Positions 1 to 64,000 of a stretch of DNA of 64,000 nt are shown piece after piece. The translations under genes were made by a program, and so were the position numbers. Positions within the stretch are counted from its first letter, which is position 1; every line of letters starts with the position of its first letter. A model generated the notes under the pieces. That model saw nothing but the letters and a program-made list of their open reading frames with translations. It was not told the DNA's origin and searched no databases. This DNA comes from Candidatus Aquidulcis sp. (GTDB lineage Bacteria > Chloroflexota > Anaerolineae > UBA4142). The DNA lies in NCBI GenBank assembly GCA_020723345.1, contig DYJA01000017.1, positions 12,381 through 76,380 of the forward strand. The letters run 5' to 3'.

Positions 1-99
1 ACATATCGAATTGTCTGAACCGTAGGACAAATTTGCAAATTTGTCCAACATATCGAATTGTCTGAACCGTAGGACAAATTTGTAAATTTGTCCTACATT
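1..99. repeat. Tandem copies of a palindromic repeat upstream of the aor gene
   Basis: A unit of about 47 bases occurs twice in a row, from 1 and from 48. Each copy carries a palindrome built on GGACAAATTTG and its complement. The first copy is perfect over 22 bases and the second has one central mismatch. A related form with GGGCAAATT arms lies at 2005-2053 after the gene. It resembles a dispersed bacterial palindromic repeat rather than an operator, because relatives also lie at gene ends. Confidence 0.8.
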
Positions 100-117
100 T
101 CCAAGGGAGGAAAAACT

Positions 118-1995
118 ATGATGAAAGGTGTTTGGCACAAGGTTTTGAAAGTTGACTTGTCGAAAGGCGAAAGTCACACCGAGAATGTGCCGGATGGAAT
201 CTATCAATATTTTATGGGAGGCAGCGGGCTGGTCGGGTACTATCTCTGGAAAGAATGTCGCGCCGGCACGGGACCCTTCGACCCGGAAAACCGGCTGATC
301 ATGGCAGCGGGTCCGCTGTCCGGTTCGCGGCAAAGCGGCGCGGCAAAGTGGACGGCGGGCGCGATCGGTCCGGCGATCAAGATGAACGTCGAATCGTCCG
401 CAACTGCTTCCTGGGGCATGGAGATGAAGGCGTGCGGGATCGACGCGATCGTGATTTCGGGCAAAGCCAAATCGCCGGTCTACATCAAAGTTTCCGACGA
501 CGGGGCAGAGATCAAGGACGCCGCGCACATTTGGGGCAAAGATGCGTACGCGGCGGAAGATATTATTCGCGCCGCCGAAGGCGACAAGTTCGAAGTCGCG
601 AGCACGGGAATCGCCGGAGAACGATTGGCGCGATATGCGAATGTGCAGACCGCGAAGAAATCGTACCTGGGTCGCTGCGGCTTGGGCGCGGTTATGGGAT
701 CGAAAAATCTGAAAGCGATCACCGTACACGGAACTCAGGAATGTGAGTATTACGATCAGGAAAAGATCAAGGAACTGAACAAAGCGCTCCACAAACGCAT
801 GTTGGATCAGCAATCGCTCAAACCCAAAGAGTTTCAGATCGCGTGGCTGGGCACCGCGATGGCGACCGCGCTGTTCGCGCCGCAAGGAAACTTGCCGGTG
901 AAGAACTATAGTCGGGCTGAATTTCCAGAAGGCGTTGCGAACCTGGGTGGCAGACCGTACGTCGAAAAACTCAACGCCAAACCGTGGCCCTGTCGCTATT
1001 GCGTGATCCAGTGTCACAACAAGTGTGAAGTGCTCGAGGGGCCCTATGCGTACAAAGGCAAGGGACCGGAGTACGAATCGTTTGCGATGATGGGATTCAA
1101 TCTCTTGGTCTCGAATCAAGAAGCCGTCGCATACGCGGGCGAGTTAGCCAACATCTATTCGCTGGACACGATCAGTCTCGGCGGCGTGCTGGCTTGGGCG
1201 ATGGAATCGTACGAAAAAGGCGTCCTCACCAAAGGAGATACGTACGGGATCGATCTGACGTGGGGCAACGCCGATGCGATGGTCGAGATGGTGAAAAAGA
1301 TCGGCGAGCGCACGCCGGGGCTGGGCTGGTGGCTCGGCGAAGGATGTCAAGCCGCTGCCGCGCACTACGGCAAAGGATCCGACGCGTGGGCGGTGGCGAT
1401 GAAGGGACAAGAAATTGCCGCGCACAACTGGCGCGCACAGTACATTAGCGCGCTGAATTATTGCACTGGCGTCGCGGCGGGTCCCAATCACGAACGCGGC
1501 AACAGTCAGCACATCTGGGTCGGTCATATCCTGCTGCCGGAGTGGGGCATCGATCACGTCGAAAACGCGGAACGTTGGTCGTGGGATAAAGCCGCGGAAC
1601 GCAACGCGAAATTCCACGATTACTGCAACGTGATCAACTCGGCAGTGCATTGCAAGTTCCAGGAATTTGCATCGTACAATCTCACCGATCTGCTGGGTGT
1701 GATTAACGCTGCGACCGGCATGGAATGGAGCCAGGAAGATTTGCGACAGTGCGGTGAGCGTATCACGACGCTCCAAAAAATTCTCAACATTCGCTACGGA
1801 TGGCAGAAGGCAGACGATTTCAGTTATCCAAAGCGATTCATGGAACCGGTCGATTCGGGACCGGCGGCGGGCAAGATACCGCTGGGTTTGGATCAAGCGA
1901 TTCTCGACTATTATGCCCATCGGCAGTGGGACAGCGAAGGCAAGCCGACGCCAGAACTGATCGCGCGTTTGGGTATGGAAGCGTACGCGGAATAA
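118..1995 (+). CDS. aor: Tungsten-dependent aldehyde:ferredoxin oxidoreductase
   Basis: The 625-residue product matches the usual length of the AOR family, which oxidises aldehydes to carboxylic acids with ferredoxin, using a tungsten-bispyranopterin and a 4Fe-4S cluster in the cytoplasm. The N-terminal MKGVWHKVLKVDLS and the following GGSGLVGYYL stretch are typical of the family. The cluster-binding pattern C292-x2-C295-x3-C299 is present, and Cys503 or Cys512 could supply the fourth ligand. AAGGGAGG at 103-110 lies seven bases before the ATG at 118, which sets this start. The ThiF/MoeB-like and ThiS/MoaD-like genes in the same run fit pterin cofactor assembly. The natural aldehyde cannot be told from sequence. 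Confidence 0.95.
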   Translation: MMKGVWHKVLKVDLSKGESHTENVPDGIYQYFMGGSGLVGYYLWKECRAGTGPFDPENRLIMAAGPLSGSRQSGAAKWTAGAIGPAIKMNVESSATASWGMEMKACGIDAIVISGKAKSPVYIKVSDDGAEIKDAAHIWGKDAYAAEDIIRAAEGDKFEVASTGIAGERLARYANVQTAKKSYLGRCGLGAVMGSKNLKAITVHGTQECEYYDQEKIKELNKALHKRMLDQQSLKPKEFQIAWLGTAMATALFAPQGNLPVKNYSRAEFPEGVANLGGRPYVEKLNAKPWPCRYCVIQCHNKCEVLEGPYAYKGKGPEYESFAMMGFNLLVSNQEAVAYAGELANIYSLDTISLGGVLAWAMESYEKGVLTKGDTYGIDLTWGNADAMVEMVKKIGERTPGLGWWLGEGCQAAAAHYGKGSDAWAVAMKGQEIAAHNWRAQYISALNYCTGVAAGPNHERGNSQHIWVGHILLPEWGIDHVENAERWSWDKAAERNAKFHDYCNVINSAVHCKFQEFASYNLTDLLGVINAATGMEWSQEDLRQCGERITTLQKILNIRYGWQKADDFSYPKRFMEPVDSGPAAGKIPLGLDQAILDYYAHRQWDSEGKPTPELIARLGMEAYAE

Positions 1996-2004
1996 TTCTT
2001 TGCA

Positions 2005-2053
2005 CCGTAACGCAAGTTTTCAACTTGCGGGGCAAATTGGAAATTTGCCCTAC
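2005..2053. repeat. Palindromic repeat between aor and panB
   Basis: GGGCAAATT and AAATTTGCCC form a near-perfect palindrome at about 2032-2052, preceded by a smaller one built on CGCAAGTT and AACTTGCG. It resembles the tandem repeat at the left edge. It fills most of the gap between the two genes, so the panB ribosome-binding region lies just after it. Confidence 0.65.
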
Positions 2054-2072
2054 ACTTCAAGGGGGCTTTTTC

Positions 2073-2924
2073 GTGGCAAAAACGAAATTGATGCTACACG
2101 ATTTCTATCGGATGAAACAAGCCGGAGAAAAAATCTGCTGGCTTACGTCGTACGATTATCCCACCGCGCAGTTTGCCGAAGCGGCGGGTATGGACATGAT
2201 CCTGGTCGGCGATTCGCTCGGCATGTGTGTGTACGGCTATGCGGGCACGGTGCCGGTGACGATGGATCAGTGCATCGTCCATTGCGAAGCGGTGCGCCGC
2301 GGCGCGCCGAATACGTTTGTCATCGGCGATATGCCGTTTCTCAGTTACCAGGTTTCGGTCGAGGACGCCGTCCGTAACGCCGGGCGCTTTCTCAAAGAAG
2401 CGGGGATGGACGCGATCAAACTGGAAGGCGGCGTGCGCGTCGCGCGTCAGATCGAAGCGATCACGAATGCGGGCATCGTCGTCATCGGACACATCGGGCT
2501 GACGCCGCAAAGTTCCGGGCAACTCGGCGGGCACAAGGCGCAGGGACGCACCGCCGACAGCGCGCAACTCGTCGTAGAAGACGCGCTCGCCGTCGAACAA
2601 GCCGGCGCGAAAATGCTGCTGGTCGAAGCGGTGCCGCCGGAAGTGACCGCATACATCGCGCAAACGCTTTCGATCCCGGTTCTCTCGATTGGCGCGGGTC
2701 CGCGTTGTGACGGGCAATTGTTGATCGTCAGCGATCTGATCGGACAGTTTCAGGCGTTCACGCCCAAGTTCGTCAAGAAATATTGCAACGTCGCACAAGT
2801 GATCACGAACGCGATGAAAGCGTACTGCGACGACGTGCGCGCGGACAAGTTCCCCGGCGAAGAACACTGCTATCGAATGCTCGAAGGCGAGCATGACAAG
2901 TTTGCGGCGCGGATGAAAAAGTGA
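2073..2924 (+). CDS. panB: 3-methyl-2-oxobutanoate hydroxymethyltransferase (PanB family)
   Basis: PanB transfers a one-carbon unit from methylene-tetrahydrofolate to ketoisovalerate, giving ketopantoate for pantothenate and CoA synthesis. The 283-residue product shows the family signatures in order: TSYDYPTAQFA, VGDSLGM (metal Asp), VRRGAP, GDMPFLSY (second metal Asp), KLEGG (metal Glu), GHIGLTPQS and LLVEAVP (catalytic Glu), then GIGAG-like SIGAGPRCDGQ. The start is the GTG at 2073 after a G-rich Shine-Dalgarno stretch; the frame stays open farther upstream but crosses the aor end. It overlaps or abuts the next gene. No panC or panD is nearby, so it may serve the aor operon rather than a pantothenate operon, which is inference. 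Confidence 0.92.
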   Translation: MAKTKLMLHDFYRMKQAGEKICWLTSYDYPTAQFAEAAGMDMILVGDSLGMCVYGYAGTVPVTMDQCIVHCEAVRRGAPNTFVIGDMPFLSYQVSVEDAVRNAGRFLKEAGMDAIKLEGGVRVARQIEAITNAGIVVIGHIGLTPQSSGQLGGHKAQGRTADSAQLVVEDALAVEQAGAKMLLVEAVPPEVTAYIAQTLSIPVLSIGAGPRCDGQLLIVSDLIGQFQAFTPKFVKKYCNVAQVITNAMKAYCDDVRADKFPGEEHCYRMLEGEHDKFAARMKK

Positions 2925-2938
2925 TAAGGAAAAACTCG

Positions 2939-4195
2939 ATGGAAAATTTGCGCGATAGTTTACGTATCCAAGCAGAACGTCTTGCCGAAGTGAACGCGAT
3001 TCTCACCGATCCGAAAAATGAATCGGTCAACCGGCTGTTAGAAATCGTAGAGCGGCACGGCGGACCGCAGGCGATCAACGCGCGTGCCGCCGACGCGCGC
3101 AAGCCGGAATATCTCATGGCGCGGCTGAAAGAAATGCAATCGCACTATGCGACTGATCTGGAATGGCTCGCCGCGCAACGCGATGACGGCACATTCGTTT
3201 CGATGTCTGATTATTGCCGGCAGCGCGGAATCGATCCTGCCGCGATCAACACGAAAAACGCGGTGACGTTGGAAATCAGCGCGCTGCAATATTTTCCCTG
3301 GTTGATCGCCGAAGCCAAGCAGGCGATTGAAAAACGCGAACTGATGCCCGGTCGCTACATCCGCGTGCGAAACATGAAAGAGCAGCGCGAAGACAATGGC
3401 GATATTCTCGCAACCGCGCTCGCGATGCAGATCGTCGGCGCGACGTACGTGGAAACGCTCGACACCAAGGGGACGGACGGCAGCAACGTTCACCTGGGAG
3501 GACCGGACACGATCACCGGCTATTTTGGTGGAGTTGGTCAGCCGAATGACTATCCGTACAAATGGGTGGATGAATTTCTTTATCACTACACCACCTACGG
3601 CGTGCGTCAAGTCCTCAACATCAACCCCGGCACCGTGCTCGCCGGATACTTGCTCTACAAGTTGGGTGTGGATATCGAGTTCAAAATTTCGGTGTTCATG
3701 GGCAACGATAATCCGCTTTCGGTGTTATGGACTTTGCTGACCGCCAAACTTTTTTCGCGGCAAGACGACACGACGAGTCTCATCGGATTCAATCTCTCCA
3801 ACTCAGTCAACAACGATACGATCATCGAGTCTGCGAAACTACGCCACGCGCTCGGTTTGGAAGACAAGGTGCGTTTCGAGCATCACATCACGGAAACTTG
3901 GAAATCGATCGTGCGGCAGCCGTACAATCGCCGCGACGAATTGGTGGAACTGGCAAAGGTCGTGCCGAACATTTCGGCGAAGCACGAAGGCGGCGAAGTC
4001 GAAATCGAAAAACGTCGAGACCATCCATCAGACATCCTCGATTACTTTGCTGCCAAAGCCGACGTCGAAGCAAAAGGATTGATGCCGGCGCTGCTGCGAA
4101 ATTACCTGGACAAACACGATTCGGTGAATTTGACGGCGGACGCGTTGGTGCGCGCGGGAATCGGAGTGGTTGCGGCGAGCAACTTGCGCAAATGA
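2939..4195 (+). CDS. Conserved-looking protein of unknown function in the aor operon
   Basis: I do not recognise the 418-residue family. The N-terminal third is helical and charged. The middle has glycine-rich turns and short hydrophobic strands (ATYVETLDTKGTDGSN, GYFGGVGQPNDYPYKW, LNINPGTVLAGYLL, IEFKISVFMGNDN) that suggest an alpha/beta or barrel enzyme. It has no signal peptide or membrane segment. The ATG at 2939 follows AAGGA at good spacing; a GTG at 2921 overlapping the panB stop is an alternative. The next gene starts within its stop codon (ATGA), so expression is probably coupled. Its place between panB and the ThiF-like gene suggests a cytoplasmic role in the AOR pathway or its cofactor. 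Confidence 0.85.
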   Translation: MENLRDSLRIQAERLAEVNAILTDPKNESVNRLLEIVERHGGPQAINARAADARKPEYLMARLKEMQSHYATDLEWLAAQRDDGTFVSMSDYCRQRGIDPAAINTKNAVTLEISALQYFPWLIAEAKQAIEKRELMPGRYIRVRNMKEQREDNGDILATALAMQIVGATYVETLDTKGTDGSNVHLGGPDTITGYFGGVGQPNDYPYKWVDEFLYHYTTYGVRQVLNINPGTVLAGYLLYKLGVDIEFKISVFMGNDNPLSVLWTLLTAKLFSRQDDTTSLIGFNLSNSVNNDTIIESAKLRHALGLEDKVRFEHHITETWKSIVRQPYNRRDELVELAKVVPNISAKHEGGEVEIEKRRDHPSDILDYFAAKADVEAKGLMPALLRNYLDKHDSVNLTADALVRAGIGVVAASNLRK

Positions 4196-4956
4196 TGAAC
4201 GATCCGAACGACCGCTACAAAAAGCAGATCATTTTTCACGGTCTCGGTGCCGAGGGGCAAGCGCGATTGCGCGCGTCGTCGGTGTTGATCGCCGGGGTCG
4301 GCGCGCTCGGCAGTATGCTGGGGCACCTGCTCGTTCGCGCGGGCGTCGGGCGTGTGCGTCTGGTTGATCGCGATCGCGTGGAACTGGGGAACTTGCACCG
4401 CCAGATTCTTTTCGACGAAGAGGATGTGGCGCAGAACGTGTTCAAAGCGCAAGCCGCGGGGCGCAAGTTGCGAATGACGAACAGTCAGGTTCAGATTCAA
4501 GCCGAAGTGCTCGAGATTTCGCAGAGCAACATCGATCAATTGATGGCGGATGTCGATCTAACGCTCGACGCGCTGGACAATATCCCGACCCGGCTTGTCA
4601 TCAACGACGCCGCGCTTCGGTTGCGTAAGCCGTGGATCCATTGCGGCGTGCTCGGCAGTCGCGGCAACGTGGCGCTGATGATCCCAGGACGCACGCCTTG
4701 TCTGCGTTGTCTCTTTCCAAATGTCCAACCCAGCGATAACATTCCTTGGATTGATACTATTGGAATTCTTGGAACGATTCCGGCGTTTGCTGCGACGCTT
4801 GCTGCCAACGAGGCGCTCAAGTTTCTATCCGGCAACCACGCCGCCCTCGCGCCGGGAATGATCCAATTCGATCTCTGGAGCAACGAGTTTGAGATCATTC
4901 CCTTGCAGGGTCCAGCGCAGGATTGTGTCTGCGTTCGGATGACAAGTGCTGTGTAA
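4192..4956 (+). CDS. ThiF/MoeB/HesA-type adenylyltransferase (E1-like)
   Basis: The 254-residue protein is an E1-like enzyme that adenylates the C-terminal glycine of a ubiquitin-like sulfur carrier. The nucleotide-binding GAGALGS-type motif appears as GVGALGSMLGHLLVRAGVG, followed by LVDRDRVELGNLHRQ, the core of the family. DALDNIPTR matches the conserved Asp region. A zinc site is likely from CLRC and CVC near the C terminus. It starts at the ATG at 4192, overlapping the previous stop. The carrier gene at 5036 lies just downstream, giving an E1 and substrate pair. With an AOR in the run, molybdopterin or tungstopterin sulfur transfer is likelier than thiamine synthesis. Confidence 0.9.
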   Translation: MMNDPNDRYKKQIIFHGLGAEGQARLRASSVLIAGVGALGSMLGHLLVRAGVGRVRLVDRDRVELGNLHRQILFDEEDVAQNVFKAQAAGRKLRMTNSQVQIQAEVLEISQSNIDQLMADVDLTLDALDNIPTRLVINDAALRLRKPWIHCGVLGSRGNVALMIPGRTPCLRCLFPNVQPSDNIPWIDTIGILGTIPAFAATLAANEALKFLSGNHAALAPGMIQFDLWSNEFEIIPLQGPAQDCVCVRMTSAV

Positions 4957-4964
4957 TCCGTGAT

Positions 4965-5025
4965 GCGTGAGACTGAACACCGAACACTGAATACTGTTCA
5001 CTGCTCACTGTTCACTGTTTTTGGG
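4965..5025. repeat. CACTGTTCACTG-type repeat in the gap before the sulfur carrier gene
   Basis: The gap holds repeated CACTG/TTCACTG words ending in a T run. The reverse-complement words CAGTGAACAG occur at 28913-28940 and inside the hybrid kinase gene at 29843-29913. The T run could help terminate transcription, but no clear hairpin sits directly before it. Confidence 0.55.
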
Positions 5026-5035
5026 GAGAGAGGAT

Positions 5036-5281
5036 ATGCGAGTTCTCATCGGATCACCGGGGTGCGAATTTTTAGCGGGCGCGCGGCTGTCTGATCTTGT
5101 CGCGGCGTACGAGGAAAAACTCGCGGATGATCCCATGATCAAAACGCTCAAAGAAAAAACCGGCAAGAGTCACCTGGTCTTTATCGTCAATGGCGTGGTG
5201 ATCAAACCGGAGATGTTCGATCAGATCCGCTTGCAAACTGGGGATGACGTGCGGATTCAACATCCGTATTTTGGCGGCTGA
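5036..5281 (+). CDS. ThiS/MoaD-like sulfur carrier protein
   Basis: This 81-residue beta-grasp protein ends in Phe-Gly-Gly, the diglycine tail that E1-like enzymes adenylate and convert to a thiocarboxylate. The core HLVFIVNGVVIKPEMF and the ending GDDVRIQHPYFGG fit a MoaD/ThiS fold in which the last strand precedes the tail. The ATG at 5036 follows GAGAGAGGA at proper spacing. It is the probable partner of the ThiF/MoeB-like enzyme at 4192 and closes the aor operon. It ends against the convergent HEAT-repeat gene. Whether it belongs to pterin or thiamine sulfur transfer is inferred only from the neighbouring AOR. Confidence 0.85.
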   Translation: MRVLIGSPGCEFLAGARLSDLVAAYEEKLADDPMIKTLKEKTGKSHLVFIVNGVVIKPEMFDQIRLQTGDDVRIQHPYFGG

Positions 5282-6244
5282 TTATTTTTCTTCCGGCGTC
5301 AGATCGAATAGCAGAAATTCCTCATTGTCGTTGAATTCGAGTTCCTGCAGCGCTTCGTCGGCGAGCGCGCTCAATACCTCATCGACCGACGCGGCGGCAT
5401 CGATGAGCGCGCGTTTTGCCAACTTCCCCCCAACCTGACCGAGCGCGGTGATTGCCGCGCTTTGCACTTGGCGATCCGGATCGTCGAGCAGTTCGATCAA
5501 CGCTTCGGTTGCATCGCGATTTCCCAATTCGCCGGTCGCGCGCGCGGCTTGAAACCGCATCCGCGCGTCCGGCGATTGCAATTCATTCGCGACGATCGCG
5601 CGCCAGTGCTTGTCTGCGCTGCGCCCCATCGCGGCGACCGCGCTCGCGCACATTTCCGGCGCGGCATCGTCGTACGCCGTCGTGATCACCTCGCGCACGA
5701 CTTCGTCGCTCCAATACCCCAGCGCTTCGACCGCGCGACAGCGCACGGTGAGGTCTTCGCCGAGATCGCGCGTCGCCGTGAGCAGCGCGTCGCCTATCAC
5801 TTCGGCTTGACCGTTCGCCAGGCGTCCATATTCCGCCAGCAAGAGAAAGCGTCCGAGCGCGTCCGCCGCCGCGGCGCGCACACTCGCGTCCGGATCGGCG
5901 CGCAGAAACGCGGCAAAGCGTTTGACGAGCGCGGGGTCTTCGTCCTCCCATAATCCTTCGACGCCGTTCGCGCGCACGGACGTGTCGTCGTCGCCGAGCA
6001 GATGACGGAAGAGCGCGTTGTAGTCGAGTTCGATATTTTGCTCCGCGAGTTCGACCAGCATCTGCGCGGTGCGGCGGCGGCGTTCGACCGGCAGGGCGCG
6101 CCACGTTCGCGCGAACGCGGCGACTTGGGATTTGTCGGTATTCGAAAGCGCGCTCAACGCTTCGGCAGAGAGCGCGGCATGATCGTCTTGCAGATGTTTG
6201 AGCGCGTCTTTGAAATTCCAAACGACGCGTTTACGACGGACCAT
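5282..6244 (-). CDS. HEAT-repeat protein
   Basis: The 320-residue protein is made of helical repeats of about 30 residues with the HEAT/PBS-lyase pattern, for example DPDASVRAAAADALGRF, DLTVRCRAVEALGYW, DARMRFQAARATGELGN and DRQVQSAAITALGQVG. The C terminus is acidic. Such proteins form curved scaffolds for protein contacts, so no enzyme function is claimed. It has no signal peptide. Its 3' end abuts the sulfur carrier gene and it lies 62 bases downstream of the antiporter gene on the same strand, so the two may be co-transcribed. Confidence 0.88.
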   Translation of the reverse strand: MVRRKRVVWNFKDALKHLQDDHAALSAEALSALSNTDKSQVAAFARTWRALPVERRRRTAQMLVELAEQNIELDYNALFRHLLGDDDTSVRANGVEGLWEDEDPALVKRFAAFLRADPDASVRAAAADALGRFLLLAEYGRLANGQAEVIGDALLTATRDLGEDLTVRCRAVEALGYWSDEVVREVITTAYDDAAPEMCASAVAAMGRSADKHWRAIVANELQSPDARMRFQAARATGELGNRDATEALIELLDDPDRQVQSAAITALGQVGGKLAKRALIDAAASVDEVLSALADEALQELEFNDNEEFLLFDLTPEEK

Positions 6245-6306
6245 CGTTCATTCACTCCTGCGCGCATTATACCACAAGCGCGCGCCGCGACGCAACGAAT
6301 TTTGCT

Positions 6307-7497
6307 TTACGTATCGTCGATAAATCTCGCTGGCGATTCCGCTGGCTGCGCGTCGGCGAACAGCGCGCCCAGCGCCGGCGGCGCGATGATCGAGGTGAGC
6401 AAGCACATCGCAATGATGATGGCGTATGTCCTCCCCGAAAAAATGGCTGCCTCTAAACCGAGACTCGCCACGATAATCCCCACTTCTCCGCGCGGCACCA
6501 TGCCCACTCCGACGATGAACGCCGATTTTCGACCTAACGACCATGCGCCCAAGCCACAGCCGAAAAATTTTCCTGCAATTGCCAAAACGGTCACGACTAA
6601 AAGTGTGCCCAGCGCGGACGCGTCGCCCAGTTCAGCGAGATTGATCTTCGCGCCGGTGACGACAAAGAAGAACGGAACCAGAAACGTCATAATCGGGCGC
6701 AATTGGATTTCCAAGGTATGCTGTTGTTCAGTTTCGGCGGCGACCATGCCTGCCAAAAACGCGCCGATGATCGCGGCTAGACCGAAATAGGATGATGCAA
6801 CAGCCAAGCCAAGACACAGCGCGAGCGAGATGGAGAGGGGCGAAAGCGGGTTGATCGGCACTTCGAGCAGAGGCGATGTGCGGCGCATGACGCGCGTCCC
6901 GACGAACATGATCACCAAGACAAAGCCGATGGCTTGACCGAGGATGAGCAAGAGATGCACGACGTTCACACTGCCGCCGCTTTGCAACGAGGTGACAACT
7001 CCCAGCAAGAGCATTGCCAAAATATCGTCGATTACGGCGGCGCCCAAGATCACGCGGCTGGCGGTATGATTGAGCACACCCAGGTCTTGCAGGACGCGCG
7101 CGGCGATGCCCGCCGAAGTGGCGACGAATGCCGCGGCAATGAACATCGTTTTCGGTGTGTTGTAACCCTTGCTGATCGCCCACGCCGCGCCTAGCGCAAA
7201 AGGAAGGATCACACCCAGAATGCCCACCGTTGTGGCAACCCGTCCAACCTTTTTCAATTCGTCCACGCGCGTTTCCAGCCCCACCGAGAAAAGCAACAAC
7301 ACCGCGCCGATTTCCGCCAGCACTTCCAACGGCTCCGTGATTTTGATCCATCCCAATACCGATGAGCCGATGACGACACCGGCAGAGATTTCGCCGACCA
7401 CCGCCGGGAATTTGAGTCGCTGCACGATCTCGGCGCCAATCTGCGCGGCGATATAGATTACGAATAATTCGAGTAAAGTTTCCGTGGCGTGGTCCAT
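6307..7497 (-). CDS. CPA2-family cation/proton antiporter (NapA/KefB-like)
   Basis: The 396-residue protein is almost entirely hydrophobic, with about 12-13 membrane helices. FPAVVGEISAGVVIGSSVLG and LLFSVGLETRVDELKKVG are the classic N-terminal motifs of monovalent cation:proton antiporters. GAAVIDDILAMLLLG holds the paired Asp-Asp that marks electrogenic Na+/H+ exchangers of the NapA type. GMVPRGEVGIIVA matches the conserved C-terminal region. There is no TrkA-N or TrkA-C domain, which argues against a Kef potassium channel. It would sit in the cytoplasmic membrane and exchange Na+ for H+. The start was taken as the first in-frame ATG. Confidence 0.9.
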   Translation of the reverse strand: MDHATETLLELFVIYIAAQIGAEIVQRLKFPAVVGEISAGVVIGSSVLGWIKITEPLEVLAEIGAVLLLFSVGLETRVDELKKVGRVATTVGILGVILPFALGAAWAISKGYNTPKTMFIAAAFVATSAGIAARVLQDLGVLNHTASRVILGAAVIDDILAMLLLGVVTSLQSGGSVNVVHLLLILGQAIGFVLVIMFVGTRVMRRTSPLLEVPINPLSPLSISLALCLGLAVASSYFGLAAIIGAFLAGMVAAETEQQHTLEIQLRPIMTFLVPFFFVVTGAKINLAELGDASALGTLLVVTVLAIAGKFFGCGLGAWSLGRKSAFIVGVGMVPRGEVGIIVASLGLEAAIFSGRTYAIIIAMCLLTSIIAPPALGALFADAQPAESPARFIDDT

Positions 7498-7717
7498 TGC
7501 AATCCTCGCGCGGTGTGATTATAACGCGATCATAACGGTCGCGCAAGCGGATCATAGATTGATCTAGGGCAATCGCATTTGGAGCAATTTTGTTCCCAAA
7601 GTGGGATGTCATCCCATTGCTCGTGTCAGTCACCTGACGAATTGCTTGCCAAGTGGTGATCCAGTGGAACAAAAATCCCCAAAATTCGTGCCATGCAATC
7701 GCCCTGAACTAGCACGG

Positions 7718-7746
7718 TTGACCCCCAGCGCGATTCCGGTTACAAT
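7718..7746 (+). promoter_or_regulatory. Sigma-70-type promoter of the sensor kinase gene
   Basis: TTGACC at 7718-7723 and TACAAT at 7741-7746 are separated by exactly 17 bases. Transcription would begin near 7753, only about nine bases before the GTG at 7762, so the message would be almost leaderless if that start is used. Confidence 0.7.
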
Positions 7747-7761
7747 ACATCTGGGTAACCG

Positions 7762-9066
7762 GTGTGGGGGTTGAATGTCAACAACCGATTCGCCGAGTCG
7801 ATGCCCAGACGCAAAATGGAACCTCGATCGACAACCTTGCCCCAATGGATCGCCAAATTTGCCGCGCCGCGTACAATCGCCGCGAAGATCAAACGCGGCA
7901 TCCTCACAGGTCTGCTCGCGCTGCAAGATCGTGTTAACGCGCTCGTCAACCGCACGCGCGGCTTGCCCCCGGAACAAGGCGCGTTCGCCACCCTCTTTTA
8001 CGCCAGTCCCGTCGCGATTTGTGTTTGCAGACTGGACGATGGACGCATCGCGAATGTGAACGATAGTTTCTTGCGGATGACCGGCTACACCAAAGCCGAA
8101 GTGAGCGGACGAACCTGGCGCGAACTTGGCTTGTGGCGAGACCCAGACGACGATACCCGGATGCGGCGCGCGCTGGCGGAAAGCGGCGCGCTGAGTGACA
8201 TCGAAATCGCGTATCGTCCCAAACACGGCGAGGTGCATCACGCGCTTTTGTCGGTCGAGCAGTTGGATTGGCGCGGCGAGCGCGGCTTTTTGATGTTATG
8301 CTACGACATCACCGAACGCAAGCGCGCGGAAGAAAGACAGCGATGGCTGTTGAGCCAGGTGCGCGCCAGCCGCGAACGACTGCAAGCCCTGTCCAAGCGA
8401 TTGTTGGACGTGCAAGAAAACGAACGCCGTCATCTCGCGCGCGAATTGCACGACGAGATCGGACAGACGCTCACGGGATTGCGATTCGTATTGCAAGCCG
8501 CGGCGCGCGCCACGACGGACAATCTCCCGGCGCATCTCGACGAAGCGCAGACGCTGGTGAACGAATTGATCACGCGTGTCCGCAACCTGTCGCTCGAACT
8601 GCGCCCGGCGATGCTGGACGATCTGGGACTGTTGCCCGCGTTGTTGTGGCTGATCGAACGGTACAGCGCGCAGACGCAAATCCACATCGATTTTGGTCAC
8701 AGTGGATTGGAAAGACGCTTTCCGGCGGAAATCGAAACTGCCGCGTATCGAATTGTCCAGGAAGCCCTGACCAACATCGCGCGTCACGCGCACGAGGACG
8801 AAGCCGCCATTCGATTGTGGGTTGACGAAGACGTACTGCATTTGCAGGTTGAAGATTGGGGCGCGGGGTTCGATGTCAATGCGGCGTTGGAAGCGAATCG
8901 CAGCAGCGGCTTGAGCGGAATGCGCGAACGCGCGGGCTCGCTCGGCGGTCGCTTGCGAATCGAATCGGTGCAGGGAGTTGGCACACGCGTGGAAGGCGAA
9001 TTTCCGCTGAACGGAAAGCATTTGGAAAGGAGAGAACGTGAGCGCAACGATTCTACTCGTCGATGA
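7762..9066 (+). CDS. PAS-domain sensor histidine kinase of the NarL/DegS type
   Basis: The 434-residue kinase has an N-terminal helical region, a PAS domain at about 75-190 (YASPVAICVCRLDDGRIANVN through MLCYDITERKRAEE), a coiled linker, and a HisKA_3 domain whose phosphorylated His lies in RRHLARELHDEIGQ. The ATPase domain has EALTNIARHA and VEDWGAGFD, and ends with GLSGMRERAGSLGG, typical of this class. No membrane helix is evident, so it probably senses a cytoplasmic signal. It overlaps the response regulator gene by 29 bases. The start is uncertain: GTG 7762 lacks a clear ribosome site, and ATG 7801 or 7816 are alternatives. Confidence 0.9.
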   Translation: MWGLNVNNRFAESMPRRKMEPRSTTLPQWIAKFAAPRTIAAKIKRGILTGLLALQDRVNALVNRTRGLPPEQGAFATLFYASPVAICVCRLDDGRIANVNDSFLRMTGYTKAEVSGRTWRELGLWRDPDDDTRMRRALAESGALSDIEIAYRPKHGEVHHALLSVEQLDWRGERGFLMLCYDITERKRAEERQRWLLSQVRASRERLQALSKRLLDVQENERRHLARELHDEIGQTLTGLRFVLQAAARATTDNLPAHLDEAQTLVNELITRVRNLSLELRPAMLDDLGLLPALLWLIERYSAQTQIHIDFGHSGLERRFPAEIETAAYRIVQEALTNIARHAHEDEAAIRLWVDEDVLHLQVEDWGAGFDVNAALEANRSSGLSGMRERAGSLGGRLRIESVQGVGTRVEGEFPLNGKHLERRERERNDSTRR

Positions 9067-9688
9067 TCATCAAGTCGTTCGTCAGGGCTTGCGCGCCCTG
9101 CTCAAAGTCGAACCGGACTTGCAAGTGGTTGGCGAAGCCGGCGATGGTTTGGAGGCGATCCAAATGGTCGAACGACTGAAACCGAATGTGCTCGTCCTCG
9201 ATCTGATGATGCCGGGCGTGAATGGACTCGAAGTGACGCGCCAGGTGCATCAGCGTTTTCCCGATACGCGCATTATCGTTCTCTCGATGCACGCGAACGA
9301 AGCGTACGTGCTGGAAGCGTTACGCAACGGCGCGATTGGTTACGTCCTCAAAGAGACCGGCATCACCGATCTCGTTCACGCGGTTCGGGAGGCGCTCGCC
9401 GGACGGCGGTACCTTAGCCCGCCGCTTTCCGCACGCGCGATTGATTCGTACATCCAAAAGGCGCAAGCCGCGGAACTCGATCCGTACGAAACGCTGACGA
9501 CGCGCGAGCGCGAAGTGTTGCAACTCGCCGCGCAGGGTTTGACCAACGCCGAAGTCGCCGCGCGCCTGTCGATCAGTCCGCGCACCGCGGAAACGCATCG
9601 CGCGAACGTGATGCACAAATTGGGATTGGAGACGCAGATCGATCTCATCCGGTTCGCGCTCAAGCGCGGTATTTTGCCGATGGAATAA
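9038..9688 (+). CDS. NarL/FixJ-family response regulator
   Basis: The 216-residue regulator has a receiver domain with the acidic pair in LLVDDHQ, phosphorylation site Asp55 in VLDLMMPG, and conserved KETG near the end of the domain. It is joined to a LuxR-type helix-turn-helix: LTTREREVLQLAAQGLTNAEVAARLSISPRTAETH, then VMHKLGL. It is the cognate partner of the overlapping kinase. GTG 9038 follows GGAGAGAA and is the chosen start. A strong terminator follows. The position beside the motility island makes it a candidate regulator of that island, but no binding site can be assigned. Confidence 0.95.
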   Translation: MSATILLVDDHQVVRQGLRALLKVEPDLQVVGEAGDGLEAIQMVERLKPNVLVLDLMMPGVNGLEVTRQVHQRFPDTRIIVLSMHANEAYVLEALRNGAIGYVLKETGITDLVHAVREALAGRRYLSPPLSARAIDSYIQKAQAAELDPYETLTTREREVLQLAAQGLTNAEVAARLSISPRTAETHRANVMHKLGLETQIDLIRFALKRGILPME

Positions 9689-9721
9689 AGTAGGAAAGAT
9701 TTCCTAATTTTGTCTTTTCTC

Positions 9722-9753
9722 AAGCCCCGTGAAATACGGGGCTTTAGCTTTTT
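9722..9753 (+). terminator. Rho-independent terminator after the two-component operon
   Basis: AAGCCCCG at 9722-9729 pairs perfectly with CGGGGCTT at 9737-9744 across a seven-base loop, followed by TAGCTTTTT. It separates the kinase/regulator operon from the promoter at 9773. Confidence 0.85.
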
Positions 9754-9756
9754 AAT

Positions 9757-9801
9757 TACGTAGGTGTACGGATAGACGGGAGTGGAGGTTCGCCCTACAA
9801 T
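9757..9801 (+). promoter_or_regulatory. Motility promoter class A, copy 1
   Basis: CGTA-N4-TACG lies at 9759-9770, then two bases, TAGACG (-35) at 9773-9778, 17 bases, and TACAAT (-10) at 9796-9801. The same arrangement occurs at 12591, 15977 and 31484. The dyad centre would fall near -43, where class II activators bind. The predicted transcript start near 9808 rules out a start codon at 9782 and supports ATG 9917. Confidence 0.75.
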
Positions 9802-9916
9802 TAGCACCGTGAGACTTGCGCTCGGTCAAACAGTCGAAAAACCCGCTGCCGTGCTCGATCCCATCACCTCGCCCGGCGACCGACTGAGCCCAAGTCCATC
9901 GTGGAGCAGGTGCGAT

Positions 9917-10759
9917 ATGGCAGAAATTTCCCAGTCTCAGATGGTTGCTGCAAAAGGGCGATTGCTCATCGTGGATGATGATCCGCGTTTGCGCGGCGCG
10001 ATGGGACAAGTGATCCGAGGCGAGGGATATTCAGTCGAGGAAGCCGGGACGGGTGAGGACGCGCTGGAATTGCTCAAGCGCGCCTCGTTTGATTTGATGA
10101 CGGTGGACATGATGATGCCCGGGATCGGCGGGGTGGAAGTGATTCGCCACGCGCGCACAATTCATCCCGATCTGGCGATCATCGTTCTCACTGGAAACCC
10201 AACTATCGAAAGCGCGATTGCCTCCGTCAAAGCCGACGTGACCGATTATTTGCTCAAACCGTACACCGGCGACGATCTCCTGCTCGCCATTTCCAAAGCG
10301 ATCCAAGAGCGCATGCGGGAGCGCCATCGGCAGCATCTCCTCGCGATGGTCGGCGAGGCGATTGAACATCTCCGCCAGCCGGAGCTGGAACACGCGTCCG
10401 TGCCGCTCGCGTCAATTGCTCCGCCTACACCCTCCGAAAATTCCTTGCGAGTTGGCGCGCTCACGCTGGATCGCGAAAAGCGAATGGCGATAGTTCATTC
10501 TACGCCGCCGCGTACCGTCGAACTGACGGAAGGCGAAGCGGCGATCCTGACGACGCTGATGAAGACGCCCAATCAAGTGTTCGCCTACAGTCAGTTGGCA
10601 GACGCGGCGTTGGGTTACAAAGACATGGACAAGTGGACGGTCGAGAGCATCGTCCGATCATCGGTTTTTCGATTGCGCCAAAAGATCGAAGCGAGTTCTG
10701 ACGATCCTCAGTTCATCCGCACCGTGCGGGGACGCGGTTACTTTTTTTCTCCGACGTGA
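9917..10759 (+). CDS. OmpR-type response regulator at the head of the motility island
   Basis: The 280-residue protein has a receiver domain (LLIVDDDPRLR, phosphorylation site Asp64 in TVDMMMPG, conserved Lys in LLKPYTG) and a C-terminal winged helix ending in FIRTVRGRGYFFSPT, the OmpR/PhoB DNA-binding signature. The linker between them is longer than usual, about 100 residues. The start at ATG 9917 is chosen because the class A promoter places the transcript start near 9808 and GGAGCAGG precedes the ATG. It shares its promoter type with arl transcription units, so it may regulate them and itself. No partner kinase lies beside it except the pair upstream or the hybrid kinase at 29000. Confidence 0.88.
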   Translation: MAEISQSQMVAAKGRLLIVDDDPRLRGAMGQVIRGEGYSVEEAGTGEDALELLKRASFDLMTVDMMMPGIGGVEVIRHARTIHPDLAIIVLTGNPTIESAIASVKADVTDYLLKPYTGDDLLLAISKAIQERMRERHRQHLLAMVGEAIEHLRQPELEHASVPLASIAPPTPSENSLRVGALTLDREKRMAIVHSTPPRTVELTEGEAAILTTLMKTPNQVFAYSQLADAALGYKDMDKWTVESIVRSSVFRLRQKIEASSDDPQFIRTVRGRGYFFSPT

Positions 10760-10773
10760 AATGGGAGGTTCCT

Positions 10774-11334
10774 ATGGATACGGAACAACGAATCGTGAAA
10801 CTGGAGCGCGAAGTGGAAACGCTGCGCGCCGAAATCGAAGGCACGCTGCTCGCCATCCGCGAGAGTCTGCCGGACAAGCCGACGGCAGCAACCGCGCGTT
10901 GGCAGAAAAAGGCGTGGGTGTTGGCGTTCATCAATGTTTTGATGGCAGTCGCGCTGTTCGCCAACATTTACCTGTTTCTGCCGGGCAACCTGCCTTTTGC
11001 GATTGACCCCAATCTCCTTTTCTGGCTGCGCGCGTTTTGGGTTGCATTGGCGTTCGTCTGGCTGTTGTTGCAAATGTACCCGCTGGCGTTGTTGCTAGAG
11101 CAAGAAGATCAAGAATGGCAAGGTGTCGTGTGGCACAGCGTGGTGGCATTCGTGCGCGCGCGTCCCGGTTTCATCGTCGCGCTGACGCTGGTGGTTCTCG
11201 TCGTGGGGATTGTCAACACCGTTTTCCCGGTCGCGTGGATCATTGTCGCGCTTTCGCTGCTGGTCGCGGTGGGGAGCATCGCGTTGCGGGACATGGTGGA
11301 CTTGTTCCGGGAGCGGTTGCACGCGCATCGATAA
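10774..11334 (+). CDS. Coiled-coil membrane protein sharing its N-terminal module with the ArlC/D/E-like protein
   Basis: The 186-residue product begins with a charged coiled coil of about 35 residues (EQRIVKLEREVETLRAEI), followed by about four membrane helices. The first 32 residues align without gaps with those of the protein at 16066, with 14 identities including EQR, LE, EI and TLL. That makes a common binding partner or common origin likely. GGGAGG before ATG 10774 defines the start. It follows the OmpR-type regulator by 14 bases and probably shares the class A promoter. The family is not recognised. A scaffold or stator role near the archaellum is inference. Confidence 0.82.
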   Translation: MDTEQRIVKLEREVETLRAEIEGTLLAIRESLPDKPTAATARWQKKAWVLAFINVLMAVALFANIYLFLPGNLPFAIDPNLLFWLRAFWVALAFVWLLLQMYPLALLLEQEDQEWQGVVWHSVVAFVRARPGFIVALTLVVLVVGIVNTVFPVAWIIVALSLLVAVGSIALRDMVDLFRERLHAHR

Positions 11335-11360
11335 GTCTGTGTTTATCTGTGTCCTACTTT

Positions 11361-11415
11361 CGAATAATTCCGCGATAAAACTGAAACGGCACAGAGCAGG
11401 CATTTCCCATATAGT
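11361..11415 (+). promoter_or_regulatory. Motility promoter class B, copy 1
   Basis: A block with CGAATAATT, a CGCGAT core and AAACTGAAACGGCAC ends at 11392, followed by exactly 17 bases and TATAGT at 11410-11415. The same block occurs at 11694-11726, again 17 bases from its -10. CGGCAC is a poor sigma-70 -35, so an activator or alternative sigma factor is likely. It would drive the gene at 11439. Confidence 0.65.
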
Positions 11416-11438
11416 AGGCGCAGCAAAGGACGCGGACG

Positions 11439-11681
11439 ATGAATCTCGAAACAAATCGATCAACCCAAAATCAAAGCACGGTCACTCGGCTCGAAGTCGC
11501 GCTCGGTGTTGGCTTTGCCGGTTTGATGACGACGCTCGCGGTGTTCATGTTCTTTTCGACCAACCCCCTGCTGACGGAACAAAGCCGCGAAGCCGCGCTC
11601 GTCGCCCTGCTCGCGCTGTGCGTCGCGGTGGGCGGCATCGGGGTTCGCGGCAGATTTGTCCCGGATGAAAAGCGCGTCTAG
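11439..11681 (+). CDS. Small two-helix membrane protein upstream of the archaellin
   Basis: The 80-residue protein has a short hydrophilic N terminus, a membrane helix around GFAGLMTTLAVFMFF, a short loop, a second helix around LVALLALCVAVGGIGV, and a charged tail. I do not recognise a family. It has its own class B promoter, the same type that precedes the archaellin gene, so expression with the filament is likely. AAAGGA lies upstream of the ATG at 11439. It is too short for an archaellum motor part known to me. An accessory or stator-associated role is speculation. Confidence 0.75.
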   Translation: MNLETNRSTQNQSTVTRLEVALGVGFAGLMTTLAVFMFFSTNPLLTEQSREAALVALLALCVAVGGIGVRGRFVPDEKRV

Positions 11682-11693
11682 CGCGCGAGGATT

Positions 11694-11749
11694 CCGAATA
11701 ATTTCGCGATGAAACTGAAACGGCACGCGATTGAATTCAATGCTAGATT
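11694..11749 (+). promoter_or_regulatory. Motility promoter class B, copy 2 (archaellin promoter)
   Basis: The CGAATAATT block with AAACTGAAACGGCAC ends at 11726. TAGATT at 11744-11749 follows after 17 bases. The predicted start near 11756 gives the archaellin message a leader of about 95 bases containing a second AAGGAGG at 11766-11772. Confidence 0.65.
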
Positions 11750-11850
11750 AACGCTGGAAAATCTGAAGGAGGCATGCAATAAGCGAAATAATGTCTGCTT
11801 GTCAAATACTAACAATTAGAGCCCAAAAAATTCTGAAAGGAGAAGAGAAA

Positions 11851-12444
11851 ATGAAAGGCAAATTCAACCAATTCGTGAAGGACGAGAGCGGCATCACCGC
11901 ACTCGAAACGGCGATCATCTTGATTGCGTTCGTGGTGGTCGCAGCGATCTTCGCTTTCACGGTCCTGTCGACTGGCACGTTCTTGACCGAACGGAGCAAG
12001 GAAGCGGCGTATGCCGGGCTGCAAGAAGTCCGCGGCTCGATGGAATTGAAGGGCAGCGTCGTGCTCGAGACCACGGGTCAGTACGTCGTCTTCAACCTGG
12101 CGACCGTCGCGGGCGGCGCGTCGCAAGACCTGAGCAAAGTCAAGATGACGTACCGCGATTCCACCCACAACCAAAACGTCGCGCTCGCCTCGTCGGATTG
12201 CAGCAGCGCAGCCTATCCCTCCACGGTTTTCCAGTGGGTTCCGACGCAGCCCGACGGTACGGCGCTCTCGAACTGCATCCTGATGCAGAGCAGCATCGCC
12301 AAATTCGTCGTGAATCTGGGCAGCGCCAACGCGGTGACGGCGAACAAAGTCTTCGCTCTCGAAATCAAGCCGCCGACCGGCGCCGTGATGTTGATCGAAC
12401 GGACAGCGCCCGCGCAGATCGATCAGGTCACCGACTTGAAATAA
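11851..12444 (+). CDS. arlB: Archaellin / class III signal-peptide pilin (ArlB-like major filament protein)
   Basis: The 197-residue precursor has a short, positively charged leader (MKGKFNQFVKDESG) directly followed by ITALETAIILIAFVVVAAIFAF. This is the class III signal of archaellins: cleavage after Gly14 leaves Glu at +5, then a single hydrophobic helix. The stretch LIAFVVVAA is very close to archaellins of methanogens. The rest is a beta-rich domain (SVVLETTGQYVVFNLATVAGG) with only a few charged residues. AAAGGAG precedes ATG 11851; the frame is open to 11791 but that would give an unusually long leader. It has its own promoter and a terminator, consistent with a highly expressed filament subunit. 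The prepilin peptidase at 36777 probably processes it. Confidence 0.9.
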   Translation: MKGKFNQFVKDESGITALETAIILIAFVVVAAIFAFTVLSTGTFLTERSKEAAYAGLQEVRGSMELKGSVVLETTGQYVVFNLATVAGGASQDLSKVKMTYRDSTHNQNVALASSDCSSAAYPSTVFQWVPTQPDGTALSNCILMQSSIAKFVVNLGSANAVTANKVFALEIKPPTGAVMLIERTAPAQIDQVTDLK

Positions 12445-12487
12445 CAGCACGCGAATTTCTGGACATTGCACACTCATCGTACCTATC

Positions 12488-12530
12488 TGGTGGTTCCATC
12501 GGACATTGCCGAGGGAACCACCATTTTTTT
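12488..12530 (+). terminator. Rho-independent terminator of the archaellin gene
   Basis: TGGTGGTTCC at 12488-12497 pairs with GGAACCACCA at 12514-12523, a perfect ten-base stem, followed directly by seven T at 12524-12530. Confidence 0.93.
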
Positions 12531-12574
12531 CTGATTGCAAGCGTAGCACAGTTCAGGGAGTTTTCCGTTTCAAT

Positions 12575-12619
12575 TGCGTAGAAGTACGGATAGACGCTCG
12601 GCGTGAAACTCTCTAGAAT
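12575..12619 (+). promoter_or_regulatory. Motility promoter class A, copy 2
   Basis: CGTA-N4-TACG at 12577-12588, TAGACG at 12591-12596, 17 bases, TAGAAT at 12614-12619. It drives the oligosaccharyltransferase-like gene at 12790. Confidence 0.8.
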
Positions 12620-12642
12620 CAAAAGCGGTAGATCGATCAACA

Positions 12643-12759
12643 CCTTTGCCATAATTTCCCCACGGAGAGAGTGGAACACGGACGCATGGGGAAAGCAAGA
12701 AAATCATCCGTGTTCCCTTCGGTCGGTAGGGAAAAATCCGTGTGTGTAAATGGCAAAGG
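12643..12759 (+). promoter_or_regulatory. Nested hairpin in the leader of the Wzy-like gene
   Basis: CCTTTGCCAT at 12643-12652 pairs perfectly with ATGGCAAAGG at 12750-12759. Inside it GGAACACGGA at 12673-12682 pairs perfectly with TCCGTGTTCC at 12707-12716. A second TCCGTGT at 12737-12743 could compete for the same arm. The structure ends about 15 bases before the ribosome-binding site, so it could affect translation. It might instead be a dispersed repeat. Confidence 0.5.
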
Positions 12760-12789
12760 CATTGGCGATCCTTTCGGAGGGGAAGTCTA

Positions 12790-15700
12790 ATGGCAACGAG
12801 CAAACTGAGCACATTCTGCAATGGGATGATCGAGGCGGGTTGGCTGGCGGCATTGATTGTCGCGCCGCTGTACTTTAGCGGTTATTCCAGTACGGTGATG
12901 GACGCGGATAAATTGACGTTGCTGCGCGTCATCGTCAGCGTGATGATTGCCGCGTGGGTAATCCAATGGATCGATCAGAGGCGATCTGCGCGATCTCAGC
13001 CCACGTGGTCGCTGCGTTCTCCGCTGGTGATTCCGGTGTTGGCGCTCGCGCTCGCGTATCTGTTGGCGACGTTTACTTCGCTGACGCCGCTCATTTCCTT
13101 TTTCGGTGCGTATCATCGTCCGCAAGGGACGTACGCGCTGCTGGCGTACATCCTCGTCTTGGTGATGATCCTGCACGGTTTGCGAACGCGGCAGCAACTC
13201 GACCGCCTGATCCTGACGATCATCCTCACTAGTTTTCCGATCGCGCTGTACGGCATCTATCAGAAACTAGGTCTAGAGCCGCTCAAGTGGAGCGACGATT
13301 TTCCGGGGCGTGTCGGATCGACGCTCGGCAATCCCATTTTCCTCGCGGCGTATCTCCTGATGATTTTCCCGCTCACCGCAAGTCGGATGATCGACTGTCT
13401 GCGTTCTCTCAAAACGGTTCAGCGCATCCACCCGCCGGAGATTTTTGGCGCGATGAGTTACGCGGTGATTCTGATCGTCCAGTCCGGCGCGATCTTTTTC
13501 TCGATCAGTCGCGGTCCCTGGTTGGGCTGGTTCGTCGGAATTTTTCTGTTCGCCGCGCTGACGGCGATCACTCTGGGTCGGCGACGGCTCGTTCTCGGCG
13601 CGTTTGGATTGGGCGTCGCGGGCGTAGCGATCCTGATCGCGTTGAATGTGCCAAACACACCGCTGCAACCTGTGCGCGATCTGCCGGGCTTGTATCGTCT
13701 CAGCCGGCTCACCGATCCGACCGGCGAATTTCGTCTGTTCACTTGGCAGAACGTCGCGCGATTGGTCTTGCCGCACGCGCCGCTGCAATTTCCCGATGGC
13801 ACGCCGGATCGTTGGAATGTGATTCGCCCGCTCGTCGGCTACGGTCCCGACGCGATGGCGCTCGCGTATCCGCAGTTCGCGCTCGCCAGTCCTTTCTCCC
13901 ACGAAGCCGGAATCGATCGCAGTCACAATGCAACTTGGGACGCGCTCGTCATGACCGGCGCGCTTGGATTCGTCGCCTATCAATTGCTTTTCCTGAGTAT
14001 CTTTGTGTTCGGTCTCCGATGGCTCGGTTTGTTGGAAAATGATCGCGCGCGCAATCTATTCGTCGCGTTGTGGAGCGGGCTGGGCGCGCTGGGCGGTTTG
14101 GCAGCCATCGCGCTCGGGCAGCCGGGCTTGTTGGGCGTGAGCGTGCCCGCCGGAAATGTGATGGCGATCCTCGTCATCCTAGTTCGCGCGGCGATTCACT
14201 TGCGACAATCGTCGCGCGCGTCGCGCAGTTTGACGGATCAATTTCTCGCGGCGGCGTTGGTGGCAGGATTGGGCGGGCACTATGTCGAAAGTCAGTTCGG
14301 CATTGCGGTGCCTGCCACGTGGCTATTGGTGTTCACTTTCGCCGGGATGCTCGTCGCGCTCGGCTCTGCTCGGATTGTGGAAGATGCTGTGGTGGTTGCG
14401 CCGAAAACGCGCGCGGCAGGGTACGGCGTTCTCATCGCGATTATTCTGGCGACATTGCTGTACGAATTCATCGGCTACGACAAGAATATTTCGGATCCGT
14501 TTACGATCATTTGGCGCGCGCTGTCGTACAGTCCGGCGCAGAACGCAACTTCGTACGCCGTTTTAGGACTCGTGCTGAGTGTGACTCTGCTCGCCGTTCT
14601 GCTGATTCTTTCGGAGACGGCGCGTTCCCGCATCGGCGACGCGACGATGGATTGGCGCGGCGCGGCGATCTGGCTGACGACGATCCCGTTTGCATTGGCG
14701 GCGCTCTTTGCCTTCGGACTCGCGCAGCAAGTGGGCGCGCTCTTGCACATTCCGACGCCAGTTGCGCGGATCGAAGATGTGGTCACTCTTTCCGCACAAG
14801 CCGTCGGAATTGTCGATTGGTACACGATGGGCTTGTTGGGGTTGATCGTGTTGCTGGCGGGCGCGTTCTTGTTTGAAGCGCAGCCGATACCGGCAGTGTG
14901 GTCGGTTAATCGATGGAGCGCGGTCGCGCTCGTTCCGGTCGTCGCGCTCACATTTCTCTGGGTGAACACGTTCAACTTGAATCCGAATCGCGCGGACGTG
15001 ACTTTTCGGCTTGCCAAATTATTCGAGGATCAAATCGAATGGAACGCCGCGCTTGCGCTCGACAAGCAAGCCATTGCGTACGCGCCGACAAACGATTGGT
15101 ACTATATGGCGCTGGGGCGCGTGTACCAAGCGTACGCCCGCACCGCCGATCCTTCGGCGACAGCGCGCTTGTCCGCCGACACCGCGCGCGCGACGATCCT
15201 GAATTTGGACAGCGCGTCAATCGCTCAATTGAGCCGCCTCGATTTGTTGTATGCCGCGCAAGCCATGCTGCTGCACGCGCGCGAGCTCAATCCGCTCTAC
15301 GCCGATCACACACTCAATCTGGCGCGGTTCTATGTGCCGGAGCCGCTGCTCAATTCGCCGTCCAAAACAAAATTGGCGGAACTCTCCGCGCGGTACTATG
15401 CGCAGGCGACCGGACTCAGCCCAAGCAATCCGCTGCTCTGGAACGAGTGGGCGGAATTCGATCTGACGACGCGCAACGATCCAGATGCCGCGCTGCAAAA
15501 ACTCACCGCCTCACTGGCGCGCGATAGCAAGTTCGCGCCGACCTATGTGCTGCTGGGCAAAGTCTTTGTTGCCAAAAATGATTTCGCCAATGCGAGCGAG
15601 GCGTACCAGCGCGCCTTGGCGCTCCAACCGAACTTGGTCGAAGCCCAGAGCAAACTCGCCTTTACGTACTATCGGCAGGGCAAGATCGCCGAATCGATCG

Positions 15701-15909
15701 TGTCCTATTTAAAGTATGTCGAACTTGCGCCGGACGCCGCGAATCTTTGGGAAGCGCACAAAAATCTTGCGTTGTTATACGGGCAAGTGGGCGATACCGC
15801 GTCTGCGCTTGACGAAGCGCGCGCGGCGATCCGTCTTGCGCCTGTTGAGACGAAGCCGCTGTTGGCGGATCTGGAGGCGCAGTTACGCAACCAAGCGGGC
15901 AAACCATAG
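12790..15909 (+). CDS. Wzy/O-antigen-ligase-like membrane protein with C-terminal TPR repeats
   Basis: The 1039-residue protein has about 14 membrane helices in residues 1-730 and a C-terminal TPR region from about 740 (tandem units such as PTYVLLGKVFVAKNDFANASEAYQRALALQPN). The loop with LGNPIFLAAYLLMIFPL and later ISRGPWLGWFVG matches the Wzy_C (O-antigen ligase/polymerase) family, which includes O-oligosaccharyltransferases that glycosylate pilins. ATG 12790 follows CGGAGGGG. Transcription is from a class A promoter shared with the arl genes. It lies between the archaellin and the ArlC/D/E-like gene, so transferring a glycan to archaellin is a reasonable inference. A general envelope polysaccharide role remains possible. 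Confidence 0.85.
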   Translation: MATSKLSTFCNGMIEAGWLAALIVAPLYFSGYSSTVMDADKLTLLRVIVSVMIAAWVIQWIDQRRSARSQPTWSLRSPLVIPVLALALAYLLATFTSLTPLISFFGAYHRPQGTYALLAYILVLVMILHGLRTRQQLDRLILTIILTSFPIALYGIYQKLGLEPLKWSDDFPGRVGSTLGNPIFLAAYLLMIFPLTASRMIDCLRSLKTVQRIHPPEIFGAMSYAVILIVQSGAIFFSISRGPWLGWFVGIFLFAALTAITLGRRRLVLGAFGLGVAGVAILIALNVPNTPLQPVRDLPGLYRLSRLTDPTGEFRLFTWQNVARLVLPHAPLQFPDGTPDRWNVIRPLVGYGPDAMALAYPQFALASPFSHEAGIDRSHNATWDALVMTGALGFVAYQLLFLSIFVFGLRWLGLLENDRARNLFVALWSGLGALGGLAAIALGQPGLLGVSVPAGNVMAILVILVRAAIHLRQSSRASRSLTDQFLAAALVAGLGGHYVESQFGIAVPATWLLVFTFAGMLVALGSARIVEDAVVVAPKTRAAGYGVLIAIILATLLYEFIGYDKNISDPFTIIWRALSYSPAQNATSYAVLGLVLSVTLLAVLLILSETARSRIGDATMDWRGAAIWLTTIPFALAALFAFGLAQQVGALLHIPTPVARIEDVVTLSAQAVGIVDWYTMGLLGLIVLLAGAFLFEAQPIPAVWSVNRWSAVALVPVVALTFLWVNTFNLNPNRADVTFRLAKLFEDQIEWNAALALDKQAIAYAPTNDWYYMALGRVYQAYARTADPSATARLSADTARATILNLDSASIAQLSRLDLLYAAQAMLLHARELNPLYADHTLNLARFYVPEPLLNSPSKTKLAELSARYYAQATGLSPSNPLLWNEWAEFDLTTRNDPDAALQKLTASLARDSKFAPTYVLLGKVFVAKNDFANASEAYQRALALQPNLVEAQSKLAFTYYRQGKIAESIVSYLKYVELAPDAANLWEAHKNLALLYGQVGDTASALDEARAAIRLAPVETKPLLADLEAQLRNQAGKP

Positions 15910-15960
15910 TCGGGCGGGTAAAACACAAGCAATTCAAATACGGGGCTTGCTCTGTCGATT

Positions 15961-16005
15961 TGCGTATCTGTACGGATAGACGTTGTCGACGCCAGCCCTT
16001 AAAAT
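15961..16005 (+). promoter_or_regulatory. Motility promoter class A, copy 3
   Basis: CGTA-N4-TACG at 15963-15974, TAGACG at 15977-15982, 17 bases, TAAAAT at 16000-16005. The predicted transcript start near 16012 supports GTG 16066 as the start of the next gene. Confidence 0.8.
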
Positions 16006-16065
16006 GATCGCAAGCCGGTTGGGGTGAACCGTTCGTCAACCGGAGCGGCGAAAGGAGGCAAGGCG

Positions 16066-16749
16066 GTGGAACTTGAACAAAGAGTCAAAACACTCGAATA
16101 CGAAATCAAAATTCTAAAAAATGAAATTCAGCGGACGCTCTTGGATATTCACGAGCAAGTTCTCATTCACTATTACCCGACTTTGCGGCTCGAAGAAAGC
16201 CAAGTGCCCGCCACGGTGATCCAAGCCGTCGAAGCGGCGCGCGCCAAGCAACCCGCGCGTCCCGAACCCGCCGCGCCTGTTGCACCTCCCGCGCCGCCCG
16301 CCGCGACGGCAGCGCCGCTGGTCGCGCCCGCGCCTTTGCCGGTTGTGCCCGCCGAACCTGCCCCGCTGCCGGACGCGCCTATGCCTTCGGTAAAACGCGT
16401 CACCTTGAACGATATTCGCGCGGCGCGAACAGATGCGACTGCCGCGCCTCCCTCCGGCAGTCCGCAAGCCAATCTGATCAAACTCGTCGAATGGGCAGTC
16501 AATGGCGCGACCAAATTTGGGAACGATCGCGCGATTCAACTGATCGACGTGCTAGCCCTGAAAGGGATCGTCGACCGCGCGACGAAGAACGCGCTATTCC
16601 AGGTCGTTTCGCTCAACAAGAACGCGGGACCCGAAAAGATCGTGATCAACGATCTGCTTGACGAATTGTTGAAACTGGACAAATTGCTGGGGCGCGCGGC
16701 GGACGCGGAGGAAGCGTTGACGCTGATCGAAGAGGCAAAACTTGGATAA
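16066..16749 (+). CDS. ArlC/D/E-like cytoplasmic archaellum protein (candidate)
   Basis: The 227-residue product has an N-terminal coiled coil (LEQRVKTLEYEIKILKNEIQ), a Pro/Ala-rich linker at about 70-120, and a helical C-terminal domain: LIKLVEWAVNGATKFGNDRAIQLIDVLALKGIVDRATKNALFQVV. This resembles the helical domain shared by archaeal ArlC, ArlD and ArlE, which link chemotaxis to the motor; the match is by pattern only. AAAGGAGG at 16051-16058 lies seven bases before GTG 16066. The ArlG-like gene starts with TTG overlapping its last eight bases, which implies translational coupling. The N-terminal module also occurs in the membrane protein at 10774. There is no membrane segment. Confidence 0.75.
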   Translation: MELEQRVKTLEYEIKILKNEIQRTLLDIHEQVLIHYYPTLRLEESQVPATVIQAVEAARAKQPARPEPAAPVAPPAPPAATAAPLVAPAPLPVVPAEPAPLPDAPMPSVKRVTLNDIRAARTDATAAPPSGSPQANLIKLVEWAVNGATKFGNDRAIQLIDVLALKGIVDRATKNALFQVVSLNKNAGPEKIVINDLLDELLKLDKLLGRAADAEEALTLIEEAKLG

Positions 16750-17200
16750 GATCATTGTGACCGCGCTGCTGATGACCGCCGGAGTGATCTCCGCGATTTT
16801 GCTTTTCAACGCCGTGTACCCGGCGGTGAATCAAGGTAACGATGCGATTACGAACATGCAAGTTCGCCTCGGCGACCGGATGAAAACCCAGATCGATATT
16901 CTGCACGCGGCGCAGTCCGGCGGCGTCGTGACGATCTGGGTCAAGAACACCGGCGATACGCGCATCGTTGGCGTGGACTCGAGCGATCTCTTTTTCGGAC
17001 CCGAAGGCAATTTCGCGCGTATCCCGTACGGCAGCGGGTCGCCGCACTGGGAGTACGTCGTCGAGAACGGAACGGAATGGAGTCCGCGCGCCACGCTGCG
17101 CGTCGTCGTCATCAATTTCAGCCCGCTGAATTCCGGGAGGTACTATATCAAAATGACTCTCCCGAATGGCATTACGGACGCGGACTTTATTAGTTGGTGA
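16742..17200 (+). CDS. arlG: ArlG-like archaellum stator protein
   Basis: The 152-residue protein begins with one membrane helix (IIVTALLMTAGVISAILLF), a short linker, and a beta-sandwich domain: GGVVTIWVKNTGDTRIVGVDSSDLFFGP and LRVVVINFSPLNSGRYYIKMTLPNGI. This is the layout of ArlG/ArlF, in which a soluble Ig-like domain sits outside the membrane and anchors the motor. VKNTGDT is a typical archaellum-family motif. The TTG start at 16742 overlaps the previous gene. It is followed after three bases by a second protein of the same design, so the two probably act as the ArlF/ArlG pair. Which is F and which is G is uncertain from sequence alone. Confidence 0.82.
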   Translation: MDKIIVTALLMTAGVISAILLFNAVYPAVNQGNDAITNMQVRLGDRMKTQIDILHAAQSGGVVTIWVKNTGDTRIVGVDSSDLFFGPEGNFARIPYGSGSPHWEYVVENGTEWSPRATLRVVVINFSPLNSGRYYIKMTLPNGITDADFISW

Positions 17201-17203
17201 AAA

Positions 17204-17710
17204 ATGGAAACCGTTGTCACTGCGGTAATTGTGCTCATGCTTTTGATCTTGGTGGTCTTTGGCATCTCCCAAAATCTGCTCGCGTCGCAAGCCGTGATCT
17301 CCGATTCGTCGCGCGAGATGCAGGAACGCTTGAACGAACGCGCGCGGACGGGGCTGACGCCGAGCGGCGCGACCGTTGCGCCGCTGGGCGATTCGGTCAG
17401 CGTCACGCTCAGAAATTCCGGCAGCACCAAACTTGCCGATTTTCACCAGTGGGATGTGATCTTGCAGTACACCGGCGCGGACGATAGCAGTCAAGTCAAA
17501 TGGTACGCCTATTCGACTCAATGGACGGCGCAGATTTATCAAAGCATTTCGCCGAACGTGGCAGAAGTGATCCAGCCCGGCATTCTCGATCCGGGAGAGT
17601 ACCTGACGGTCCAGGTGACCGTCGCGCCGACGATCAAAGTTGGATCGACCAATCTCGTCACCATCGCCGCGCCGAACGGAATCGCGGCGACGACTGTCTT
17701 TACCCGGTAG
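17204..17710 (+). CDS. arlF: ArlF-like archaellum stator protein
   Basis: The 168-residue protein has an N-terminal helix (VVTAVIVLMLLILVVFGISQNLL), a charged coiled stretch (SSREMQERLNERA), and a beta-sandwich with VSVTLRNSGSTKLADFHQWDVILQY and YLTVQVTVAP. The NSGSTKL turn and D-x-I-L-x-Y strand match the soluble domain of archaeal ArlF, which in archaea binds the surface layer. In this bacterium the binding surface must be something else, perhaps the wall or the lipoprotein at 39999. It lies three bases after the ArlG-like gene. The chemotaxis genes begin 83 bases downstream after a dispersed repeat and may be read on from the same promoter. Confidence 0.8.
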   Translation: METVVTAVIVLMLLILVVFGISQNLLASQAVISDSSREMQERLNERARTGLTPSGATVAPLGDSVSVTLRNSGSTKLADFHQWDVILQYTGADDSSQVKWYAYSTQWTAQIYQSISPNVAEVIQPGILDPGEYLTVQVTVAPTIKVGSTNLVTIAAPNGIAATTVFTR

Positions 17711-17715
17711 CAGTT

Positions 17716-17761
17716 CGTAGTGTGCGCTTTAGCGCGTCAGATCGCTGAAGCGGTGACTACG
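17716..17761. repeat. GTAGT/ACTAC dispersed repeat before the first cheW
   Basis: CGTAGT at the left end pairs with ACTACG at the right end, with GC-rich inner arms (GCGCTTTAGCGC-like). A repeat of the same design lies at 36714-36760. It is probably a mobile palindromic repeat and not a terminator, as there is no T run. Confidence 0.55.
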
Positions 17762-17793
17762 AATCCGCAAGACGATACGAGGAAACAACGACC

Positions 17794-18237
17794 ATGCGTA
17801 AAGAAGAGGGTTCTGTCCAATTGCTTACATTCAAACTTGACGATCAGGAATACGCGCTCGAGACGGTTGACGTCGTCCAAGTGACGCGCATGGTGGCGAT
17901 GGTGCGCCCGCCCAAAACATCCGAGATAATCGAGGGGATGTTCAATCTCCGGGGCAAAGTGATCCCGGTCGTCGATATTCGCAAATTGTTTGGATTGCCC
18001 GCCAAGACGCACGATTTGAATACCCAGTTGTTGATCGCGCGCGCGGACGCGCACACGCTGGCATTGGCGGTCGATGTCGTGTCTGAAGTGTTGGCGCTGC
18101 CGTCGTCCAATCTCGAAGCGCCGGAACAAATCGGCGTGCCAAGCGAGTATTTATCGGCGGTTGGAAAAATCGGCAGTCGGTTGATTTTGATTCTCAACCC
18201 CAACACATTTTTGATGGACGAGTTAGAGCGCGCTTGA
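17794..18237 (+). CDS. cheW: CheW chemotaxis coupling protein
   Basis: The 147-residue protein is a single CheW domain: LLTFKLDDQEYALETVDVVQVTR, then FNLRGKVIPVVDIRKLFGLP, the signature of the fold that links chemoreceptors to CheA. It is cytoplasmic and has no extension. It opens the chemotaxis cluster and is followed after 16 bases by cheR. A second CheW with an N-terminal extension lies at 21070, so two coupling proteins may serve different receptors or arrays. Confidence 0.95.
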   Translation: MRKEEGSVQLLTFKLDDQEYALETVDVVQVTRMVAMVRPPKTSEIIEGMFNLRGKVIPVVDIRKLFGLPAKTHDLNTQLLIARADAHTLALAVDVVSEVLALPSSNLEAPEQIGVPSEYLSAVGKIGSRLILILNPNTFLMDELERA

Positions 18238-18253
18238 CGCAAAAGATAATCGT

Positions 18254-19849
18254 ATGACCACGGCGAATAAAATTTTCGAGGTCGCGTCCGAGAACGCGCA
18301 AGGTAATGGGAGGATTGTGTTGACCCAGCAGAATTATGACGGGATGCACCGCGCCGAGTATCGCGTCCCCGCCGGTCTGAAGCAGTTGGAACTTTCGCAG
18401 ACTGACTATGAGCGGTTTCGCGCGTTCGCGCTGGAGAAAATCGGACTCGACTATCCGGAGGATAAACGGAGCATTCTATCCCGCGGTTTGGCGGAGACGA
18501 TGGAACTCACCGGCTGCGCCGATCTGGATCAACTCTACAAATTGTTGATCATGAGTCCAAGCACAAGCCAGATTTGGGATCAACTCATCAGCGCGCTGAC
18601 AGTGGGAGAGACGTACTTTTTTCGCAACGCGAACCACTTTGACGCGCTCGCGCAGCGTATTTTACCTGAACTGCTGTTGCAGCGCGAACATTTCAACCGG
18701 CGGATCCGGATCTGGTGCGCGGGCTGCGCGACCGGTGAAGAGCCGTACTCGGTCGCCATCACGCTGCGCGAATTGATTCCCCAGATCGAAAGTTGGAATA
18801 TTCTGATCCTGGCGACCGACATCAATCGCGACGCGCTCCGCAAAGCGCAGGAAGGGGTATACAGCGCGTGGTCGTTTCGCGGCGTCGAAAAGCGCATTCA
18901 AGATTCCTACTTTCGGCTGACGGAGGCGAAACAATTTGTGATCGCCGATGAGATCAAACGGATGGTCACTTTTGATTATTTGAACTTGGCGGCGGATCCA
19001 TTCCCTTCGCTGACCAACAATACGAACGCGATGGACTTGATCTTTTGTCGGAATGTGACGATTTATTTCACCGCGCCGGTGACCCAAAAAGTGATCCGCG
19101 ATTTCTGCAATTGCCTCGTGGACGGCGGTTGGTTGATTCCAGGTCCATCGGAACCGAACATGCTGTTCTACAACGATTTTGCGCCCAGAAATTTCCCCGG
19201 CGCCATCGTCTATCAAAAAGCCGCGACGGCTCCGGTACAAGCCCCGCCGATCGTATCGCCGTCGCCGCAGACGATTCCGGTGTTCTCGCCGAAGGAATCG
19301 CCCAAGCCGACACTCGTTGCCCCAATTCCACCCAAACCAATTTCTCCGCCGCCGGTCGATCCTTATCAGGCGGCATTGGAATTGCTCCACCAGGGTTACG
19401 TGGAAAACGCGCTGATCAAACTCTATCAGAAGCTCGATCTGAATCCCAGTTTCGCGCCGACGTATTGTCTGCTGGGCAAACTCTACGCCAATAAAGGCAA
19501 TTTGGAAGAAGCCCAGCATTGGTGCGAGCAGGCAATCGAGAAAGACAAACTGCGTCCCGAACCGTACTATACACTTTCGATGATCTATCAACAACACGGT
19601 TTGCTCGATCTGGCGTTGGAGATGTTGAAGAAGACGGTTTACCTCGATCGCAATTTCGTTTTGGCGCACTATAATCTGGCGCAAATCTATCAACATCGAG
19701 GCGAACCGGTGCTGGCGCGCAAATCGTTGCAGAACGTTCAGAGTCTGCTGGCAGGAAAATCGCGCGATGAGTTGATCCCTGAAGGGGATGGTATGGGTGT
19801 GGGGCGCTTGCTTGAGTTAGTGGAAAGCCAGTTGGCGCAAGAAGGATGA
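18254..19849 (+). CDS. cheR: CheR chemoreceptor methyltransferase with TPR domain
   Basis: The 531-residue protein has the CheR N-terminal helical domain at about 45-105 (YERFRAFALEKIGLDYPEDKR), the SAM-binding methyltransferase domain with RIRIWCAGCATGEEPYSVAITL, and FCRNVTIYF before the final strand. A Pro-rich linker leads to TPR units from about 375 (FAPTYCLLGKLYANKGNLEEAQHWCEQAIEKD). CheR methylates glutamates of the receptor with SAM for adaptation. The TPR form is known in CheR proteins of Chloroflexi and delta-proteobacteria. The first 45 residues are an unusual extension of unknown role. Confidence 0.94.
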   Translation: MTTANKIFEVASENAQGNGRIVLTQQNYDGMHRAEYRVPAGLKQLELSQTDYERFRAFALEKIGLDYPEDKRSILSRGLAETMELTGCADLDQLYKLLIMSPSTSQIWDQLISALTVGETYFFRNANHFDALAQRILPELLLQREHFNRRIRIWCAGCATGEEPYSVAITLRELIPQIESWNILILATDINRDALRKAQEGVYSAWSFRGVEKRIQDSYFRLTEAKQFVIADEIKRMVTFDYLNLAADPFPSLTNNTNAMDLIFCRNVTIYFTAPVTQKVIRDFCNCLVDGGWLIPGPSEPNMLFYNDFAPRNFPGAIVYQKAATAPVQAPPIVSPSPQTIPVFSPKESPKPTLVAPIPPKPISPPPVDPYQAALELLHQGYVENALIKLYQKLDLNPSFAPTYCLLGKLYANKGNLEEAQHWCEQAIEKDKLRPEPYYTLSMIYQQHGLLDLALEMLKKTVYLDRNFVLAHYNLAQIYQHRGEPVLARKSLQNVQSLLAGKSRDELIPEGDGMGVGRLLELVESQLAQEG

Positions 19850-19850
19850 G

Positions 19851-21014
19851 TTGTGCGCCATGAGTAGACACAATTGCGCGCTCTGTGATCTTTCAACCGA
19901 ACTCGCGCTGGGCGCGAACGCCGACCTGCATCGCACCGTCAATGTCATACTTGTTCATGCTTTGAGACTGCTTGGCGTACATGCGGCGGATGTTTTGATC
20001 TGTGACGGCGGAACGCAAGCGATCAAATACGTCGGCGGACTTGGGTTCAAGGCGCCCGCCTTTGAAAGTTCCAGCGCACATGCGGCGCTGGCGAGCCAGG
20101 TCGTGCGCGAAGGTCAGATCGTGCGCTACGCCGATTTGCGCCGGCTGAACAACGTGTGGGCGAGTTCACGCGAACTGATGGCGGAAGGATTCGTCGCCTA
20201 CCTGGGAGTACCGCTGGTCGCCTCCGGCAAATTAGTTGGGGTGTTGGAATTTTTCCAGCGCGAATCTTTCAACCCCAACGGCGAATGGTCGAACGTCATG
20301 GCGGACATTGCCGAACGCGCCGGAAACGCGGTCAGCAACGCGCTGGTGCTGCGGCAACTGCACCTGACGAGCAATCAACTCACCGGCGCGTACGATGCGT
20401 TGATCGATGGGTGGGCGCTCGCGCTCGAGTTGCGCGATTTCGAACCCCAGGGACATGCCAAGCGCGTGACCGAAATGACGATGGAATTCGCGCACATCAT
20501 GGGCGTCGGCGCTGCCGATCTCGTCAACGTGCGCCGCGGCGCGATGCTGCACGATGTGGGCAAGATGGGCGTTCCCGACAGCGTCTTGCTAAAAAACGAT
20601 ACGCTCACCGATGCGGAATGGGAGATCATGCGACGGCATCCCGTCATCGCGTACGAACAATTATCGAAGATTGAAGCGCTCCAGCCCGCGGTGGTCATTC
20701 CGTACCTGCACCACGAAAAGTGGGATGGCACCGGTTATCCGTGCAAACTCGCCGGGGAACAAATTCCATTTGTCGCGCGACTATTCGCGGTTGTGGATGT
20801 GTGGGATTCGCTACTCTCGGATCGTCCCTATCGCAAGGGTTGGCCCCCCGACCGTGTGCGCGGATACATTCGCGAACAAGGGGGCAAGCATTTCGATCCC
20901 AAGTTGGCGGACATTTTTGTGAGATTGCTGGAGAATGACGAGACGCTGCGAAAGAATTCGATGAATGGCAGGACAATGCCCAGAGCATACGACGAGATTT
21001 CATTTCGAGTGTAG
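19851..21014 (+). CDS. GAF + HD-GYP domain protein (probable c-di-GMP phosphodiesterase)
   Basis: The 387-residue protein has an N-terminal GAF-like domain (about 1-160) and an HD-GYP domain: RRGAMLHDVGKMGVPDSVLLK and HHEKWDGTGYPCKLAGEQIP, holding the metal-binding HD pair and the GYP motif. HD-GYP proteins hydrolyse c-di-GMP, linking this second messenger to motility. A TTG at 19851 follows GAAGGA closely and an ATG at 19860 is the alternative start. It lies between cheR and cheW in the chemotaxis cluster. The GAF domain may sense a small molecule. The target of c-di-GMP in this system is not visible. Confidence 0.9.
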   Translation: MCAMSRHNCALCDLSTELALGANADLHRTVNVILVHALRLLGVHAADVLICDGGTQAIKYVGGLGFKAPAFESSSAHAALASQVVREGQIVRYADLRRLNNVWASSRELMAEGFVAYLGVPLVASGKLVGVLEFFQRESFNPNGEWSNVMADIAERAGNAVSNALVLRQLHLTSNQLTGAYDALIDGWALALELRDFEPQGHAKRVTEMTMEFAHIMGVGAADLVNVRRGAMLHDVGKMGVPDSVLLKNDTLTDAEWEIMRRHPVIAYEQLSKIEALQPAVVIPYLHHEKWDGTGYPCKLAGEQIPFVARLFAVVDVWDSLLSDRPYRKGWPPDRVRGYIREQGGKHFDPKLADIFVRLLENDETLRKNSMNGRTMPRAYDEISFRV

Positions 21015-21069
21015 CACGGAGTTCCTTTGGGTTGCGCGGAAACCCGCAGGGTTTTGAGAGACCCCAACT

Positions 21070-21684
21070 ATGTTGATCGACACAAAACTGCAAGAAGCAA
21101 GAATTGACAAGGATCAAACACGCAAACGCGCCAGCGCAACCGCCGCGCGACTTGGCGCCGCGCCGACAGCACCCCACGACAAACTCAAGGCGATCTTGGA
21201 AGAACGCGCGCGCGCGCTTGCGCAAGCCACCGAGACGCAGACCAGCGAGAGTATGTCGTTGGTCGTCTTTGCTTTGGCGAATGAAACCTACGGCATCGCC
21301 ATCGAATACGTGCGCGAAGTCCAGCCCCGGCGTGACATCACGCCCGTGCCTTGCGCACCGGAATTCGTCATCGGCGTGATCAACATTCGCGGCTCGATCT
21401 ACTCGGTGATTGACATTCGCTATTTCTTTGGCGTGCCAAAGAGGGAGAGCGCCGATTCGACCAAAGTGATCTTGGTTAGCGCGCTCGGGCTGGAAGTCGG
21501 CATTCTCGCCGACGATGTTAAGGGTGTGACGAGTATTCCGCTGCAAGAGATCAAGCCCCCGTTGGCGGCGCAAGGCGTGGCGAAAGAAGAATTCATCCAA
21601 GGGGTGACTAAAGAAATGTTGATCATCCTCAACTTGGAAGCCCTGTTGCGCGACGAGCGCATCGTCGTTCACGAAGAGGTATGA
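21070..21684 (+). CDS. cheW: CheW-like coupling protein with N-terminal extension
   Basis: The 204-residue protein has about 60 residues of charged, Ala/Arg-rich extension followed by a CheW domain: SLVVFALANETYGIAIEYVREVQPRRDITPVP and VIGVINIRGSIYSVIDIRYFFGVP. The last part, GVTKEMLIILNLEALLRDERI, completes the fold. It may bind a different receptor set from the short CheW at 17794. The next gene starts within its stop (ATGA at 21681), so they are coupled. The extension could be a tether to other proteins. Confidence 0.93.
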   Translation: MLIDTKLQEARIDKDQTRKRASATAARLGAAPTAPHDKLKAILEERARALAQATETQTSESMSLVVFALANETYGIAIEYVREVQPRRDITPVPCAPEFVIGVINIRGSIYSVIDIRYFFGVPKRESADSTKVILVSALGLEVGILADDVKGVTSIPLQEIKPPLAAQGVAKEEFIQGVTKEMLIILNLEALLRDERIVVHEEV

Positions 21685-22358
21685 GGTGTAGTATGCAAAT
21701 CACAAATCTAGTCGATCCACGCGGGATGGTTTACTCCAGCAACGTCTATTTGATTCGCGGTGATCGAAACGCAATCGAAGACGTGAATTGTCTGGTGGAT
21801 GTCGGCAACGACGCGAGTGTGATCGACCAAATCAAGAGAATGACGACACGCGTCGGCAAAAAAGCTATCGACCAGGTGATTTTGACGCACAGCCATTTCG
21901 ATCATACCGCGCTGTTGCCGAGAATTCGCGAACTCTTCAACCCGGTCGTGTATGCGTATTCGGCGTTCGCGGGCGCGGATGTCGTCTTGCGCGATGGACA
22001 AATTCTGCGCTGCGGCGACCGGGATGTGCAAGTCATCCACACCCCCGGTCACAGCGACGATTCGATCTGTCTTTATTGCGAGGCGGACGGCACGTTGTTC
22101 GTCGGAGATACGCCGGTGATCATCTGGTCGGCGAGCGGCGTCTACCAGGAATGTTTCGTCCGCGCGCTGGCGCGGCTCTGCGAAAGAGATGTGCGGACGA
22201 TCTATTTCGGACACGGCAATCCGGTGACGGTAGACGCGCAAACCGTCCTCGCCGAGTCGTTGAAGAATGTTCTGACCGCGCGGCTCAAAGAGTTAGCCAA
22301 TGGAAGAAACCCGGATGTGTCCAGCGCGGAAGAGCCAGCGCCGCTAATTGCGGCTTGA
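21681..22358 (+). CDS. Metallo-beta-lactamase-fold protein in the chemotaxis cluster
   Basis: The 225-residue protein has the metal-binding motif THSHFDH (HxHxDH), a second His in HTPGHSDDSICLY, an Asp in FVGDTPV, and a third His in YFGHGNPV, so a two-metal site is complete. MBL-fold proteins include hydrolases and diiron oxygen-binding proteins; one of the latter is tied to chemotaxis in spirochetes. The position between cheW and a receptor gene suggests a sensing role of that sort, but the substrate is unknown. It begins at the ATGA overlap; ATG 21693 is an alternative. The tail after residue 200 is low in structure. Confidence 0.82.
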   Translation: MRCSMQITNLVDPRGMVYSSNVYLIRGDRNAIEDVNCLVDVGNDASVIDQIKRMTTRVGKKAIDQVILTHSHFDHTALLPRIRELFNPVVYAYSAFAGADVVLRDGQILRCGDRDVQVIHTPGHSDDSICLYCEADGTLFVGDTPVIIWSASGVYQECFVRALARLCERDVRTIYFGHGNPVTVDAQTVLAESLKNVLTARLKELANGRNPDVSSAEEPAPLIAA

Positions 22359-22433
22359 GGTTCTCCCAGTTACCTCAAGCGCTGAGAACCCCAATAACAC
22401 TTTGTGATTTCGAACGAGAGATTGGAGGCAGCG

Positions 22434-22700
22434 ATGGAAATGTATCAGCGAGTTTTGGAATTGCTCACCGGTTACTTTAGCGACCGGACGGCGGCGGATG
22501 TGTTTCTTTCCCGTCAATGCAAGTTTCATCTCGAAAAACAACCCGCGCAGATTACGATGAACGATCTTTGGAACTTGGCGCACTGGGTGATGGTTTCCGG
22601 TACGTTATTGGTGGGCAAGGACAAAGCCATCGAAATGTCCGGCAAGATCCGCGACCTGCGCAAGGGGATGGGCGAGCCGACGGCGTCCACACATGCGTAG
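22434..22700 (+). CDS. Small helical protein of unknown function in the chemotaxis cluster
   Basis: The 88-residue protein is predicted mostly helical, with [15 protein letters not shown], an [11 protein letters not shown] stretch and [33 protein letters not shown]. No family is recognised. GATTGGAGG precedes ATG 22434, which fixes the start. It sits between the MBL-fold gene and the receptor gene and may be a receptor-associated or adaptor protein. Its short length and soluble character fit an adaptor better than an enzyme. Confidence 0.78.
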
Positions 22701-22755
22701 TGGAGCGCGAGTGGTCACGCGCTGGCGGCGCAGAATTCCAGGAGGTATTTCACCT

Positions 22756-24831
22756 ATGGCGGAAAATGTCAGTCTTGGCAGAAAGAGTAATTTCATTCCA
22801 ACGGCGAGCGGCAGCGCCAAACTTGGGTCATTGCAATTCAAGGTCGTGTTCTGGGCTGGCGGAGCGCTCCTGCTCGCCGAAGCGATCTTGATCGCTTTTG
22901 TCGTGCTGACTGTTCCAGACCGCGCGCCGGACTGGACGCTGAAGCTGATCGCAGTGACATCTGCCCTGTTCGTTGCGATTGTATTTGGCGGCTGGCGTAT
23001 GGCGGCGCAAATAACGGAACCGCTCGGCAGAATGATCAAAGCCGTGAACGCGATGGCGCAGGGCGATTGTGCGGCGCAAGTGGATTCGGCAAGTAAGGAC
23101 GAAATCGGTCAACTTGCGGAAGGGATATGTACTTTGGCAAACCGGCTATCGGCTCAAGCGCAACAGGAGCAGGCATCCAAGCAAGCCCTGCTTAGCGAAT
23201 GCAACCTGTTGCATACGATTCTGGATGCGTTGCCCGACCGTGTGTATGCCAAAGACCTGGAGAGCCGCTACATCTTGAGCAACCAGGCGCACTGGCGATT
23301 GGTTGGCGCGCGCACCATCGATCAAGTTGTCGGCAAGACGATTTTCGATCTGTTCCCGAAAGAAATGGCAGACCAATACTATGCCGATGATCAAGCCACG
23401 ATGCGCTCGGGCGAGCCATTGTTAAACCGAGAAGAAGTAACGATGGAACATGATACCGGCAAGCGCGTTTGGAATTTGACAAGCAAGATTCCCTTTCGCG
23501 ACAGCGCAGGCAAAGTGATCGGACTCATCGGGATCAGCCGCGACATCAGCGAACGGAAAGAGGCAGAAGCCACGTTGGCGATAGAGCGTAATTTGCTGCA
23601 CGCGCTCCTCGACACGATTCCCGACGCGGTCACTTTTAAGGATGCCGAGTCGCGCTATTTGCGCGTCAGCAAAGCCAAGGCGTTGAAGCACGGCTTGAAG
23701 GATCCATCGGAAGCGGTTGGCAAGACAGATCGCGATTTCTTTGGCGAGGAGCATTTCCGCGCGGGGCGCGCTGGCGAACTAGAAATTATGCGCACCGGCG
23801 AAGCGATCCTTAACGTCGAAGAAAAGCAAAAATTGGCGGACGGATCGGACGCCTGGGTTTTGACGAGCAAGATGCCTCTGTGCGATGCTGATGGCAAGAT
23901 CGTTGGGACCTATGTGGTCAGCCGTACCATTACCAAGCAAAAACAATTTGAAGAGTCGCTCGAGCGGGAACGCGATGGCTTGAAAGCCGCGCTCAGACAC
24001 CTAGAAGAGAGCGCGGTCAAGATGACCGGCGCATCTGCCGAAATTCTCGCCTCGTCCACGCAAATGGCGGCGACGACGCGCGAGCAAGCGAGCGCGGTGA
24101 ATCAGGTGACGAGTACGGTCACGGAGATCAAAGTATCGGCGGAACAAGTGGCGCAGCGCGCGCAAAGCGTCGCCGAGCAAGCAAGCCGCGCGAGTGAAGC
24201 GGCAAAACACGGCACCGCAGCGGTCGGCGCGGCGACGGCAGGCATGGAAGATATTCGCGCCAAAGTCGAAGCGATTGCGGCGAACATCCTCGCGCTGTCG
24301 GAACAGACTCAGCAGATCGGCGAAATCATCGACACGGTGACCGACATCGCCGGTCAATCGAACATCCTCGCGCTGAACGCGGCGATTGAAGCCGCGCGAG
24401 CGGGCGAAGCGGGCAAGGGCTTTCGCGTCGTGGCGGACGAAGTGCGTTCGCTGGCGGGGCAATCGCGGCAAGCGGCGCAGCAAGTCAAAGTGATCTTGGG
24501 CGATATTCAAAAAGCGACGAACTTGGCGGTGATGGCGACGGAGCAAGGGACGAAAGGCGTGCAGGCGGGCAGCGAGCAAATAAGTCGGACGGCGCAGACG
24601 ATTCAAGAATTGGCGCGCGTGGTCGAGCAATCGGCGCAATCGGCGCAACAGATCGTCGCGGGCGTAGAGCAACAGACGATTGGGTTGGATCAGATCGAGA
24701 TCGGGATGAACGACATCAATCAAGCCGCGCAGCAAAGCGCGGCGGGCGCGGCGCAATCGCAAAAAGCGGCGCAAGATTTGAATGATCTGAGCGCGCAGTT
24801 GAAGCAAGTCGTCGTGCAGTACAAGATGTGA
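22756..24831 (+). CDS. Methyl-accepting chemotaxis protein with HAMP and two PAS domains
   Basis: The 691-residue receptor has two membrane helices near the N terminus (about 31-55 and 65-85) with only a short loop between them, so there is no sizeable outside sensor domain. A HAMP domain ([19 protein letters not shown]) and two PAS domains (about 145-275 and 280-405) follow, the second PAS ending in [12 protein letters not shown]. The signalling hairpin tip reads [24 protein letters not shown], the standard kinase-contact region. Sensing is therefore probably cytoplasmic, perhaps redox or oxygen. AGGAGG at 22740-22745 precedes ATG 22756. It is the only receptor gene in the window. Confidence 0.94.
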
Positions 24832-24944
24832 CGCGCGACACTCTTCGCAGACACACTTTGTCTTTGCGGTTCCAATTTCATTTCGGCTTGTCCGAGTTGG
24901 GAACACGGCGAGGGATCCTGTGATGATGGATAGCGGAGTAGAGC

Positions 24945-27308
24945 ATGTTCACGTTCGATGACGACATCATGCGCCAACTGCGCGCGACCTTCAAGATCGA
25001 AGCGGCAGAGCATATCCAGGCGATGAATCGCATCCTGCTCGCGCTGGAGCAAAATCCAGGAGGCGAAGAACGCGCGGAATTGCTCGAAGAAATTTTTCGC
25101 GAAGCCCACTCACTCAAAGGCGCGGCGGGCGCGGCGGACCTGGGCGAAGTCGAGGCGACGGCGCACCGGTTGGAGAATACGTTCGGCGCGGCGCGGTCGG
25201 GCAAGATCAACCTGACGCGCGAAGTCTGCGATGTGCTTTACGCCGGGATTGACGCGGTGAGTACCGTTGTCGACGCGGCGCTGGAGGAACGACCGCACGA
25301 ATTGGATCTGCCGGGGCTTTACGCTAGTTTGGACGCGCTGGAGCAAGGACAGGTGGTACCTCTCGTCAAGCCAACGCAAACGCAACTCAGTCCGGCGCAA
25401 CAGAAAACGGAACCGTCGAGCGCGCCGCCGGTTGCTCCTGCCGCGACAACACCAGCCGGGATGGCAGTGCGCGCGTTCGATCAAGACGCGAAGGCGAAAA
25501 CGTACAAAGGCGAAGAGCGTCGCAAGAACGCGGGTTTCGGTCCCGCGGGTGAAGAGACGATCCGCGTCGCTACCGGCAAAATCGATACGTTGATGACGCA
25601 AGCGGGCGAATTGCTCGTCGCCGGGCTCAAGATCGATCGGCGGTTGAATCAAGTTGGCGAGGTCGCGCACTTGATCGAAGAATGGAACCGCGAGTGGCTC
25701 CAAGCGCGGTCGACCTACAGCGATTTGCTGCGCGATCCGGCTCACGAGGAACTGCATCCGCTGATCAAGTTGTTGGATCAAAGCCAGGATCGCCTTCGCG
25801 CTTTGGCGATGCAGATCGGCGAACTCAAGCGCGGTTTCTCCAGCGACGCGTTACACCTTTCGCGCGTGACGAACGACATGGGCGAAGGCGTGATGCAAGT
25901 CCGGATGCTGCCGGTCGCGACGGTCTTCGATGCGTTCCCGCGCTTGGTGCGCGATCTCGCGCGCGAACTCGGCAAAGAAGTCGAGTTGCTCACCGAGGGC
26001 GCGGAAACCGAACTGGATCGCAAGGTGCTGGAGGAGATCAAAGACCCCTTGATTCACGTGTTGCGAAATTGCGTGGATCACGGCATCGAAAAACCCGAAG
26101 ACCGTGTCAACATCGGCAAGCCGCGCTACGGCACGCTGACGGTCAAAGCATTTCAGAAAGGCAACAATATCGTTCTCGAAGTTGCGGATGACGGGGCGGG
26201 CATCAATCGCGATAAAGTGAAACAGGTCGCCGTGAAAGCCGGACTAGTTTCAGTCGACGACGCGCAAACGCTGAGCGACGACGAAACGTTGCGCTTGATT
26301 TTCGCGCCCGGACTCAGCACCAGTTCTGTGATCACCGGCGTCTCGGGTCGCGGCGTTGGGATGGATGTCGTCCGAAAAAATGTCGAAGCGCTGCAAGGGC
26401 AGGTCGATGTTGTTTCCACGTTGGGCAAAGGCACGACGATTACGTTGACGCTGCCGCTGACGTTGGCGACGACCCAGGAATTGCTTGTCCAGGTCGGCGA
26501 TCAAACGTACGGCATTCCGCTCTCCGCCGTCGAACGAATCGAGCGCATCACCTCCAAAGCGATTGCGGCGGTGGCAGGGCGACAGGCAATCGTGGTGGAT
26601 GATGAACCGGTTGCGCTGGTGCGGCTCGCCGATATTTTGGAACGCCCCAGCGCCGAACGAAAAACAGGCGGCGATGGCAAAGTGCCGGTGGTGATTTTCA
26701 AATCCAGCAAAAAGCGCGTCGCGTTTCAGGTGGATGCGGTCGTCGGACAGCAAGAGACCGTCGTCAAGGGGCTTGGCAAACAACTCGCGCGCGTCCGCAA
26801 CGTCGCGGGCGTGACGATCCTGGGTTCGGGCAAAGTCATTCTGACTTTGAATCCGGCGGATTTGATCAAGTCGGTGCGCGGCAGCGAAAGCAAGATCGCT
26901 CAAGCGGCGCGCGGGAATGGCAATGGCAAAAGAGAAGTGAAACAGCACACGCTGCTCGTCGTGGACGATTCTCTGAGCACGCGGACTTTGGAAAAGAACA
27001 TTCTGGAAACGGCGGGCTATAAGGTAATTACCGCCACCGATGGTTTGGAGGCGTGGAACCTCCTGACCTCCAATGGCGGCTGCGATTTGATTGTGACCGA
27101 TATTCTGATGCCGCGCATGACCGGTTTGGAATTGACCGCGTCGGTGAAAAGGGATCCCACGTTGAGGAAAATTCCCGTCATCTTGGTCACATCGCTCGAT
27201 TCACGCGCGGACAAAGAGCGCGGCATCGAAGTGGGCGCGGATGCGTACATCGTCAAAAGCAATTTCGATCAAAGCAACTTGTTGCAAACCGTGGCGCAGT
27301 TGATTTAA
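24945..27308 (+). CDS. cheA: CheA chemotaxis histidine kinase with C-terminal receiver
   Basis: The 787-residue kinase has an Hpt domain with the phosphorylated His55 in REAHSLKGAA, a variable linker, a dimerisation region, an ATPase domain (N box HVLRNCVDHGIE, EVADDGAGIN, GRGVGMDVVRKNV), a CheW-like regulatory domain (TYGIPLSAVERIERI) and a C-terminal receiver domain (TLLVVDDSLSTRTL, VTDILMPRMTG). No P2 domain for CheY binding is evident. The added receiver could act as a phosphate sink or feedback element. It is the central kinase feeding CheB and the three receiver proteins downstream and, by inference, the receiver on ArlH. Confidence 0.96.
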   Translation: MFTFDDDIMRQLRATFKIEAAEHIQAMNRILLALEQNPGGEERAELLEEIFREAHSLKGAAGAADLGEVEATAHRLENTFGAARSGKINLTREVCDVLYAGIDAVSTVVDAALEERPHELDLPGLYASLDALEQGQVVPLVKPTQTQLSPAQQKTEPSSAPPVAPAATTPAGMAVRAFDQDAKAKTYKGEERRKNAGFGPAGEETIRVATGKIDTLMTQAGELLVAGLKIDRRLNQVGEVAHLIEEWNREWLQARSTYSDLLRDPAHEELHPLIKLLDQSQDRLRALAMQIGELKRGFSSDALHLSRVTNDMGEGVMQVRMLPVATVFDAFPRLVRDLARELGKEVELLTEGAETELDRKVLEEIKDPLIHVLRNCVDHGIEKPEDRVNIGKPRYGTLTVKAFQKGNNIVLEVADDGAGINRDKVKQVAVKAGLVSVDDAQTLSDDETLRLIFAPGLSTSSVITGVSGRGVGMDVVRKNVEALQGQVDVVSTLGKGTTITLTLPLTLATTQELLVQVGDQTYGIPLSAVERIERITSKAIAAVAGRQAIVVDDEPVALVRLADILERPSAERKTGGDGKVPVVIFKSSKKRVAFQVDAVVGQQETVVKGLGKQLARVRNVAGVTILGSGKVILTLNPADLIKSVRGSESKIAQAARGNGNGKREVKQHTLLVVDDSLSTRTLEKNILETAGYKVITATDGLEAWNLLTSNGGCDLIVTDILMPRMTGLELTASVKRDPTLRKIPVILVTSLDSRADKERGIEVGADAYIVKSNFDQSNLLQTVAQLI

Positions 27309-27395
27309 GCCAAGTTCTCCAGGGTTCCTTCGATTCTCTTCAGGAGGGAAACTACGGAAACTCGAGGGAACTCGAAGGAGCTTGCGGAGTCTGAA

Positions 27396-28448
27396 TTGAT
27401 TCGAGTACTCATCGTAGATGATTCGACCGTTCTCCGGCAAAGTACGCGCTTTATTCTAGAGAGTGACGCCGAGATTCAAGTCGTCGGCGAGGCGAGCAAT
27501 GGTGTGGACGCGATCACGATGGTCGAGCAATTGTGCCCGAATGTTGTCACGATGGACATTCGAATGCCCAAGATGGGCGGACTGGACGCAATCCGCGAAA
27601 TTATGGTGGCGCATCCGGTCCCGATTGTCGTCGTTACCGGCGTCGATCTCGATCAAGAAGCGGATCTTTCGACGCAAGCGACGCGGCTCGGCGCGGTCTC
27701 GGTCGTGAAACGACCAACGGGAATGTCCGCACAAGGTTACCAGCAGTTCGCCGGGAAATTGATCGAACGAGTGAAGTTGATGAGCGCGGTCAAAGTGATT
27801 CGCCGGATGAAGATGAGTGCAGCGGTTTCACCAAGCGATCTCCTTGCCGGCGCCAAAGCATTGCCCGCGCAAAAAATCGGAATTATCGCGATTGGCTCGT
27901 CGACCGGCGGACCGGCGGCGTTACACAAGATTCTGAGCGCGCTGCCGAGCGATCTGCCGGTGCCCATCGTGATCGTCCAACACATTTCGTTTGGTTTTGT
28001 AGAAGGATTGGCGTCGTGGCTGAACGACGCTTCGCCGCTGAAAGTTCAAGTCGGGCGCGCGGGCGAAAAAATCGCGCCCGGCCACGCTTACATCGCGCCG
28101 GACGATCGGCACATGCTCGTCGATGGTGTCGGGCATATCGCGCTCAGCCCTGCCGCGCCGATGGGCGGACATCGTCCGGCGGTGACGCCGTTGTTCGAAT
28201 CGGCGGCGCGCGCGTTTGGCGGCGCGGCAGTCGGCGTGATTCTCACCGGCATGGGCGCGGACGGCGCGGTCGGAATGAAAACGCTGCGCGACGCCGGGGC
28301 GATCACGCTTGCCCAAGACGAAGCGAGTTGCGTCGTCTTTGGAATGCCAAAGGAAGCGATGGCTTTGGGCGCGGTGCAGCGCGTCGCGCCGCTTGAAAAC
28401 ATCGCTCGAATTCTGCAAGAACTTGTGACAATAGAGGTGTCCGTATGA
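27396..28448 (+). CDS. cheB: CheB chemoreceptor methylesterase
   Basis: The 350-residue enzyme has a receiver domain (LIVDDSTVLRQ, Asp54 in TMDIRMPKMGG) and a methylesterase domain with the catalytic Ser169 in AIGSSTGGPAALHK, the His in IVQHISFGF, and GMGADGAVGMK near the end. It removes methyl groups placed by CheR. It starts with TTG at 27396 following GCGGAG. The next gene begins in its stop codon (ATGA at 28445). CheR and CheB together give a standard adaptation loop; no cheC or cheD was seen. Confidence 0.95.
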   Translation: MIRVLIVDDSTVLRQSTRFILESDAEIQVVGEASNGVDAITMVEQLCPNVVTMDIRMPKMGGLDAIREIMVAHPVPIVVVTGVDLDQEADLSTQATRLGAVSVVKRPTGMSAQGYQQFAGKLIERVKLMSAVKVIRRMKMSAAVSPSDLLAGAKALPAQKIGIIAIGSSTGGPAALHKILSALPSDLPVPIVIVQHISFGFVEGLASWLNDASPLKVQVGRAGEKIAPGHAYIAPDDRHMLVDGVGHIALSPAAPMGGHRPAVTPLFESAARAFGGAAVGVILTGMGADGAVGMKTLRDAGAITLAQDEASCVVFGMPKEAMALGAVQRVAPLENIARILQELVTIEVSV

Positions 28449-28915
28449 TTGCGTCGAAAACATCATCGTCGGAGATTCAAGTTGATTCGCGCGACAAGAT
28501 TCGCGTGCTGATCGTCGACGATTCGCCGACCGCGCGCGAAGCGATTGCCGCGATTCTCACTCGCGATCCAGAAATTCAAATTGTCGGTCAAGCCGCCGAT
28601 GGCGCGGAGGCAGTCGCGCTGGCGGCGCAACTCAAGCCGGATGTCATCACGATGGATATTACCATGCCCAAGATGAATGGCTATGAAGCGACCAAACAAA
28701 TTATGGCGCATTGTCCGACTCCGATCGTCGTCGTGACGAGTGTAACGCAGCAAGAGATGGTTCATCAGGGCTTGAATGTATTGTTGGCAGGCGCGCTCGA
28801 AATCGTTCAAAAGCCCGGCAATCTCACCGGGCAAAGTATGGAAACGATCCAAGCCGAGTTGATCGCCAAAGTGAAAGCCCTTTCCAAGATCAAATATTCG
28901 CCGGTCAATCAGTGA
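28445..28915 (+). CDS. Single-domain response regulator with short extensions (CheY candidate)
   Basis: The 156-residue protein is a receiver domain with about 18 extra residues at the N terminus: VLIVDDSPTAREAI, phosphorylation site Asp71 in TMDITMPKMNGYEA, VTSVTQQ in place of the usual Thr/Ser region, and Lys in VQKPGN. The sequence is close to the receiver of CheB rather than a classical CheY. It overlaps cheB by four bases. It may be a CheY working on the motor or a phosphate sink. A CACTG-type repeat follows its stop. Confidence 0.88.
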   Translation: MIASKTSSSEIQVDSRDKIRVLIVDDSPTAREAIAAILTRDPEIQIVGQAADGAEAVALAAQLKPDVITMDITMPKMNGYEATKQIMAHCPTPIVVVTSVTQQEMVHQGLNVLLAGALEIVQKPGNLTGQSMETIQAELIAKVKALSKIKYSPVNQ

Positions 28916-28985
28916 ACAGTAAACAGTGAACAGTATGCCGTGAGTAGTATTCAGCGCGGACGGTCTACTGTTGACTGTGGACTGA
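28909..28985. repeat. CAGTGAACAG-type repeat after the receiver gene
   Basis: The words CAGTGAACAG and AACAGTAAACAG repeat here, and the right half carries ACTGTTGACTGTGGACTG. The same words occur at 29843-29913 inside the hybrid kinase and, in the other orientation, at 4965-5021. Confidence 0.6.
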
Positions 28986-28999
28986 TGAGAGAAACATCT

Positions 29000-30973
29000 A
29001 TGTCCAAGAAAATCCTCCTCGTCGAAGACAGTCGAACCGAAGCGCTCCGCACGCAGTTGATTTTGGAACGCGCGGGCTATCAGATCACGCTCGCCGCGAA
29101 TGGCAAAGAAGGATTGTTCAAAGCGGCGATGGAAAAGCCGGACGTGATCCTGCTCGATACGTTGATGCCGCAGATGGGCGGCTTTGAGACGGTCGGGCGG
29201 CTCAAACTCGATCCGCAGACGCACAACATTCCCGTGCTCATTCTCGCGGCAGAAGACGAACGCGCGAACATGCCATCGGGAGATGCGATTGCGGCTGTTA
29301 TGCGCAAGCCCTTCGATCCGACGCGGTTGCTGAACAAACTCGACGAGATCACCAAGGGGAACGGCGGCGATCTTCACGCCGAGCTGCTCCGTGCGCAACA
29401 CCAAGTCGAAGAGGCGAAGAAAAGCCGCACCGATTTCCTGGCGAACATGAGCCACGAACTGCGGACGCCGCTGCACGAAATTATGGGCATGACCGATTTG
29501 CTGCTCGGCACCGAATTGACGAGCGAGCAGCAGGGTTTCATCAACACAACGCGCGCTTCGTCGAACGCGCTCTTGAGTTTGATCGGCGACGTGATCGAAT
29601 TTTCCGAAATCGAAGTCGGGCAACTGGGTTTGGAAGAAAAAGAATTCGATCTGGCGGAACCGATCGAGCGCGCGATTGAAATCGCGATGCCGTACGCGAC
29701 CGACAAGGGACTCGACTTGTCCACGCGCATTGCGGCGCAAATCCCAAAGCGCGTGGTCGGCGACGCAAACCGCGTGCGTCAGGTGCTGACAAATCTGGTG
29801 ACGAACGCGATCAAGTTCACAGAGCGCGGCGGCGTGGTGTTGTCAGTAAACAGTGAACAGTCAGCAGTTAACAGTGATACGGATACTGTTCACAGTTCAC
29901 TCCTCACTGTTCGCTTTGCAGTGCGCGACACCGGCATCGGCATTCCAGCAGATCGCCGCGAGATCATCTTCGAGCCGTTCCAACAAGTCGATTCGTCGGC
30001 GACGCGCCGGTTCGGCGGGATGGGGATGGGACTCGCGCTCGCCAAACAACTTGTAACATTGATGGGCGGAAAAATCTGGGCGGACAGTCAGCCCGGACAA
30101 GGCAGCACGTTCCATTTCACCGCGCAGTTCAAACGCGCGACGGTCGAACCACGTCCGGCGGCTGCCGCGTCCGCCGGCAAGGCGGCGCAGAATTTGGAAA
30201 TCTTGCTCGCGGAAGATAGCCCGACGAACCAACTCATCGCCGTTGCGAATCTCAAAAAAGCCGGGCACGCGGTTACCGTCGCGAACAACGGGCGGATCGC
30301 CGTACAGCTGTTTGAAGAGCGCGGGCGACGCGGCGCGCGTTCGTTCTTCGATTTGATTTTGATGGACGTCGCGATGCCGGAGATGGACGGGCTGGAAGCG
30401 ACGAAGGCGATCCGCGAGAAAGAAAAAGCGCTCGGCGGACACACGCCGATTATTGCGATGACCGCGTTCACGACGAAAGAATATCGCGACAAGTGCGCGG
30501 CAGCGGGGATGGACGCATACATTTCCAAACCAGTCCGCATCGACGAACTGACCAAAACATTCGAACCGTTTTTGTCGCGCGAGAGCGAAACGCCGACAGT
30601 CGCGCCGGTCGCGCTGCAAGACGCGCTGGAGATCGTCGGCGGCGATGTCGATCTGTTGAAGAGCGCGGTCGCGCTGTCGTTGCGCGAAGTGACCGGACAA
30701 TTCGAAGAATTGAAGCAAGCCCTCGCGCAGCAAAATCCCAAAGCGGTCGAAGCCAGCGCGCATCGTTTGAAAGGGATCATGGGGAATCTCGGCGCGACTG
30801 CCGCGCGCGATATCGCGCAGCGTCTCGAAACGATGGGTGAGCAGGGCAACCTCGCGGGGGGACCAGCGGCGGCGCAAGAACTGGATGGCGCGATCGCGCG
30901 CGTGATCGCGTTCTTCTCCGATCCGGACTGGGAAAAACGCGCGCGCGCAAGCCAAGGAGGAGCCGATGGGTAA
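29000..30973 (+). CDS. Hybrid sensor kinase: receiver, HisKA, ATPase, receiver, Hpt
   Basis: The 657-residue protein begins with a receiver domain (Asp53 in LLDTLMPQMGG), followed by HisKA with His152 in FLANMSHELRTPLHE, an ATPase domain (NLVTNAIKFT, VRDTGIGIP, GGMGMGLALA), a second receiver (ILMDVAMPEMDG is close to it) and an Hpt domain with ASAHRLKGIMG. There is no membrane helix, so the input is probably through the N-terminal receiver. About 20 residues (NSEQSAVNSDTDTVHSSLLT) are inserted in the ATPase domain by a repeat at 29843-29913 without breaking the frame. ATG 29000 is the chosen start. It overlaps the next receiver gene by eight bases. Confidence 0.92.
   Translation: MSKKILLVEDSRTEALRTQLILERAGYQITLAANGKEGLFKAAMEKPDVILLDTLMPQMGGFETVGRLKLDPQTHNIPVLILAAEDERANMPSGDAIAAVMRKPFDPTRLLNKLDEITKGNGGDLHAELLRAQHQVEEAKKSRTDFLANMSHELRTPLHEIMGMTDLLLGTELTSEQQGFINTTRASSNALLSLIGDVIEFSEIEVGQLGLEEKEFDLAEPIERAIEIAMPYATDKGLDLSTRIAAQIPKRVVGDANRVRQVLTNLVTNAIKFTERGGVVLSVNSEQSAVNSDTDTVHSSLLTVRFAVRDTGIGIPADRREIIFEPFQQVDSSATRRFGGMGMGLALAKQLVTLMGGKIWADSQPGQGSTFHFTAQFKRATVEPRPAAAASAGKAAQNLEILLAEDSPTNQLIAVANLKKAGHAVTVANNGRIAVQLFEERGRRGARSFFDLILMDVAMPEMDGLEATKAIREKEKALGGHTPIIAMTAFTTKEYRDKCAAAGMDAYISKPVRIDELTKTFEPFLSRESETPTVAPVALQDALEIVGGDVDLLKSAVALSLREVTGQFEELKQALAQQNPKAVEASAHRLKGIMGNLGATAARDIAQRLETMGEQGNLAGGPAAAQELDGAIARVIAFFSDPDWEKRARASQGGADG
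29843..29913. repeat. CAGTGAACAG-type repeat inside the hybrid kinase gene
   Basis: The stretch holds CAGTAAACAG, TGAACAG, AACAGTGATAC and then ACTGTTCACAG and TTCACTCCTCACTG, an inverted-repeat set like the intergenic copy at 28909. It codes for about 20 Ser/Asn/Val-rich residues between two strands of the ATPase domain and keeps the frame. Confidence 0.7.
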
Positions 30974-31394
30974 AGCGCGGATACTTTGCGTCGACGACGA
31001 CATCGCGCAATTGACCGTGATGGCGGGCATTCTCAAAACCGATGGCTATGAAGTCGAGACGGCGAAGAGCGGAACGGACGGAATAGCCAAAGCCCGCGAA
31101 TGGAAACCGGGCTTGATCATTTTGGACATTATGATGCCGGGGATGGATGGCTATGAAGTGTGCCGCCATTTGAAACGGGATCCGGAAACCGAGCATATCG
31201 CCGTGTTGATGTTGACGGCAAAGGGCGGCGTGGATGAGCCGGTCGATCACGCGTACGAACTCGCGGGCAAAGTCAAGGATCGCTTGAAAGGATTCGATTC
31301 CGGCGCGATAGAGTTTTTGACCAAGCCGGTTAAAGCGAAAGATTTGTTGCAACGCGTCAAGGCGATTCTTTGGGCTTCGGGCTTGCCGGTGTGA
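30966..31394 (+). CDS. Single-domain response regulator (CheY-like)
   Basis: The 142-residue receiver domain has RILCVDDDIAQL, Asp54 in ILDIMMPGMDGYEV, MLTAKGG with the switch Thr and Lys in FLTKPVKAKD, so all key residues are present. It overlaps the hybrid kinase gene by eight bases (ATGGGTAA). Being a complete receiver with no output domain, it is a candidate CheY or a target of the hybrid kinase. It is the last gene before the class A promoter of arlH. Confidence 0.9.
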   Translation: MGKARILCVDDDIAQLTVMAGILKTDGYEVETAKSGTDGIAKAREWKPGLIILDIMMPGMDGYEVCRHLKRDPETEHIAVLMLTAKGGVDEPVDHAYELAGKVKDRLKGFDSGAIEFLTKPVKAKDLLQRVKAILWASGLPV

Positions 31395-31401
31395 TGTTGG
31401 C

Positions 31402-31435
31402 AGACCTGTCAGGTTTCCGAAAACCTGACAGGTCT
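31402..31435. repeat. Perfect 15-base inverted repeat before the arlH promoter
   Basis: AGACCTGTCAGGTTT at 31402-31416 pairs with AAACCTGACAGGTCT at 31421-31435 across a four-base loop. A sister element is inside the radical-SAM gene at 49675-49707, so it is probably a dispersed repeat. It might terminate transcription from the receiver gene, but only three T follow. Confidence 0.8.
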
Positions 31436-31467
31436 TTGCACGGTATACGGGGCGGATGCGCTTGAAT

Positions 31468-31512
31468 TGCGTAGGTGTACGGATAGACGCTTGGATCAAT
31501 ATACTCTAGAAT
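31468..31512 (+). promoter_or_regulatory. Motility promoter class A, copy 4
   Basis: CGTA-N4-TACG at 31470-31481, TAGACG at 31484-31489, 17 bases, TAGAAT at 31507-31512. It precedes the arlH-arlI-arlJ operon. The predicted start near 31519 leaves a leader of only about 15 bases before ATG 31534. Confidence 0.8.
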
Positions 31513-31533
31513 TGGAATCGAGCGGATAATCAC

Positions 31534-32604
31534 ATGCCAGCCAAAGTCAAGAAAATTCTGGTCATTGAAAATGATCCTCAATTGATCGAACTGATCAAAT
31601 ATCCTTTGCAGGAGGAAGGATATACGATTGTTTCTGCGCTGGATGGTCCCGATGGCTTGACCAAGTCGCGCCGCGAGCAGCCCACGCTCGTCATGGTGGA
31701 TTTCAAACTCCCCACGATGAAAGGGAATGAGGTCTGCAAGAGTATTCGCAAAGATCCCGCGACGAGCCACGAACGCATCATCATGATCGCGGACGAAAGC
31801 CAGTTGGAGCAACTGGAGATCGGACCGGGTTCCAGCATTGACGACTTTCTCATCAAGCCCTTCAATCCGGTCGAATTGATCACCAAGATCAAACCGCTGA
31901 TGACGACGGATGATGAGGCGTCGGCAAAACTCATCTCGACGGGCAACGGCGATCTGGATAACAAAATGGGCGGCGGCGTCCCGGTGGGATCGCTCACGTT
32001 GATCGAAGGGGATTCGGGCGCGGGCAAGTCGGTGCTGTCGCAGCAAATGATGTACGGTTGTCTCGTCGACGGTTACCGGCTGTCGCTCTTCACCAGCGAA
32101 AACAACGTCAAGAGTCTGGTCAAGCAAATGCGTAGTTTGAACATGGACATTTTGGATTACTTGCTGCTCGACAAACTGCGCATCTTTCCGCTCGAAACTT
32201 CGCGGTTGGGCAAAGACGCGCCGCCCGAAATTATGAAGGCGATGCGCCGCGAAAAAGGGCGCGAGATGGTTTTCATCGACTCGCTCACCTCGTCTATCCC
32301 CGCGTCGTCGGATCGCGAAGTGCTGGGATTCTTTGAAGAAGGCAAACGGATGTGCGGCGACGGTTCGACGGTCGTCGTCATCATTCACTCGCACGGCTTG
32401 ACGCGCGAACTGCTCACGCGGATCCGCTCGCTGTGCGACGCGCACCTGCAACTCCGCACCGAAGAAGTCGGCAACAAACTGGTCAAGACCTTGGAAGTGA
32501 CCAAGGTGCGCGGCGCGGAGCAAACGACCGGCAACATCGTCAGTTTTGAAGTCGAGCCCGGTTGGGGCATTCGCGTCATCCCGATCAACAAGGTGAAAGG
32601 ATAA
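31534..32604 (+). CDS. arlH: ArlH-like archaellum ATPase-scaffold with N-terminal receiver domain
   Basis: The 356-residue protein joins a receiver domain (about 5-120) to an ArlH/RecA-like domain (about 130-356). The receiver has IENDP, Asp56 in MVDFKLPTMKG and Lys108 in FLIKPFNP. The switch Thr/Ser position reads Ala in MIADES, so the output may be altered. The ArlH part begins with LISTGNGDLDNKMGG, has Walker A GDSGAGKS at 159-166 and Walker B MVFIDS around 245-250, and ends near FEVEPGWGIRVIPI. In archaea ArlH binds ArlI and acts in switching, but archaeal ArlH has no receiver. The fusion suggests direct input from CheA or the hybrid kinase. Confidence 0.92.
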   Translation: MPAKVKKILVIENDPQLIELIKYPLQEEGYTIVSALDGPDGLTKSRREQPTLVMVDFKLPTMKGNEVCKSIRKDPATSHERIIMIADESQLEQLEIGPGSSIDDFLIKPFNPVELITKIKPLMTTDDEASAKLISTGNGDLDNKMGGGVPVGSLTLIEGDSGAGKSVLSQQMMYGCLVDGYRLSLFTSENNVKSLVKQMRSLNMDILDYLLLDKLRIFPLETSRLGKDAPPEIMKAMRREKGREMVFIDSLTSSIPASSDREVLGFFEEGKRMCGDGSTVVVIIHSHGLTRELLTRIRSLCDAHLQLRTEEVGNKLVKTLEVTKVRGAEQTTGNIVSFEVEPGWGIRVIPINKVKG

Positions 32605-32609
32605 GTTGG

Positions 32610-34292
32610 GTGGCAACCTTTCGACTGCCTTTTGCGAATGAAAAAACATCCGCCGATTTGGGACCAGAAGCGCGGGCGAAAATTCGCGCGCGCCTCGCGC
32701 CCAAGTTGCAGGAAGCGTGTGCCGAAAGCGAAATGCTGTTCGATTATGTGTGCCGTTTGCCGTTGGATGAGATCGGGGTGCCGGACTATTACCCCAAGAT
32801 CACGCGCGATCAACAGTACCTCGAGCGCCGCAATCTGATCTATCCAATCGAAGGTGGTCTGTTCGTTCACATTTATCCCAACGACAAAGCGGAACGCGAT
32901 ATCTACGTTCCCATCGAACCGCACTTGACGGTCGATCTGAGTGAAATCATCCCCAAAGTCGAAACCAAGTTGCTCAATTTCGTCGAAAAGATTGGCGCGG
33001 AGGAAACGGACGCAGGGAAACGGACGGAATTGCTCAAAGCGGTTGACGCCAGCGCGAGCACCAACGGCGCGACGAACAAGATTCACGTCACGCTGCGGGA
33101 AATGGACGCGCTGCGCTACATTCTCGCGCGCGACAAAGTTGGGTTCGGTCCCCTCGCGCCGATGCTGCTCGACCGACACATCGAAGATATTTCGTGCAGC
33201 GGGGTCGGTCCGATCTTCATCGAGCACAAGGTTTTCAAATCCATCGAAGCCGCGATTACGTTTGTGACGGAAGACGAACTCGATCAATTCGTGATCTGGC
33301 TCGGCGAGTGGATCAAGCGTCCCGTCACCGTCCGCAATCCCATCGTCGACGCGACGCTGCCCGATGGCTCGCGCATCAACATCGTCTACGGCACCGACGT
33401 TTCTAAACGCGGCAGCAATTTTACCATCCGCAAGTTCGCCGAAGTCCCCACCAGCATTATGGAATTGATCGATTTTGGGACGCTCGATTACATGATGGCA
33501 GCGTATCTTTCTTTTGTGCTGGAGGAAGGACTGAACGTGTTCGTCGTCGGCGCGACGGCGTCGGGCAAGACGACGACGATGAACGCGATCACGACGTTCA
33601 TTCGCCCGGACAAAAAAATCGTCAGCATCGAAGACACGCCGGAACTTCAGGTGCCGCACAAGAATTGGATCCGCGAGACGACGCGCGGTTCGTCCAAAGA
33701 AAACACCGGCGCTGAAGTCGGCATGTTCGATCTGTTGAAAGCCGCCCTGCGTCAACGCCCCGACCGGATCATCGTCGGCGAGATTCGCGGCGAAGAAGGC
33801 GCGATCGCGTTTCAAGCGATGCAGACCGGTCACGGCGTCATGTCGACCTTTCACGCGGCGTCGGTGGAAAGACTGGTGCAGCGTCTTTCGGGCAGCCCGA
33901 TCAATATTCCCAAGACGTACATCGACAATCTGGATTGCGTGCTGATTCAGCAAGCGGTCAAAGTGCCGGGCAAGGGCATGGCGCGCCGCGTGACCAGCAT
34001 CAACGAAATCGTCGGGTACGATCCGTCGTCGGAAAGTTTTTCTTTCGTCGAAGCGTTTCGCTGGAATCCGGCGACCGATACGTTCGATTTTCCCGGCTTT
34101 ATGAACAGTTTCATTCTGGAAGAAAAGATTTCGCCGCGGCGCGGCATTCCACCGTTCAAGCGCAAAGTGATCTACACCGAATTGAAACGCCGCGCCAAAA
34201 TTTTCCAGCGACTCCATCAAGAAAGGAAGCTGAAGGATTTCTATGAAGTCTTCGCCGTCCTCGCTGAAGCGCAGCGTCAAAAACTACTTTGA
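32610..34292 (+). CDS. arlI: ArlI-like archaellum motor ATPase
   Basis: The 560-residue product is a type IV pilus/archaellum secretion ATPase close to ArlI. The N-terminal part ends near 300. The motor domain has Walker A GATASGKTT at 314-322, the Asp box EDTPEL at 341-346, Walker B RIIVGEIRGEE around 386-396, and the His box TGHGVMSTFHA near 407-417. ArlI powers both assembly and rotation of the archaellum. GTG 32610 with AAAGGA upstream is the start; an upstream ATG at 32562 would overlap arlH. It overlaps arlJ by 50 bases, so translation is tightly linked. Confidence 0.95.
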   Translation: MATFRLPFANEKTSADLGPEARAKIRARLAPKLQEACAESEMLFDYVCRLPLDEIGVPDYYPKITRDQQYLERRNLIYPIEGGLFVHIYPNDKAERDIYVPIEPHLTVDLSEIIPKVETKLLNFVEKIGAEETDAGKRTELLKAVDASASTNGATNKIHVTLREMDALRYILARDKVGFGPLAPMLLDRHIEDISCSGVGPIFIEHKVFKSIEAAITFVTEDELDQFVIWLGEWIKRPVTVRNPIVDATLPDGSRINIVYGTDVSKRGSNFTIRKFAEVPTSIMELIDFGTLDYMMAAYLSFVLEEGLNVFVVGATASGKTTTMNAITTFIRPDKKIVSIEDTPELQVPHKNWIRETTRGSSKENTGAEVGMFDLLKAALRQRPDRIIVGEIRGEEGAIAFQAMQTGHGVMSTFHAASVERLVQRLSGSPINIPKTYIDNLDCVLIQQAVKVPGKGMARRVTSINEIVGYDPSSESFSFVEAFRWNPATDTFDFPGFMNSFILEEKISPRRGIPPFKRKVIYTELKRRAKIFQRLHQERKLKDFYEVFAVLAEAQRQKLL

Positions 34293-35727
34293 AGAGATTT
34301 CCAGTTTCGATCTCTTTTATCAGTTGACGTACATGACCGCGACTTCGACGGCGGGAATTTCGCGCGCCCGTACGTTTCAGTTGGCGCGCGAATTGCCCGC
34401 GGCGCCCGCGCAGTACTTTCGCAGCATTCACGAGGTCGCGGAGAACTTGCGCTACAACTATCCCGACGCAGTACGTTTGGTGGGCGAACAAGTCAAGTCG
34501 CCGCACACCAAGACCTTCTTGCTCCGGCTTTCGGACGCGCTCCGCTCCGGCGAACCGCTCCCCGCGTTCTTGAAACGCGAAGCCCAAGTGCAAGGCGAGA
34601 ATTATCAAAACGACTATCTCAAAAGTTTGGAGAGCATGAAAAAGTGGACCGACGCGTACGCCGCCGTCGCCGTGTCCGCGTCGCTGATCGTGATCATCAA
34701 CATGGTGATGACGATGATTTACAGCATCAGTCCAACGTTGATGGCGGCGATGATCTTTGTATCGGTTGCGTCCACGTTCGGCGTCGCCTGGCTGATCTTT
34801 CGCGCGTCGCCGCAGGAAACCAAGTTCGTTCAGTTGGAGCGCGGCTCCAAAATGCAGCAACTCAGTCGCCGCCTCTTTCTAATTTTGGTGCCTGCCATGT
34901 TCGTGGTCTGCACGCTGCTCGCAGCGCTCGGCTTGGACAAAGGGTGGCTGTTGATCTTGGCGGGGCTATTCCTCGCGCCGCTTGGGTACATTAGTGGGAA
35001 AGCGGATCAGATTACCACCGCCAAAGACGCGGAGATCAGTTCATTCCTGCGTTCGCTGGGCGGCAACGCCACCTCGCGCGGCACGACATTGAAAGACGCG
35101 CTCGCCAGCATGAAGCGCGATTCGTTCCCGACGCTTCAGCCGGATATCCGTATGTTGGATTTGCGTCTCAAATCGTTCGGCAAGCCCGAACTGTGTTGGC
35201 GCACCTTTGGCACCGAAACCGGCAGCAAAATCGCCGAACAAGCCGTCGGCATTTTCTACGAAGCGATCAACCTGGGCGGCGATCCGGAGCGCGCCGGGAA
35301 TCTCACGAGTGAGTTTTCGATGAAGACGGCGATGTTGCGCGCGCAGCGCATTGGCATCGCGGCGACTTTTTCGTGGCTCACCATCGCGATGCACGTCGTG
35401 ATGGCGGGGCTGATGATCTTCCTGATCGGCATTCTGGAACAATTCGGCATCAAGTTGGAAGAAGCCATGGCGTCGATGGGCAGCAGCACCGAGGTGTTAG
35501 GCACGATGGGGCTGCAAAGTATGTTTTCCTTCAGTTCGAGCCAAGTGCATTTTTTGTACGGGCTTACCGTCGGGCTGATCATTCTGCTCTCGGTCATCAA
35601 TGCCTTTGCCATCGTCGCCAGTCAGGGCACGCATTTTGTCAAAATGACTTTTTATCTCGCCATTTTGCTGGTTCTCTCCGGTATTTGTTTTCTAACCGTT
35701 CCTTCGATGGTCAAGTGGGTGATGTGA
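34243..35727 (+). CDS. arlJ: ArlJ-like archaellum membrane platform protein
   Basis: The 494-residue protein is the platform protein of the TadC/T2SF family: a cytoplasmic N-terminal region with an ELPAAPAQYF-type motif, membrane helices near 140-190, 206-250, 368-398 and two more at the C-terminal end, and two soluble helical domains between them. In archaea it is the only polytopic membrane part of the motor and is bound by ArlI. It begins 50 bases inside arlI. The first ATG is well placed after GAAGGA. The gene after it begins one base after the stop. Confidence 0.92.
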   Translation: MKSSPSSLKRSVKNYFEEISSFDLFYQLTYMTATSTAGISRARTFQLARELPAAPAQYFRSIHEVAENLRYNYPDAVRLVGEQVKSPHTKTFLLRLSDALRSGEPLPAFLKREAQVQGENYQNDYLKSLESMKKWTDAYAAVAVSASLIVIINMVMTMIYSISPTLMAAMIFVSVASTFGVAWLIFRASPQETKFVQLERGSKMQQLSRRLFLILVPAMFVVCTLLAALGLDKGWLLILAGLFLAPLGYISGKADQITTAKDAEISSFLRSLGGNATSRGTTLKDALASMKRDSFPTLQPDIRMLDLRLKSFGKPELCWRTFGTETGSKIAEQAVGIFYEAINLGGDPERAGNLTSEFSMKTAMLRAQRIGIAATFSWLTIAMHVVMAGLMIFLIGILEQFGIKLEEAMASMGSSTEVLGTMGLQSMFSFSSSQVHFLYGLTVGLIILLSVINAFAIVASQGTHFVKMTFYLAILLVLSGICFLTVPSMVKWVM

Positions 35728-35728
35728 T

Positions 35729-36691
35729 ATGGCGCTCGCGCAAATCAAGCCAATCATGCAAAACGAATATCCGATGCCGTCGCCGGGCGGCTCTGATCCA
35801 ATGGCTTTCGGCGCGGTGGCATCCGACTTGAATAGTTTTCCCACGAAAAAGCCGAGCCTGATCGAGCGACTCGCGCGGCGATTGCGCGGTATGTCGCGCC
35901 GCCGGCTCGCGATTTTGATCGGATTGTTGCTCTTGGGCGGCTGGGTGTTGGTGAGCACGCTCAGCGCGGCGGGGGGACAAACTTCGACGCAGCAAATGCC
36001 GATGAGTCCCGCGATGGAAAGATATTGGCGCACGGTCGACATCGTCCAGATTCAAAAAGATATGAAGGGCTGGAGCCGCGATGACTTGGCGCGTTTGTTT
36101 CTCACTGTGCGGGAACAAACTTCCGATCCGGAAACGCGTCGCCACATCGACTCGTTGGGCAAAATGCTGCGCCTGCCGGGCTTTGAATCGTCGTCCTCTT
36201 TACTCTCCGCGTTGGTCAATCAACCGATCTTTTTGCTGGGCATCTTTTTGGCGATTGGCATTTGGGGCGCGGCAATCGTGATCAGCATCGCGCCGTACGT
36301 GCGCGCGCAACGCGCGCCCGCGTTCGCCGTTCCTGATGTTGCGCTGGCTGCGCCGACCGAACAAGCCGCTGCCGACGCCATCCTCGAAGAACTTTTGCCG
36401 GATGTCACGCTCGAAGTGGCAATGCCCGAACCGGCCGAAAAAGAGAAAAAGGAAGAGGAAAAAAAGCCGGAAGAACCACCGGCGAGCGAACAAACCGAAG
36501 AAGCCAGTTCGGGCTTGGGCGATCTGGCGAGTCTCTTTGAAGAAGAAGACACTTCGATTGCTGCGCTGGAACAGTTCTGCAAGAATTTGGCGGAGATTGT
36601 GATCGACGATCTGTCCACCAAAGCAAAAGATGTGGCGTGGGATCTGCGCGCGTTCGTCGCGCAGAGCGCGCCGCGATCTACGCCCGGATAA
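35729..36691 (+). CDS. Two-helix membrane protein with acidic cytoplasmic tail in the arl operon
   Basis: The 320-residue protein has membrane helices around 55-75 (LAILIGLLLLGGWVLVSTL) and 165-185 (PIFLLGIFLAIGIWGAAIVISI), a soluble domain of about 85 residues between them, and a Glu/Lys/Pro-rich tail at about 230-265 followed by a conserved-looking helical end (IAALEQFCKNLAEIVIDDLSTKAKDVAWDL). I do not recognise the family. Position directly after arlJ and before the prepilin peptidase suggests a structural part of the motor, perhaps playing the role of the archaeal ArlX or ArlC/D/E scaffold. That is inference. ATG 35729 is one base after the arlJ stop. Confidence 0.8.
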   Translation: MALAQIKPIMQNEYPMPSPGGSDPMAFGAVASDLNSFPTKKPSLIERLARRLRGMSRRRLAILIGLLLLGGWVLVSTLSAAGGQTSTQQMPMSPAMERYWRTVDIVQIQKDMKGWSRDDLARLFLTVREQTSDPETRRHIDSLGKMLRLPGFESSSSLLSALVNQPIFLLGIFLAIGIWGAAIVISIAPYVRAQRAPAFAVPDVALAAPTEQAAADAILEELLPDVTLEVAMPEPAEKEKKEEEKKPEEPPASEQTEEASSGLGDLASLFEEEDTSIAALEQFCKNLAEIVIDDLSTKAKDVAWDLRAFVAQSAPRSTPG

Positions 36692-36713
36692 GAACGCGCG
36701 CGCGTTTGTAGCG

Positions 36714-36763
36714 GGCGATTCATCGCCGCTCTGTGCGTTAACGCGCCAACTACGAACCACTGA
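36714..36763. repeat. GTAG/CTAC dispersed repeat before the prepilin peptidase gene
   Basis: TTGTAGCGGGCGATTCATCGCCGC and the following GTTAACGCGCCAACTACGAAC form an imperfect palindrome. It is of the same design as the one at 17716-17761. Confidence 0.5.
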
Positions 36764-36776
36764 AACGAGTTGATCA

Positions 36777-37481
36777 ATGATTCTCTGGTCTATCATCGCC
36801 GGTCTCGTGATCGGCAGTTGGCTGAACTGGCTTGCCGATTACCTGCCGCGCTTTGCCGCCGACCGCTCGGCGCGCAACCGGCTTGAACCCATGTTCGCGT
36901 CCGCCACGCTAAATTTTTTGGCGACAATCGTCTTCCGTCGAAAAAATGGAAACGCGATCCCCCGGCTCAATCTCGCCGTCGAATTGTTGATGGCGTTATT
37001 TTTTGCGTTCGCGTGGGCGCGCGATGGCTGGTCGTTAAATTTTTTCCTCTTCGCGAGCATCGGCGCGTTCTACGTTCTCATCGTGCTGATCGATTTCAAG
37101 TATCGGTTGATCCCGAACGTGCTCGTCTTCCCCGCGCTCGCGGCGACGCTCTTCGTTCAAATCGTCGCGCCGGGAACGCATCTGCTCGCGGCGATTGTGG
37201 GCGGCGCGTTCGGCTTGGCAGTTTTTGCGCTCGCCGCGTACGTTCGTCCGGGCGAACTGGGTTTCGGCGATGTCAAATTGGCGATGCTGATCGGCTTGAT
37301 GTTGGGATTTCCCAACGCGGTGTGGGCATTGTTGATCGGAGTTTTCGCGGGTGGAATCGTCGCGCTCGCGCTCTTGCTCACGCGGCGAGGAAACTTGCAA
37401 ACGCGGATCGCGTACGCGCCCTTTTTGTGTTTGGGCGCGTTGAGTGTGTTTGCCCTTGCGCCGTGGTTGACAATTAGATAG
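36777..37481 (+). CDS. Type IV prepilin/archaellin peptidase (A24 family)
   Basis: The 234-residue protein has about seven membrane helices and the two active-site Asp motifs of A24 peptidases: VLIDFKYRLIPN and GELGFGDVKLAML (GxGDxKL form). It has no CxxC zinc pair and almost none of the N-terminal methyltransferase domain of PilD, so it is closer to the short PibD/ArlK type. It would cut the leader of the archaellin at 11851. It is 22 bases upstream of the PilN-like gene and probably in the arl operon. ATG 36777 is the only good start. Confidence 0.9.
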   Translation: MILWSIIAGLVIGSWLNWLADYLPRFAADRSARNRLEPMFASATLNFLATIVFRRKNGNAIPRLNLAVELLMALFFAFAWARDGWSLNFFLFASIGAFYVLIVLIDFKYRLIPNVLVFPALAATLFVQIVAPGTHLLAAIVGGAFGLAVFALAAYVRPGELGFGDVKLAMLIGLMLGFPNAVWALLIGVFAGGIVALALLLTRRGNLQTRIAYAPFLCLGALSVFALAPWLTIR

Positions 37482-37503
37482 GGTAGGGGTATCATAACGC
37501 GCG

Positions 37504-38883
37504 ATGACTCTGCAACGAGGCGCTCCAGAATCCAAACCCACACCGGCTGGACGCGACGAGCCGAGTAACGCGCCGGGATTGCCCTTTTCGCCGCCGCCGC
37601 CCGCGCGCACTTTTTCGCGCGGCGTCCTGATCCTCTGGCTCGTCGTGATCGGCATGGCGATCTTTTTTCTGCCGCTCTATTTATTCGCGCTGACGATTCG
37701 CGAAGACGCCAAAGCGATCGAGACAGAAATCGCCTCGATTCGCGTTTCCCTCACGAATGTGCCCACGCCTCCCCCCGACATCGCCAGTCAGTTGACTCCA
37801 CTCGCGCAAGCGCAGCGCCAGATCAATCAACTCGCTCAAGTGTATCCAACGCTCGTCGCGCCGCGCTCCGATTTGCCCGCGATCATGGCGGCGATCAACA
37901 ACTACAATCCGAATGACATCACGCTCACTTCGGTCGCGTGGGCAGGCAATCGCATGACGCTCACCGGTCGCGCCACGCGCGACGATGTCGTGCTCGGCTA
38001 CGTCCGCAATCTCGAACAGTCCAATCTTTTCAATCGCGTCACGTTGGAATCCGCGCAAGTCGTCGCGACGATCACGCCAACTTTGACGATCACGCCGACG
38101 GCGACCGCGCCGTGGACGCTGACGCCGACGTTTCCGGTTCCGACGATCACGCTCGCGCCGACAATCACCGGCGTACCTTCGCCAACCTCGACCTATACGC
38201 CATCGCCCACCGGCACAGCTACAGCGACATCCACTCCGACGAATACACCCACCGTCACACCAACCAGCACGCCGACATTAACGCGCACGCCCACTGCCAC
38301 TCCCGATCTGCGCGATGCGTACGAACCCGATGACGTTATTCCGCGCGCGATTGCCATCGGCGAAACGCAGCAGCACAATTTCTTCCCGACCGGAGATATC
38401 GATCAAGCCAGTTTCGCGGTCAAAGCGAATCGTTATTACCAGGTGCTCACCTCCGATCTCGCGCTCGGCGTGGATACGATTGTGACCGTCACATTGGGCA
38501 GCAACATTGCGGCTTGGAACGACGATTACGCGCCCGGCACCGGCAATTTTGCTTCGGCGGTCTGTTTTCAAGCGACCCAGGATGGCACCGCGGTAGCGTT
38601 GACGGTCAACGCAACTTCGTTCTACGGCGCGGAGCGAACCTACAAGATCAAAGTGAGCGAGACTTCCAAACTGCTCACGCCGCCCTGCCCCGGCGCAACA
38701 TCGCGCGCGCCGTCAGTGCCGCGACTTGCGAGCGCGTCTTCATCGTCCGCGTCCGCGATTTTGCCAATCGCGTGGATCCGCTCAGACACGAATTGGACGC
38801 GCTCAGACAATGCGCCAGCGTGGCGCGCACCGATGCCCTATCGGTTCGTGATCACTTTGGATCTCAAGGTGTTCCCGCCATGA
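37504..38883 (+). CDS. PilN-like membrane protein with Thr/Pro linker and PPC-like domain
   Basis: The 459-residue protein has a membrane helix at about 42-64, a PilN-like periplasmic domain at about 65-180 (ADLPAI-type start is close to DLPAIMAAINNYNPNDITLTSVAW, then LEQSNLFNRVTLESAQV), a Thr/Pro-rich linker (about 185-275), and a beta-rich domain beginning DAYEPDDVIPRAIAIGETQQHNF, which resembles the pre-peptidase C-terminal domain. The last 65 residues are Ser/Pro/Arg-rich and poorly ordered, and may reflect a frameshift or a poorly conserved end. PilN links the pilus motor to the outside in type IV pili. Its gene overlaps the PilO-like one by four bases. Confidence 0.8.
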   Translation: MTLQRGAPESKPTPAGRDEPSNAPGLPFSPPPPARTFSRGVLILWLVVIGMAIFFLPLYLFALTIREDAKAIETEIASIRVSLTNVPTPPPDIASQLTPLAQAQRQINQLAQVYPTLVAPRSDLPAIMAAINNYNPNDITLTSVAWAGNRMTLTGRATRDDVVLGYVRNLEQSNLFNRVTLESAQVVATITPTLTITPTATAPWTLTPTFPVPTITLAPTITGVPSPTSTYTPSPTGTATATSTPTNTPTVTPTSTPTLTRTPTATPDLRDAYEPDDVIPRAIAIGETQQHNFFPTGDIDQASFAVKANRYYQVLTSDLALGVDTIVTVTLGSNIAAWNDDYAPGTGNFASAVCFQATQDGTAVALTVNATSFYGAERTYKIKVSETSKLLTPPCPGATSRAPSVPRLASASSSSASAILPIAWIRSDTNWTRSDNAPAWRAPMPYRFVITLDLKVFPP

Positions 38884-39929
38884 TCAAGCGGCTGAAAAGT
38901 ATCCAGGAATTTATCCAAACGAATCTTTACACCTTGTTGGCGTTGCTCTTCGTCGTCATTCTCACCGCCGCATATATTTTCTTTTACGTCTCCGCGATCG
39001 ATCCGGGGCTGACGAACCGGAGCCGGATCGAAACGCAATTGGACGACGCGCGTCGACAGTTGATCAACTCGCGCAGTCGTCAAGAGGACCCGCCGGAGGT
39101 TTGGCAGACGCGCGTCGCGGACGCGCGCGCGACGCTGACGAATTCGACAAACGCCTTTCTCACCGGCGATCAAAGCACGCAGGCGGTCGATCTGCTTTAT
39201 CAATACGCGCGCGCGAGCGGCGTCACGATCATCGATCTGCAAGTGCCGCCCACACCGACGCCGCTGCCGACGCTAACCTGGACGCCGACGCGCTTGCCCA
39301 CGCCGCTGCCGAGTCCGACTTCGCAAACTAGAACTGCTGCGACGCAGCCGACTCAAGCGCAACCCACGCCAACCCCTCCACCTCCACCAACTGCCACACG
39401 AATGCAAGCAATTCCCGGTCAATCGCAAGGCGCGTTTTTCTACGTCCGACCGCTGCGGCTGCGCGCGCGCGGCACGTCGCGCCAGTTGGTTGATTTTGCG
39501 TCGCGTCTGAAAGAAGCAAACACGACCGGCGTCGTCGTCAACAGTTTCAATATTTTGGGTGGTGAAGGAACGCCGCAAGCCACTTTGACGATGGACGTTT
39601 CGCTTTACGTCTTGTACAGCGCGAGCGATGCGCCGGGGACGCGCGCCCCAACATCGCCGCCGCCGCCCGTTTACCCGACGCCGGTCATTCCTACCGTCAC
39701 GCCATCGGCAACCTGGATCTTTGTTACGCTAACTCCGCCGTCGACGCCGACATGGACGCTGACGCCCAGTCCAACACCCAGGTACATCGTCCACGTCGTC
39801 CAACCCGGCGACACTTTGTTTTCGCTCGCGCGTCGTTACAATACGTCTGTGGAAGCGATCATGTCGCTCAATCGATTGTCGAACACCAACATTCGCGTTG
39901 GACAACAGTTGATGATCCCGGCTCCATAA
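38880..39929 (+). CDS. PilO-like membrane protein with C-terminal LysM domain
   Basis: The 349-residue protein has an N-terminal membrane helix (LYTLLALLFVVILTAAYIFFYV), a coiled stretch, and a PilO-like split domain (DLLYQYARASGVTIIDLQVP and FFYVRPLRLRARGTSRQLVDFASRL then VNSFNILGG). Pro/Thr-rich linkers follow. The C-terminal 45 residues are a LysM domain: YIVHVVQPGDTLFSLARRYNTSVEAIMSLNRL through QLMIPAP, which binds peptidoglycan. No PilO that I know carries LysM, so this may tie the motor to the wall. It starts in the stop codon of the PilN-like gene (ATGA). Confidence 0.83.
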   Translation: MIKRLKSIQEFIQTNLYTLLALLFVVILTAAYIFFYVSAIDPGLTNRSRIETQLDDARRQLINSRSRQEDPPEVWQTRVADARATLTNSTNAFLTGDQSTQAVDLLYQYARASGVTIIDLQVPPTPTPLPTLTWTPTRLPTPLPSPTSQTRTAATQPTQAQPTPTPPPPPTATRMQAIPGQSQGAFFYVRPLRLRARGTSRQLVDFASRLKEANTTGVVVNSFNILGGEGTPQATLTMDVSLYVLYSASDAPGTRAPTSPPPPVYPTPVIPTVTPSATWIFVTLTPPSTPTWTLTPSPTPRYIVHVVQPGDTLFSLARRYNTSVEAIMSLNRLSNTNIRVGQQLMIPAP

Positions 39930-39998
39930 GGGCTCCGCACTCGATAGACATCACGCCTACGAGCCATCGTCGATCAACCATCCAGATGGGGGGATTCG

Positions 39999-41405
39999 AT
40001 GCGCCGACAAGTCGTGAAGTTATTCGCGTTATTTTTATTTGCATTTCTGATCAGCACACCGGGTTGTAATGTTTTTTTCGGCGGCAGCCGACCTGGTGTT
40101 GTCATCATTTCGCCGCCGAGCGGCAGCGAATTTTACGAAGGCGAAGAGATCGCGGTTCAGTCGGAAGCGAGCGATTCGACAGGCATCACCCGCGTCGAAC
40201 TCGTGGTCGACGACAAGATCGTCCGCACCGATTCGCCATCGGCTGCCGACAACAAAACGTCGTTTCTCGTCAAGCAGGTTTGGCGCGGCACGCCGGGCAA
40301 GCACGTTCTCCTCGTCCGCGCGCACAATGCCGCCGGAGCCGAAAGCAATCCCGCTGCGGTTGCGGTAACGGTTTTGCCGGGTTCCGCGCCTACCGCGACG
40401 GCTGCGCCGGTTTCGGTTCTGCCGACAGCCACCCCAATCTCCGTTTCACCGACCATTACGCCGACGATCAGTACCGGCTGCTCCGACAGCGCCGTGTTCG
40501 TCGCCGATGTCACGGTGCCCGATGGAACCCCTTGGATGCCGGGGCAAGCGTTCAACAAAATTTGGCGCGTCCGCAATACCGGCTGTCCCTGGGTCGCCGG
40601 ATATCAACTTGTGTTCGTCAGCGGCGAAGCGATGGCGACGACGCGCACGCTCGCGCTTCCAGAAACCGCAACCGGCGCGACCGCCGATCTCATGGTGCCG
40701 ATGACCGCGCCGACCGCGACGGGCGCGCACAACGGCACCTGGCGATTGCGAAATCCAAACGGAGTTTTGTTCGGCACAGTCGTGACCGTCAAGATCAACG
40801 TGCTCGGACAAGCAAGCGCGCCGAAAACCGTCGCGCCGGTCGCTTGCAGCGGTACGCCGGTCATGTCGTCCTTCACCGCGTCGAAAACCATCGTCACCGC
40901 GCTTTCGACCACCACGTTGAGTTGGGGACCCGTGACGAATGCCGATTGGGTCGAGATCAATCCGGACATCGGCGGAGTTGCGACGCCCGGTTCTACTACC
41001 GTCGCGGTCACGACGACGACCACGTTCACACTCCTCGCGTTTTGCGGACCGTCCACGTCGACGAATCTTCAGGTCAGGGTTCTCGTGCCTTTCGCAGTAC
41101 TTGGATCGGCGGTCAGCGCGGACACGACCGATTACAGTGGTGCGTGTCCCAAGACGGTGAACTTTTCCGGAGTCATCACCGTCAACGATGCCGGTCCCGT
41201 CACCTACCGGTGGGAAAGCAGCGACGGCAGCAATTCGGGAGACGCCACCATAAACTTCAGCAGCACCGGATCGCAAACAGTTACCTCATCGTGGGTATTA
41301 GGCGCGGCGGGTAAAACGTACACCGATTACTGGAAGCGGTTGCACATCTTGTCGCCCACCGATGTGACGTCGAACAACGCGACGTTTACGCTCAAGTGTA
41401 ATTGA
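39999..41405 (+). CDS. Surface lipoprotein with Ig-like and NBR1-Ig-like domains
   Basis: The 468-residue protein has a signal peptide with a possible lipobox (LISTPGC, Cys25). After this come an Ig-like domain (PGVVIISPPSGSEFYEGEEI), a Thr/Pro-rich linker, an NBR1-Ig-like domain (FVADVTVPDGTPWMPGQAFNKIWRVRNTGCPW), and two more beta-sandwich regions. Such proteins are common on the outside of Chloroflexota cells. It follows the PilO-like gene by 69 bases on the same strand and may be read from the arl operon. It could bind the stator proteins or the filament base, but direct evidence is lacking. Confidence 0.82.
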   Translation: MRRQVVKLFALFLFAFLISTPGCNVFFGGSRPGVVIISPPSGSEFYEGEEIAVQSEASDSTGITRVELVVDDKIVRTDSPSAADNKTSFLVKQVWRGTPGKHVLLVRAHNAAGAESNPAAVAVTVLPGSAPTATAAPVSVLPTATPISVSPTITPTISTGCSDSAVFVADVTVPDGTPWMPGQAFNKIWRVRNTGCPWVAGYQLVFVSGEAMATTRTLALPETATGATADLMVPMTAPTATGAHNGTWRLRNPNGVLFGTVVTVKINVLGQASAPKTVAPVACSGTPVMSSFTASKTIVTALSTTTLSWGPVTNADWVEINPDIGGVATPGSTTVAVTTTTTFTLLAFCGPSTSTNLQVRVLVPFAVLGSAVSADTTDYSGACPKTVNFSGVITVNDAGPVTYRWESSDGSNSGDATINFSSTGSQTVTSSWVLGAAGKTYTDYWKRLHILSPTDVTSNNATFTLKCN

Positions 41406-41462
41406 TTATCACAGGCACGAGGTAGAACAAAATTTCCGCTTTTCAACTTGTGTAACTTGTAA

Positions 41463-41479
41463 TATAATCGCATTATAAT
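41463..41479 (+). promoter_or_regulatory. AT-rich region with two TATAAT boxes before the gene at 41497
   Basis: TATAAT occurs at 41463-41468 and 41474-41479, just before the gene at 41497. No good -35 sits at 17 bases from either. TTGTGT at 41448 is 20 bases from the second. This marks the start of a separate, AT-richer block. Confidence 0.4.
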
Positions 41480-41496
41480 TAGGCAAGGGAGCCACT

Positions 41497-42528
41497 ATGA
41501 GCATTAACGCTTTAACTGAAGCAATCAAAGCCATTGCGCAATCGTTGCAGGTTGCAACGATTTTCCCTTCGCTTTTGTTCATGCTGGTCCATATTTATAT
41601 CATCGTGCCGCGCCTCCAAGGATTTTTCAAGATCCAAGTGGACACCACGGCCCCGCCTACCCTCGCAATAGTTGCTGCACTTTCATTGATAATGAGTTAC
41701 GCACTGTATGCGTTTAACTTTCCTCTGATCCAGCTTCTCGAAGGGTATCATCCATCGAGTCGCCGTGTGTGGAAGGCTTGGCTTGATGCCAAGCGATCCA
41801 AATTCCGGAACTTAACAGCTACAATCAAGACACTCAAAACGCGCATTCGCCGTATCGAAACCGAGTACTATCCGCATTCGGCGCATACTGATCCGACTTG
41901 GCAGATCCTAAGTACTGAATTGTTCAGGGCTGAAAGTGAATTCGAGTACACTTTTCCTTCTGGAGAATCATTATTACAGCCGACAACGCTAGGAAATATC
42001 ATTGCCGCATATGAGGACTATTCGCGGACGCGCTATGGTATGGAATCATCAGCCCTGTGGCCGCGTCTGGTACCGATTCTCAAAGAACGTCAGTATCTCG
42101 ATTTTGTTACCCAGGAAAAAGTGGTCTTTGATTTCTTGTTGAATACCGGGCTCGTGACCGTATTTTTGGGCTTAGAGTTGGGATACTTGACGCTCTTTCT
42201 GAATCAACCGTTGCTGGGCGGCGGATTGATTTTGTTGACACTTGTCGCCGGATGGGTATTCTATTTCGGACTGACGGTTGCCGCCGATCAGTGGGGAATG
42301 ACGGTACGCGTGGCATTTGATTTATATCGCGATGAATTGCGTAAACGTTTGGGATTACGTGTTGCGGATACCTTTGCCGCTGAGCATGTGCGGTGGCAGG
42401 AAACCTCCCGATTTCTGCATGGCAGGCCCGGCGAATATGACAAATACCAGATTTTTGAACTAGAACGAGAGCGTATGCAGGATAAATCCAATCCATCCCC
42501 AACGAGCCGAGTTCCGCCTACTGCATGA
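41497..42528 (+). CDS. Membrane protein of unknown function
   Basis: The 343-residue protein has two membrane helices near the N terminus (about 20-40 and 55-75), a long charged soluble region with coiled-coil features (KTLKTRIRRIETEYY), and two further helices at about 210-255, then a charged tail. I do not recognise it. Base composition and codon use are visibly AT-richer than in the arl region, as for the two genes that follow, which suggests different origin. AAGGGAG precedes ATG 41497. No operon partner can be named. Confidence 0.8.
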   Translation: MSINALTEAIKAIAQSLQVATIFPSLLFMLVHIYIIVPRLQGFFKIQVDTTAPPTLAIVAALSLIMSYALYAFNFPLIQLLEGYHPSSRRVWKAWLDAKRSKFRNLTATIKTLKTRIRRIETEYYPHSAHTDPTWQILSTELFRAESEFEYTFPSGESLLQPTTLGNIIAAYEDYSRTRYGMESSALWPRLVPILKERQYLDFVTQEKVVFDFLLNTGLVTVFLGLELGYLTLFLNQPLLGGGLILLTLVAGWVFYFGLTVAADQWGMTVRVAFDLYRDELRKRLGLRVADTFAAEHVRWQETSRFLHGRPGEYDKYQIFELERERMQDKSNPSPTSRVPPTA

Positions 42529-42569
42529 GCGGAATTATTCGTTCGGGTGATCATTCAGGGAGGCGCGCA

Positions 42570-42941
42570 ATGTTTCGATTTTTTTTGCGTTTGTTAGTGT
42601 GTTGGATCTTAGTTTCCCTGTCTCGCTGGACAATGCGAACGTTCGGTCGACCAGGGGCATCGGGGGGATGCAATGACACAGTACCCAAGACGGCCGAGGA
42701 ATTTGCCAAAGATTTGGGTGAAAAAGCGCGCTCAAGTTGGGTTCAAGTCTTTAACGATGCAGTCAGAAGCCATCTGAGTGGAAATTTAGTAGTGGCGGAG
42801 GTGGAATATTCCAAGCTTCGCAAGATTCCACTGATAAACAGTTCTCAGACTTTGGACCTGTATAGAGAATCTGATGTTTTCAAGCACAATTGGGATTTGC
42901 TCCAAGCAGATAAAAACCGGAGAATAAGATCCGGACATTGA
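42570..42941 (+). CDS. Small protein with N-terminal hydrophobic segment, unknown function
   Basis: The 123-residue product has an N-terminal hydrophobic helix (MFRFFLRLLVCWILVSLSRW), a Gly-rich turn, and a charged helical part (EEFAKDLGEKARSSWVQVFNDAVRSH). No family is recognised. CAGGGAGG at 42556-42563 precedes ATG 42570. It shares the AT-richer composition of its neighbours. It may be a membrane-tethered or secreted protein. Confidence 0.65.
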   Translation: MFRFFLRLLVCWILVSLSRWTMRTFGRPGASGGCNDTVPKTAEEFAKDLGEKARSSWVQVFNDAVRSHLSGNLVVAEVEYSKLRKIPLINSSQTLDLYRESDVFKHNWDLLQADKNRRIRSGH

Positions 42942-42964
42942 TGTTTTCAATTTAGGTAAAAAAA

Positions 42965-43831
42965 TTGGATACACCGCAGTCACAATCGCCACCGATCTCT
43001 CCTACGCCAACATCTGTTCCATCTCCTAGTGCGAATTATGTCTTTGCCAGCGCGGGAGACGTTCCAGTTACTCCGCGTTCAGATGTTGCTCCGATACCGG
43101 AAGAGATCGAAATTCCTGTTGGTTTTTCAGAAAACCCCAGTGGAAAGCAGCGGCATGTCATTCTTGCTTCGTTGTTTGGAGTGATAGTGCTTTTGGGGTT
43201 ATTGGTATGGGGGGCTGGTCAATTGCAGCGTCAAGGCAAGTTGACTTGGCTTGATGTGTTTTCTTCGCAACGTCCCTCTTTCGAAATTATAGAGACACGG
43301 AATGGTCAAGTCTTGATTCAAGAAAATACCGGCAACACAAATCGTATCATCGTCAAACAAATCGGGCAGAATAGTTGGTTTCTAGTATCACAAGACGATC
43401 AAACTGCAACCCAGCCGGTTTTTTCACCTGATGGCTCATGGGTGGCTTTTCTATCCAAACGGGATGGAGGACGGATTGTTATCACTGCTGTCATCACGGA
43501 TACTCAGAAATTGTTTACTACGGAAATGATAAAGAAATCTGGTGTTCAAGCCAGTCTGGGTGAACTTGAACTGTGTCCCTGGACACCTATTGCTTGGAAT
43601 CCCAAGGGTAATCGAGTTGCGTTCTTCGGTTGTAGTCTTTCACGCCCCTTTTCGATTGTTTTGATTGGAGAGGTATCTAACAATCCCCTTGACCCCATTG
43701 CCCTCATTGGTACAGGTCTTGACACAAACGATTCGCGTGGGTTGACTTGGGCAGATACAGCGCATCTGGTAATCACTAACGCTTCAGTGGGCTCGACACC
43801 TGCCAGTGTAACCACTATTCTAGTTCCCTAA
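42965..43831 (+). CDS. Membrane-anchored protein with WD40/PD40-like beta propeller region
   Basis: The 288-residue protein begins with a Pro/Ser-rich cytoplasmic stretch, has one membrane helix at about 70-90 (VILASLFGVIVLLGLLVWGAG), and a beta-rich outside part that includes PVFSPDGSWVAFLSKRDGG, a PD40/TolB propeller repeat. A second weaker repeat is IAWNPKGNRVAFFGCS. It starts with TTG at 42965. Three or more blades would be expected for a propeller, so the fold may be partial. No function can be assigned. Confidence 0.7.
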   Translation: MDTPQSQSPPISPTPTSVPSPSANYVFASAGDVPVTPRSDVAPIPEEIEIPVGFSENPSGKQRHVILASLFGVIVLLGLLVWGAGQLQRQGKLTWLDVFSSQRPSFEIIETRNGQVLIQENTGNTNRIIVKQIGQNSWFLVSQDDQTATQPVFSPDGSWVAFLSKRDGGRIVITAVITDTQKLFTTEMIKKSGVQASLGELELCPWTPIAWNPKGNRVAFFGCSLSRPFSIVLIGEVSNNPLDPIALIGTGLDTNDSRGLTWADTAHLVITNASVGSTPASVTTILVP

Positions 43832-44020
43832 ATATCCTCTCGATGCGTTTCTTATGTGTCTCCCCTCTATCATTGACAACCAACCGCACAAACTTGCCGA
43901 TGTGTCGAATGCTCTGACGTTGACGTGAAACTCGCCGAACTGCCAGATTTTTCTCCTCCCTTATTTTCCCACACCTCGCAGAGGGAAAATTGTCTCATTT
44001 ACTCCCCGGACTCCACCCCG

Positions 44021-44026
44021 TACAAT
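44021..44026 (+). promoter_or_regulatory. Possible promoter directly before the FG-GAP gene
   Basis: TTTACT at 43998-44003 and TACAAT at 44021-44026 are 17 bases apart. The start of transcription would be near 44033, just at ATG 44034, giving a leaderless message. No ribosome site is visible before this ATG. Confidence 0.45.
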
Positions 44027-44033
44027 GTACGAC

Positions 44034-46013
44034 ATGAGAAAATTGATCCTCGGCGCGTCGGCGCTCTTCCTGGGTTGGCTCATCGTCGCGCTCGGATCGG
44101 CGTCCACCCAGGCAGCGCCGCTGCGCGCGATTGCCGCGCCTGTGCTCAAGTGGCAGCGCGGCGGTTGCTATTCCTCGTGGTGTGAAACCGGCTGGTATTC
44201 CTCGCCCGCCGTCGCCGATCTCGACGGCAACGGCAGCAAAGAAGTGATCGCCGCCGCGTATTCCGTGTTCATTCTCGATGGCGCGACCGGCAGTCAGACG
44301 CGCCGGATCGATCCGCCGGTGTCCGGCGCGCGCGCGTGGCCCAGCGTCGTCGTCGCCGACATCGACGGGAACGGCGATCTCGAAATCGTGACCGCGCACG
44401 GTTCCGGTTACGTGCGCGTGCTCGATCACGCCGGCAATGTCGTCTGGACGCGCCAGCCCATCGGCAACGAATTGCGTTCGCTCGCCGCGTACGATCTCGA
44501 CGGCGACGGCAAATTGGAAATTCTCGTCGCCGCCGCGGCTTCGATCAACTACAATCAATGGTACGTTTATCAATTCGACGGCACGGTGCGGAGCGGCTGG
44601 CCCCAACTTGCATCCGGTCAACCCGGCTATGCGGCGGGCGCATACAACGAAAATATCGGCGTCGCGGATTTGGATGGCGATGGGCGCGGCGAAATCATTG
44701 GACCTTCGGACGTGCATTACATCACCGCGTACGAAGACAACGGCGCGCAAATTCGCGCGCACACGCGGTACGGCAGCAATAAATTTTGGAGTCAGGTCGG
44801 CGTTCACGTCGACGACGCGGTTGATTTGCGCGGCTATGCGTATTGCGGCACCGAGCATCGTCCCAACTTTGCCGATACCGCGCCGACTTTGGTCGACGTC
44901 AATCGCGATGGCGTGATCGAACTGATCGTCGTCGGCAACGTGTACAATTGCGGGACGAATCCGTACACCGATTTGTATCACATGCCGTTCATCTTCAAAG
45001 CCGACCGCTCGCGTTGGAGCGGCAGCGGTTTCGATTGGACGGCGATTCCGGTGCCCGATGGTTTAGCCGCGCCGCTGAGCGAAAATTACAACCTCATCGA
45101 AACCGCGATGCCGAACCCGGTCGCCGCCGATTTGGATGGCGACGGCAATCTGGAAATTCTGTACGCTTCGTACGACGGACGCGTGCACGCGTACTGGCTC
45201 GACAAAACCGAGCATGGTAACTTTCCGTACTCCGTTTACAATTCCGGCGAGGGGTTTTATCGCTTTGCATCGGAGCCGGTTGTCGCCGATCTGGACAACG
45301 ATGGTCACGCCGAAGTTATTTTTTCTTCCTGGGTTCAAAAGGGGACATCGCAAACCGGCAAACTGCACATTCTCGATTACCAGGGCAACGCGCTGCAAAC
45401 GGTGAATTTGCCCGCCGCGTTCGGCAGCCCGAATTGGAACGGCGTGCTCGCCGCGCCAACGCTTGCCGACATTGACAACGACGGCGAACTCGAAGTCGTG
45501 CTGAACAGCGCGCACTCGGGCGTCCTCGCGTACGATTTGCCCGGCACGTCGAACGCGCGAATTTTGTGGGGCACCGGGCGCGGCAATTATCAGCGCACCG
45601 GATCGATCATCTCCGGCTCGCTGCAATCGTCTAGCAAAAGCGTCGCGGCGAACCTGCCGCGCGCCAACAGCGCGCTGACGTACACGATCACACTGCAAAA
45701 CCCAGGTCCCGCGCTGTCCGGCGTTCGCGTGACGGACACACTTCCTTCCGAAGTGAATTACCTCGGCAATTTGAACGGCTCGACAGGGACGTGGGGTTAC
45801 GCGAGCGGCGTGATTACGTGGACGGGGACCGTTTCGACCGGCGCGCCGGTCACGATCACATTCAGCGCGGCGGTGCGCCCGGAGATCACCAATCCCCAGG
45901 TCATCGTCAACACCGCGCAGATCGACGACGGCTTGGGCAGCGTGTTGCAGCGGCAAGCGACCATTGTCGCGAATGGAATTCCCAGGTACTTGCCGTTTGT
46001 GAAAAGACAATGA
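44034..46013 (+). CDS. Secreted FG-GAP/VCBS beta-propeller protein with DUF11-like domain
   Basis: The 659-residue protein has a signal peptide (MRKLILGASALFLGWLIVALGSASTQAAP) and about seven FG-GAP/VCBS repeats, each with a calcium-like loop such as ADLDGNGSKEVI, ADIDGNGDLEIV, YDLDGDGKLEIL and ADLDNDGHAEVI. A DUF11/CARDB-like domain follows (SVAANLPRANSALTYTITLQNPGPALSGVRV). The last residues, PRYLPFVKRQ, match a C-terminal motif seen in the next protein. It would be outside the cell or on its surface and may bind calcium. No enzyme activity is evident. The next gene starts in its stop codon. Confidence 0.88.
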   Translation: MRKLILGASALFLGWLIVALGSASTQAAPLRAIAAPVLKWQRGGCYSSWCETGWYSSPAVADLDGNGSKEVIAAAYSVFILDGATGSQTRRIDPPVSGARAWPSVVVADIDGNGDLEIVTAHGSGYVRVLDHAGNVVWTRQPIGNELRSLAAYDLDGDGKLEILVAAAASINYNQWYVYQFDGTVRSGWPQLASGQPGYAAGAYNENIGVADLDGDGRGEIIGPSDVHYITAYEDNGAQIRAHTRYGSNKFWSQVGVHVDDAVDLRGYAYCGTEHRPNFADTAPTLVDVNRDGVIELIVVGNVYNCGTNPYTDLYHMPFIFKADRSRWSGSGFDWTAIPVPDGLAAPLSENYNLIETAMPNPVAADLDGDGNLEILYASYDGRVHAYWLDKTEHGNFPYSVYNSGEGFYRFASEPVVADLDNDGHAEVIFSSWVQKGTSQTGKLHILDYQGNALQTVNLPAAFGSPNWNGVLAAPTLADIDNDGELEVVLNSAHSGVLAYDLPGTSNARILWGTGRGNYQRTGSIISGSLQSSSKSVAANLPRANSALTYTITLQNPGPALSGVRVTDTLPSEVNYLGNLNGSTGTWGYASGVITWTGTVSTGAPVTITFSAAVRPEITNPQVIVNTAQIDDGLGSVLQRQATIVANGIPRYLPFVKRQ

Positions 46014-47683
46014 TCATGCAAAATCGTTTTTCAAATGACGCGCGTTTGGCGATGTTAACATTGACGTGCGCGGCTGCGTTGATCATCGCGCTGAGTTCAA
46101 CTCTGGCAACAGAAAAACCGCTCGCCGCCGCGCCGCGCGAATCGGCGAGCGCGTGCGCGCCGTTGTCCGCACCCACCGGCACGATCGTCGACGTTTCTAC
46201 TGTCGAAGAATTGGAAGACGCGGTAAACACCGCAACCTCCGGCACGACGATTCGCCTTGCGGATGGACCGTACAATTTGAACGGCGTCTATTTACTGTTC
46301 GATGTTCCCAACGTCACGCTTCGATCCGCGAGTGGAAATCGTGACGCGGTAATTCTCGACGGCAATTACCTCACGACCGAAATCATTCAGATCGCCGCGT
46401 CGAACGTCACTATCGCCGACCTCACTTTGCGCGAGGCGTACTATCATCCAATTCACGTCATGTCGACCGCGAGCAGTCACACGAACGGCACGTTGATCTA
46501 CAACGTTCACATCATTGACCCAGGTCAGCAGGCGATCAAAATCAATCCGGTTGCCGGAGGGTATTTCACTGATAACGGCACGGTCGCTTGCTCGCACATC
46601 GAACTAACGGACGCCGGACGAACCCAGGTTTGGAATATCAATGGCAGTTGCTACACCGGCGGTTTAGACGCGCATCAATCGCGCGGCTGGGTCATTCGCG
46701 ATAATCTCGTCGAGGGTTTTTGGTGCGCGAGCGATCTTTCCGAGCACGGGATTCATCTCTGGCGCGGCTGTCGCGATACGACGATTGAACGGAACACGCT
46801 CCGCAACAACGCGCGCGGCATCGGCTTGGGCTTGGCGACGAGCGGCAGCGGGCGCACGTACGGCGACAATCCGTGCCCCAGCGCGTCCGGTTACGTGGAT
46901 GATTGGGGCGGCGTCGTCCGCAACAATTTTGTCTCCGCGAGCAGCAGCGCGTTGTTCGCTTCCGAGTACGGCTTTGATTGTGGGATTTGTTTTTGGAACG
47001 CGTGCAACGCGCGCGCGCTGCACAACACCGTGTACACCGGCGATCCGGCGCACACGTTTTCTTCTGTCGAGTGGCGTTTCTCCAACACGCGCGCCGACAT
47101 CGTCAACAATTTGGTCAATCACACGATGCGCGAACGCGATGGCGCGACCGCGACGCAATCGGGCAACGTGACGAACGCGCAAGCGAGTTGGTTCGTCAAC
47201 GCCGCGTCCGGCGATTTGCACCTGGTCGCGACCGCGACGAATGCGATTGACCGCGTCGCCGCGCCGAGCGGTGTGACCGACGATTTCGATGGCAACGCGC
47301 GTCCCATCGGCGCGGCTTCGGACGTTGGCGCGGACGAGTACGGCACCGCCGCGCCGTCAGCCGTGAACGATCTGCGCGTCACAAGCGCGATCACGAGCAC
47401 CGGAACGCTCACCGTCACGTTGGCGTGGACTCCGCCAACCGGCGCGGTGACGAGCACGCTGCGGTACGCTAGCACATTCATCACCGCCGGGAATTGGAAT
47501 AGCGCATCCGCGTTGGCGACCTTGTCCGGCGGCGCGGCTACGCACACCGCGTTGATTCCGTATTCGAGCGGCACGATCTATTTCGCGCACAAATCGCAAA
47601 ACGCGAGTGACGTGTGGTCGAATCTGTCGAACATCGCGCTGTGGCCCCACATCGACGCGTATTTGCCGTACGTGCGGCGTTGA
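46010..47683 (+). CDS. Secreted right-handed beta-helix protein
   Basis: The 557-residue protein has a signal peptide (LTCAAALIIALSSTLATEKPLAAA) and a right-handed beta-helix (pectin-lyase fold) region starting with a VEELEDAVNTATSGTTIRLADGPYNLNGV stretch, as in polysaccharide-binding or lyase proteins. Repeats such as HIELTDAGRTQVWNINGSC and NTLRNNARGIGLG form coils. A fibronectin-III-like part follows near 440. It ends DAYLPYVRR, the same type of ending as its neighbour. It starts at ATG 46010 in the stop codon of the previous gene; ATG 46016 is an alternative. No catalytic residues were identified. Confidence 0.85.
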   Translation: MIMQNRFSNDARLAMLTLTCAAALIIALSSTLATEKPLAAAPRESASACAPLSAPTGTIVDVSTVEELEDAVNTATSGTTIRLADGPYNLNGVYLLFDVPNVTLRSASGNRDAVILDGNYLTTEIIQIAASNVTIADLTLREAYYHPIHVMSTASSHTNGTLIYNVHIIDPGQQAIKINPVAGGYFTDNGTVACSHIELTDAGRTQVWNINGSCYTGGLDAHQSRGWVIRDNLVEGFWCASDLSEHGIHLWRGCRDTTIERNTLRNNARGIGLGLATSGSGRTYGDNPCPSASGYVDDWGGVVRNNFVSASSSALFASEYGFDCGICFWNACNARALHNTVYTGDPAHTFSSVEWRFSNTRADIVNNLVNHTMRERDGATATQSGNVTNAQASWFVNAASGDLHLVATATNAIDRVAAPSGVTDDFDGNARPIGAASDVGADEYGTAAPSAVNDLRVTSAITSTGTLTVTLAWTPPTGAVTSTLRYASTFITAGNWNSASALATLSGGAATHTALIPYSSGTIYFAHKSQNASDVWSNLSNIALWPHIDAYLPYVRR

Positions 47684-47702
47684 TCAATGCGGTGACAGCC
47701 AT

Positions 47703-47794
47703 CCTTGCGAAGGTTGCGAGGACACTTGGGAAGACAATGGGTCCTGGCACAGGAAATACATTTCGATTCAAGATACGCTCGAACCTTCGCAAGG
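47703..47794. repeat. Inverted repeat with CCTTGCGAAGGTT arms
   Basis: CCTTGCGAAGGTT at 47703-47715 and AACCTTCGCAAGG at 47782-47794 form 13-base terminal inverted repeats 66 bases apart. The same arms lie at 54927-54955 and 60969-61024. It is a MITE-like dispersed element. Confidence 0.8.
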
Positions 47795-47814
47795 GTGAGT
47801 ACGGAGATCACTTA

Positions 47815-47853
47815 AAATTCTGTAGATTCTAATTCAAAAAATCTACAGAATTT
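47815..47853. other. 14-base perfect hairpin of unknown role
   Basis: AAATTCTGTAGATT at 47815-47828 pairs with AATCTACAGAATTT at 47840-47853. It has no T run and lies in the 266-base gap upstream of the MerR-type regulator. It could be an operator-like site, a terminator or a repeat. Confidence 0.55.
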
Positions 47854-47949
47854 GACCAAATCGTCATGCGAATTTGACCTCACTCTGACCTGCGCCGCGT
47901 ACCCTGCAAACAGTCGTCACGGCGGCAAATCTACCCGACGGAGGGTTGC

Positions 47950-48570
47950 TTGATCTTGAACGCGTCTGCCGACTGGCTGTCGATCCGACAAGCCAGTCGT
48001 TTGCTTGGCGTCCATATTGGCACAGTTCGCGAATGGACTGATGATGGTCTGCTCCCCAGTTATCGTACCCCCGGTGGTCATCGTCGTTTTTCCAAAGGCG
48101 ATTTAGAAAAATTCCTCGCGCAACGGCGAAAATCTTCCAACGCGGAAAACAATGCCAACACCCAAACTCTCACGCGCCTGCGGGATGAGTTGCGCGCGTC
48201 CCCACATTCCGATTGGCTGAAGAACGCGACCGTTCATCTCGACGAAAGCGCGCGCGCGCGTCAGCGCGAATTCGGTCAGCGTTTGCTCGCGTGTGTCGTC
48301 GCCTTCGCCGATGAGCCGAACGCGCGCGAGCGTTTGCTCGACGACGGGCGGCAGATTGCGCGCGCGTACGGTCGCGTGCTGATCGAGGGCGGCATCTCGG
48401 CGGGCAGCGCCGCGCGCGCAACGATCCACTTTCGCCAAATGATTTTGAAAGCGGTGCTCGACGTGCATCTCGGTTCGCGCACCGGCGACGAGGAGGACGC
48501 GCGCTTGTTCCAGCGCGTCAGTTTCTTCCTCGACGAAATCCTCTTCGCGATTGTCGAGGTATATCCGTGA
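47950..48570 (+). CDS. MerR/excisionase-type HTH regulator with helical sensor domain
   Basis: The 206-residue protein has a DNA-binding domain of the MerR-like/excisionase type at 10-60 (SIRQASRLLGVHIGTVREWTDDGLLP and TPGGHRRFSKGDLEKFL). The C-terminal 120 residues are helical (ARQREFGQRLLACVVAFADEP, AARATIHFRQMILKAVLDVH) and resemble a small regulatory domain of unknown ligand. It begins with TTG at 47950 after CGGAGGG. The radical-SAM heme gene starts in its stop codon (GTGA), so it probably regulates this heme operon, for example in response to heme or oxygen, which is inference. Confidence 0.85.
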   Translation: MILNASADWLSIRQASRLLGVHIGTVREWTDDGLLPSYRTPGGHRRFSKGDLEKFLAQRRKSSNAENNANTQTLTRLRDELRASPHSDWLKNATVHLDESARARQREFGQRLLACVVAFADEPNARERLLDDGRQIARAYGRVLIEGGISAGSAARATIHFRQMILKAVLDVHLGSRTGDEEDARLFQRVSFFLDEILFAIVEVYP

Positions 48571-49709
48571 ATGTATATCCCCCACCGCGGTTGATTTTCT
48601 GGGAAACGACTGCCGGTTGTAACCTCCAGTGTATTCATTGCCGACGGATCACCGTCGCCGATCAACTCTTGCCGCAAGATTTGAAAACCGACGAGGCGTT
48701 TCGTTTGATCGATCAGATCGCCGCGTTCGCCAAACCGATTTTCGTCTTGTCCGGCGGCGAACCGCTTTTCCGTCCCGACATCTTCGACATCGCGCGTCAC
48801 GCGAGCGACGCGGGTCTCATCGTCGCACTCGCGACGAACGGGACGTTGATCGACGTCGACGTGGCGCGCAATATCAGAGCGAGCGGCGTCCGCCGCGTCA
48901 GCATCAGTTTCGACGGCGCGGACCCGGCGACGCACGATCAATTTCGCGGCGGCGGCGCGTTCAACCAAGCGATTGACGGCATTGCGCATTTGCGCGCGCT
49001 CGGCGGCGAGTACCAGATTAACACGACCGTCGCGCGGCACAATGTCGGTCAGATGCCCGAAACGCTCGCGTTGGCGAAATCGCTTGGCGCGACCGCGCTG
49101 CACCTGTTCGCGCTCGTGCCGGTTGGCTGCGGCATCGAAATCGCGGATGATCAACAAATCACCGCCGAAGAGTACGAGCGCGTTCTGAACTGGCTGTACG
49201 ACGCCGAGATGCAAGGCGGGATCGAATTGAAAGCGACGTGCGCGCCGCATTATTTTCGCATCACGCGTCAGCGCCAAGCCGAAGAACGCCGGCAAGGCAT
49301 CGTGCGCGAACGACCACAGAGCCATCATCGTCAAGAACACGCCGGGGGCAATGGTCACGGCGCGCGCGGCGCAATGAACGCGATGACGAAAGGTTGTCTC
49401 GCGGGCACGGGCGTCTGCTTCATCAGTCATCGCGGACAAGTTTTCCCGTGCGGCTATTTGCCGCTCGAAGCGGGAAATATTCGCGCGCAATCGTTCCGCG
49501 AGATCTGGGAAGCGTCGCCGTTGTTCGTGAACTTGCGCGATCCGAGTTCGCTCGACGGCAAGTGCGGCGCGTGCGAATTCAAAAATGTGTGCGGCGGTTG
49601 TCGCGCCCGCGCGTATGGCATGAGCCAAGGTTATCTGGGCGAAGAACCGTTCTGCACGTACATGCCGCGCAGCAAGACCTTCCAGGTTTCCGAAACCTGG
49701 AAGGTCTAG
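48567..49709 (+). CDS. Radical SAM/SPASM protein of the heme-synthesis (AhbD/NirJ-like) type
   Basis: The 380-residue enzyme has the radical-SAM motif CNLQCIHC (CxxxCxxC) near residue 18 and FVLSGGEPLFRPD. The C-terminal SPASM domain has CLAGTGVCFISHRGQVFPCGYLP and CGACEFKNVCGGCRARAYG for extra iron-sulfur clusters. AhbD decarboxylates Fe-coproporphyrin to heme, and neighbours hemH and hemG support a heme role. A His/Gly-rich insert (RPQSHHRQEHAGGNGHGARG) separates the two domains. The last 12 codons come from an inverted repeat at 49675-49707. It starts with GTG at 48567, overlapping the regulator. Confidence 0.85.
   Translation: MNVYPPPRLIFWETTAGCNLQCIHCRRITVADQLLPQDLKTDEAFRLIDQIAAFAKPIFVLSGGEPLFRPDIFDIARHASDAGLIVALATNGTLIDVDVARNIRASGVRRVSISFDGADPATHDQFRGGGAFNQAIDGIAHLRALGGEYQINTTVARHNVGQMPETLALAKSLGATALHLFALVPVGCGIEIADDQQITAEEYERVLNWLYDAEMQGGIELKATCAPHYFRITRQRQAEERRQGIVRERPQSHHRQEHAGGNGHGARGAMNAMTKGCLAGTGVCFISHRGQVFPCGYLPLEAGNIRAQSFREIWEASPLFVNLRDPSSLDGKCGACEFKNVCGGCRARAYGMSQGYLGEEPFCTYMPRSKTFQVSETWKV
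49675..49707. repeat. Inverted repeat at the 3' end of the radical-SAM gene
   Basis: AGACCTTCCAGGTTT at 49675-49689 pairs with AAACCTGGAAGGTCT at 49693-49707 across three bases. The last T is the first base of the TAG stop. It codes for KTFQVSETWKV. The element at 31402-31435 is a sister form. Confidence 0.85.
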
Positions 49710-49718
49710 TACAACGCG

Positions 49719-50738
49719 ATGGAATCATTCGGCGTCTTGCTCCTCGCGTACGGCGGACCGAATTCGCTCGACGATGTGCCGGCGTTTCTCCGCCACGTGC
49801 GCGGTGGTCAGTCCGTACCGCAACCGGTGATTGACGAAATGACGCGCCGCTATCGCTTGATTGGCGGACGTTCACCGCTGCTCGACATCACGCGCCGGCT
49901 TGCCGCGAAATTGCAGAACGCGCTTGGCGTGCCGGTGTACGTCGGAATGCGCCACTGGCATCCGTTCATTAGCGATACTGTGCAAATGATCGCGCGCGAT
50001 GGAATCAGCCGCGCGATCGCGATTTGCCTGACACCGCATTTTTCGCCGCTGAGCGTTGGCGCGTATCGCGCGGCGTTGGGTACCCCCACCCCAACTCTCC
50101 CCCGGTTGCACCCCCCTCTAACTCCCCCCGCTTCGCAAGGGGAGCAGGCGCAAACAGGGGAGGGGGAATTGCTCCCTCCCCTGTCGGTGAAGTTGCCGAC
50201 GGGGGAGGGCTGGGGTGGGGGTGTATTCGATTTCGTCGAGTCTTGGCACACCCAGCCGCGCTACATCGAAGGAATCGCGCGCAGCGTCCAAACCGCGCTG
50301 GCGCAACTGCCGTCCGACGCGCAAATCCTTTTCACGGCGCACACGTTGCCCGTATCCGCGCGCGAGCCGTACGAATCGCAGTTACGCGAGACCGCGCAAC
50401 TGGTCGCGGCGAAACTGAGTCTGCGCGATGATCGTTGGATGCTCTGTTACCAAAGCAAACCGCGCGCGCCGGGCGATTGGCTGGACCCACAGATCGAGCA
50501 ACTCGTACCGGAGTTGGCGCGCGCTGGAGCAACTAATCTGGTGATCGCGCCCATCGGCTTTGTCGCCGATCATCTCGAAGTATTGTACGATCTCGATATC
50601 GCGTTGCAGGAAATCGCGCGCGCCAACGATGTTCGCGTTGTCCGCACGCCGATGTTTAACGACGACGACGCGCTGGTGAACGCGCTGTCGGAGTTGGTGC
50701 GCGAGCGCATCACGCAACACGCAACACGCAATACGTGA
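49719..50738 (+). CDS. hemH: Ferrochelatase (HemH family) with repeat-derived insert
   Basis: The 339-residue product inserts iron into a porphyrin. Family features are LLLAYGGP at the start, LTPHFSPLSVGAYR with the conserved His, FTAHTLPVSAREPY with a second His and APIGFVADHLEVLYDLD with the acidic patch. About 48 residues of Pro/Gly-rich sequence (TPTPTLPRLHPPLTPPASQG and on) are inserted after RAALG at 50081-50223 by a GC-rich repeat in frame. Without it the length would fit a short ferrochelatase. The final residues (ITQHATRNT) also come from a repeat. It lies 10 bases after the radical-SAM gene and is followed by hemG. Confidence 0.92.
   Translation: MESFGVLLLAYGGPNSLDDVPAFLRHVRGGQSVPQPVIDEMTRRYRLIGGRSPLLDITRRLAAKLQNALGVPVYVGMRHWHPFISDTVQMIARDGISRAIAICLTPHFSPLSVGAYRAALGTPTPTLPRLHPPLTPPASQGEQAQTGEGELLPPLSVKLPTGEGWGGGVFDFVESWHTQPRYIEGIARSVQTALAQLPSDAQILFTAHTLPVSAREPYESQLRETAQLVAAKLSLRDDRWMLCYQSKPRAPGDWLDPQIEQLVPELARAGATNLVIAPIGFVADHLEVLYDLDIALQEIARANDVRVVRTPMFNDDDALVNALSELVRERITQHATRNT
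50081..50223. repeat. GC-rich palindromic repeat inserted in hemH
   Basis: The left end reads CCCCCACCCCAACTCTCCCC and the right end GGGGGAGGGCTGGGGTGGGGG, near-complementary. Inside are smaller palindromes such as CTCCCC and GGGGAG. It is a long imperfect hairpin of about 143 bases that keeps the hemH frame. Confidence 0.8.
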
Positions 50739-50755
50739 TGCGTGTTGCGTAAAAC
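50706..50755. repeat. ACGCAACACGCA repeat at the hemH end
   Basis: CACGCAACACGCAACACGCAATACG and the following GTGATGCGTGTTGCGT are complementary over about 14 bases, across the hemH stop codon. It resembles the other small palindromic elements in the window. Confidence 0.6.
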
Positions 50756-50760
50756 CTGGA

Positions 50761-52212
50761 ATGGAAAATAGTACAAGCATGTTGACTTTCGACATCGCCA
50801 TTATCGGCGGCGGAATTGCGGGACTGAGTACCGCGTGGTATTTGCAGCAAGCGGCGCAATCCGCAAATGCCAATCTCACATACACCTTGCTCGAAGAATC
50901 GAATCGCTGGGGCGGGCATATTCGCACCGAGCGCGTGCGCGCGAACGGCGACGGCGAATTCATCGTCGAGGCGGGACCCGATTCGTTCATCACGCAAAAA
51001 CCGTGGGGCGTGCAACTCGCGCGCGAACTGGGATTGGAAAATCATTTGCTCGGCACGAACGATCAAATGCGCCGCGTGTACGTGCTGAATCGCGGCAAGC
51101 CCACGCCAATGCCCGACGGCGTGCTGCTCATCGTGCCGACGAAATTCGCGCCGTTCGCGCTCTCGCCGCTGATTTCGCCGCTTGGCAAATTGCGGATGGG
51201 CATGGATTTGCTCATTCCGGCGAAGCGCGATGGCGCGGATGAAACGCTTGCCGATTTCGTGCGGCGGCGGCTCGGCAGCGAAGCGCTCGACAAAATCGCC
51301 GAACCGTTGCTTTCGGGAATTTACAACGCCGAAGCGGACCGCCAGAGTTTGCTCGCGACGTTTCCGCGCTTTCGCGCGCTCGAAGAGCAGCACGGTAGTC
51401 TCACGCGCGGCATGCTCGCGTCGCGTCGCAACGGCAATCACCAATCTTCCGGCAACGGCAAACTCTCGGCGTTCATGTCGCTGCGCGATGGCACAGAAGA
51501 AATGGTCGACGCGCTGGTTGCACGCTTGCGCGGTGACGCGCGTTTGAACAGCGCGGTGCGCCGCATCGCGCGCGCGGAAAATGGCGCGTTCGTGTTGACA
51601 ACCGACGGTGCGACGATTCACGCGCGCGCAGTCGTGCTCGCGACGCCCGCGTTCGTCGCCGCCGATCTTCTCGACGATGTTGCGCCGGACGTCGCGCGCG
51701 ATTTGCGAGCGATCCGCTACGTCAGTACGGGAACGATTTCGCTCGCGTATCGCATCGCGGACATTCGCCGACCACTCAAAGGGTTTGGCGTGGTCGTACC
51801 GCGCAGCGAACGCCGCCCGATCAACGCGATGACGTGGAGTTCGCTCAAGTTCGATCATCGCGCGCCGGAGGGGTACGCGCTCTTGCGCGTGTTCTTCGGC
51901 GGCTCGCGCAGTCCGCAGTCCATGGGGCTGGACGACGACGCGCTGTTGCAAACGGTGCGCGGTGAGTTGCGCGCGCTGATGGGCATCGACGCCGCGCCGT
52001 TGTTCCATCGCATTTATCGTTGGCAGCGTTCCAACGCGCAGTACGATGTCGGTCATCTGGATCGCGTTGCGAATCTGGAAAAATCGCTGCCGCCGGGATT
52101 GTATCTGACCGGCAGCGCATATCGCGGCGTCGGCATTCCAGATTGTATCAAGCAATCCCAGGACCTCGTAAGGCACATTTGCAAATTTGCCCAATCTTTG
52201 GAGGAAAAATGA
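50761..52212 (+). CDS. hemG: Protoporphyrinogen/coproporphyrinogen oxidase (HemG/HemY family, FAD)
   Basis: The 483-residue enzyme has the FAD-binding dinucleotide motif IIGGGIAGLSTAWYLQQ near residue 10, EESNRWGGHIRT, and the family C-terminal sequence LYLTGSAYRGVGIPDCIKQSQ. It oxidises protoporphyrinogen IX or coproporphyrinogen III. The mix with AhbD-like and HemH proteins leaves the exact route open. It lies 22 bases after hemH. The substrate-binding protein gene starts in its stop codon. A palindromic stretch GGCACATTTGCAAATTTGCCC near 52172-52192 may be a dispersed repeat. Confidence 0.92.
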   Translation: MENSTSMLTFDIAIIGGGIAGLSTAWYLQQAAQSANANLTYTLLEESNRWGGHIRTERVRANGDGEFIVEAGPDSFITQKPWGVQLARELGLENHLLGTNDQMRRVYVLNRGKPTPMPDGVLLIVPTKFAPFALSPLISPLGKLRMGMDLLIPAKRDGADETLADFVRRRLGSEALDKIAEPLLSGIYNAEADRQSLLATFPRFRALEEQHGSLTRGMLASRRNGNHQSSGNGKLSAFMSLRDGTEEMVDALVARLRGDARLNSAVRRIARAENGAFVLTTDGATIHARAVVLATPAFVAADLLDDVAPDVARDLRAIRYVSTGTISLAYRIADIRRPLKGFGVVVPRSERRPINAMTWSSLKFDHRAPEGYALLRVFFGGSRSPQSMGLDDDALLQTVRGELRALMGIDAAPLFHRIYRWQRSNAQYDVGHLDRVANLEKSLPPGLYLTGSAYRGVGIPDCIKQSQDLVRHICKFAQSLEEK

Positions 52213-53816
52213 AAATCGTCAAGACGGCGATAGTGTTGTTTGCGATCACTTTGATCGTCGGTTGCGCGGCAACCACCGCGCCGACAAAATCTGCCGCGAC
52301 GTCAAGCGCGGCAAGTCTCAACGGCGGCACATTCACGCGCGCGATGACGTCCGAACCGGCGTCGCTCGATCCGCAAGGCGCGCCCAGTTCCGGCTTGTCG
52401 CTCGTGCTGCCGTACCTTTTCGACACGCTCGTGATGTACGACGCCGATTTCAAACTCGTGCCGTACCTCGCGGAGAGTTGGCAAATCGCATCCGACGGCA
52501 AGACGATCACGATGAAACTGAAATCGGGTGTGACGTTCCACGACGGTACGCCGATGAATGCCGAAGCGGTTCGATTTACGTTCCAGCGTTTCAAGGAGTC
52601 CGGCGCAAAATCGCCGATCTATGATGGCGTCAAATCGATCGACCGTGTCGAAGCGATTGACGATCTGACCGTGCGTTTCTCGTTCAAAGAACCGACCGCG
52701 AATTTCTGGAGCACGATCACGATGCCGTACGCGGGCATCATCAGTCCCGATTCCGCGCGCAAGGTTGCGGAGACCGGCAAAGGCAACCTGGTTGGCACGG
52801 GCGCGTTCGTGCTCGATCAATGGCAAGCCGGGCAATCGCTCACGTTGAAACGCAATCCCGCCTACAAGTGGGGCTCGACGCTGTCGCAAAATCGCGCCGC
52901 GCCGTACATCGAAAAACTCGTGTTCAAAGTGATTCCCGATGCGACGACGCAACTCGCCGCGCTTGAAACGGGCGCGGTCGACGCGATCTTCGTCAACCAA
53001 CCCGACCAGCGCGCCAGGTTGCAACAAAATCCGAAAATGCAAGTTGACGAAACAGTGTTGAACAGTTTGATCTACCTGGGATTCAATTGCAAAAAAGCGC
53101 CCTTCACCGATCCGCAAGTTCGTCAAGCGTTATCGTACGCGGTGAACAAAGAGGAAATTCTCAAGGTCGCGCTCGGCGGCGTCGGAGTGGTTGCGTTCGC
53201 ACCGCTGCCGCCATCACTCCCAGGTTTCGACGCGTCGCTGAAATCGTACGAACTGGGTTATGATCCGAAAAAAGCGCGCGCGCTGCTGCAAGACGCGGGC
53301 TTTGCGCAATCGTCAAGCGGAACCTGGGAGAAAAACGGGCAGCCACTCAAAGGCGTCTTGCTCACGTCGAATCGCGCGCCGAACGACGCGATTGCCGCGC
53401 TGCTCCAAAGCCAGTTGAAAGCGGTCGGCGTGACAGTGGACATCCAAACGCTCGACAGCAAAGCGGTGATGGACGCGACGACGCAAGGGAAATTCGATCT
53501 GTTGGTGTGGCGGTACGATTGGAACGATCCCGACGCGCTCAACATCTACCTGGGATCGGATCGCATCGGCGCGACCAACCGCGTCGCGTACAGCAATTCC
53601 AAGGTGGACGAATTGCTCAAGCAAGGCGCGCGCGAACTGGACGGCGCAAAGCGAAAGCAACTGTACGTCCAAGCGCAACAATTGATCTTGCAAGACGCGC
53701 CGTGGCAGCCGCTGTACGTTCCGCTCGACGTGCTGGCGACGAGCAAACGCATTGAGGGCGTCAAAATCGGTTTCATGGGGCGCATGTTGTTGAACGACGC
53801 GCGCGTGGCGGAGTAA
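52209..53816 (+). CDS. Opp/Dpp-type ABC transporter substrate-binding lipoprotein
   Basis: The 535-residue protein has a lipoprotein signal peptide (MKIVKTAIVLFAITLIVGC), and the family-5 extracellular solute-binding features: RAMTSEPASLDPQG, LAESWQIASDGKTITMKLKSGVTFHDGTPMNAEAVRFTF, and FNCKKAPFTDPQVRQALSYAVNKEEI. It binds peptides, or related compounds such as heme in some cases, outside the membrane. GGAGG precedes ATG 52209, which overlaps the hemG stop. The permease genes follow after a 162-base gap with a MITE-like element. No ATPase gene was found in the window. Confidence 0.93.
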   Translation: MKIVKTAIVLFAITLIVGCAATTAPTKSAATSSAASLNGGTFTRAMTSEPASLDPQGAPSSGLSLVLPYLFDTLVMYDADFKLVPYLAESWQIASDGKTITMKLKSGVTFHDGTPMNAEAVRFTFQRFKESGAKSPIYDGVKSIDRVEAIDDLTVRFSFKEPTANFWSTITMPYAGIISPDSARKVAETGKGNLVGTGAFVLDQWQAGQSLTLKRNPAYKWGSTLSQNRAAPYIEKLVFKVIPDATTQLAALETGAVDAIFVNQPDQRARLQQNPKMQVDETVLNSLIYLGFNCKKAPFTDPQVRQALSYAVNKEEILKVALGGVGVVAFAPLPPSLPGFDASLKSYELGYDPKKARALLQDAGFAQSSSGTWEKNGQPLKGVLLTSNRAPNDAIAALLQSQLKAVGVTVDIQTLDSKAVMDATTQGKFDLLVWRYDWNDPDALNIYLGSDRIGATNRVAYSNSKVDELLKQGARELDGAKRKQLYVQAQQLILQDAPWQPLYVPLDVLATSKRIEGVKIGFMGRMLLNDARVAE

Positions 53817-53824
53817 TAACGCAT

Positions 53825-53964
53825 TGTCATTGCGAGGAGCATCCTGAGCGGAGCGATGGTTTTTGTCGCGGAGTCGAGGGATGCGGTGCTGAGCGAAGTC
53901 GAAGCAAGCAATCTCCACTGCCGACTTGGGGATTGCTTTGGACAAAACCGTCCTCGCAATGACA
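53825..53964. repeat. 140-base MITE-like element with TGTCATTGCGAGGA ends
   Basis: TGTCATTGCGAGGA at 53825-53838 and its complement TCCTCGCAATGACA at 53951-53964 are 14-base terminal inverted repeats. Between them lie words like GAGCGAAGTCGAAGCAAGCAATC. It fills the gap between the substrate-binding protein and the permease genes. No coding content was seen. Confidence 0.85.
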
Positions 53965-53977
53965 CAGTCATCTTGAA

Positions 53978-54901
53978 ATGAACAAACACATTTTGCGACG
54001 ACTCCTCGGCGCGCTCGTCGCGGTGCTCGCGGTCACGTTCATCACATTCATCGCGCTCGATACGACCGGCGATGCGGCGACCGCGCTCGCTGGCGAAAGC
54101 GCGTCGCGCGAGCAACTCACCGTCTTACGCGCGCAACTCGGACTCGATCAGCCGGTGCTCGCGCGGTACGGCGCGTTCCTCACGAACGCGATGCGCGGCG
54201 ATCTGGGTCGCTCGCTCGTCAACAACCAACCCGTCGCCGATTTGTTGCGCGAGCGACTGCCGTACACGATTCTCCTCGCGCTCGCGGCTTGCGCGCTCGC
54301 GCTGACGATTGGAATGATCGTCGGCATTGGCGCGGCAACGCGCGCGGGGACGCGCGCCGACGCGCTGTTGATGAGCGGCGCGGCGCTCGGTCTGGCGGTG
54401 CCGACGTTTTGGAGCGCGTTGTTGTTGATGCTCCTTTTCTCGGTGCGCTTGCGCTGGCTGCCGGTGATCGGCGCGGAGGGAATTCAGAGTTTCATCTTGC
54501 CGAGCGTTACACTCGCCTTGCCAACCGCCGCGGCAATTGCGCGCTTGATGCGTTCGAGTTTGCTCGACGTGTTGCGCGCCGATTACGTTCGCACCGCGCG
54601 TGCCAAGGGCTTGAAACCGCGGCATATCCTGACGCAGCATATCGTTCGAAACAGTTTGCTGCCGGTCGTGACGATGCTCGGATTGCACCTGGGTTATCTG
54701 CTCGGCGGCGCGTTCATCGTCGAAACGATTTTCGCGTTGCCCGGATTGGGCCGCCTGACGGTGCAAGCGATCTTCGACCGCGACTATCCGATCGTGCTGG
54801 GCGCGACGTTGATGATTGCGGCGGTGTACATCGCGATCAACTTTGTAGTTGACCTGGCGCACGGCTGGCTCGATCCGCAAGTGGCGCGCGAGGCGATATG
54901 A
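53978..54901 (+). CDS. Opp/Dpp-type ABC transporter permease, first subunit
   Basis: The 307-residue protein has about six membrane helices and the DppB/OppB features: LRRLLGALVAVLAVTFITF at the start, RAQLGLDQPVLARYGAFL, and the cytoplasmic EAA loop with RTARAKGLKPRHILTQHIVRNSLLPVV. It forms the membrane channel with the next protein. The next gene starts in its stop codon (ATGA at 54898). The preceding substrate-binding gene probably belongs with it. ATP-binding subunits must be encoded elsewhere. Confidence 0.93.
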   Translation: MNKHILRRLLGALVAVLAVTFITFIALDTTGDAATALAGESASREQLTVLRAQLGLDQPVLARYGAFLTNAMRGDLGRSLVNNQPVADLLRERLPYTILLALAACALALTIGMIVGIGAATRAGTRADALLMSGAALGLAVPTFWSALLLMLLFSVRLRWLPVIGAEGIQSFILPSVTLALPTAAAIARLMRSSLLDVLRADYVRTARAKGLKPRHILTQHIVRNSLLPVVTMLGLHLGYLLGGAFIVETIFALPGLGRLTVQAIFDRDYPIVLGATLMIAAVYIAINFVVDLAHGWLDPQVAREAI

Positions 54902-55830
54902 CCGTACTTACACGCGATCTGCTGAGCCTTGCGAAGGTTCGCAACCTTCGCAAGGGTGAACTGCCGCGCGAATCCACATCGACGCGACGCGGGTACGCGC
55001 GCGCAACACCGACTTTGTGGCTCGGCGGCGCGATCGTCGCGACCGTCTTGCTCATCGCGATCAGCGCGCCGATCATCGCGCCGTACACGCCGGAGCAAGT
55101 TATGGCAGGGGCGCGGCTTGCGCCGCCGAATTTCGATCATCTCTTCGGCACCGATGCGCTCGGACGCGATTTGTTCAGCCGCGTCTTGCACGGCGCGCGC
55201 CTTGCCGTGTGGACGATGCTGTTCGGCGTCGGCGTCGCCGCGCTGCTTGGCATCGTCCCAGGATTGATCGCCGGGTACGCGGGCGGTTGGCTCGATCAAG
55301 TCCTGTCGCGCGGAATGGAAGTCGCGATGGCATTCCCAGGTCTGTTGCTCGCGCTCATCATCGTCGCGCGATTGGGTCCTTCGCTCGATAACGCCATTCT
55401 CGCGATTGGCATTCTTAGCGCACCGGGTTTTTATCGGCTCGTTCGCAGTCAAACAATTTCCGCGCGGCAATTGTTGTACGTCGACGCGGCGCGCGCTATC
55501 GGCGCGAGCGATGCGCGCATTTTGTTCCGGCACATCGCGCCCGGGCTGTGGTCGTCGCTGATCGTCATTGTGACGACGCGCGCGGGAATTCTGTTGTTGG
55601 CAATCGGCGGATTGAGTTTTGTCGGATTGGGCGCGCAGCCGCCGACTCCAGAGTGGGGCGCGTTGCTCGCGTCGGGACGCGGCTATTTGGAAACCGCGCC
55701 CTGGCTCGCGATTTTTCCCGGGTTGTGCATTACCTTGACAGTCGTGGGAATGAATTTGCTGGGCGATGGATTCCGAGATGCACTCGATCCCCTGATCGCA
55801 ATCAACCGGGATCAGCGTTCCGCGCTCTGA
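54898..55830 (+). CDS. Opp/Dpp-type ABC transporter permease, second subunit
   Basis: The 310-residue protein is the DppC/OppC partner, with a cytoplasmic N terminus, a first helix ([24 protein letters not shown]), [21 protein letters not shown] and the EAA loop [23 protein letters not shown]. An inverted repeat at 54927-54955 codes for [12 protein letters not shown] in the N-terminal tail before the first helix, so the extension may be repeat-derived. Its 3' end overlaps the convergent guaB gene by 19 bases. Confidence 0.92.
54927..54955. repeat. CCTTGCGAAGGTT palindrome inside the oppC-type gene
   Basis: CCTTGCGAAGGTT at 54927-54939 and AACCTTCGCAAGG at 54943-54955 form perfect 13-base arms with a three-base loop. 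It is in frame in the N-terminal tail of the permease. Confidence 0.85.
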
Positions 55831-57317
55831 TAGTTCGGCGCTTCGCGCGTGACGATCACGTCGTGCGGATGACTTTCGATCAAGCCCGCGTTCGTAATTC
55901 TGACCAACCTGGTCTTGATTCGCAAATCGTCCAGCGTCGCCGCGCCGGCATACCCCATACCGGAACGCAGACCGCCGACGAGTTGGTACACGACATCGTG
56001 CAGCGAGCCGCGATACGGCACGCGCCCTTCGATCCCCTCCGGTACGAGTTTTCCCGCGCCGCCTTGCCCCGAGCCGTAACGATCGCGCCCCAGTCCTTGC
56101 ATTGCGCCGATGCTCCCCATGCCGCGATATTCCTTGAAGCGTCGTCCTTCGTACAACACGACTTCGCCCGGCGATTCGTCCAGCCCCGCTAACAAACTTC
56201 CCAGCATCACGACATCTGCGCCCGCAACAATCGCTTTGACAATGTCGCCGCTGTACTTGACACCGCCGTCGGAAATGAGCGGAATGTTTTTCGCGCGCGC
56301 GACTCGCGCGCAATTCCAAATCGCGCTCACCTGCGGCATCCCCGCGCCTGCGACGACGCGCGTCGTGCAAATCGATCCCGCGCCGACGCCGACTTTGATC
56401 GCGTCCGCGCCCTCGGCGATCAGCGCAGCCGCGCCTTCCTCCGTGACGACATTCCCCGCGATCACCGGCAGATCGTGCCACGCGCTTTTGATGCGGCGAA
56501 CCGCGCGCAGAACGTTCGCGGTGTGTCCGTGCGCGGTGTCGATCGCGATGCAATCGACGTCTTTGCTCACGAGCGCGTCGACGCGCGCTTCCAAATCCGC
56601 GCCCACGCCGACTGCCGCGCCGGCGAGCAAGCGTCCTTGCGCGTCCGTCGCGGCGTTCGGGTAATCGGTTTTCTTCTGAATGTCTTTGACGGTGATGAGT
56701 CCTTTCAAACACCCCGCCTGATCCACCAGCGGCAATTTTTCGATGCGATGTTTCTGCAAAATCACTTTGGCTTGTTCGAGCGTCGTGCCGAGCGGCGCGG
56801 TGACGAGATTGTCGCGCGTCATGAATTCGCTCACGCGGCGATCCATGTCGCTCGGCAGAACAAAGCGCGTATCGCGATTCGTCAGAATGCCGACCAACTT
56901 GCCGCCGTTCTGAGCGCTAGTCGAAGAACCGGTCTCTGTGATCGGCACGCCGCTGATGCGATACTTTGCCATGATCGCTTCCGCTTCGCGCAGCGTCGCG
57001 GTCGGCGGCAGCGTGATCGGATTCGCGATCATGCCGGATTCGGAACGCTTGACCTGTTCGACTTGATTCGCCTGCTCTTCGATGGTGAGATTGCGATGGA
57101 TGAAACCGATGCCGCCTTCACGCGCAAGCGCGATCGCGAGGCGCGCTTCGGTCACGGTGTCCATCGCCGCGGAAACAATCGGAATGTTTAGCCGAATGTC
57201 GCGCGTCAGGTGCGCTTGAATCGCGACTTGATCGGGCAGCACCTGGCTGAACCCTGGAACGATCAACACATCGTCGAACGTGAGCGCGTGATCGGATTGA
57301 AACAATTCTTCATTCAT
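55812..57317 (-). CDS. guaB: IMP dehydrogenase
   Basis: The 501-residue enzyme oxidises IMP to XMP for GMP synthesis. It has the N-terminal catalytic barrel ([19 protein letters not shown]), two CBS domains at about 90-210 (VTIKD-like region [21 protein letters not shown]), and the active-site loop [20 protein letters not shown] with the catalytic Cys. The final [24 protein letters not shown] is typical. A start at 57317 (MNEELFQ) follows AGGAG on the minus strand. It is the last gene of the purine run, 45 bases after purN. Confidence 0.96.
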
Positions 57318-57362
57318 AATTTTCTCCTGGATAGACACACGACGCACCCAGTGCGTCGCGTG

Positions 57363-57971
57363 TCAGTCAAAAAGGTTTTTCAAAGTATGAACTAACAGCC
57401 GATGCTCGACCGCGTGGATTCGCGCTTCCAGCGCGTCGAGCGTATCATCCGGTTGAATCGGCACGATTTCTTGCGCGAGGACAGGACCCGCATCCACACC
57501 TTCGTCCGGCACGAGATGCGCCATCACGCCGGTGTGTTTGATCGCGCCGCGCTGGTACGCGTCGAACGCGCGCTGGATCGCGTGCGTGCCGGGAAATGTG
57601 TCGGGGAGCGCGGGGTGCAAATTGACGACGCGATTCGGAAAACGATCCAGAAACGCAGACGAAAGTACGCGCATCCAGCCCGCGAGCACGACCCAATCCG
57701 GTTGGTACGCCGCGACAAGTTCGGCGAGTTCCGCGTCGTACGCGCGGCGATCTTGCTCTTTCGGCTTGGACTTGACGATGGAAGGTACGTTCGCGCGCCG
57801 CGCGCGCTCCAGTCCGTACGCGTCCGCCTTGTTCGACACGACCGCGATGACTTGCGCCGGTAGTTCGCCTGCCGCGCACGCGTCGAGAATCGCTTGCAGG
57901 TTGGAACCGTTGCCGGAAATGAGAATCGCCAATTTTTGATTTTTGATTTTTGATTTTCGATTTTGATTCAC
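57363..57971 (-). CDS. purN: Phosphoribosylglycinamide formyltransferase
   Basis: The 202-residue enzyme transfers a formyl group from 10-formyl-THF to GAR. It has LAILISGNGSNLQAIL near the start, VVSNKADAYGLERA, and the catalytic region LHPALPDTFPGTHAIQRAFD with HTGVMAHLVPDEGVDAGPVLAQE. GTG 57971 overlaps the purM stop (GTGA). The first codons (NQNRKSKIKNQK) come from an A-rich heptamer-like repeat at 57930-57970, which suggests a repeat-derived leader before the conserved start. Confidence 0.93.
   Translation of the reverse strand: MNQNRKSKIKNQKLAILISGNGSNLQAILDACAAGELPAQVIAVVSNKADAYGLERARRANVPSIVKSKPKEQDRRAYDAELAELVAAYQPDWVVLAGWMRVLSSAFLDRFPNRVVNLHPALPDTFPGTHAIQRAFDAYQRGAIKHTGVMAHLVPDEGVDAGPVLAQEIVPIQPDDTLDALEARIHAVEHRLLVHTLKNLFD
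57930..57967. repeat. AAAATCA-type tandem repeat at the purN start
   Basis: On the plus strand the words TTTTTGATTTTTGATTTTTGA repeat about three to four times with slight change. It codes for the Lys/Asn-rich first residues of PurN. Confidence 0.65.
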
Positions 57972-59626
57972 GCGAGCATCACTTTCTTTTTGCCAGCCAC
58001 TAACTCGCCAATGACGAAGGTTGGTTCTTCGATCAACCCGCACACTGTCTCAACTTCTTCGCGCGCGACAAGCGCGATCATCCCGATGCCCATGTTGAAT
58101 ACGCGGTACATTTCATCGCGCGGCACGTCGCCGCGTTGTTGAATCAATTGAAACAGCGGCGGCACGTCCCAACTGCCGAGTCGCACGCGCGCGCTGAGAC
58201 CGTCGGGCAACACGCGCGGAATGTTTTCGATGAATCCGCCGCCGGTGAGATGCGCGAGCGCCTTGACGTGCGGCAGCGCGTGTTGCAAGACCGGCAAGTA
58301 CGAACGATGCGGCGCGAGGAGCGCGTCGGCGAGCGGCACGCCCAGTTCCGGGAAAATCGCGTCGAGCGGTACGCCTTCAAAAATCTTGCGGATGAGCGAA
58401 TAGCCGTTCGTGTGCGGACCCGACGAACGCAAACCGATCAGCACATCGCCCGCGCACAAATTATCGCGCGGCAAAATCGCGTCGCGCTCGACGATGCCGA
58501 CAAGCGTACCTGCCACGTCGAACTCGGTTGGCTGATAGACGCCGGGCATCTCCGCGGTTTCCCCGCCGAGCAGCGCGCACTCGGCGTCGCGGCACGCGGC
58601 GGCAATGCCGGTCACAACCTCCGCGATCATTTCCGGCGCGAGTTGGCTGCTCGCGATGTAATCGAGAAAAAAGAGCGGACGCGCGCCTTGCGCCAAAATA
58701 TCGTCGATGCAGTGATTGACAATGTCGCAGCCGATGGATTGATAGCGACGCGCCTGCGCGGCGAGTTTCACTTTCGTCCCCACGCCATCAGTCGAAGCGA
58801 CCAAGACCGGCGCGCGCATTTCTTGCAGCGTCGCCGCGTCGAACAATCCACCGAACGCGCCGATCCCGGCGAGCACTTCTTTGCCGTACGTCGCGCGTAC
58901 TGCATCGCGCATCAACGCGACCGCGCGATTGCCGGCGTCGATGTTGACGCCAGCGCGGGAATAAGCGGACGGACGAACGGATGCTGAAACGGACGAACGG
59001 ACAGGGGCGGATGGGCGGACAGGAGTGGATCGAGGGGGCAGGGATGCTGGGTTTGAAATGGAGAGACGGATCGGGGTGGCGGGCGCGATGGTGACGGTGC
59101 GGCTGACGACGGAAAATCGTATCGGTGTGTTGGCGGTGATCGTTTCGAGCGGCGGCAAAACAACTTCCGGTAATTTGCGAAGATTGCGGTAGAGATGTTG
59201 GTGCCATTCTTGCGTGGCTTTCGGCGGCAAGATGCGTTTCCATTCCAGATTCCTGCGACCAAAGTTGTACAGCAAACCAACAGGGCTGCCGGTCGCGGCG
59301 AGATACGTGACGACCTGACCGACTTCGTCCTTGGTCAACAAATGATAGAACGCTTTGCACTCGACGACGAGCGCGTTATCGACCCACAAATCCAAACGCA
59401 AATAGCCAACTAGCGAATCGTTGATGTACACCTCGATTTCTTTTTCCATTTCCACGTCAATGCCGGTTTGCGTTAATCGCTCAAAGAGTCGTCGCTGATA
59501 AAAGACTTCGCGGTGCCCGGCTTTCAATTCGTGCTGCACTTGCATCGCCAGCCCGTTCACGATGTACGTCAATTTGTCCAAAGGCGTCTGGACGAAACCT
59601 GGTCGTTTCTTTTCTTGGTCACTCAT
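57968..59626 (-). CDS. purM: GxxExxY-domain / phosphoribosylformylglycinamidine cyclo-ligase fusion
   Basis: The 552-residue product has an N-terminal GxxExxY domain (about 1-150; GHREVFY, DLWVDNALVVECKAFYHLL and LLYNFG), a Ser/Pro/Arg-rich linker (about 155-220), and a complete PurM domain from Tyr222 (GVNIDAGNRAV, STDGVGTKVKLA, LFFLDYIASS, GGETAEMPGVY, GLRSSGPHTNGYSL, HLTGGGFIENIPRVLP). PurM makes AIR in purine synthesis. A good GGGAGG lies before ATG 59626 and no start codon lies just upstream of the PurM part, so it seems to be made as one protein. The GxxExxY family is PD-(D/E)XK-like and often found as stand-alone genes. The linker region at 58964-59110 is low-complexity. Confidence 0.92.
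   Translation of the reverse strand: MSDQEKKRPGFVQTPLDKLTYIVNGLAMQVQHELKAGHREVFYQRRLFERLTQTGIDVEMEKEIEVYINDSLVGYLRLDLWVDNALVVECKAFYHLLTKDEVGQVVTYLAATGSPVGLLYNFGRRNLEWKRILPPKATQEWHQHLYRNLRKLPEVVLPPLETITANTPIRFSVVSRTVTIAPATPIRLSISNPASLPPRSTPVRPSAPVRSSVSASVRPSAYSRAGVNIDAGNRAVALMRDAVRATYGKEVLAGIGAFGGLFDAATLQEMRAPVLVASTDGVGTKVKLAAQARRYQSIGCDIVNHCIDDILAQGARPLFFLDYIASSQLAPEMIAEVVTGIAAACRDAECALLGGETAEMPGVYQPTEFDVAGTLVGIVERDAILPRDNLCAGDVLIGLRSSGPHTNGYSLIRKIFEGVPLDAIFPELGVPLADALLAPHRSYLPVLQHALPHVKALAHLTGGGFIENIPRVLPDGLSARVRLGSWDVPPLFQLIQQRGDVPRDEMYRVFNMGIGMIALVAREEVETVCGLIEEPTFVIGELVAGKKKVMLA
58964..59110. repeat. Low-complexity CGGACGAACGGA repeat in the fusion linker
   Basis: The plus strand repeats words such as CGGACGAACGGA, GGCGGATGGGCGGACAGG and GAGACGGATCGGGG. 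It codes for the Ser/Pro/Val/Arg-rich linker between the GxxExxY and PurM domains. Confidence 0.7.
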
Positions 59627-59643
59627 TGTTGCCTCCCGCGTTG

Positions 59644-60942
59644 CTACTTGCTCGCTACAATCGCGCGTTTGCCAATATCCGCCCGATATTGCATCCCACT
59701 AAATTCTATTTTCCCCAGTCCCGCATACGCCTTTCTGATCGCGCGCTTTATTGCGTCCGCTTTCATATCCGTTTCTCTGTCCGTTTCCCATCCACTCACT
59801 CCCAACACTCTGCCACCCGCCGTCACCACTTTGCCATTCACCATTTTCGTTCCGGCATGAAACACCACACAATCATCGCTCATCGCGTCCAAGCCATGAA
59901 TTTCTTTTCCGCTTTCATATTCTCCCGGATAACCGCCCGACGCGATCACGATGCACACTGCCGCGCCGCGCTTCCATCGCACATCTACTTTGTCAAGCCG
60001 ACCAGTCGTGCACGCGTCCGCGATTTCGATCAGGTCCGAATCGAGGAGCGGCATCAACGCTTGCGTTTCGGGATCGCCAAAGCGACAATTGAATTCGAGC
60101 ACGCGCGCGCCATCGCGCGTCAGCATCAGCCCGGCGTACAGCGCGCCGACGAACGGCGTACCTTCCGCGCGCAAGCCATCAACCGTCGGCTGCAAAATCG
60201 CGCGCGTCAATTCCGCGACCAGCGCCGGAGGACAGATCGGTGCGGGCGCGTACGCGCCCATTCCGCCGGTGTTCGGTCCGCGATCATCGTCGAGCAAACG
60301 CTTGTGGTCTTGCGCGGGCGGCATCGGTTTGATCGTGATGCCATCGGTGAACGCGATCAGCGATACTTCTTCGCCTTCCAAGCGTTCTTCGATCACGACC
60401 TCATCGCCTGCCGCGCCGAACTCACGCGCGATCATGATGCGATCCAGCGCGGCTTCGGCTTCCGCGAGAGACGCCGGGACGATGACGCCTTTGCCTGCTG
60501 CGAGACCGGACGCCTTGATGACGACCGGATAATCGGCGGCGCGCAAAAAATCGCGCGCCGCGCCAAATTCCGCGAACGTGGCGTAGCGCGCGGTCGGAAT
60601 GTGGTGGCGCGCCATGAACGCTTTCGAAAAAGTTTTCGACGATTCGAGTTGCGCCGCCGCGCGCGATGGACCGAAAACGCGCACGCCCGCCGCGCGCAGC
60701 GCGTCGCTCACGCCGTTCGCCAGCGGCACTTCGGGACCGACGATGACGAGATCGATTTGCTTTTCGCGCGCGAACGCGACGAGCGCGGCATTGTCGTCCG
60801 CCGAAATCGCGACGTTCTGCGCGACGCTCGCGGTGCCCGCGTTGCCCGGCGCGACAAACAACTGCGTCAAGCGCGGCGATTGCGCCGCTTTCCACGCGAG
60901 CGCGTGCTCGCGCCCGCCCGATCCGATGATGAGGATATGCAT
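59644..60942 (-). CDS. purD: Phosphoribosylamine--glycine ligase
   Basis: The 432-residue enzyme joins phosphoribosylamine and glycine with ATP. It starts MHILIIGSGGREHALAWK, has the ATP-grasp region ASGLAAGKGVIVPASLAEAE, VIEERLEGEEVSLIAFTDG, and the motif RFGDPETQALMPLLDSDL. The length fits the family. It lies 17 bases upstream of the fused purM gene. A pair of inverted repeats with CCTTGCGAAGGTT arms separates it from purF. Confidence 0.96.
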   Translation of the reverse strand: MHILIIGSGGREHALAWKAAQSPRLTQLFVAPGNAGTASVAQNVAISADDNAALVAFAREKQIDLVIVGPEVPLANGVSDALRAAGVRVFGPSRAAAQLESSKTFSKAFMARHHIPTARYATFAEFGAARDFLRAADYPVVIKASGLAAGKGVIVPASLAEAEAALDRIMIAREFGAAGDEVVIEERLEGEEVSLIAFTDGITIKPMPPAQDHKRLLDDDRGPNTGGMGAYAPAPICPPALVAELTRAILQPTVDGLRAEGTPFVGALYAGLMLTRDGARVLEFNCRFGDPETQALMPLLDSDLIEIADACTTGRLDKVDVRWKRGAAVCIVIASGGYPGEYESGKEIHGLDAMSDDCVVFHAGTKMVNGKVVTAGGRVLGVSGWETDRETDMKADAIKRAIRKAYAGLGKIEFSGMQYRADIGKRAIVASK

Positions 60943-60968
60943 GTCAACTCCTGCTCAAACGTTGGTAC

Positions 60969-61024
60969 CCTTGCGAAGGTTGATCACAAATTCGACTCAC
61001 GCCTTAAAGTCAACCTTCGCAAGG
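60969..61024. repeat. CCTTGCGAAGGTT inverted repeat between purF and purD
   Basis: CCTTGCGAAGGTT at 60969-60981 and AACCTTCGCAAGG at 61012-61024 are 13-base arms 30 bases apart. The left arm is 26 bases from the purD start and the right arm abuts the purF stop. Confidence 0.85.
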
Positions 61025-62485
61025 TTATCTCTGTTCAAACGCTTGCTTGCCAACATCATTTGCAATCGGCACCGGATATTCGCCGGTGAAACACGCGCGG
61101 CAGTGCCCGCCATTGCCGGGTCCCACAACTTCGGTCAGTCCTTCGAGCGACAAGTAGCCGAGCGAGTCCACGCCAATGTGATTCGCGATCTCGTCCACGC
61201 TCATCTGCGCGGCGATCAATTCCGCGCGCGCCGCCATATCCACGCCCATAAAACACGGATGCCGAATCGGCGGCGACCCGATCCGGATATGAACCTGGGT
61301 TGCTCCGGCTTGGCGCAACAGCGCGACGATCGGACCACTCGTGTTGCCGCGCACGATGGAATCGTCCACGAGGACGATGCGTTTGCCGCGCAAATCCGGC
61401 AGCGGATTGAATTTCAGTTTGACGCCCAAACGCCGCAGCCGATCATCCGGCTGAATGAACGTTCGTCCGATGTACCGATTCTTGATCAATCCTTCGCCGA
61501 ATGGAATGCCGGATTCGTTCGCGTATCCAATCGCGTGCGCGGTCGCCGAGTCCGGCACGCCGATCACCATGTCGGCTTGGACTGGATGCTCGCGCGACAA
61601 GCGCGCGCCCAACTTGCGCCGCACCCAATGCACCGAGCGTCCTTCCAGTACCGAATCGGGACGCGCAAAATAAATGTATTCGAAAATGCACAACGACGAT
61701 GTTTCGGCGGCGCGACCTTGCCACGACGCAAGTCCCGCCTCATCGAGCCGGACGATTTCGCCCGGACGCACTTCGCGCAAGAATGTCGCGCCAATCGTTC
61801 CCAGCGCGCACGATTCCGACGCGACGACCAAGCCCGTGCCGTTCAGCGCGCCGATGCACAGCGGGCGCAAGCCCCAGGGATCGCGCACCGCGTACACCGC
61901 GTCGCGCGTGAGAATCGTCAGCGAGTACGCGCCAATCGCTTTTTGCATGAACGCGGCGATCCGTTCGTCCCAAGTTCGCCCCGCCGCGCCCGCGAGCATT
62001 TGCGTGATGACTTCGCTGTCCGACGACGAACTCAAGCCGACGCCGTATTGCAACAGATCGCGCCGCAGCGCCGGAGTGTTCGTCAGATTGCCGTTGTGCG
62101 CGACGCCGAGCGGACCCAGCGCGGTTTCGATCAAGTACGGCTGCGCGTTCGGCAACTTGACCGCGCCGGTCGTCGAATAGCGCGTGTGACCGATGCCGAG
62201 ATGTCCTTGCAGCAAATGCAAATTGTCTTCGTTGAAAACCTGGGATACCAAGCCGAGTCCTTTATGAATCGGCGCGACGCGTCCGTTGCTCGTCGCGATG
62301 CCGGCGCTTTCCTGTCCGCGATGCTGCAACGCGTAGAGCGCGAAGAATGCGAGGCGCGCGGCTTCTGCGCCCGGCGCGTAGATGCCGACGACGCCGCATT
62401 CTTCGTGCGGTTTATCGAATTGGATGTTGGAAGTTAGACGTTGGAAGTTAGAAGAGCCAATCGATTTCAAATTCCCAATGTCCAA
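61025..62485 (-). CDS. purF: Amidophosphoribosyltransferase
   Basis: The 486-residue enzyme makes phosphoribosylamine from PRPP and glutamine, the first committed step of purine synthesis. It has the N-terminal nucleophile Cys in PHEECGVVGIYAPG (about residue 30), so a leader of some 29 residues must be removed. It also has ALQHRGQESAGIAT, IGHTRYSTTGAVK, and the PRPP motif VLVDDSIVRGNTS-like IVLVDDSIVRGNTSG. The leader comes partly from a TTGGAAGTTAGA repeat at 62424-62470, so it is longer than usual. It is followed by purD after an inverted repeat. Confidence 0.95.
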   Translation of the reverse strand: MDIGNLKSIGSSNFQRLTSNIQFDKPHEECGVVGIYAPGAEAARLAFFALYALQHRGQESAGIATSNGRVAPIHKGLGLVSQVFNEDNLHLLQGHLGIGHTRYSTTGAVKLPNAQPYLIETALGPLGVAHNGNLTNTPALRRDLLQYGVGLSSSSDSEVITQMLAGAAGRTWDERIAAFMQKAIGAYSLTILTRDAVYAVRDPWGLRPLCIGALNGTGLVVASESCALGTIGATFLREVRPGEIVRLDEAGLASWQGRAAETSSLCIFEYIYFARPDSVLEGRSVHWVRRKLGARLSREHPVQADMVIGVPDSATAHAIGYANESGIPFGEGLIKNRYIGRTFIQPDDRLRRLGVKLKFNPLPDLRGKRIVLVDDSIVRGNTSGPIVALLRQAGATQVHIRIGSPPIRHPCFMGVDMAARAELIAAQMSVDEIANHIGVDSLGYLSLEGLTEVVGPGNGGHCRACFTGEYPVPIANDVGKQAFEQR

Positions 62486-62515
62486 TTTCTAACCTCCGAT
62501 TTCCAATTTTCCATC
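62424..62515. repeat. TTGGAAGTTAGA-type repeat at the purF start
   Basis: The words TTGGAAGTTAGACGTTGGAAG and then TTCCCAATGTCCAATTTC repeat along the purF start and the gap to purE. It codes for part of the PurF leader (NFQRLTSNIQ). Confidence 0.6.
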
Positions 62516-62977
62516 ATCGTCGAGAATTTTCCGCGCTTGTTCTTTCTGAAACTCGAGGACCTTTGCGCGAATTTCCGCGTCGACTTGTCCCAGAATTTTC
62601 GCGGCAAGCAGCGCGGCGTTCGCCGGATCGAGTACGAGCGCGGACGCGATTGCGGACGGCATTCGGAGCGACGAGAAAATGTCCGCGCCGCCGAACGCGT
62701 CGCTCGGCGGCGGGCAGGCGATCACTGGCGCGCTCACCGCGCCGTCGACGAAACCGGAGAGCGCGTTGCTGCGTCCCGCGACGGTGATGAACACTTTCGG
62801 ACGCGGGTCGGCTTCGTACTCGCGCAGCAGTGCGAGCACATGCTCCGGCGTTTTATGTGCGGAGCCAACGCGCATCACCACGTCGATGCCAAACTCTTTT
62901 GCGGCGTCCGCGATTTTTTGGCAGTGCGCGCGGTCGGCTTTGGAACCCATAAGGATGATGACGAGTGGCTGAGTCAT
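62489..62977 (-). CDS. purE: Class II AIR carboxylase (PurE)
   Basis: The 162-residue enzyme carboxylates AIR to CAIR. It has LMGSKADRAHCQKI near the start and SAHKTPEHVLALLREYE, but the core AVAGRSN-type segment (TVAGRSNALSGFVDG) and CPPPSDAFGGADIFSSLRMPSAI match the class II form found in animals and some bacteria, which uses CO2 directly. This would make PurK unnecessary, and no purK gene is seen. ATG 62977 is chosen over an upstream start. It lies between purC and purF. Confidence 0.9.
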   Translation of the reverse strand: MTQPLVIILMGSKADRAHCQKIADAAKEFGIDVVMRVGSAHKTPEHVLALLREYEADPRPKVFITVAGRSNALSGFVDGAVSAPVIACPPPSDAFGGADIFSSLRMPSAIASALVLDPANAALLAAKILGQVDAEIRAKVLEFQKEQARKILDDDGKLEIGG

Positions 62978-62992
62978 TGTTTCATATCTCCT

Positions 62993-63065
62993 GAACCGCA
63001 AAGAGCGCCAAGAACGCAAAGGAAAAATCAGAAATCTTTGCGTCCTTCGTGTGTTCGCGGTTCGG
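62993..63065. repeat. Imperfect palindromic repeat between purC and purE
   Basis: GAACCGCAAAGAGCGCC and GAACGCAAAGG on the left match CTTTGCGTCC and GCGGTTC on the right, giving a long imperfect hairpin. It fills the gap between the two genes. Confidence 0.6.
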
Positions 63066-63076
63066 CTGATCTGCGG

Positions 63077-64000
63077 CTATGGAATCACTTTCGCTTTTCG
63101 CAAATTCTCGATCAACCGCGGCTCGACCGGATACGCGCCGGGCGCGAACGTTTTGACGGTGAGCAGTTCGTAGATTTGAATGTAACGCTGGCTCGCCGCG
63201 ATCCACAAATCGTCCGGCATAATCGGCGGCGCGCCGTCGCCGCGATAGTTTTTTTCGGCGTAGGCGAGCCGCACAAATTCCTTGTCAAAATTCTCCGGTT
63301 CGTCGCCGCGCGCAAATATCTCCGCGTACGTGTCCGCGCGCCAGAAACGCGACGAGTCCGGCGTGTGGACTTCGTCGATCAGTACGACGCGTCCATCCGG
63401 CGCGCGCCCGAACTCGTACTTGGTGTCCACGAGAATCAGCCCGGCGCGCTGCGCGATCTCCTGTCCGCGCTTGAAGATCGCGAGTGCGGCGGCTTGAACC
63501 TGATCCCAGGTCGCGGCATCGAGATATTTCTTTTCGACGACTTGCGCGCACGTCAAACGCTCGTCGTGCGCGCCGCCCACGCCTTTCGTCGTTGGCGTGA
63601 TGATTGGCTCCGGCAGCGCGGCGTTTTTCTGCAAGTCATTTGGAAACCGATAGCCATAGATCTCGCGCTCGCCGAGCGAATAGCGATACCATAGCGCGGT
63701 CGTCGTGACGCCGGTGATGTACCCGCGCACGATCACTTCGACCGGGAACGGTTCCGCTTCAATCGCGACGAGCGCGTTCGGATCCGGCACGGCGACTTGA
63801 TGATTCGGAATCACATCGGCGGTTTGCTCAAACCACCACGCGGCGAGTTGATTCAACACTTGTCCTTTGAACGGCACGCACGCGAGGACGCGATCAAACG
63901 CGGACAAACGATCCGTCGTCACGAGCAAACGTCGTCGATCCGGCAGTGGGTACCAATCGCGCACTTTGCCGGATTGTTTGCGCGCGAGCGGCAGATGCGA
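63077..64000 (-). CDS. purC: SAICAR synthetase, partial (5' end beyond the window)
   Basis: The visible 307 residues lack the N terminus. The frame is open to the window edge, with ARKQSGKVRDWYPLPDRRRLLVTTDRLSAFD matching the PurC N-terminal region, so a GTG at 63964 is internal. Other features are VEVIVRGYITG, LILVDTKYEFG, LIDEVHTPDSSRFW and DKEFVRLAY. The length and sequence are like the longer yeast ADE1 type rather than the short bacterial form. It couples CAIR to aspartate with ATP. It heads the visible part of the purine run. Confidence 0.93.
   Translation of the reverse strand, partial: SHLPLARKQSGKVRDWYPLPDRRRLLVTTDRLSAFDRVLACVPFKGQVLNQLAAWWFEQTADVIPNHQVAVPDPNALVAIEAEPFPVEVIVRGYITGVTTTALWYRYSLGEREIYGYRFPNDLQKNAALPEPIITPTTKGVGGAHDERLTCAQVVEKKYLDAATWDQVQAAALAIFKRGQEIAQRAGLILVDTKYEFGRAPDGRVVLIDEVHTPDSSRFWRADTYAEIFARGDEPENFDKEFVRLAYAEKNYRGDGAPPIMPDDLWIAASQRYIQIYELLTVKTFAPGAYPVEPRLIENLRKAKVIP

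Follow-up and report, generated by a model that had tools for sequence, protein, structure and literature searches.

We propose that two near-identical blocks of 32 bases in the archaellum locus of Candidatus Aquidulcis sp. are sites for an OmpR-family response regulator encoded in the same locus, which would activate the archaellin gene and an archaellin paralogue through RNA polymerase carrying the primary sigma factor. We put the probability of this reading at about 0.8. The window under analysis is a stretch of 64,000 nt, and its relevant features are collected in Table 1. In the preliminary description the blocks were taken as a shared promoter element (class B), with few differences between them, a common end in CGGCAC and a distance of 17 bases to a -10 element. 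That account is borne out. With starts 334 bp apart, the blocks are identical at 30 of 32 positions, and in a BLAST comparison of the two stretches the match extends to 35 nt (E=1e-10). The identity has sharp edges: it drops to the random level in the 30 nt upstream (8/30) and in the spacers (2/17), and within the blocks it is much higher than in the flanks or in the genes that follow them. The predicted leaders measure 17 nt for the gene of the 80-aa protein and 95 nt for archaellin. A dispersed repeat, found far from promoters, is ruled out because the whole genome (6.34 Mb, up to three mismatches allowed) holds no copies beyond these two; a reversed control pattern gave no matches in the same sequence. 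A match to CGGCAC-N17-TATAGT on contig 7 (L001) lies inside a 547-codon frame and was set aside, as it does not match the block.

Table 1. Features of the archaellum locus, with positions in the window
Feature	Position	Strand	Remarks
NarL-type kinase/regulator pair	7762-9688	+	regulator at 9038-9688
Class A element	9758..9801	+	ACGTAGGTGTACGGATAGACG-N17-TACAAT, before response-regulator gene
OmpR-family response regulator	9917..10759	+	Response_reg (receiver) and Trans_reg_C; ORF opens at 9782, ATG at 9917 the likely start
Coiled-coil membrane protein	10774..11334	+	close behind regulator gene; no block of its own in the window
Block 1	11361..11392	+	CGAATAATTCCGCGATAAAACTGAAACGGCAC; predicted operator, precedes truncated archaellin paralogue; 11-bp half-sites CGAATAATTCC / GCGATAAAACT / GAAACGGCAC
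-10 element TATAGT	11410..11415	+	exactly 17 nt past block 1
80-aa membrane protein	11439..11681	+	truncated, diverged archaellin paralogue by alignment; no Pfam family
Block 2	11695..11726	+	CGAATAATTTCGCGATGAAACTGAAACGGCAC; predicted operator of archaellin promoter; 11-bp half-sites CGAATAATTTC / GCGATGAAACT / GAAACGGCAC
-10 element TAGATT	11744..11749	+	exactly 17 nt past block 2
Archaellin	11851..12444	+	Arch_flagellin PF01917, 1.5e-23; leader ends DESG before ITALETA
Class A element	12576..12619	+	before O-antigen-ligase/TPR gene
O-antigen-ligase (Wzy-like, glycan-ligase)/TPR membrane protein	12787-15909	+
Class A element	15962..16005	+	before ArlCDE-like/ArlG/ArlF operon
ArlCDE-like, ArlG, ArlF	16024-17710	+	then chemotaxis genes
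Hybrid kinase	28940-30970		HisKA, HATPase, two receivers, Hpt; inside locus
Class A element	31469..31512	+	before ArlH/I/J genes
ArlH/I/J, type IV prepilin peptidase, PilN	31534-38880	+

What do the two promoters serve? One precedes archaellin itself. The gene behind the other was first described as coding for a small membrane protein, which it does; its kinship to archaellin had gone unnoticed. Ungapped alignment of the two proteins gives 33% identity over 52 aa, a score reached by none of 1000 shuffled sequences, and by this alignment the small protein is a truncated paralogue of archaellin in which the cleavage glycine is missing. Threonine stands in place of the -1 glycine and Glu+5 is retained, so the protein lacks a class III signal peptide with Gly at -1. 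As the glycine required by the leader peptidase has become threonine, the protein is probably not processed into the filament. Several other proteins of the locus deserve mention. Over its first 30-40 residues the coiled-coil protein is similar to the N-terminal end of the ArlCDE-like protein, which suggests a common docking helix. The Wzy-like/TPR protein is found near archaellin in those relatives with enough sequence and possibly glycosylates it. ArlH, a KaiC-type ATPase (31534-32601), is fused at its N terminus to a response-regulator receiver domain (PF00072). Two relatives (L180:16004-17071; L181:10683-11750) keep this fusion along its whole length at 79% identity, and several other Anaerolineae have it at 40-69%; many further ArlH proteins of Chloroflexota align only without the receiver. 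According to PMC12488501, Chloroflexota are without the CheF adaptor, and chemotaxis might be linked to the motor by a different protein; the ArlH receiver is a candidate for this link.

The internal structure of the block points to the class of protein that would bind it. It resolves into units of 11 (CGAAT-N6, GCAAT-N6, GAAAS-GGCAC) with an xxAAY-like core, and can also be written CGAAT-N6-GCRAT-N6-GAAAC, three 11-bp direct repeats. In the autocorrelation of the profile of 15 sites, lag 11 is the sole significant one (p=0.0024; 0.03 corrected for lags). A reading of the block as an inverted repeat, for which a few short axes scored, was set aside. Tandem direct repeats of about 11-bp pitch are what an OmpR/PhoB-type operator displays. 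Counted back from the -10 element, the three units begin near -61, -50 and -39 and the array spans about -61 to -30; at these 11-bp steps the units therefore lie on one face of the helix, with the last at the -35 position. Downstream, TAnnnT is present at 16-17 nt in 14 of the 15 order-level sites, and the last six bases of the block (CGGCAC, GGGCAC and variants) do not resemble TTGACA. An ordinary -10 element at fixed distance, the lack of a good -35 and a putative activator site in its place are the hallmarks of a class II promoter of the primary sigma factor. The preliminary description had called the hexamer a poor -35 and suggested either an activator or another sigma factor; an activator site, whose three 11-bp repeats reach the -35 position, is the best reading of the sequence.

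Conservation of the block was surveyed in the order to which the organism belongs; the absences reported are those of draft genomes. Archaellin is found in 7 of 20 genomes, and in all seven the block precedes an archaellin gene; in one of them (G014) the contig that carries this arrangement ends inside the archaellin gene. Altogether 15 copies of the block were recovered from nine genomes. A second block stands before the coiled-coil gene in five relatives (G013, G001, G011, G014 and G015), while in G007 this gene has none. In the window the extra block precedes the truncated archaellin instead of the coiled-coil gene, and this differing placement among lineages indicates that the same element has been redistributed. 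The coiled-coil protein is itself restricted, within the order, to archaellin-bearing genomes. In the seven archaellin-bearing genomes the block occurs only before archaellins, the adjacent coiled-coil gene and the 80-aa gene of the window, which agrees with the earlier proposal that it marks filament genes and not motor genes. G013 carries two tandem archaellins (L014:10012-11225), with a block directly upstream of the first only. At up to three mismatches, the site pattern matched at these loci only in 10 genomes and a control pattern gave no match; the detectable regulon in the window genome is therefore two promoters. Three matches with three mismatches outside the locus (L022, L029 and L030) are in coding sequence and were taken as chance, two of them falling in homologous membrane-protein genes. 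Outside the order, the block was absent before the archaellins of other families tested (Anaerolineae, Dehalococcoidia), and no convincing 11-bp array of any kind was seen there. Where their flanks were checked, these archaellins were also without the orthologous regulator and the coiled-coil protein.

The block is tightly associated with the OmpR-family regulator, whose gene encodes a receiver and a Trans_reg_C domain and is linked to the site with and without archaellin. An orthologue of the regulator adjoins the coiled-coil or the archaellin gene in six of the seven archaellin-bearing genomes; the exception is G011, whose contig breaks off a short way upstream of the coiled-coil gene. The block is present at 8/8 orthologous regulator loci of the order, including two genomes without detected archaellin. 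In these two (G008 and G019) the regulator is 43% and 39% identical, no archaellin or coiled-coil gene was detected, and the site is found about 60-70 bp past the regulator gene, ahead of a gene with a receiver domain. Since the site follows the regulator and not archaellin, the OmpR-type protein is the prime candidate for its ligand. A half-site model trained on the order-level sites only was then applied to 22 distant homologues of the regulator (35-46%) in other families. In 9 of the 22 the single best match in the whole locus lay no more than about 110 bp past the end of the regulator gene; it was on the same strand and was followed by a -10 element (binomial p about 3e-10, with loci that are not independent of each other; 4/8 families); in the remaining 13 no best match was located there. 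Seven of the distant sites score at least 15 with a pitch of 11 bp, and none does so with a pitch of 7-10 or 12-16 bp. Behind the distant sites are genes for a second OmpR-type regulator (L156) and a protoglobin (L160), and an aldehyde ferredoxin oxidoreductase gene is found further downstream of another (L158). In another family, at L146:2392-3782, which L147 resembles by sequence, a gene for a TadE-like pilin (PF07811, 8.7e-15) lies behind a homologue of the regulator and a site of 11-bp repeats, hinting that the regulator family may serve pilin-type genes elsewhere. As regulator and site stand together before genes of other functions, the pair appears to predate its use in the archaellum and to extend beyond it. 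One caveat applies to all such linkage, namely that an element close to a regulator gene can travel with that gene, whether or not it is a target.

Three other explanations were weighed against this evidence. Adjacency proves no binding, and the blocks may be activator sites for another protein, for instance the NarL-type regulator whose kinase pair lies upstream, the OmpR-type gene being a mere neighbour. We consider this very unlikely: near archaellin in the relatives examined, NarL matches are at the level of the receiver domain only, whereas the site accompanies homologues of the OmpR gene even in families without archaellins, and 11-bp direct repeats are the OmpR/PhoB-type layout (PMC4415409). 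The two blocks could also have arisen when promoter and archaellin were duplicated together, the first copy decaying to the 80-aa protein, with no special regulator involved. The paralogy of that protein and the tandem archaellins of G013 fit such an event, which probably explains the position of the two copies in the window. As the full explanation it is contradicted by blocks before non-homologous genes, the unrelated coiled-coil gene in relatives and the receiver gene in G008 and G019, and we regard it as very improbable. Moreover, the block has been kept at 30/32 while spacers and upstream flanks diverged, so it has been held by selection or conversion.

The remaining explanation, in which the block is recognised by an alternative sigma factor (sigma-54, ECF or similar), takes up the second suggestion of the preliminary description and finds no support; we judge it highly improbable. 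GGCAC does resemble the sigma-54 -24 element, and GG-N10-GC can be picked out by eye in block 1, but block 2 reads GG-N10-AA, so that the pattern fails when both promoters are considered. A search for the sigma-54 DNA-binding domain (PF04552) found none in the genome itself (95.5% complete) and was positive in four control genomes, which rules out a sigma-54 promoter; RpoN is absent. For alternative sigma factors in general, the -10 elements, at 16-17 nt, conform to the ordinary TAnnnT type, and a sequence conserved over 32 nt with a period of 11 bp does not look like a sigma pattern.

How might an OmpR-family activator work at these promoters? Three subunits of the regulator would bind head to tail, one to each 11-bp direct repeat, on one face of the helix. 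The bound regulator, extending from about -61 to -30, would replace the missing -35 box and recruit RNA polymerase with the primary sigma factor to the -10 element 17 nt away, as in class II activation. In this manner a phosphorylation signal may be converted into transcription of archaellin and its truncated paralogue. The action of the block could be repressive, and the missing -35 argues for activation. The nearest complete kinase in the window belongs to the NarL pair; the hybrid kinase inside the locus is a possible source of phosphate for the OmpR-family regulator.

The genome contains exactly four copies of a separate promoter element, class A (GCGTANNNGTACGGATAGACG-N17-TANAAT), all of them in the archaellum locus. 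It precedes the regulator gene and the machinery operons, and thus the putative activator of the filament sits behind the machinery class of promoter. This layout has the wiring of a cascade, in which class A would start the motor operons and the regulator, and the regulator would then switch on the filament via class B. The filament would then come after the motor, as it does in flagella, with no need of a late sigma factor like the flagellar one. We advance this two-tier scheme, and with it any order in time, as a tentative possibility that we do not favour. The preliminary description had likened the two elements to early and late classes. A distinct element before the regulator and three machinery operons speaks for this part of the account; against it, the class A element was absent from seven related genomes, and no substitute was seen upstream of three operons in four of these.

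The arrangement has parallels in known systems. PHO-box activator sites stand in for the -35 element at promoters of the primary sigma factor. The PHO box of PhoB/PhoP, like the block, is built of 11-nt direct repeat units; its half-site core is CTGTCAT, whereas that of the block is xxAAY (CGAAT, GCRAT, GAAAC). The block differs from the PHO box in having three units (four can be made out by eye at some distant loci) and in its target, an archaeal-type filament, and the distance from its last unit to the -10 element is greater by about one helical turn than in E. coli pstS. In Archaea, regulators of the winged-helix type (ArnR, EarA) act at archaellin promoters together with archaeal TBP/TFB, in contrast to the bacterial two-component regulator and bacterial -10 element found here. 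In flagella, early and late promoter classes divide machinery from filament. The window likewise has two promoter classes, with the gene of the class B regulator behind a class A promoter; unlike flagella, no late sigma factor of the flagellar type is implicated, and class A is confined to the window genome among those tested. Head-to-tail binding of winged-helix response regulators to 11-nt direct repeats is described for PhoB-type operators in PMC4415409, citing Blanco et al. 2002.

The archaella of Chloroflexota have been described (Nat Microbiol 2025, PMC12488501), and the machine is the same, with archaellin, ArlCDE, ArlG/F and ArlH/I/J in one bacterial locus. In that article and in a 2026 follow-up (PMC13319060) promoters are unmentioned; the passages of the former that were consulted describe no regulator of the locus, and the order-specific regulator, the coiled-coil protein and the operator were not encountered in them. 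A search limited to the open literature found no published account of archaellum control in bacteria.

What are the implications for the archaella of bacteria? These filaments have been described only recently, and we propose here a concrete operator, a regulator and defined target genes. As likely sites for a bacterial two-component regulator, the blocks show how the filament gene could come under bacterial control. They suggest that the gene for the archaeal filament, after its transfer, was placed under a two-component regulator; elsewhere in the class, relatives of this regulator adjoin genes for a TadE-like pilin or metabolic genes. For a transfer that crosses domains, the question of how a foreign machine gains the regulation of its host becomes directly testable.

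Follow-up and report, generated by a model that had tools for sequence, protein, structure and literature searches.

The window that we analysed (the whole stretch of 64,000 nucleotides from a Candidatus Aquidulcis sp. contig, DYJA01000017.1) encodes a single 356-amino-acid protein at 31534-32604 in which a degenerate receiver (residues 8-120) is joined to an intact ArlH/KaiC ATPase (residues 126-355). We refer to this protein as REC-ArlH. Our tentative proposal, which we rate a little below an even chance, is that a phosphorelay charges a neighbouring stand-alone receiver (the insert-receiver), and that the charged receiver, by docking on the ArlH pseudo-receiver, controls the ArlH-ArlI motor.

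A receiver domain fused to ArlH

The protein and its parts map as follows.

31534-32604, plus strand: REC-ArlH, pseudo-receiver fused to ArlH, 356 aa (ORF, Pfam, NCBIfam, AlphaFold2)
31549-31899, plus strand: pseudo-receiver domain, residues 6-122 (E12 N13 D14, D56, A86, K108; short alpha4, 88-93)
31909-32598, plus strand: ArlH/KaiC ATPase domain, residues 126-355 (Pfam, NCBIfam, structure)
32008-32034, plus strand: Walker A GDSGAGKSV, residues 159-167 (alignment)

Pfam placed Response_reg (PF00072) on residues 8-120 (E 5e-18; 65.7 bits, cut-off 30.2) and the KaiC ATPase family on residues 135-351 (E 4e-21; 75.9 bits, cut-off 26.6). The NCBIfam model for FlaH, NF004723, matched residues 126-355 with 247.9 bits, above its curated cut-off of 194; the equivalog NF052589 scored 199.4 bits, below its cut-off of 215. 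The AlphaFold2 model (mean pLDDT 85, and above 90 across most of the receiver) has the complete (beta-alpha)5 fold in its receiver part and a KaiC fold in its ATPase part, and its nearest PDB structures are FlaH of Sulfolobus and Methanocaldococcus (4yds and 4wia), with a TM of 0.89 on the target for 4yds. The profile match and the (beta-alpha)5 fold identify the first part as a receiver domain. The second part is identified as ArlH by the FlaH/ArlH profile, the FlaH fold, a Walker A motif that is close to invariant across the family alignment, and a gene position directly before arlI, together with arlI and arlJ. Profiles and model thus agree with the earlier note, which had read a receiver and ArlH from one frame with the right coordinates and length, and had correctly placed the receiver residues IEND (E12 N13 D14), D56 and K108.

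An internal start yielding an unfused ArlH was rejected, as the candidate ATG (M124) is not conserved in relatives. Chance, or an assembly or sequencing artefact, is ruled out by the presence of full-length REC-ArlH in 14 other genomes.

The fusion gene lies in an archaellum-chemotaxis cluster

Archaella are established in Chloroflexota (PMC12488501), and the REC-ArlH gene belongs to an operon-like run that constitutes a Chloroflexota archaellum-chemotaxis cluster, in a host genome assembly of 6.3 Mb. Starting from arlB (11791), the run continues with a Wzy/TPR protein, a candidate ArlC/D/E, arlG-like and arlF-like genes, CheW, CheR and HD-GYP; then a CheW, an MBL-fold protein, an MCP, CheA, CheB, CheY and a hybrid kinase with Hpt; and finally the stand-alone receiver, REC-ArlH, ArlI, ArlJ, a prepilin peptidase, PilN and PilO-LysM.

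11791-12444, plus strand: ArlB archaellin
16024-16749, plus strand: candidate ArlC/D/E-like protein, coiled coil and small C-terminal domain (assigned from position and appearance only)
16742-17710, plus strand: two genes, arlG-/arlF-like in placement and shape only
18254-19849, plus strand: CheR-TPR
22693-24831, plus strand: chemoreceptor (MCP; by sequence)
24945-27308, plus strand: CheA with C-terminal receiver
27396-28448, plus strand: CheB-like (by sequence)
28445-28915, plus strand: CheY-type receiver of the che cluster
28940-30973, plus strand: hybrid histidine kinase REC-HisKA-HATPase-REC-Hpt
30671-30907, plus strand: Hpt domain within the hybrid kinase, homologous to a free Hpt protein beside REC-ArlH in genomes G708 and G732
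30966-31394, plus strand: stand-alone canonical receiver, the proposed phosphorylated partner; 14 residues inserted between beta4 and beta5 make its alpha4 longer
32562-34292, plus strand: ArlI motor ATPase (Pfam, NCBIfam)
34243-35727, plus strand: ArlJ platform protein (Pfam, NCBIfam)

The true start of ArlI is probably near 32610, its relatives being ~560 aa. Neither the candidate ArlC/D/E protein nor its relatives had a Pfam match, and the ArlD/E domain PF04659 gave no Pfam match in 17 genomes; arlCDE homologues have been reported via other models (PMC12488501). The Wzy/O-antigen-ligase-like gene (12742-15909), between arlB and the remaining cluster, encodes a large membrane protein with TPR repeats. 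The MBL-fold protein (21681-22358, and 12772-13455 in locus L135) is conserved within the che cluster and is possibly a chemotaxis sensor. The PilO-like protein with a LysM domain (38514-39929) adjoins the archaellum cluster; this arrangement is rare, with 3 organisms described (PMC13319060).

Distribution and origin of the fusion

We surveyed Chloroflexota genome samples drawn from the phylum, the class and the window's order. In the phylum sample, ArlH exceeded the cut-off in 11 of 400 genomes, and only the window's own genome had the receiver. Eight of 20 genomes of the window's order encode full-length REC-ArlH, the other seven proteins at 74-85% identity. The class sample contained REC-ArlH in 14 genomes and a different receiver on ArlH in two more (G440 and G466), and a further named scan added L104. 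All carriers of REC-ArlH are metagenome assemblies of Anaerolineae. The search for other such fusions that the earlier note had called for thus yielded 14 further Anaerolineae genomes. That note had also counted separate receiver and ArlH proteins in close relatives as evidence against its reading; we did not find this arrangement in the same order, and did find it in more distant Anaerolineae. No report of a REC-ArlH fusion was found in the open-access papers searched.

The 55 Chloroflexota ArlH domains in our tree comprise 15 with this receiver, two with the other receiver and 38 unfused; G486 has both forms in tandem, REC-ArlH and then an unfused ArlH. The receiver-domain tree unites the 15 ArlH receivers (99/98) and, separately, the 15 insert-receivers (95/94); the receiver of G440/G466 falls elsewhere. 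The ArlH-domain tree places the 15 REC-ArlH in two spots, requiring at least three label changes. One fusion followed by loss, or an exchange of domains, would fit both trees. A single fusion event for all ArlH receivers is excluded by the position of the G440/G466 receiver, and by this tree the fusion of a different receiver to ArlH in these two genomes was an independent event. Their fusion proteins (L077 7295-8389; L078 4156-5250) keep DD, D and K and have Ala in place of Thr.

Two long ArlH frames, in G350 (377 aa) and G305 (298 aa), were rejected as fusions; the additional upstream sequence is in frame and contains no receiver. At many unfused loci, including L111, L107 and L125, an arlF-like gene of 370-430 aa has a C-terminal addition of ~200 residues.

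The fused receiver is a pseudo-receiver retained under selection

We counted active-site residues across the 15 REC-ArlH members, window included. The first acid is Glu in all 15, and the second acid is replaced in all 15 by Asn, Ser, Gly or Pro (N13 in the window protein); E12 and D14 are invariant in the family alignment. Asp56, the phospho-acceptor, is retained in 12 of 15 (Glu in G407, Gly in G423 and G486), as is Lys108 (Gln in G423, Arg in G486 and L104). At the Thr/Ser switch, 14 of 15 have Ala, Val or Met, with Thr only in L104; the Ala reported for the window by the earlier note is real (A86). With N13 and A86, the window protein lacks the second acid and the Thr of the canonical phosphorylatable set (DD, D, T, K). 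A pseudo-receiver is defined as a receiver without any one of five active-site residues, and the second acid is a direct metal ligand of receivers (PMC12632262); by this definition the fused receiver is a pseudo-receiver.

Its dN/dS is 0.06-0.07, about as low as that of the ArlH domain; dS was saturated for some pairs, and the closer pairs L065/L066 and L071/L072 also gave 0.06-0.07. Such values (about 0.06) indicate strong purifying selection on the receiver domain. An active site that is degenerate, yet in a domain with low dN/dS, indicates that the fused receiver performs a function for which phosphorylation of this domain is not generally required.

The earlier note had envisaged that CheA or the hybrid kinase phosphorylates the fused receiver on Asp56, and that this receiver acts directly on ArlH. 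The frequent retention of Asp56 and Lys108 would favour such a scheme, as would the kinase genes adjoining REC-ArlH and the invariant E12 and D14, of which D14 might partly stand in for the lost metal ligand. We nevertheless consider it unlikely, given that the second acid is lost throughout the family and the Thr/Ser in all but one member, and that the gene is maintained in G423, G486 and G407 even though Asp56 has become Gly or Glu there.

A canonical receiver is the constant neighbour of REC-ArlH

Beside REC-ArlH there is constantly a separate, canonical receiver, at 30966-31394 in the window, where it adjoins the hybrid kinase with the Hpt domain. This insert-receiver and its relatives share an insertion of ~14 residues relative to the receiver beside arlH in G556, and all five active-site residues are intact in 15 of 15. 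In AlphaFold models without error maps, alpha4 is 17 residues long in the insert-receiver versus 6 in REC-ArlH. Most loci have the insert-receiver no more than 1.4 kb upstream of REC-ArlH, and in several genomes the two genes are 4-18 nt apart or overlap by 13 nt; in G414 it is found on another contig, at the end of a che cluster. Of 396 class genomes, 15 gave at least 199 bits with the insert-receiver profile, and REC-ArlH is encoded in 13 of these 15. A further carrier, G410, gave 171 bits, and its insert-receiver has, by eye, a second, degenerate receiver-like domain.

Three genomes have two insert-receivers per locus, the same three whose REC-ArlH lost Lys108 (two of these lost Asp56 as well); with such small numbers, the coincidence of duplication and Lys108 loss is suggestive only. 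Insert-receiver paralogues also adjoin hybrid kinases away from archaellum genes (L136, L137, L138), which excludes an insert-receiver exclusive to archaellum loci.

By analogy with FrzS, the pseudo-receiver might instead be a docking or positioning module that recruits ArlH to the pole, to the chemosensory array or to the motor, with no phosphorylated partner regulating it. In FrzS, the pseudo-receiver serves type IV pili as a polar beacon (PMC12632262), the archaella of Litorilinea aerophila are polar (PMC12488501), and the active site of a positioning module would be free to drift. We find this unlikely, as it leaves unexplained both the constant neighbouring canonical receiver and the free Hpt described below.

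The signal may come from a kinase-Hpt-receiver relay

Four REC-ArlH genomes that are 92-96% complete (G526, G565, G708, G732) yielded neither CheA nor CheW. These carriers exclude a strict dependence of the architecture on CheA; an additional search, run without a positive control, gave the same outcome. In G708 and G732, a free Hpt protein, the insert-receiver and REC-ArlH are encoded by consecutive genes; this Hpt protein has 135 aa and, within the window, is most closely related to the Hpt end of the hybrid kinase (28940). Because an Hpt precedes the insert-receiver in these two genomes without CheA/CheW, a kinase-Hpt-receiver relay is likely to be the common denominator of the carriers, with CheA added in the window's order.

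CheF (CheF-arch domain, PF04283) was found in 0 of 32 archaellated genomes, with positive archaeal controls, making a direct signalling link to ArlH plausible. To that extent the idea of a phosphorelay acting directly on ArlH holds up; its other half, with the fused receiver as general phosphate acceptor, fits poorly with a second acid lost in every member.

Unfused Anaerolineae loci (L110 14433-16118, L111, L132 and others) often have an FHA-GAF-histidine kinase directly after arlJ, possibly another signalling input to the motor.

Receivers also adjoin unfused ArlH

In G556 and G456, a receiver gene lies shortly upstream of an arlH that is not fused, and in G642 a REC-Hpt gene overlaps an arlH. 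With the separate fusion in G440/G466, these arrangements indicate that the linkage of receiver and ArlH arose more than once. At 20 related unfused loci there is no adjacent receiver, so the link is dispensable there. The ArlH of G642 (L081 1802-3339) is a divergent paralogue without an adjacent ArlI; the REC-Hpt gene overlaps it on the upstream side, and a p35729-like gene and PilN come after it.

Over a length of 183 residues, the G556 archaellin shows full identity to the PDB sequence common to 9i5h, 9sie and 9sii, of which 9SIE/9SII is the L. aerophila structure; on this identity, G556 is L. aerophila or a very near relative. Its ArlH is unfused, and a canonical receiver gene lies 149 bp upstream, between arlF and arlH (L074 9875-10264 and 8998-9726); neither CheA nor CheW was found in this genome. 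Swimming L. aerophila cells occasionally switch direction (PMC12488501); this cultured, motile relative therefore offers a test system with the unfused arrangement, in which the role of the receiver beside arlH can be probed.

A proposed route from receiver to motor

ArlH regulates ArlI (PMC12024892, PMC12488501). It docks on ArlI and binds the cytoplasmic ring; it is also the leading candidate for an assembly-rotation switch, and its phosphorylation lowers its affinity for ArlI (PMC12024892). In the mechanism that we propose, the hybrid kinase/Hpt phosphorelay, together with CheA where present, would phosphorylate the stand-alone insert-receiver. The phosphorylated insert-receiver would then pair with the ArlH-borne pseudo-receiver, in the manner of the receiver/pseudo-receiver pairing of PleD. 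Pairing would alter the assembly of the ArlH ring or the hold of ArlH on ArlI, and the altered ArlH would set the motor state, that is, assembly versus rotation or the direction of rotation. The pseudo-receiver on ArlH would thus take the role that archaeal CheF plays on ArlCDE.

The degenerate site of every REC-ArlH set against the intact quintet of every insert-receiver argues for docking, and the alpha4 lengths of the AlphaFold models, which lack error maps, would be complementary. Asp56, on the other hand, is kept more often than a fully dead receiver requires, and the insert-receiver paralogues away from the archaellum and the unfused loci lacking an adjacent receiver also count against docking. 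Precedents are the pairing in PleD, the control of KaiC by the KaiA pseudo-receiver, and FrzS in type IV pilus control (PMC12632262).

Finally, the receiver might alter ArlH oligomerisation or sense a small molecule (quinone, nucleotide), as is the case for the KaiA/CikA pseudo-receivers of the KaiC clock. ArlH is homologous to KaiC, and KaiC proteins have receiver-like regulators in KaiA and KaiA3 (PMC12632262, PMC11372060); no ligand site was identified, and we regard this reading as very unlikely.

Comparison with known systems

Archaella in bacteria were shown to work only in 2025, in a paper that notes the absence of CheF and suggests that signals may reach the motor through some other component (PMC12488501). 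Concrete candidates for this missing link are REC-ArlH and the receiver genes adjacent to arlH. As a tentative generalisation, which has some way to go to an even chance, bacterial archaella may have replaced the CheF route, with phosphorylated receivers acting on ArlH through a built-in pseudo-receiver or an adjacent receiver and, in some lineages without CheA, a general phosphorelay steering a rotary motor. A natural signalling input on ArlH, if true, would show that ArlH serves in control as well as in assembly (PMC12024892).

REC-ArlH resembles known ArlH/FlaH (4yds, 4wia; NF004723) in its KaiC-type ATPase, its gene directly before arlI-arlJ and its intact Walker A; known ArlH, however, has ~230 aa and no extra domain, whereas REC-ArlH adds ~125 residues of receiver fold in front. 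The L. aerophila locus (PMC12488501; G556/L074) has the same machinery and a receiver gene adjoining arlH, but there the receiver is separate and canonical, ArlH is unfused, and CheA/CheW were not found. Like the archaeal CheF-ArlCDE route (PMC9126983), the proposed link would run from phosphorylated CheY-like receivers to the archaellum motor; unlike it, CheF is absent and the connection would be made at ArlH via the pseudo-receiver. The receiver and pseudo-receiver of PleD, FrzS and KaiA (PMC12632262) likewise illustrate the pseudo-receiver as a protein-interaction or regulatory module, and KaiA and FrzS extend the likeness to a KaiC homologue and to type IV pili, but in none of them is the module joined to part of a rotary motor.
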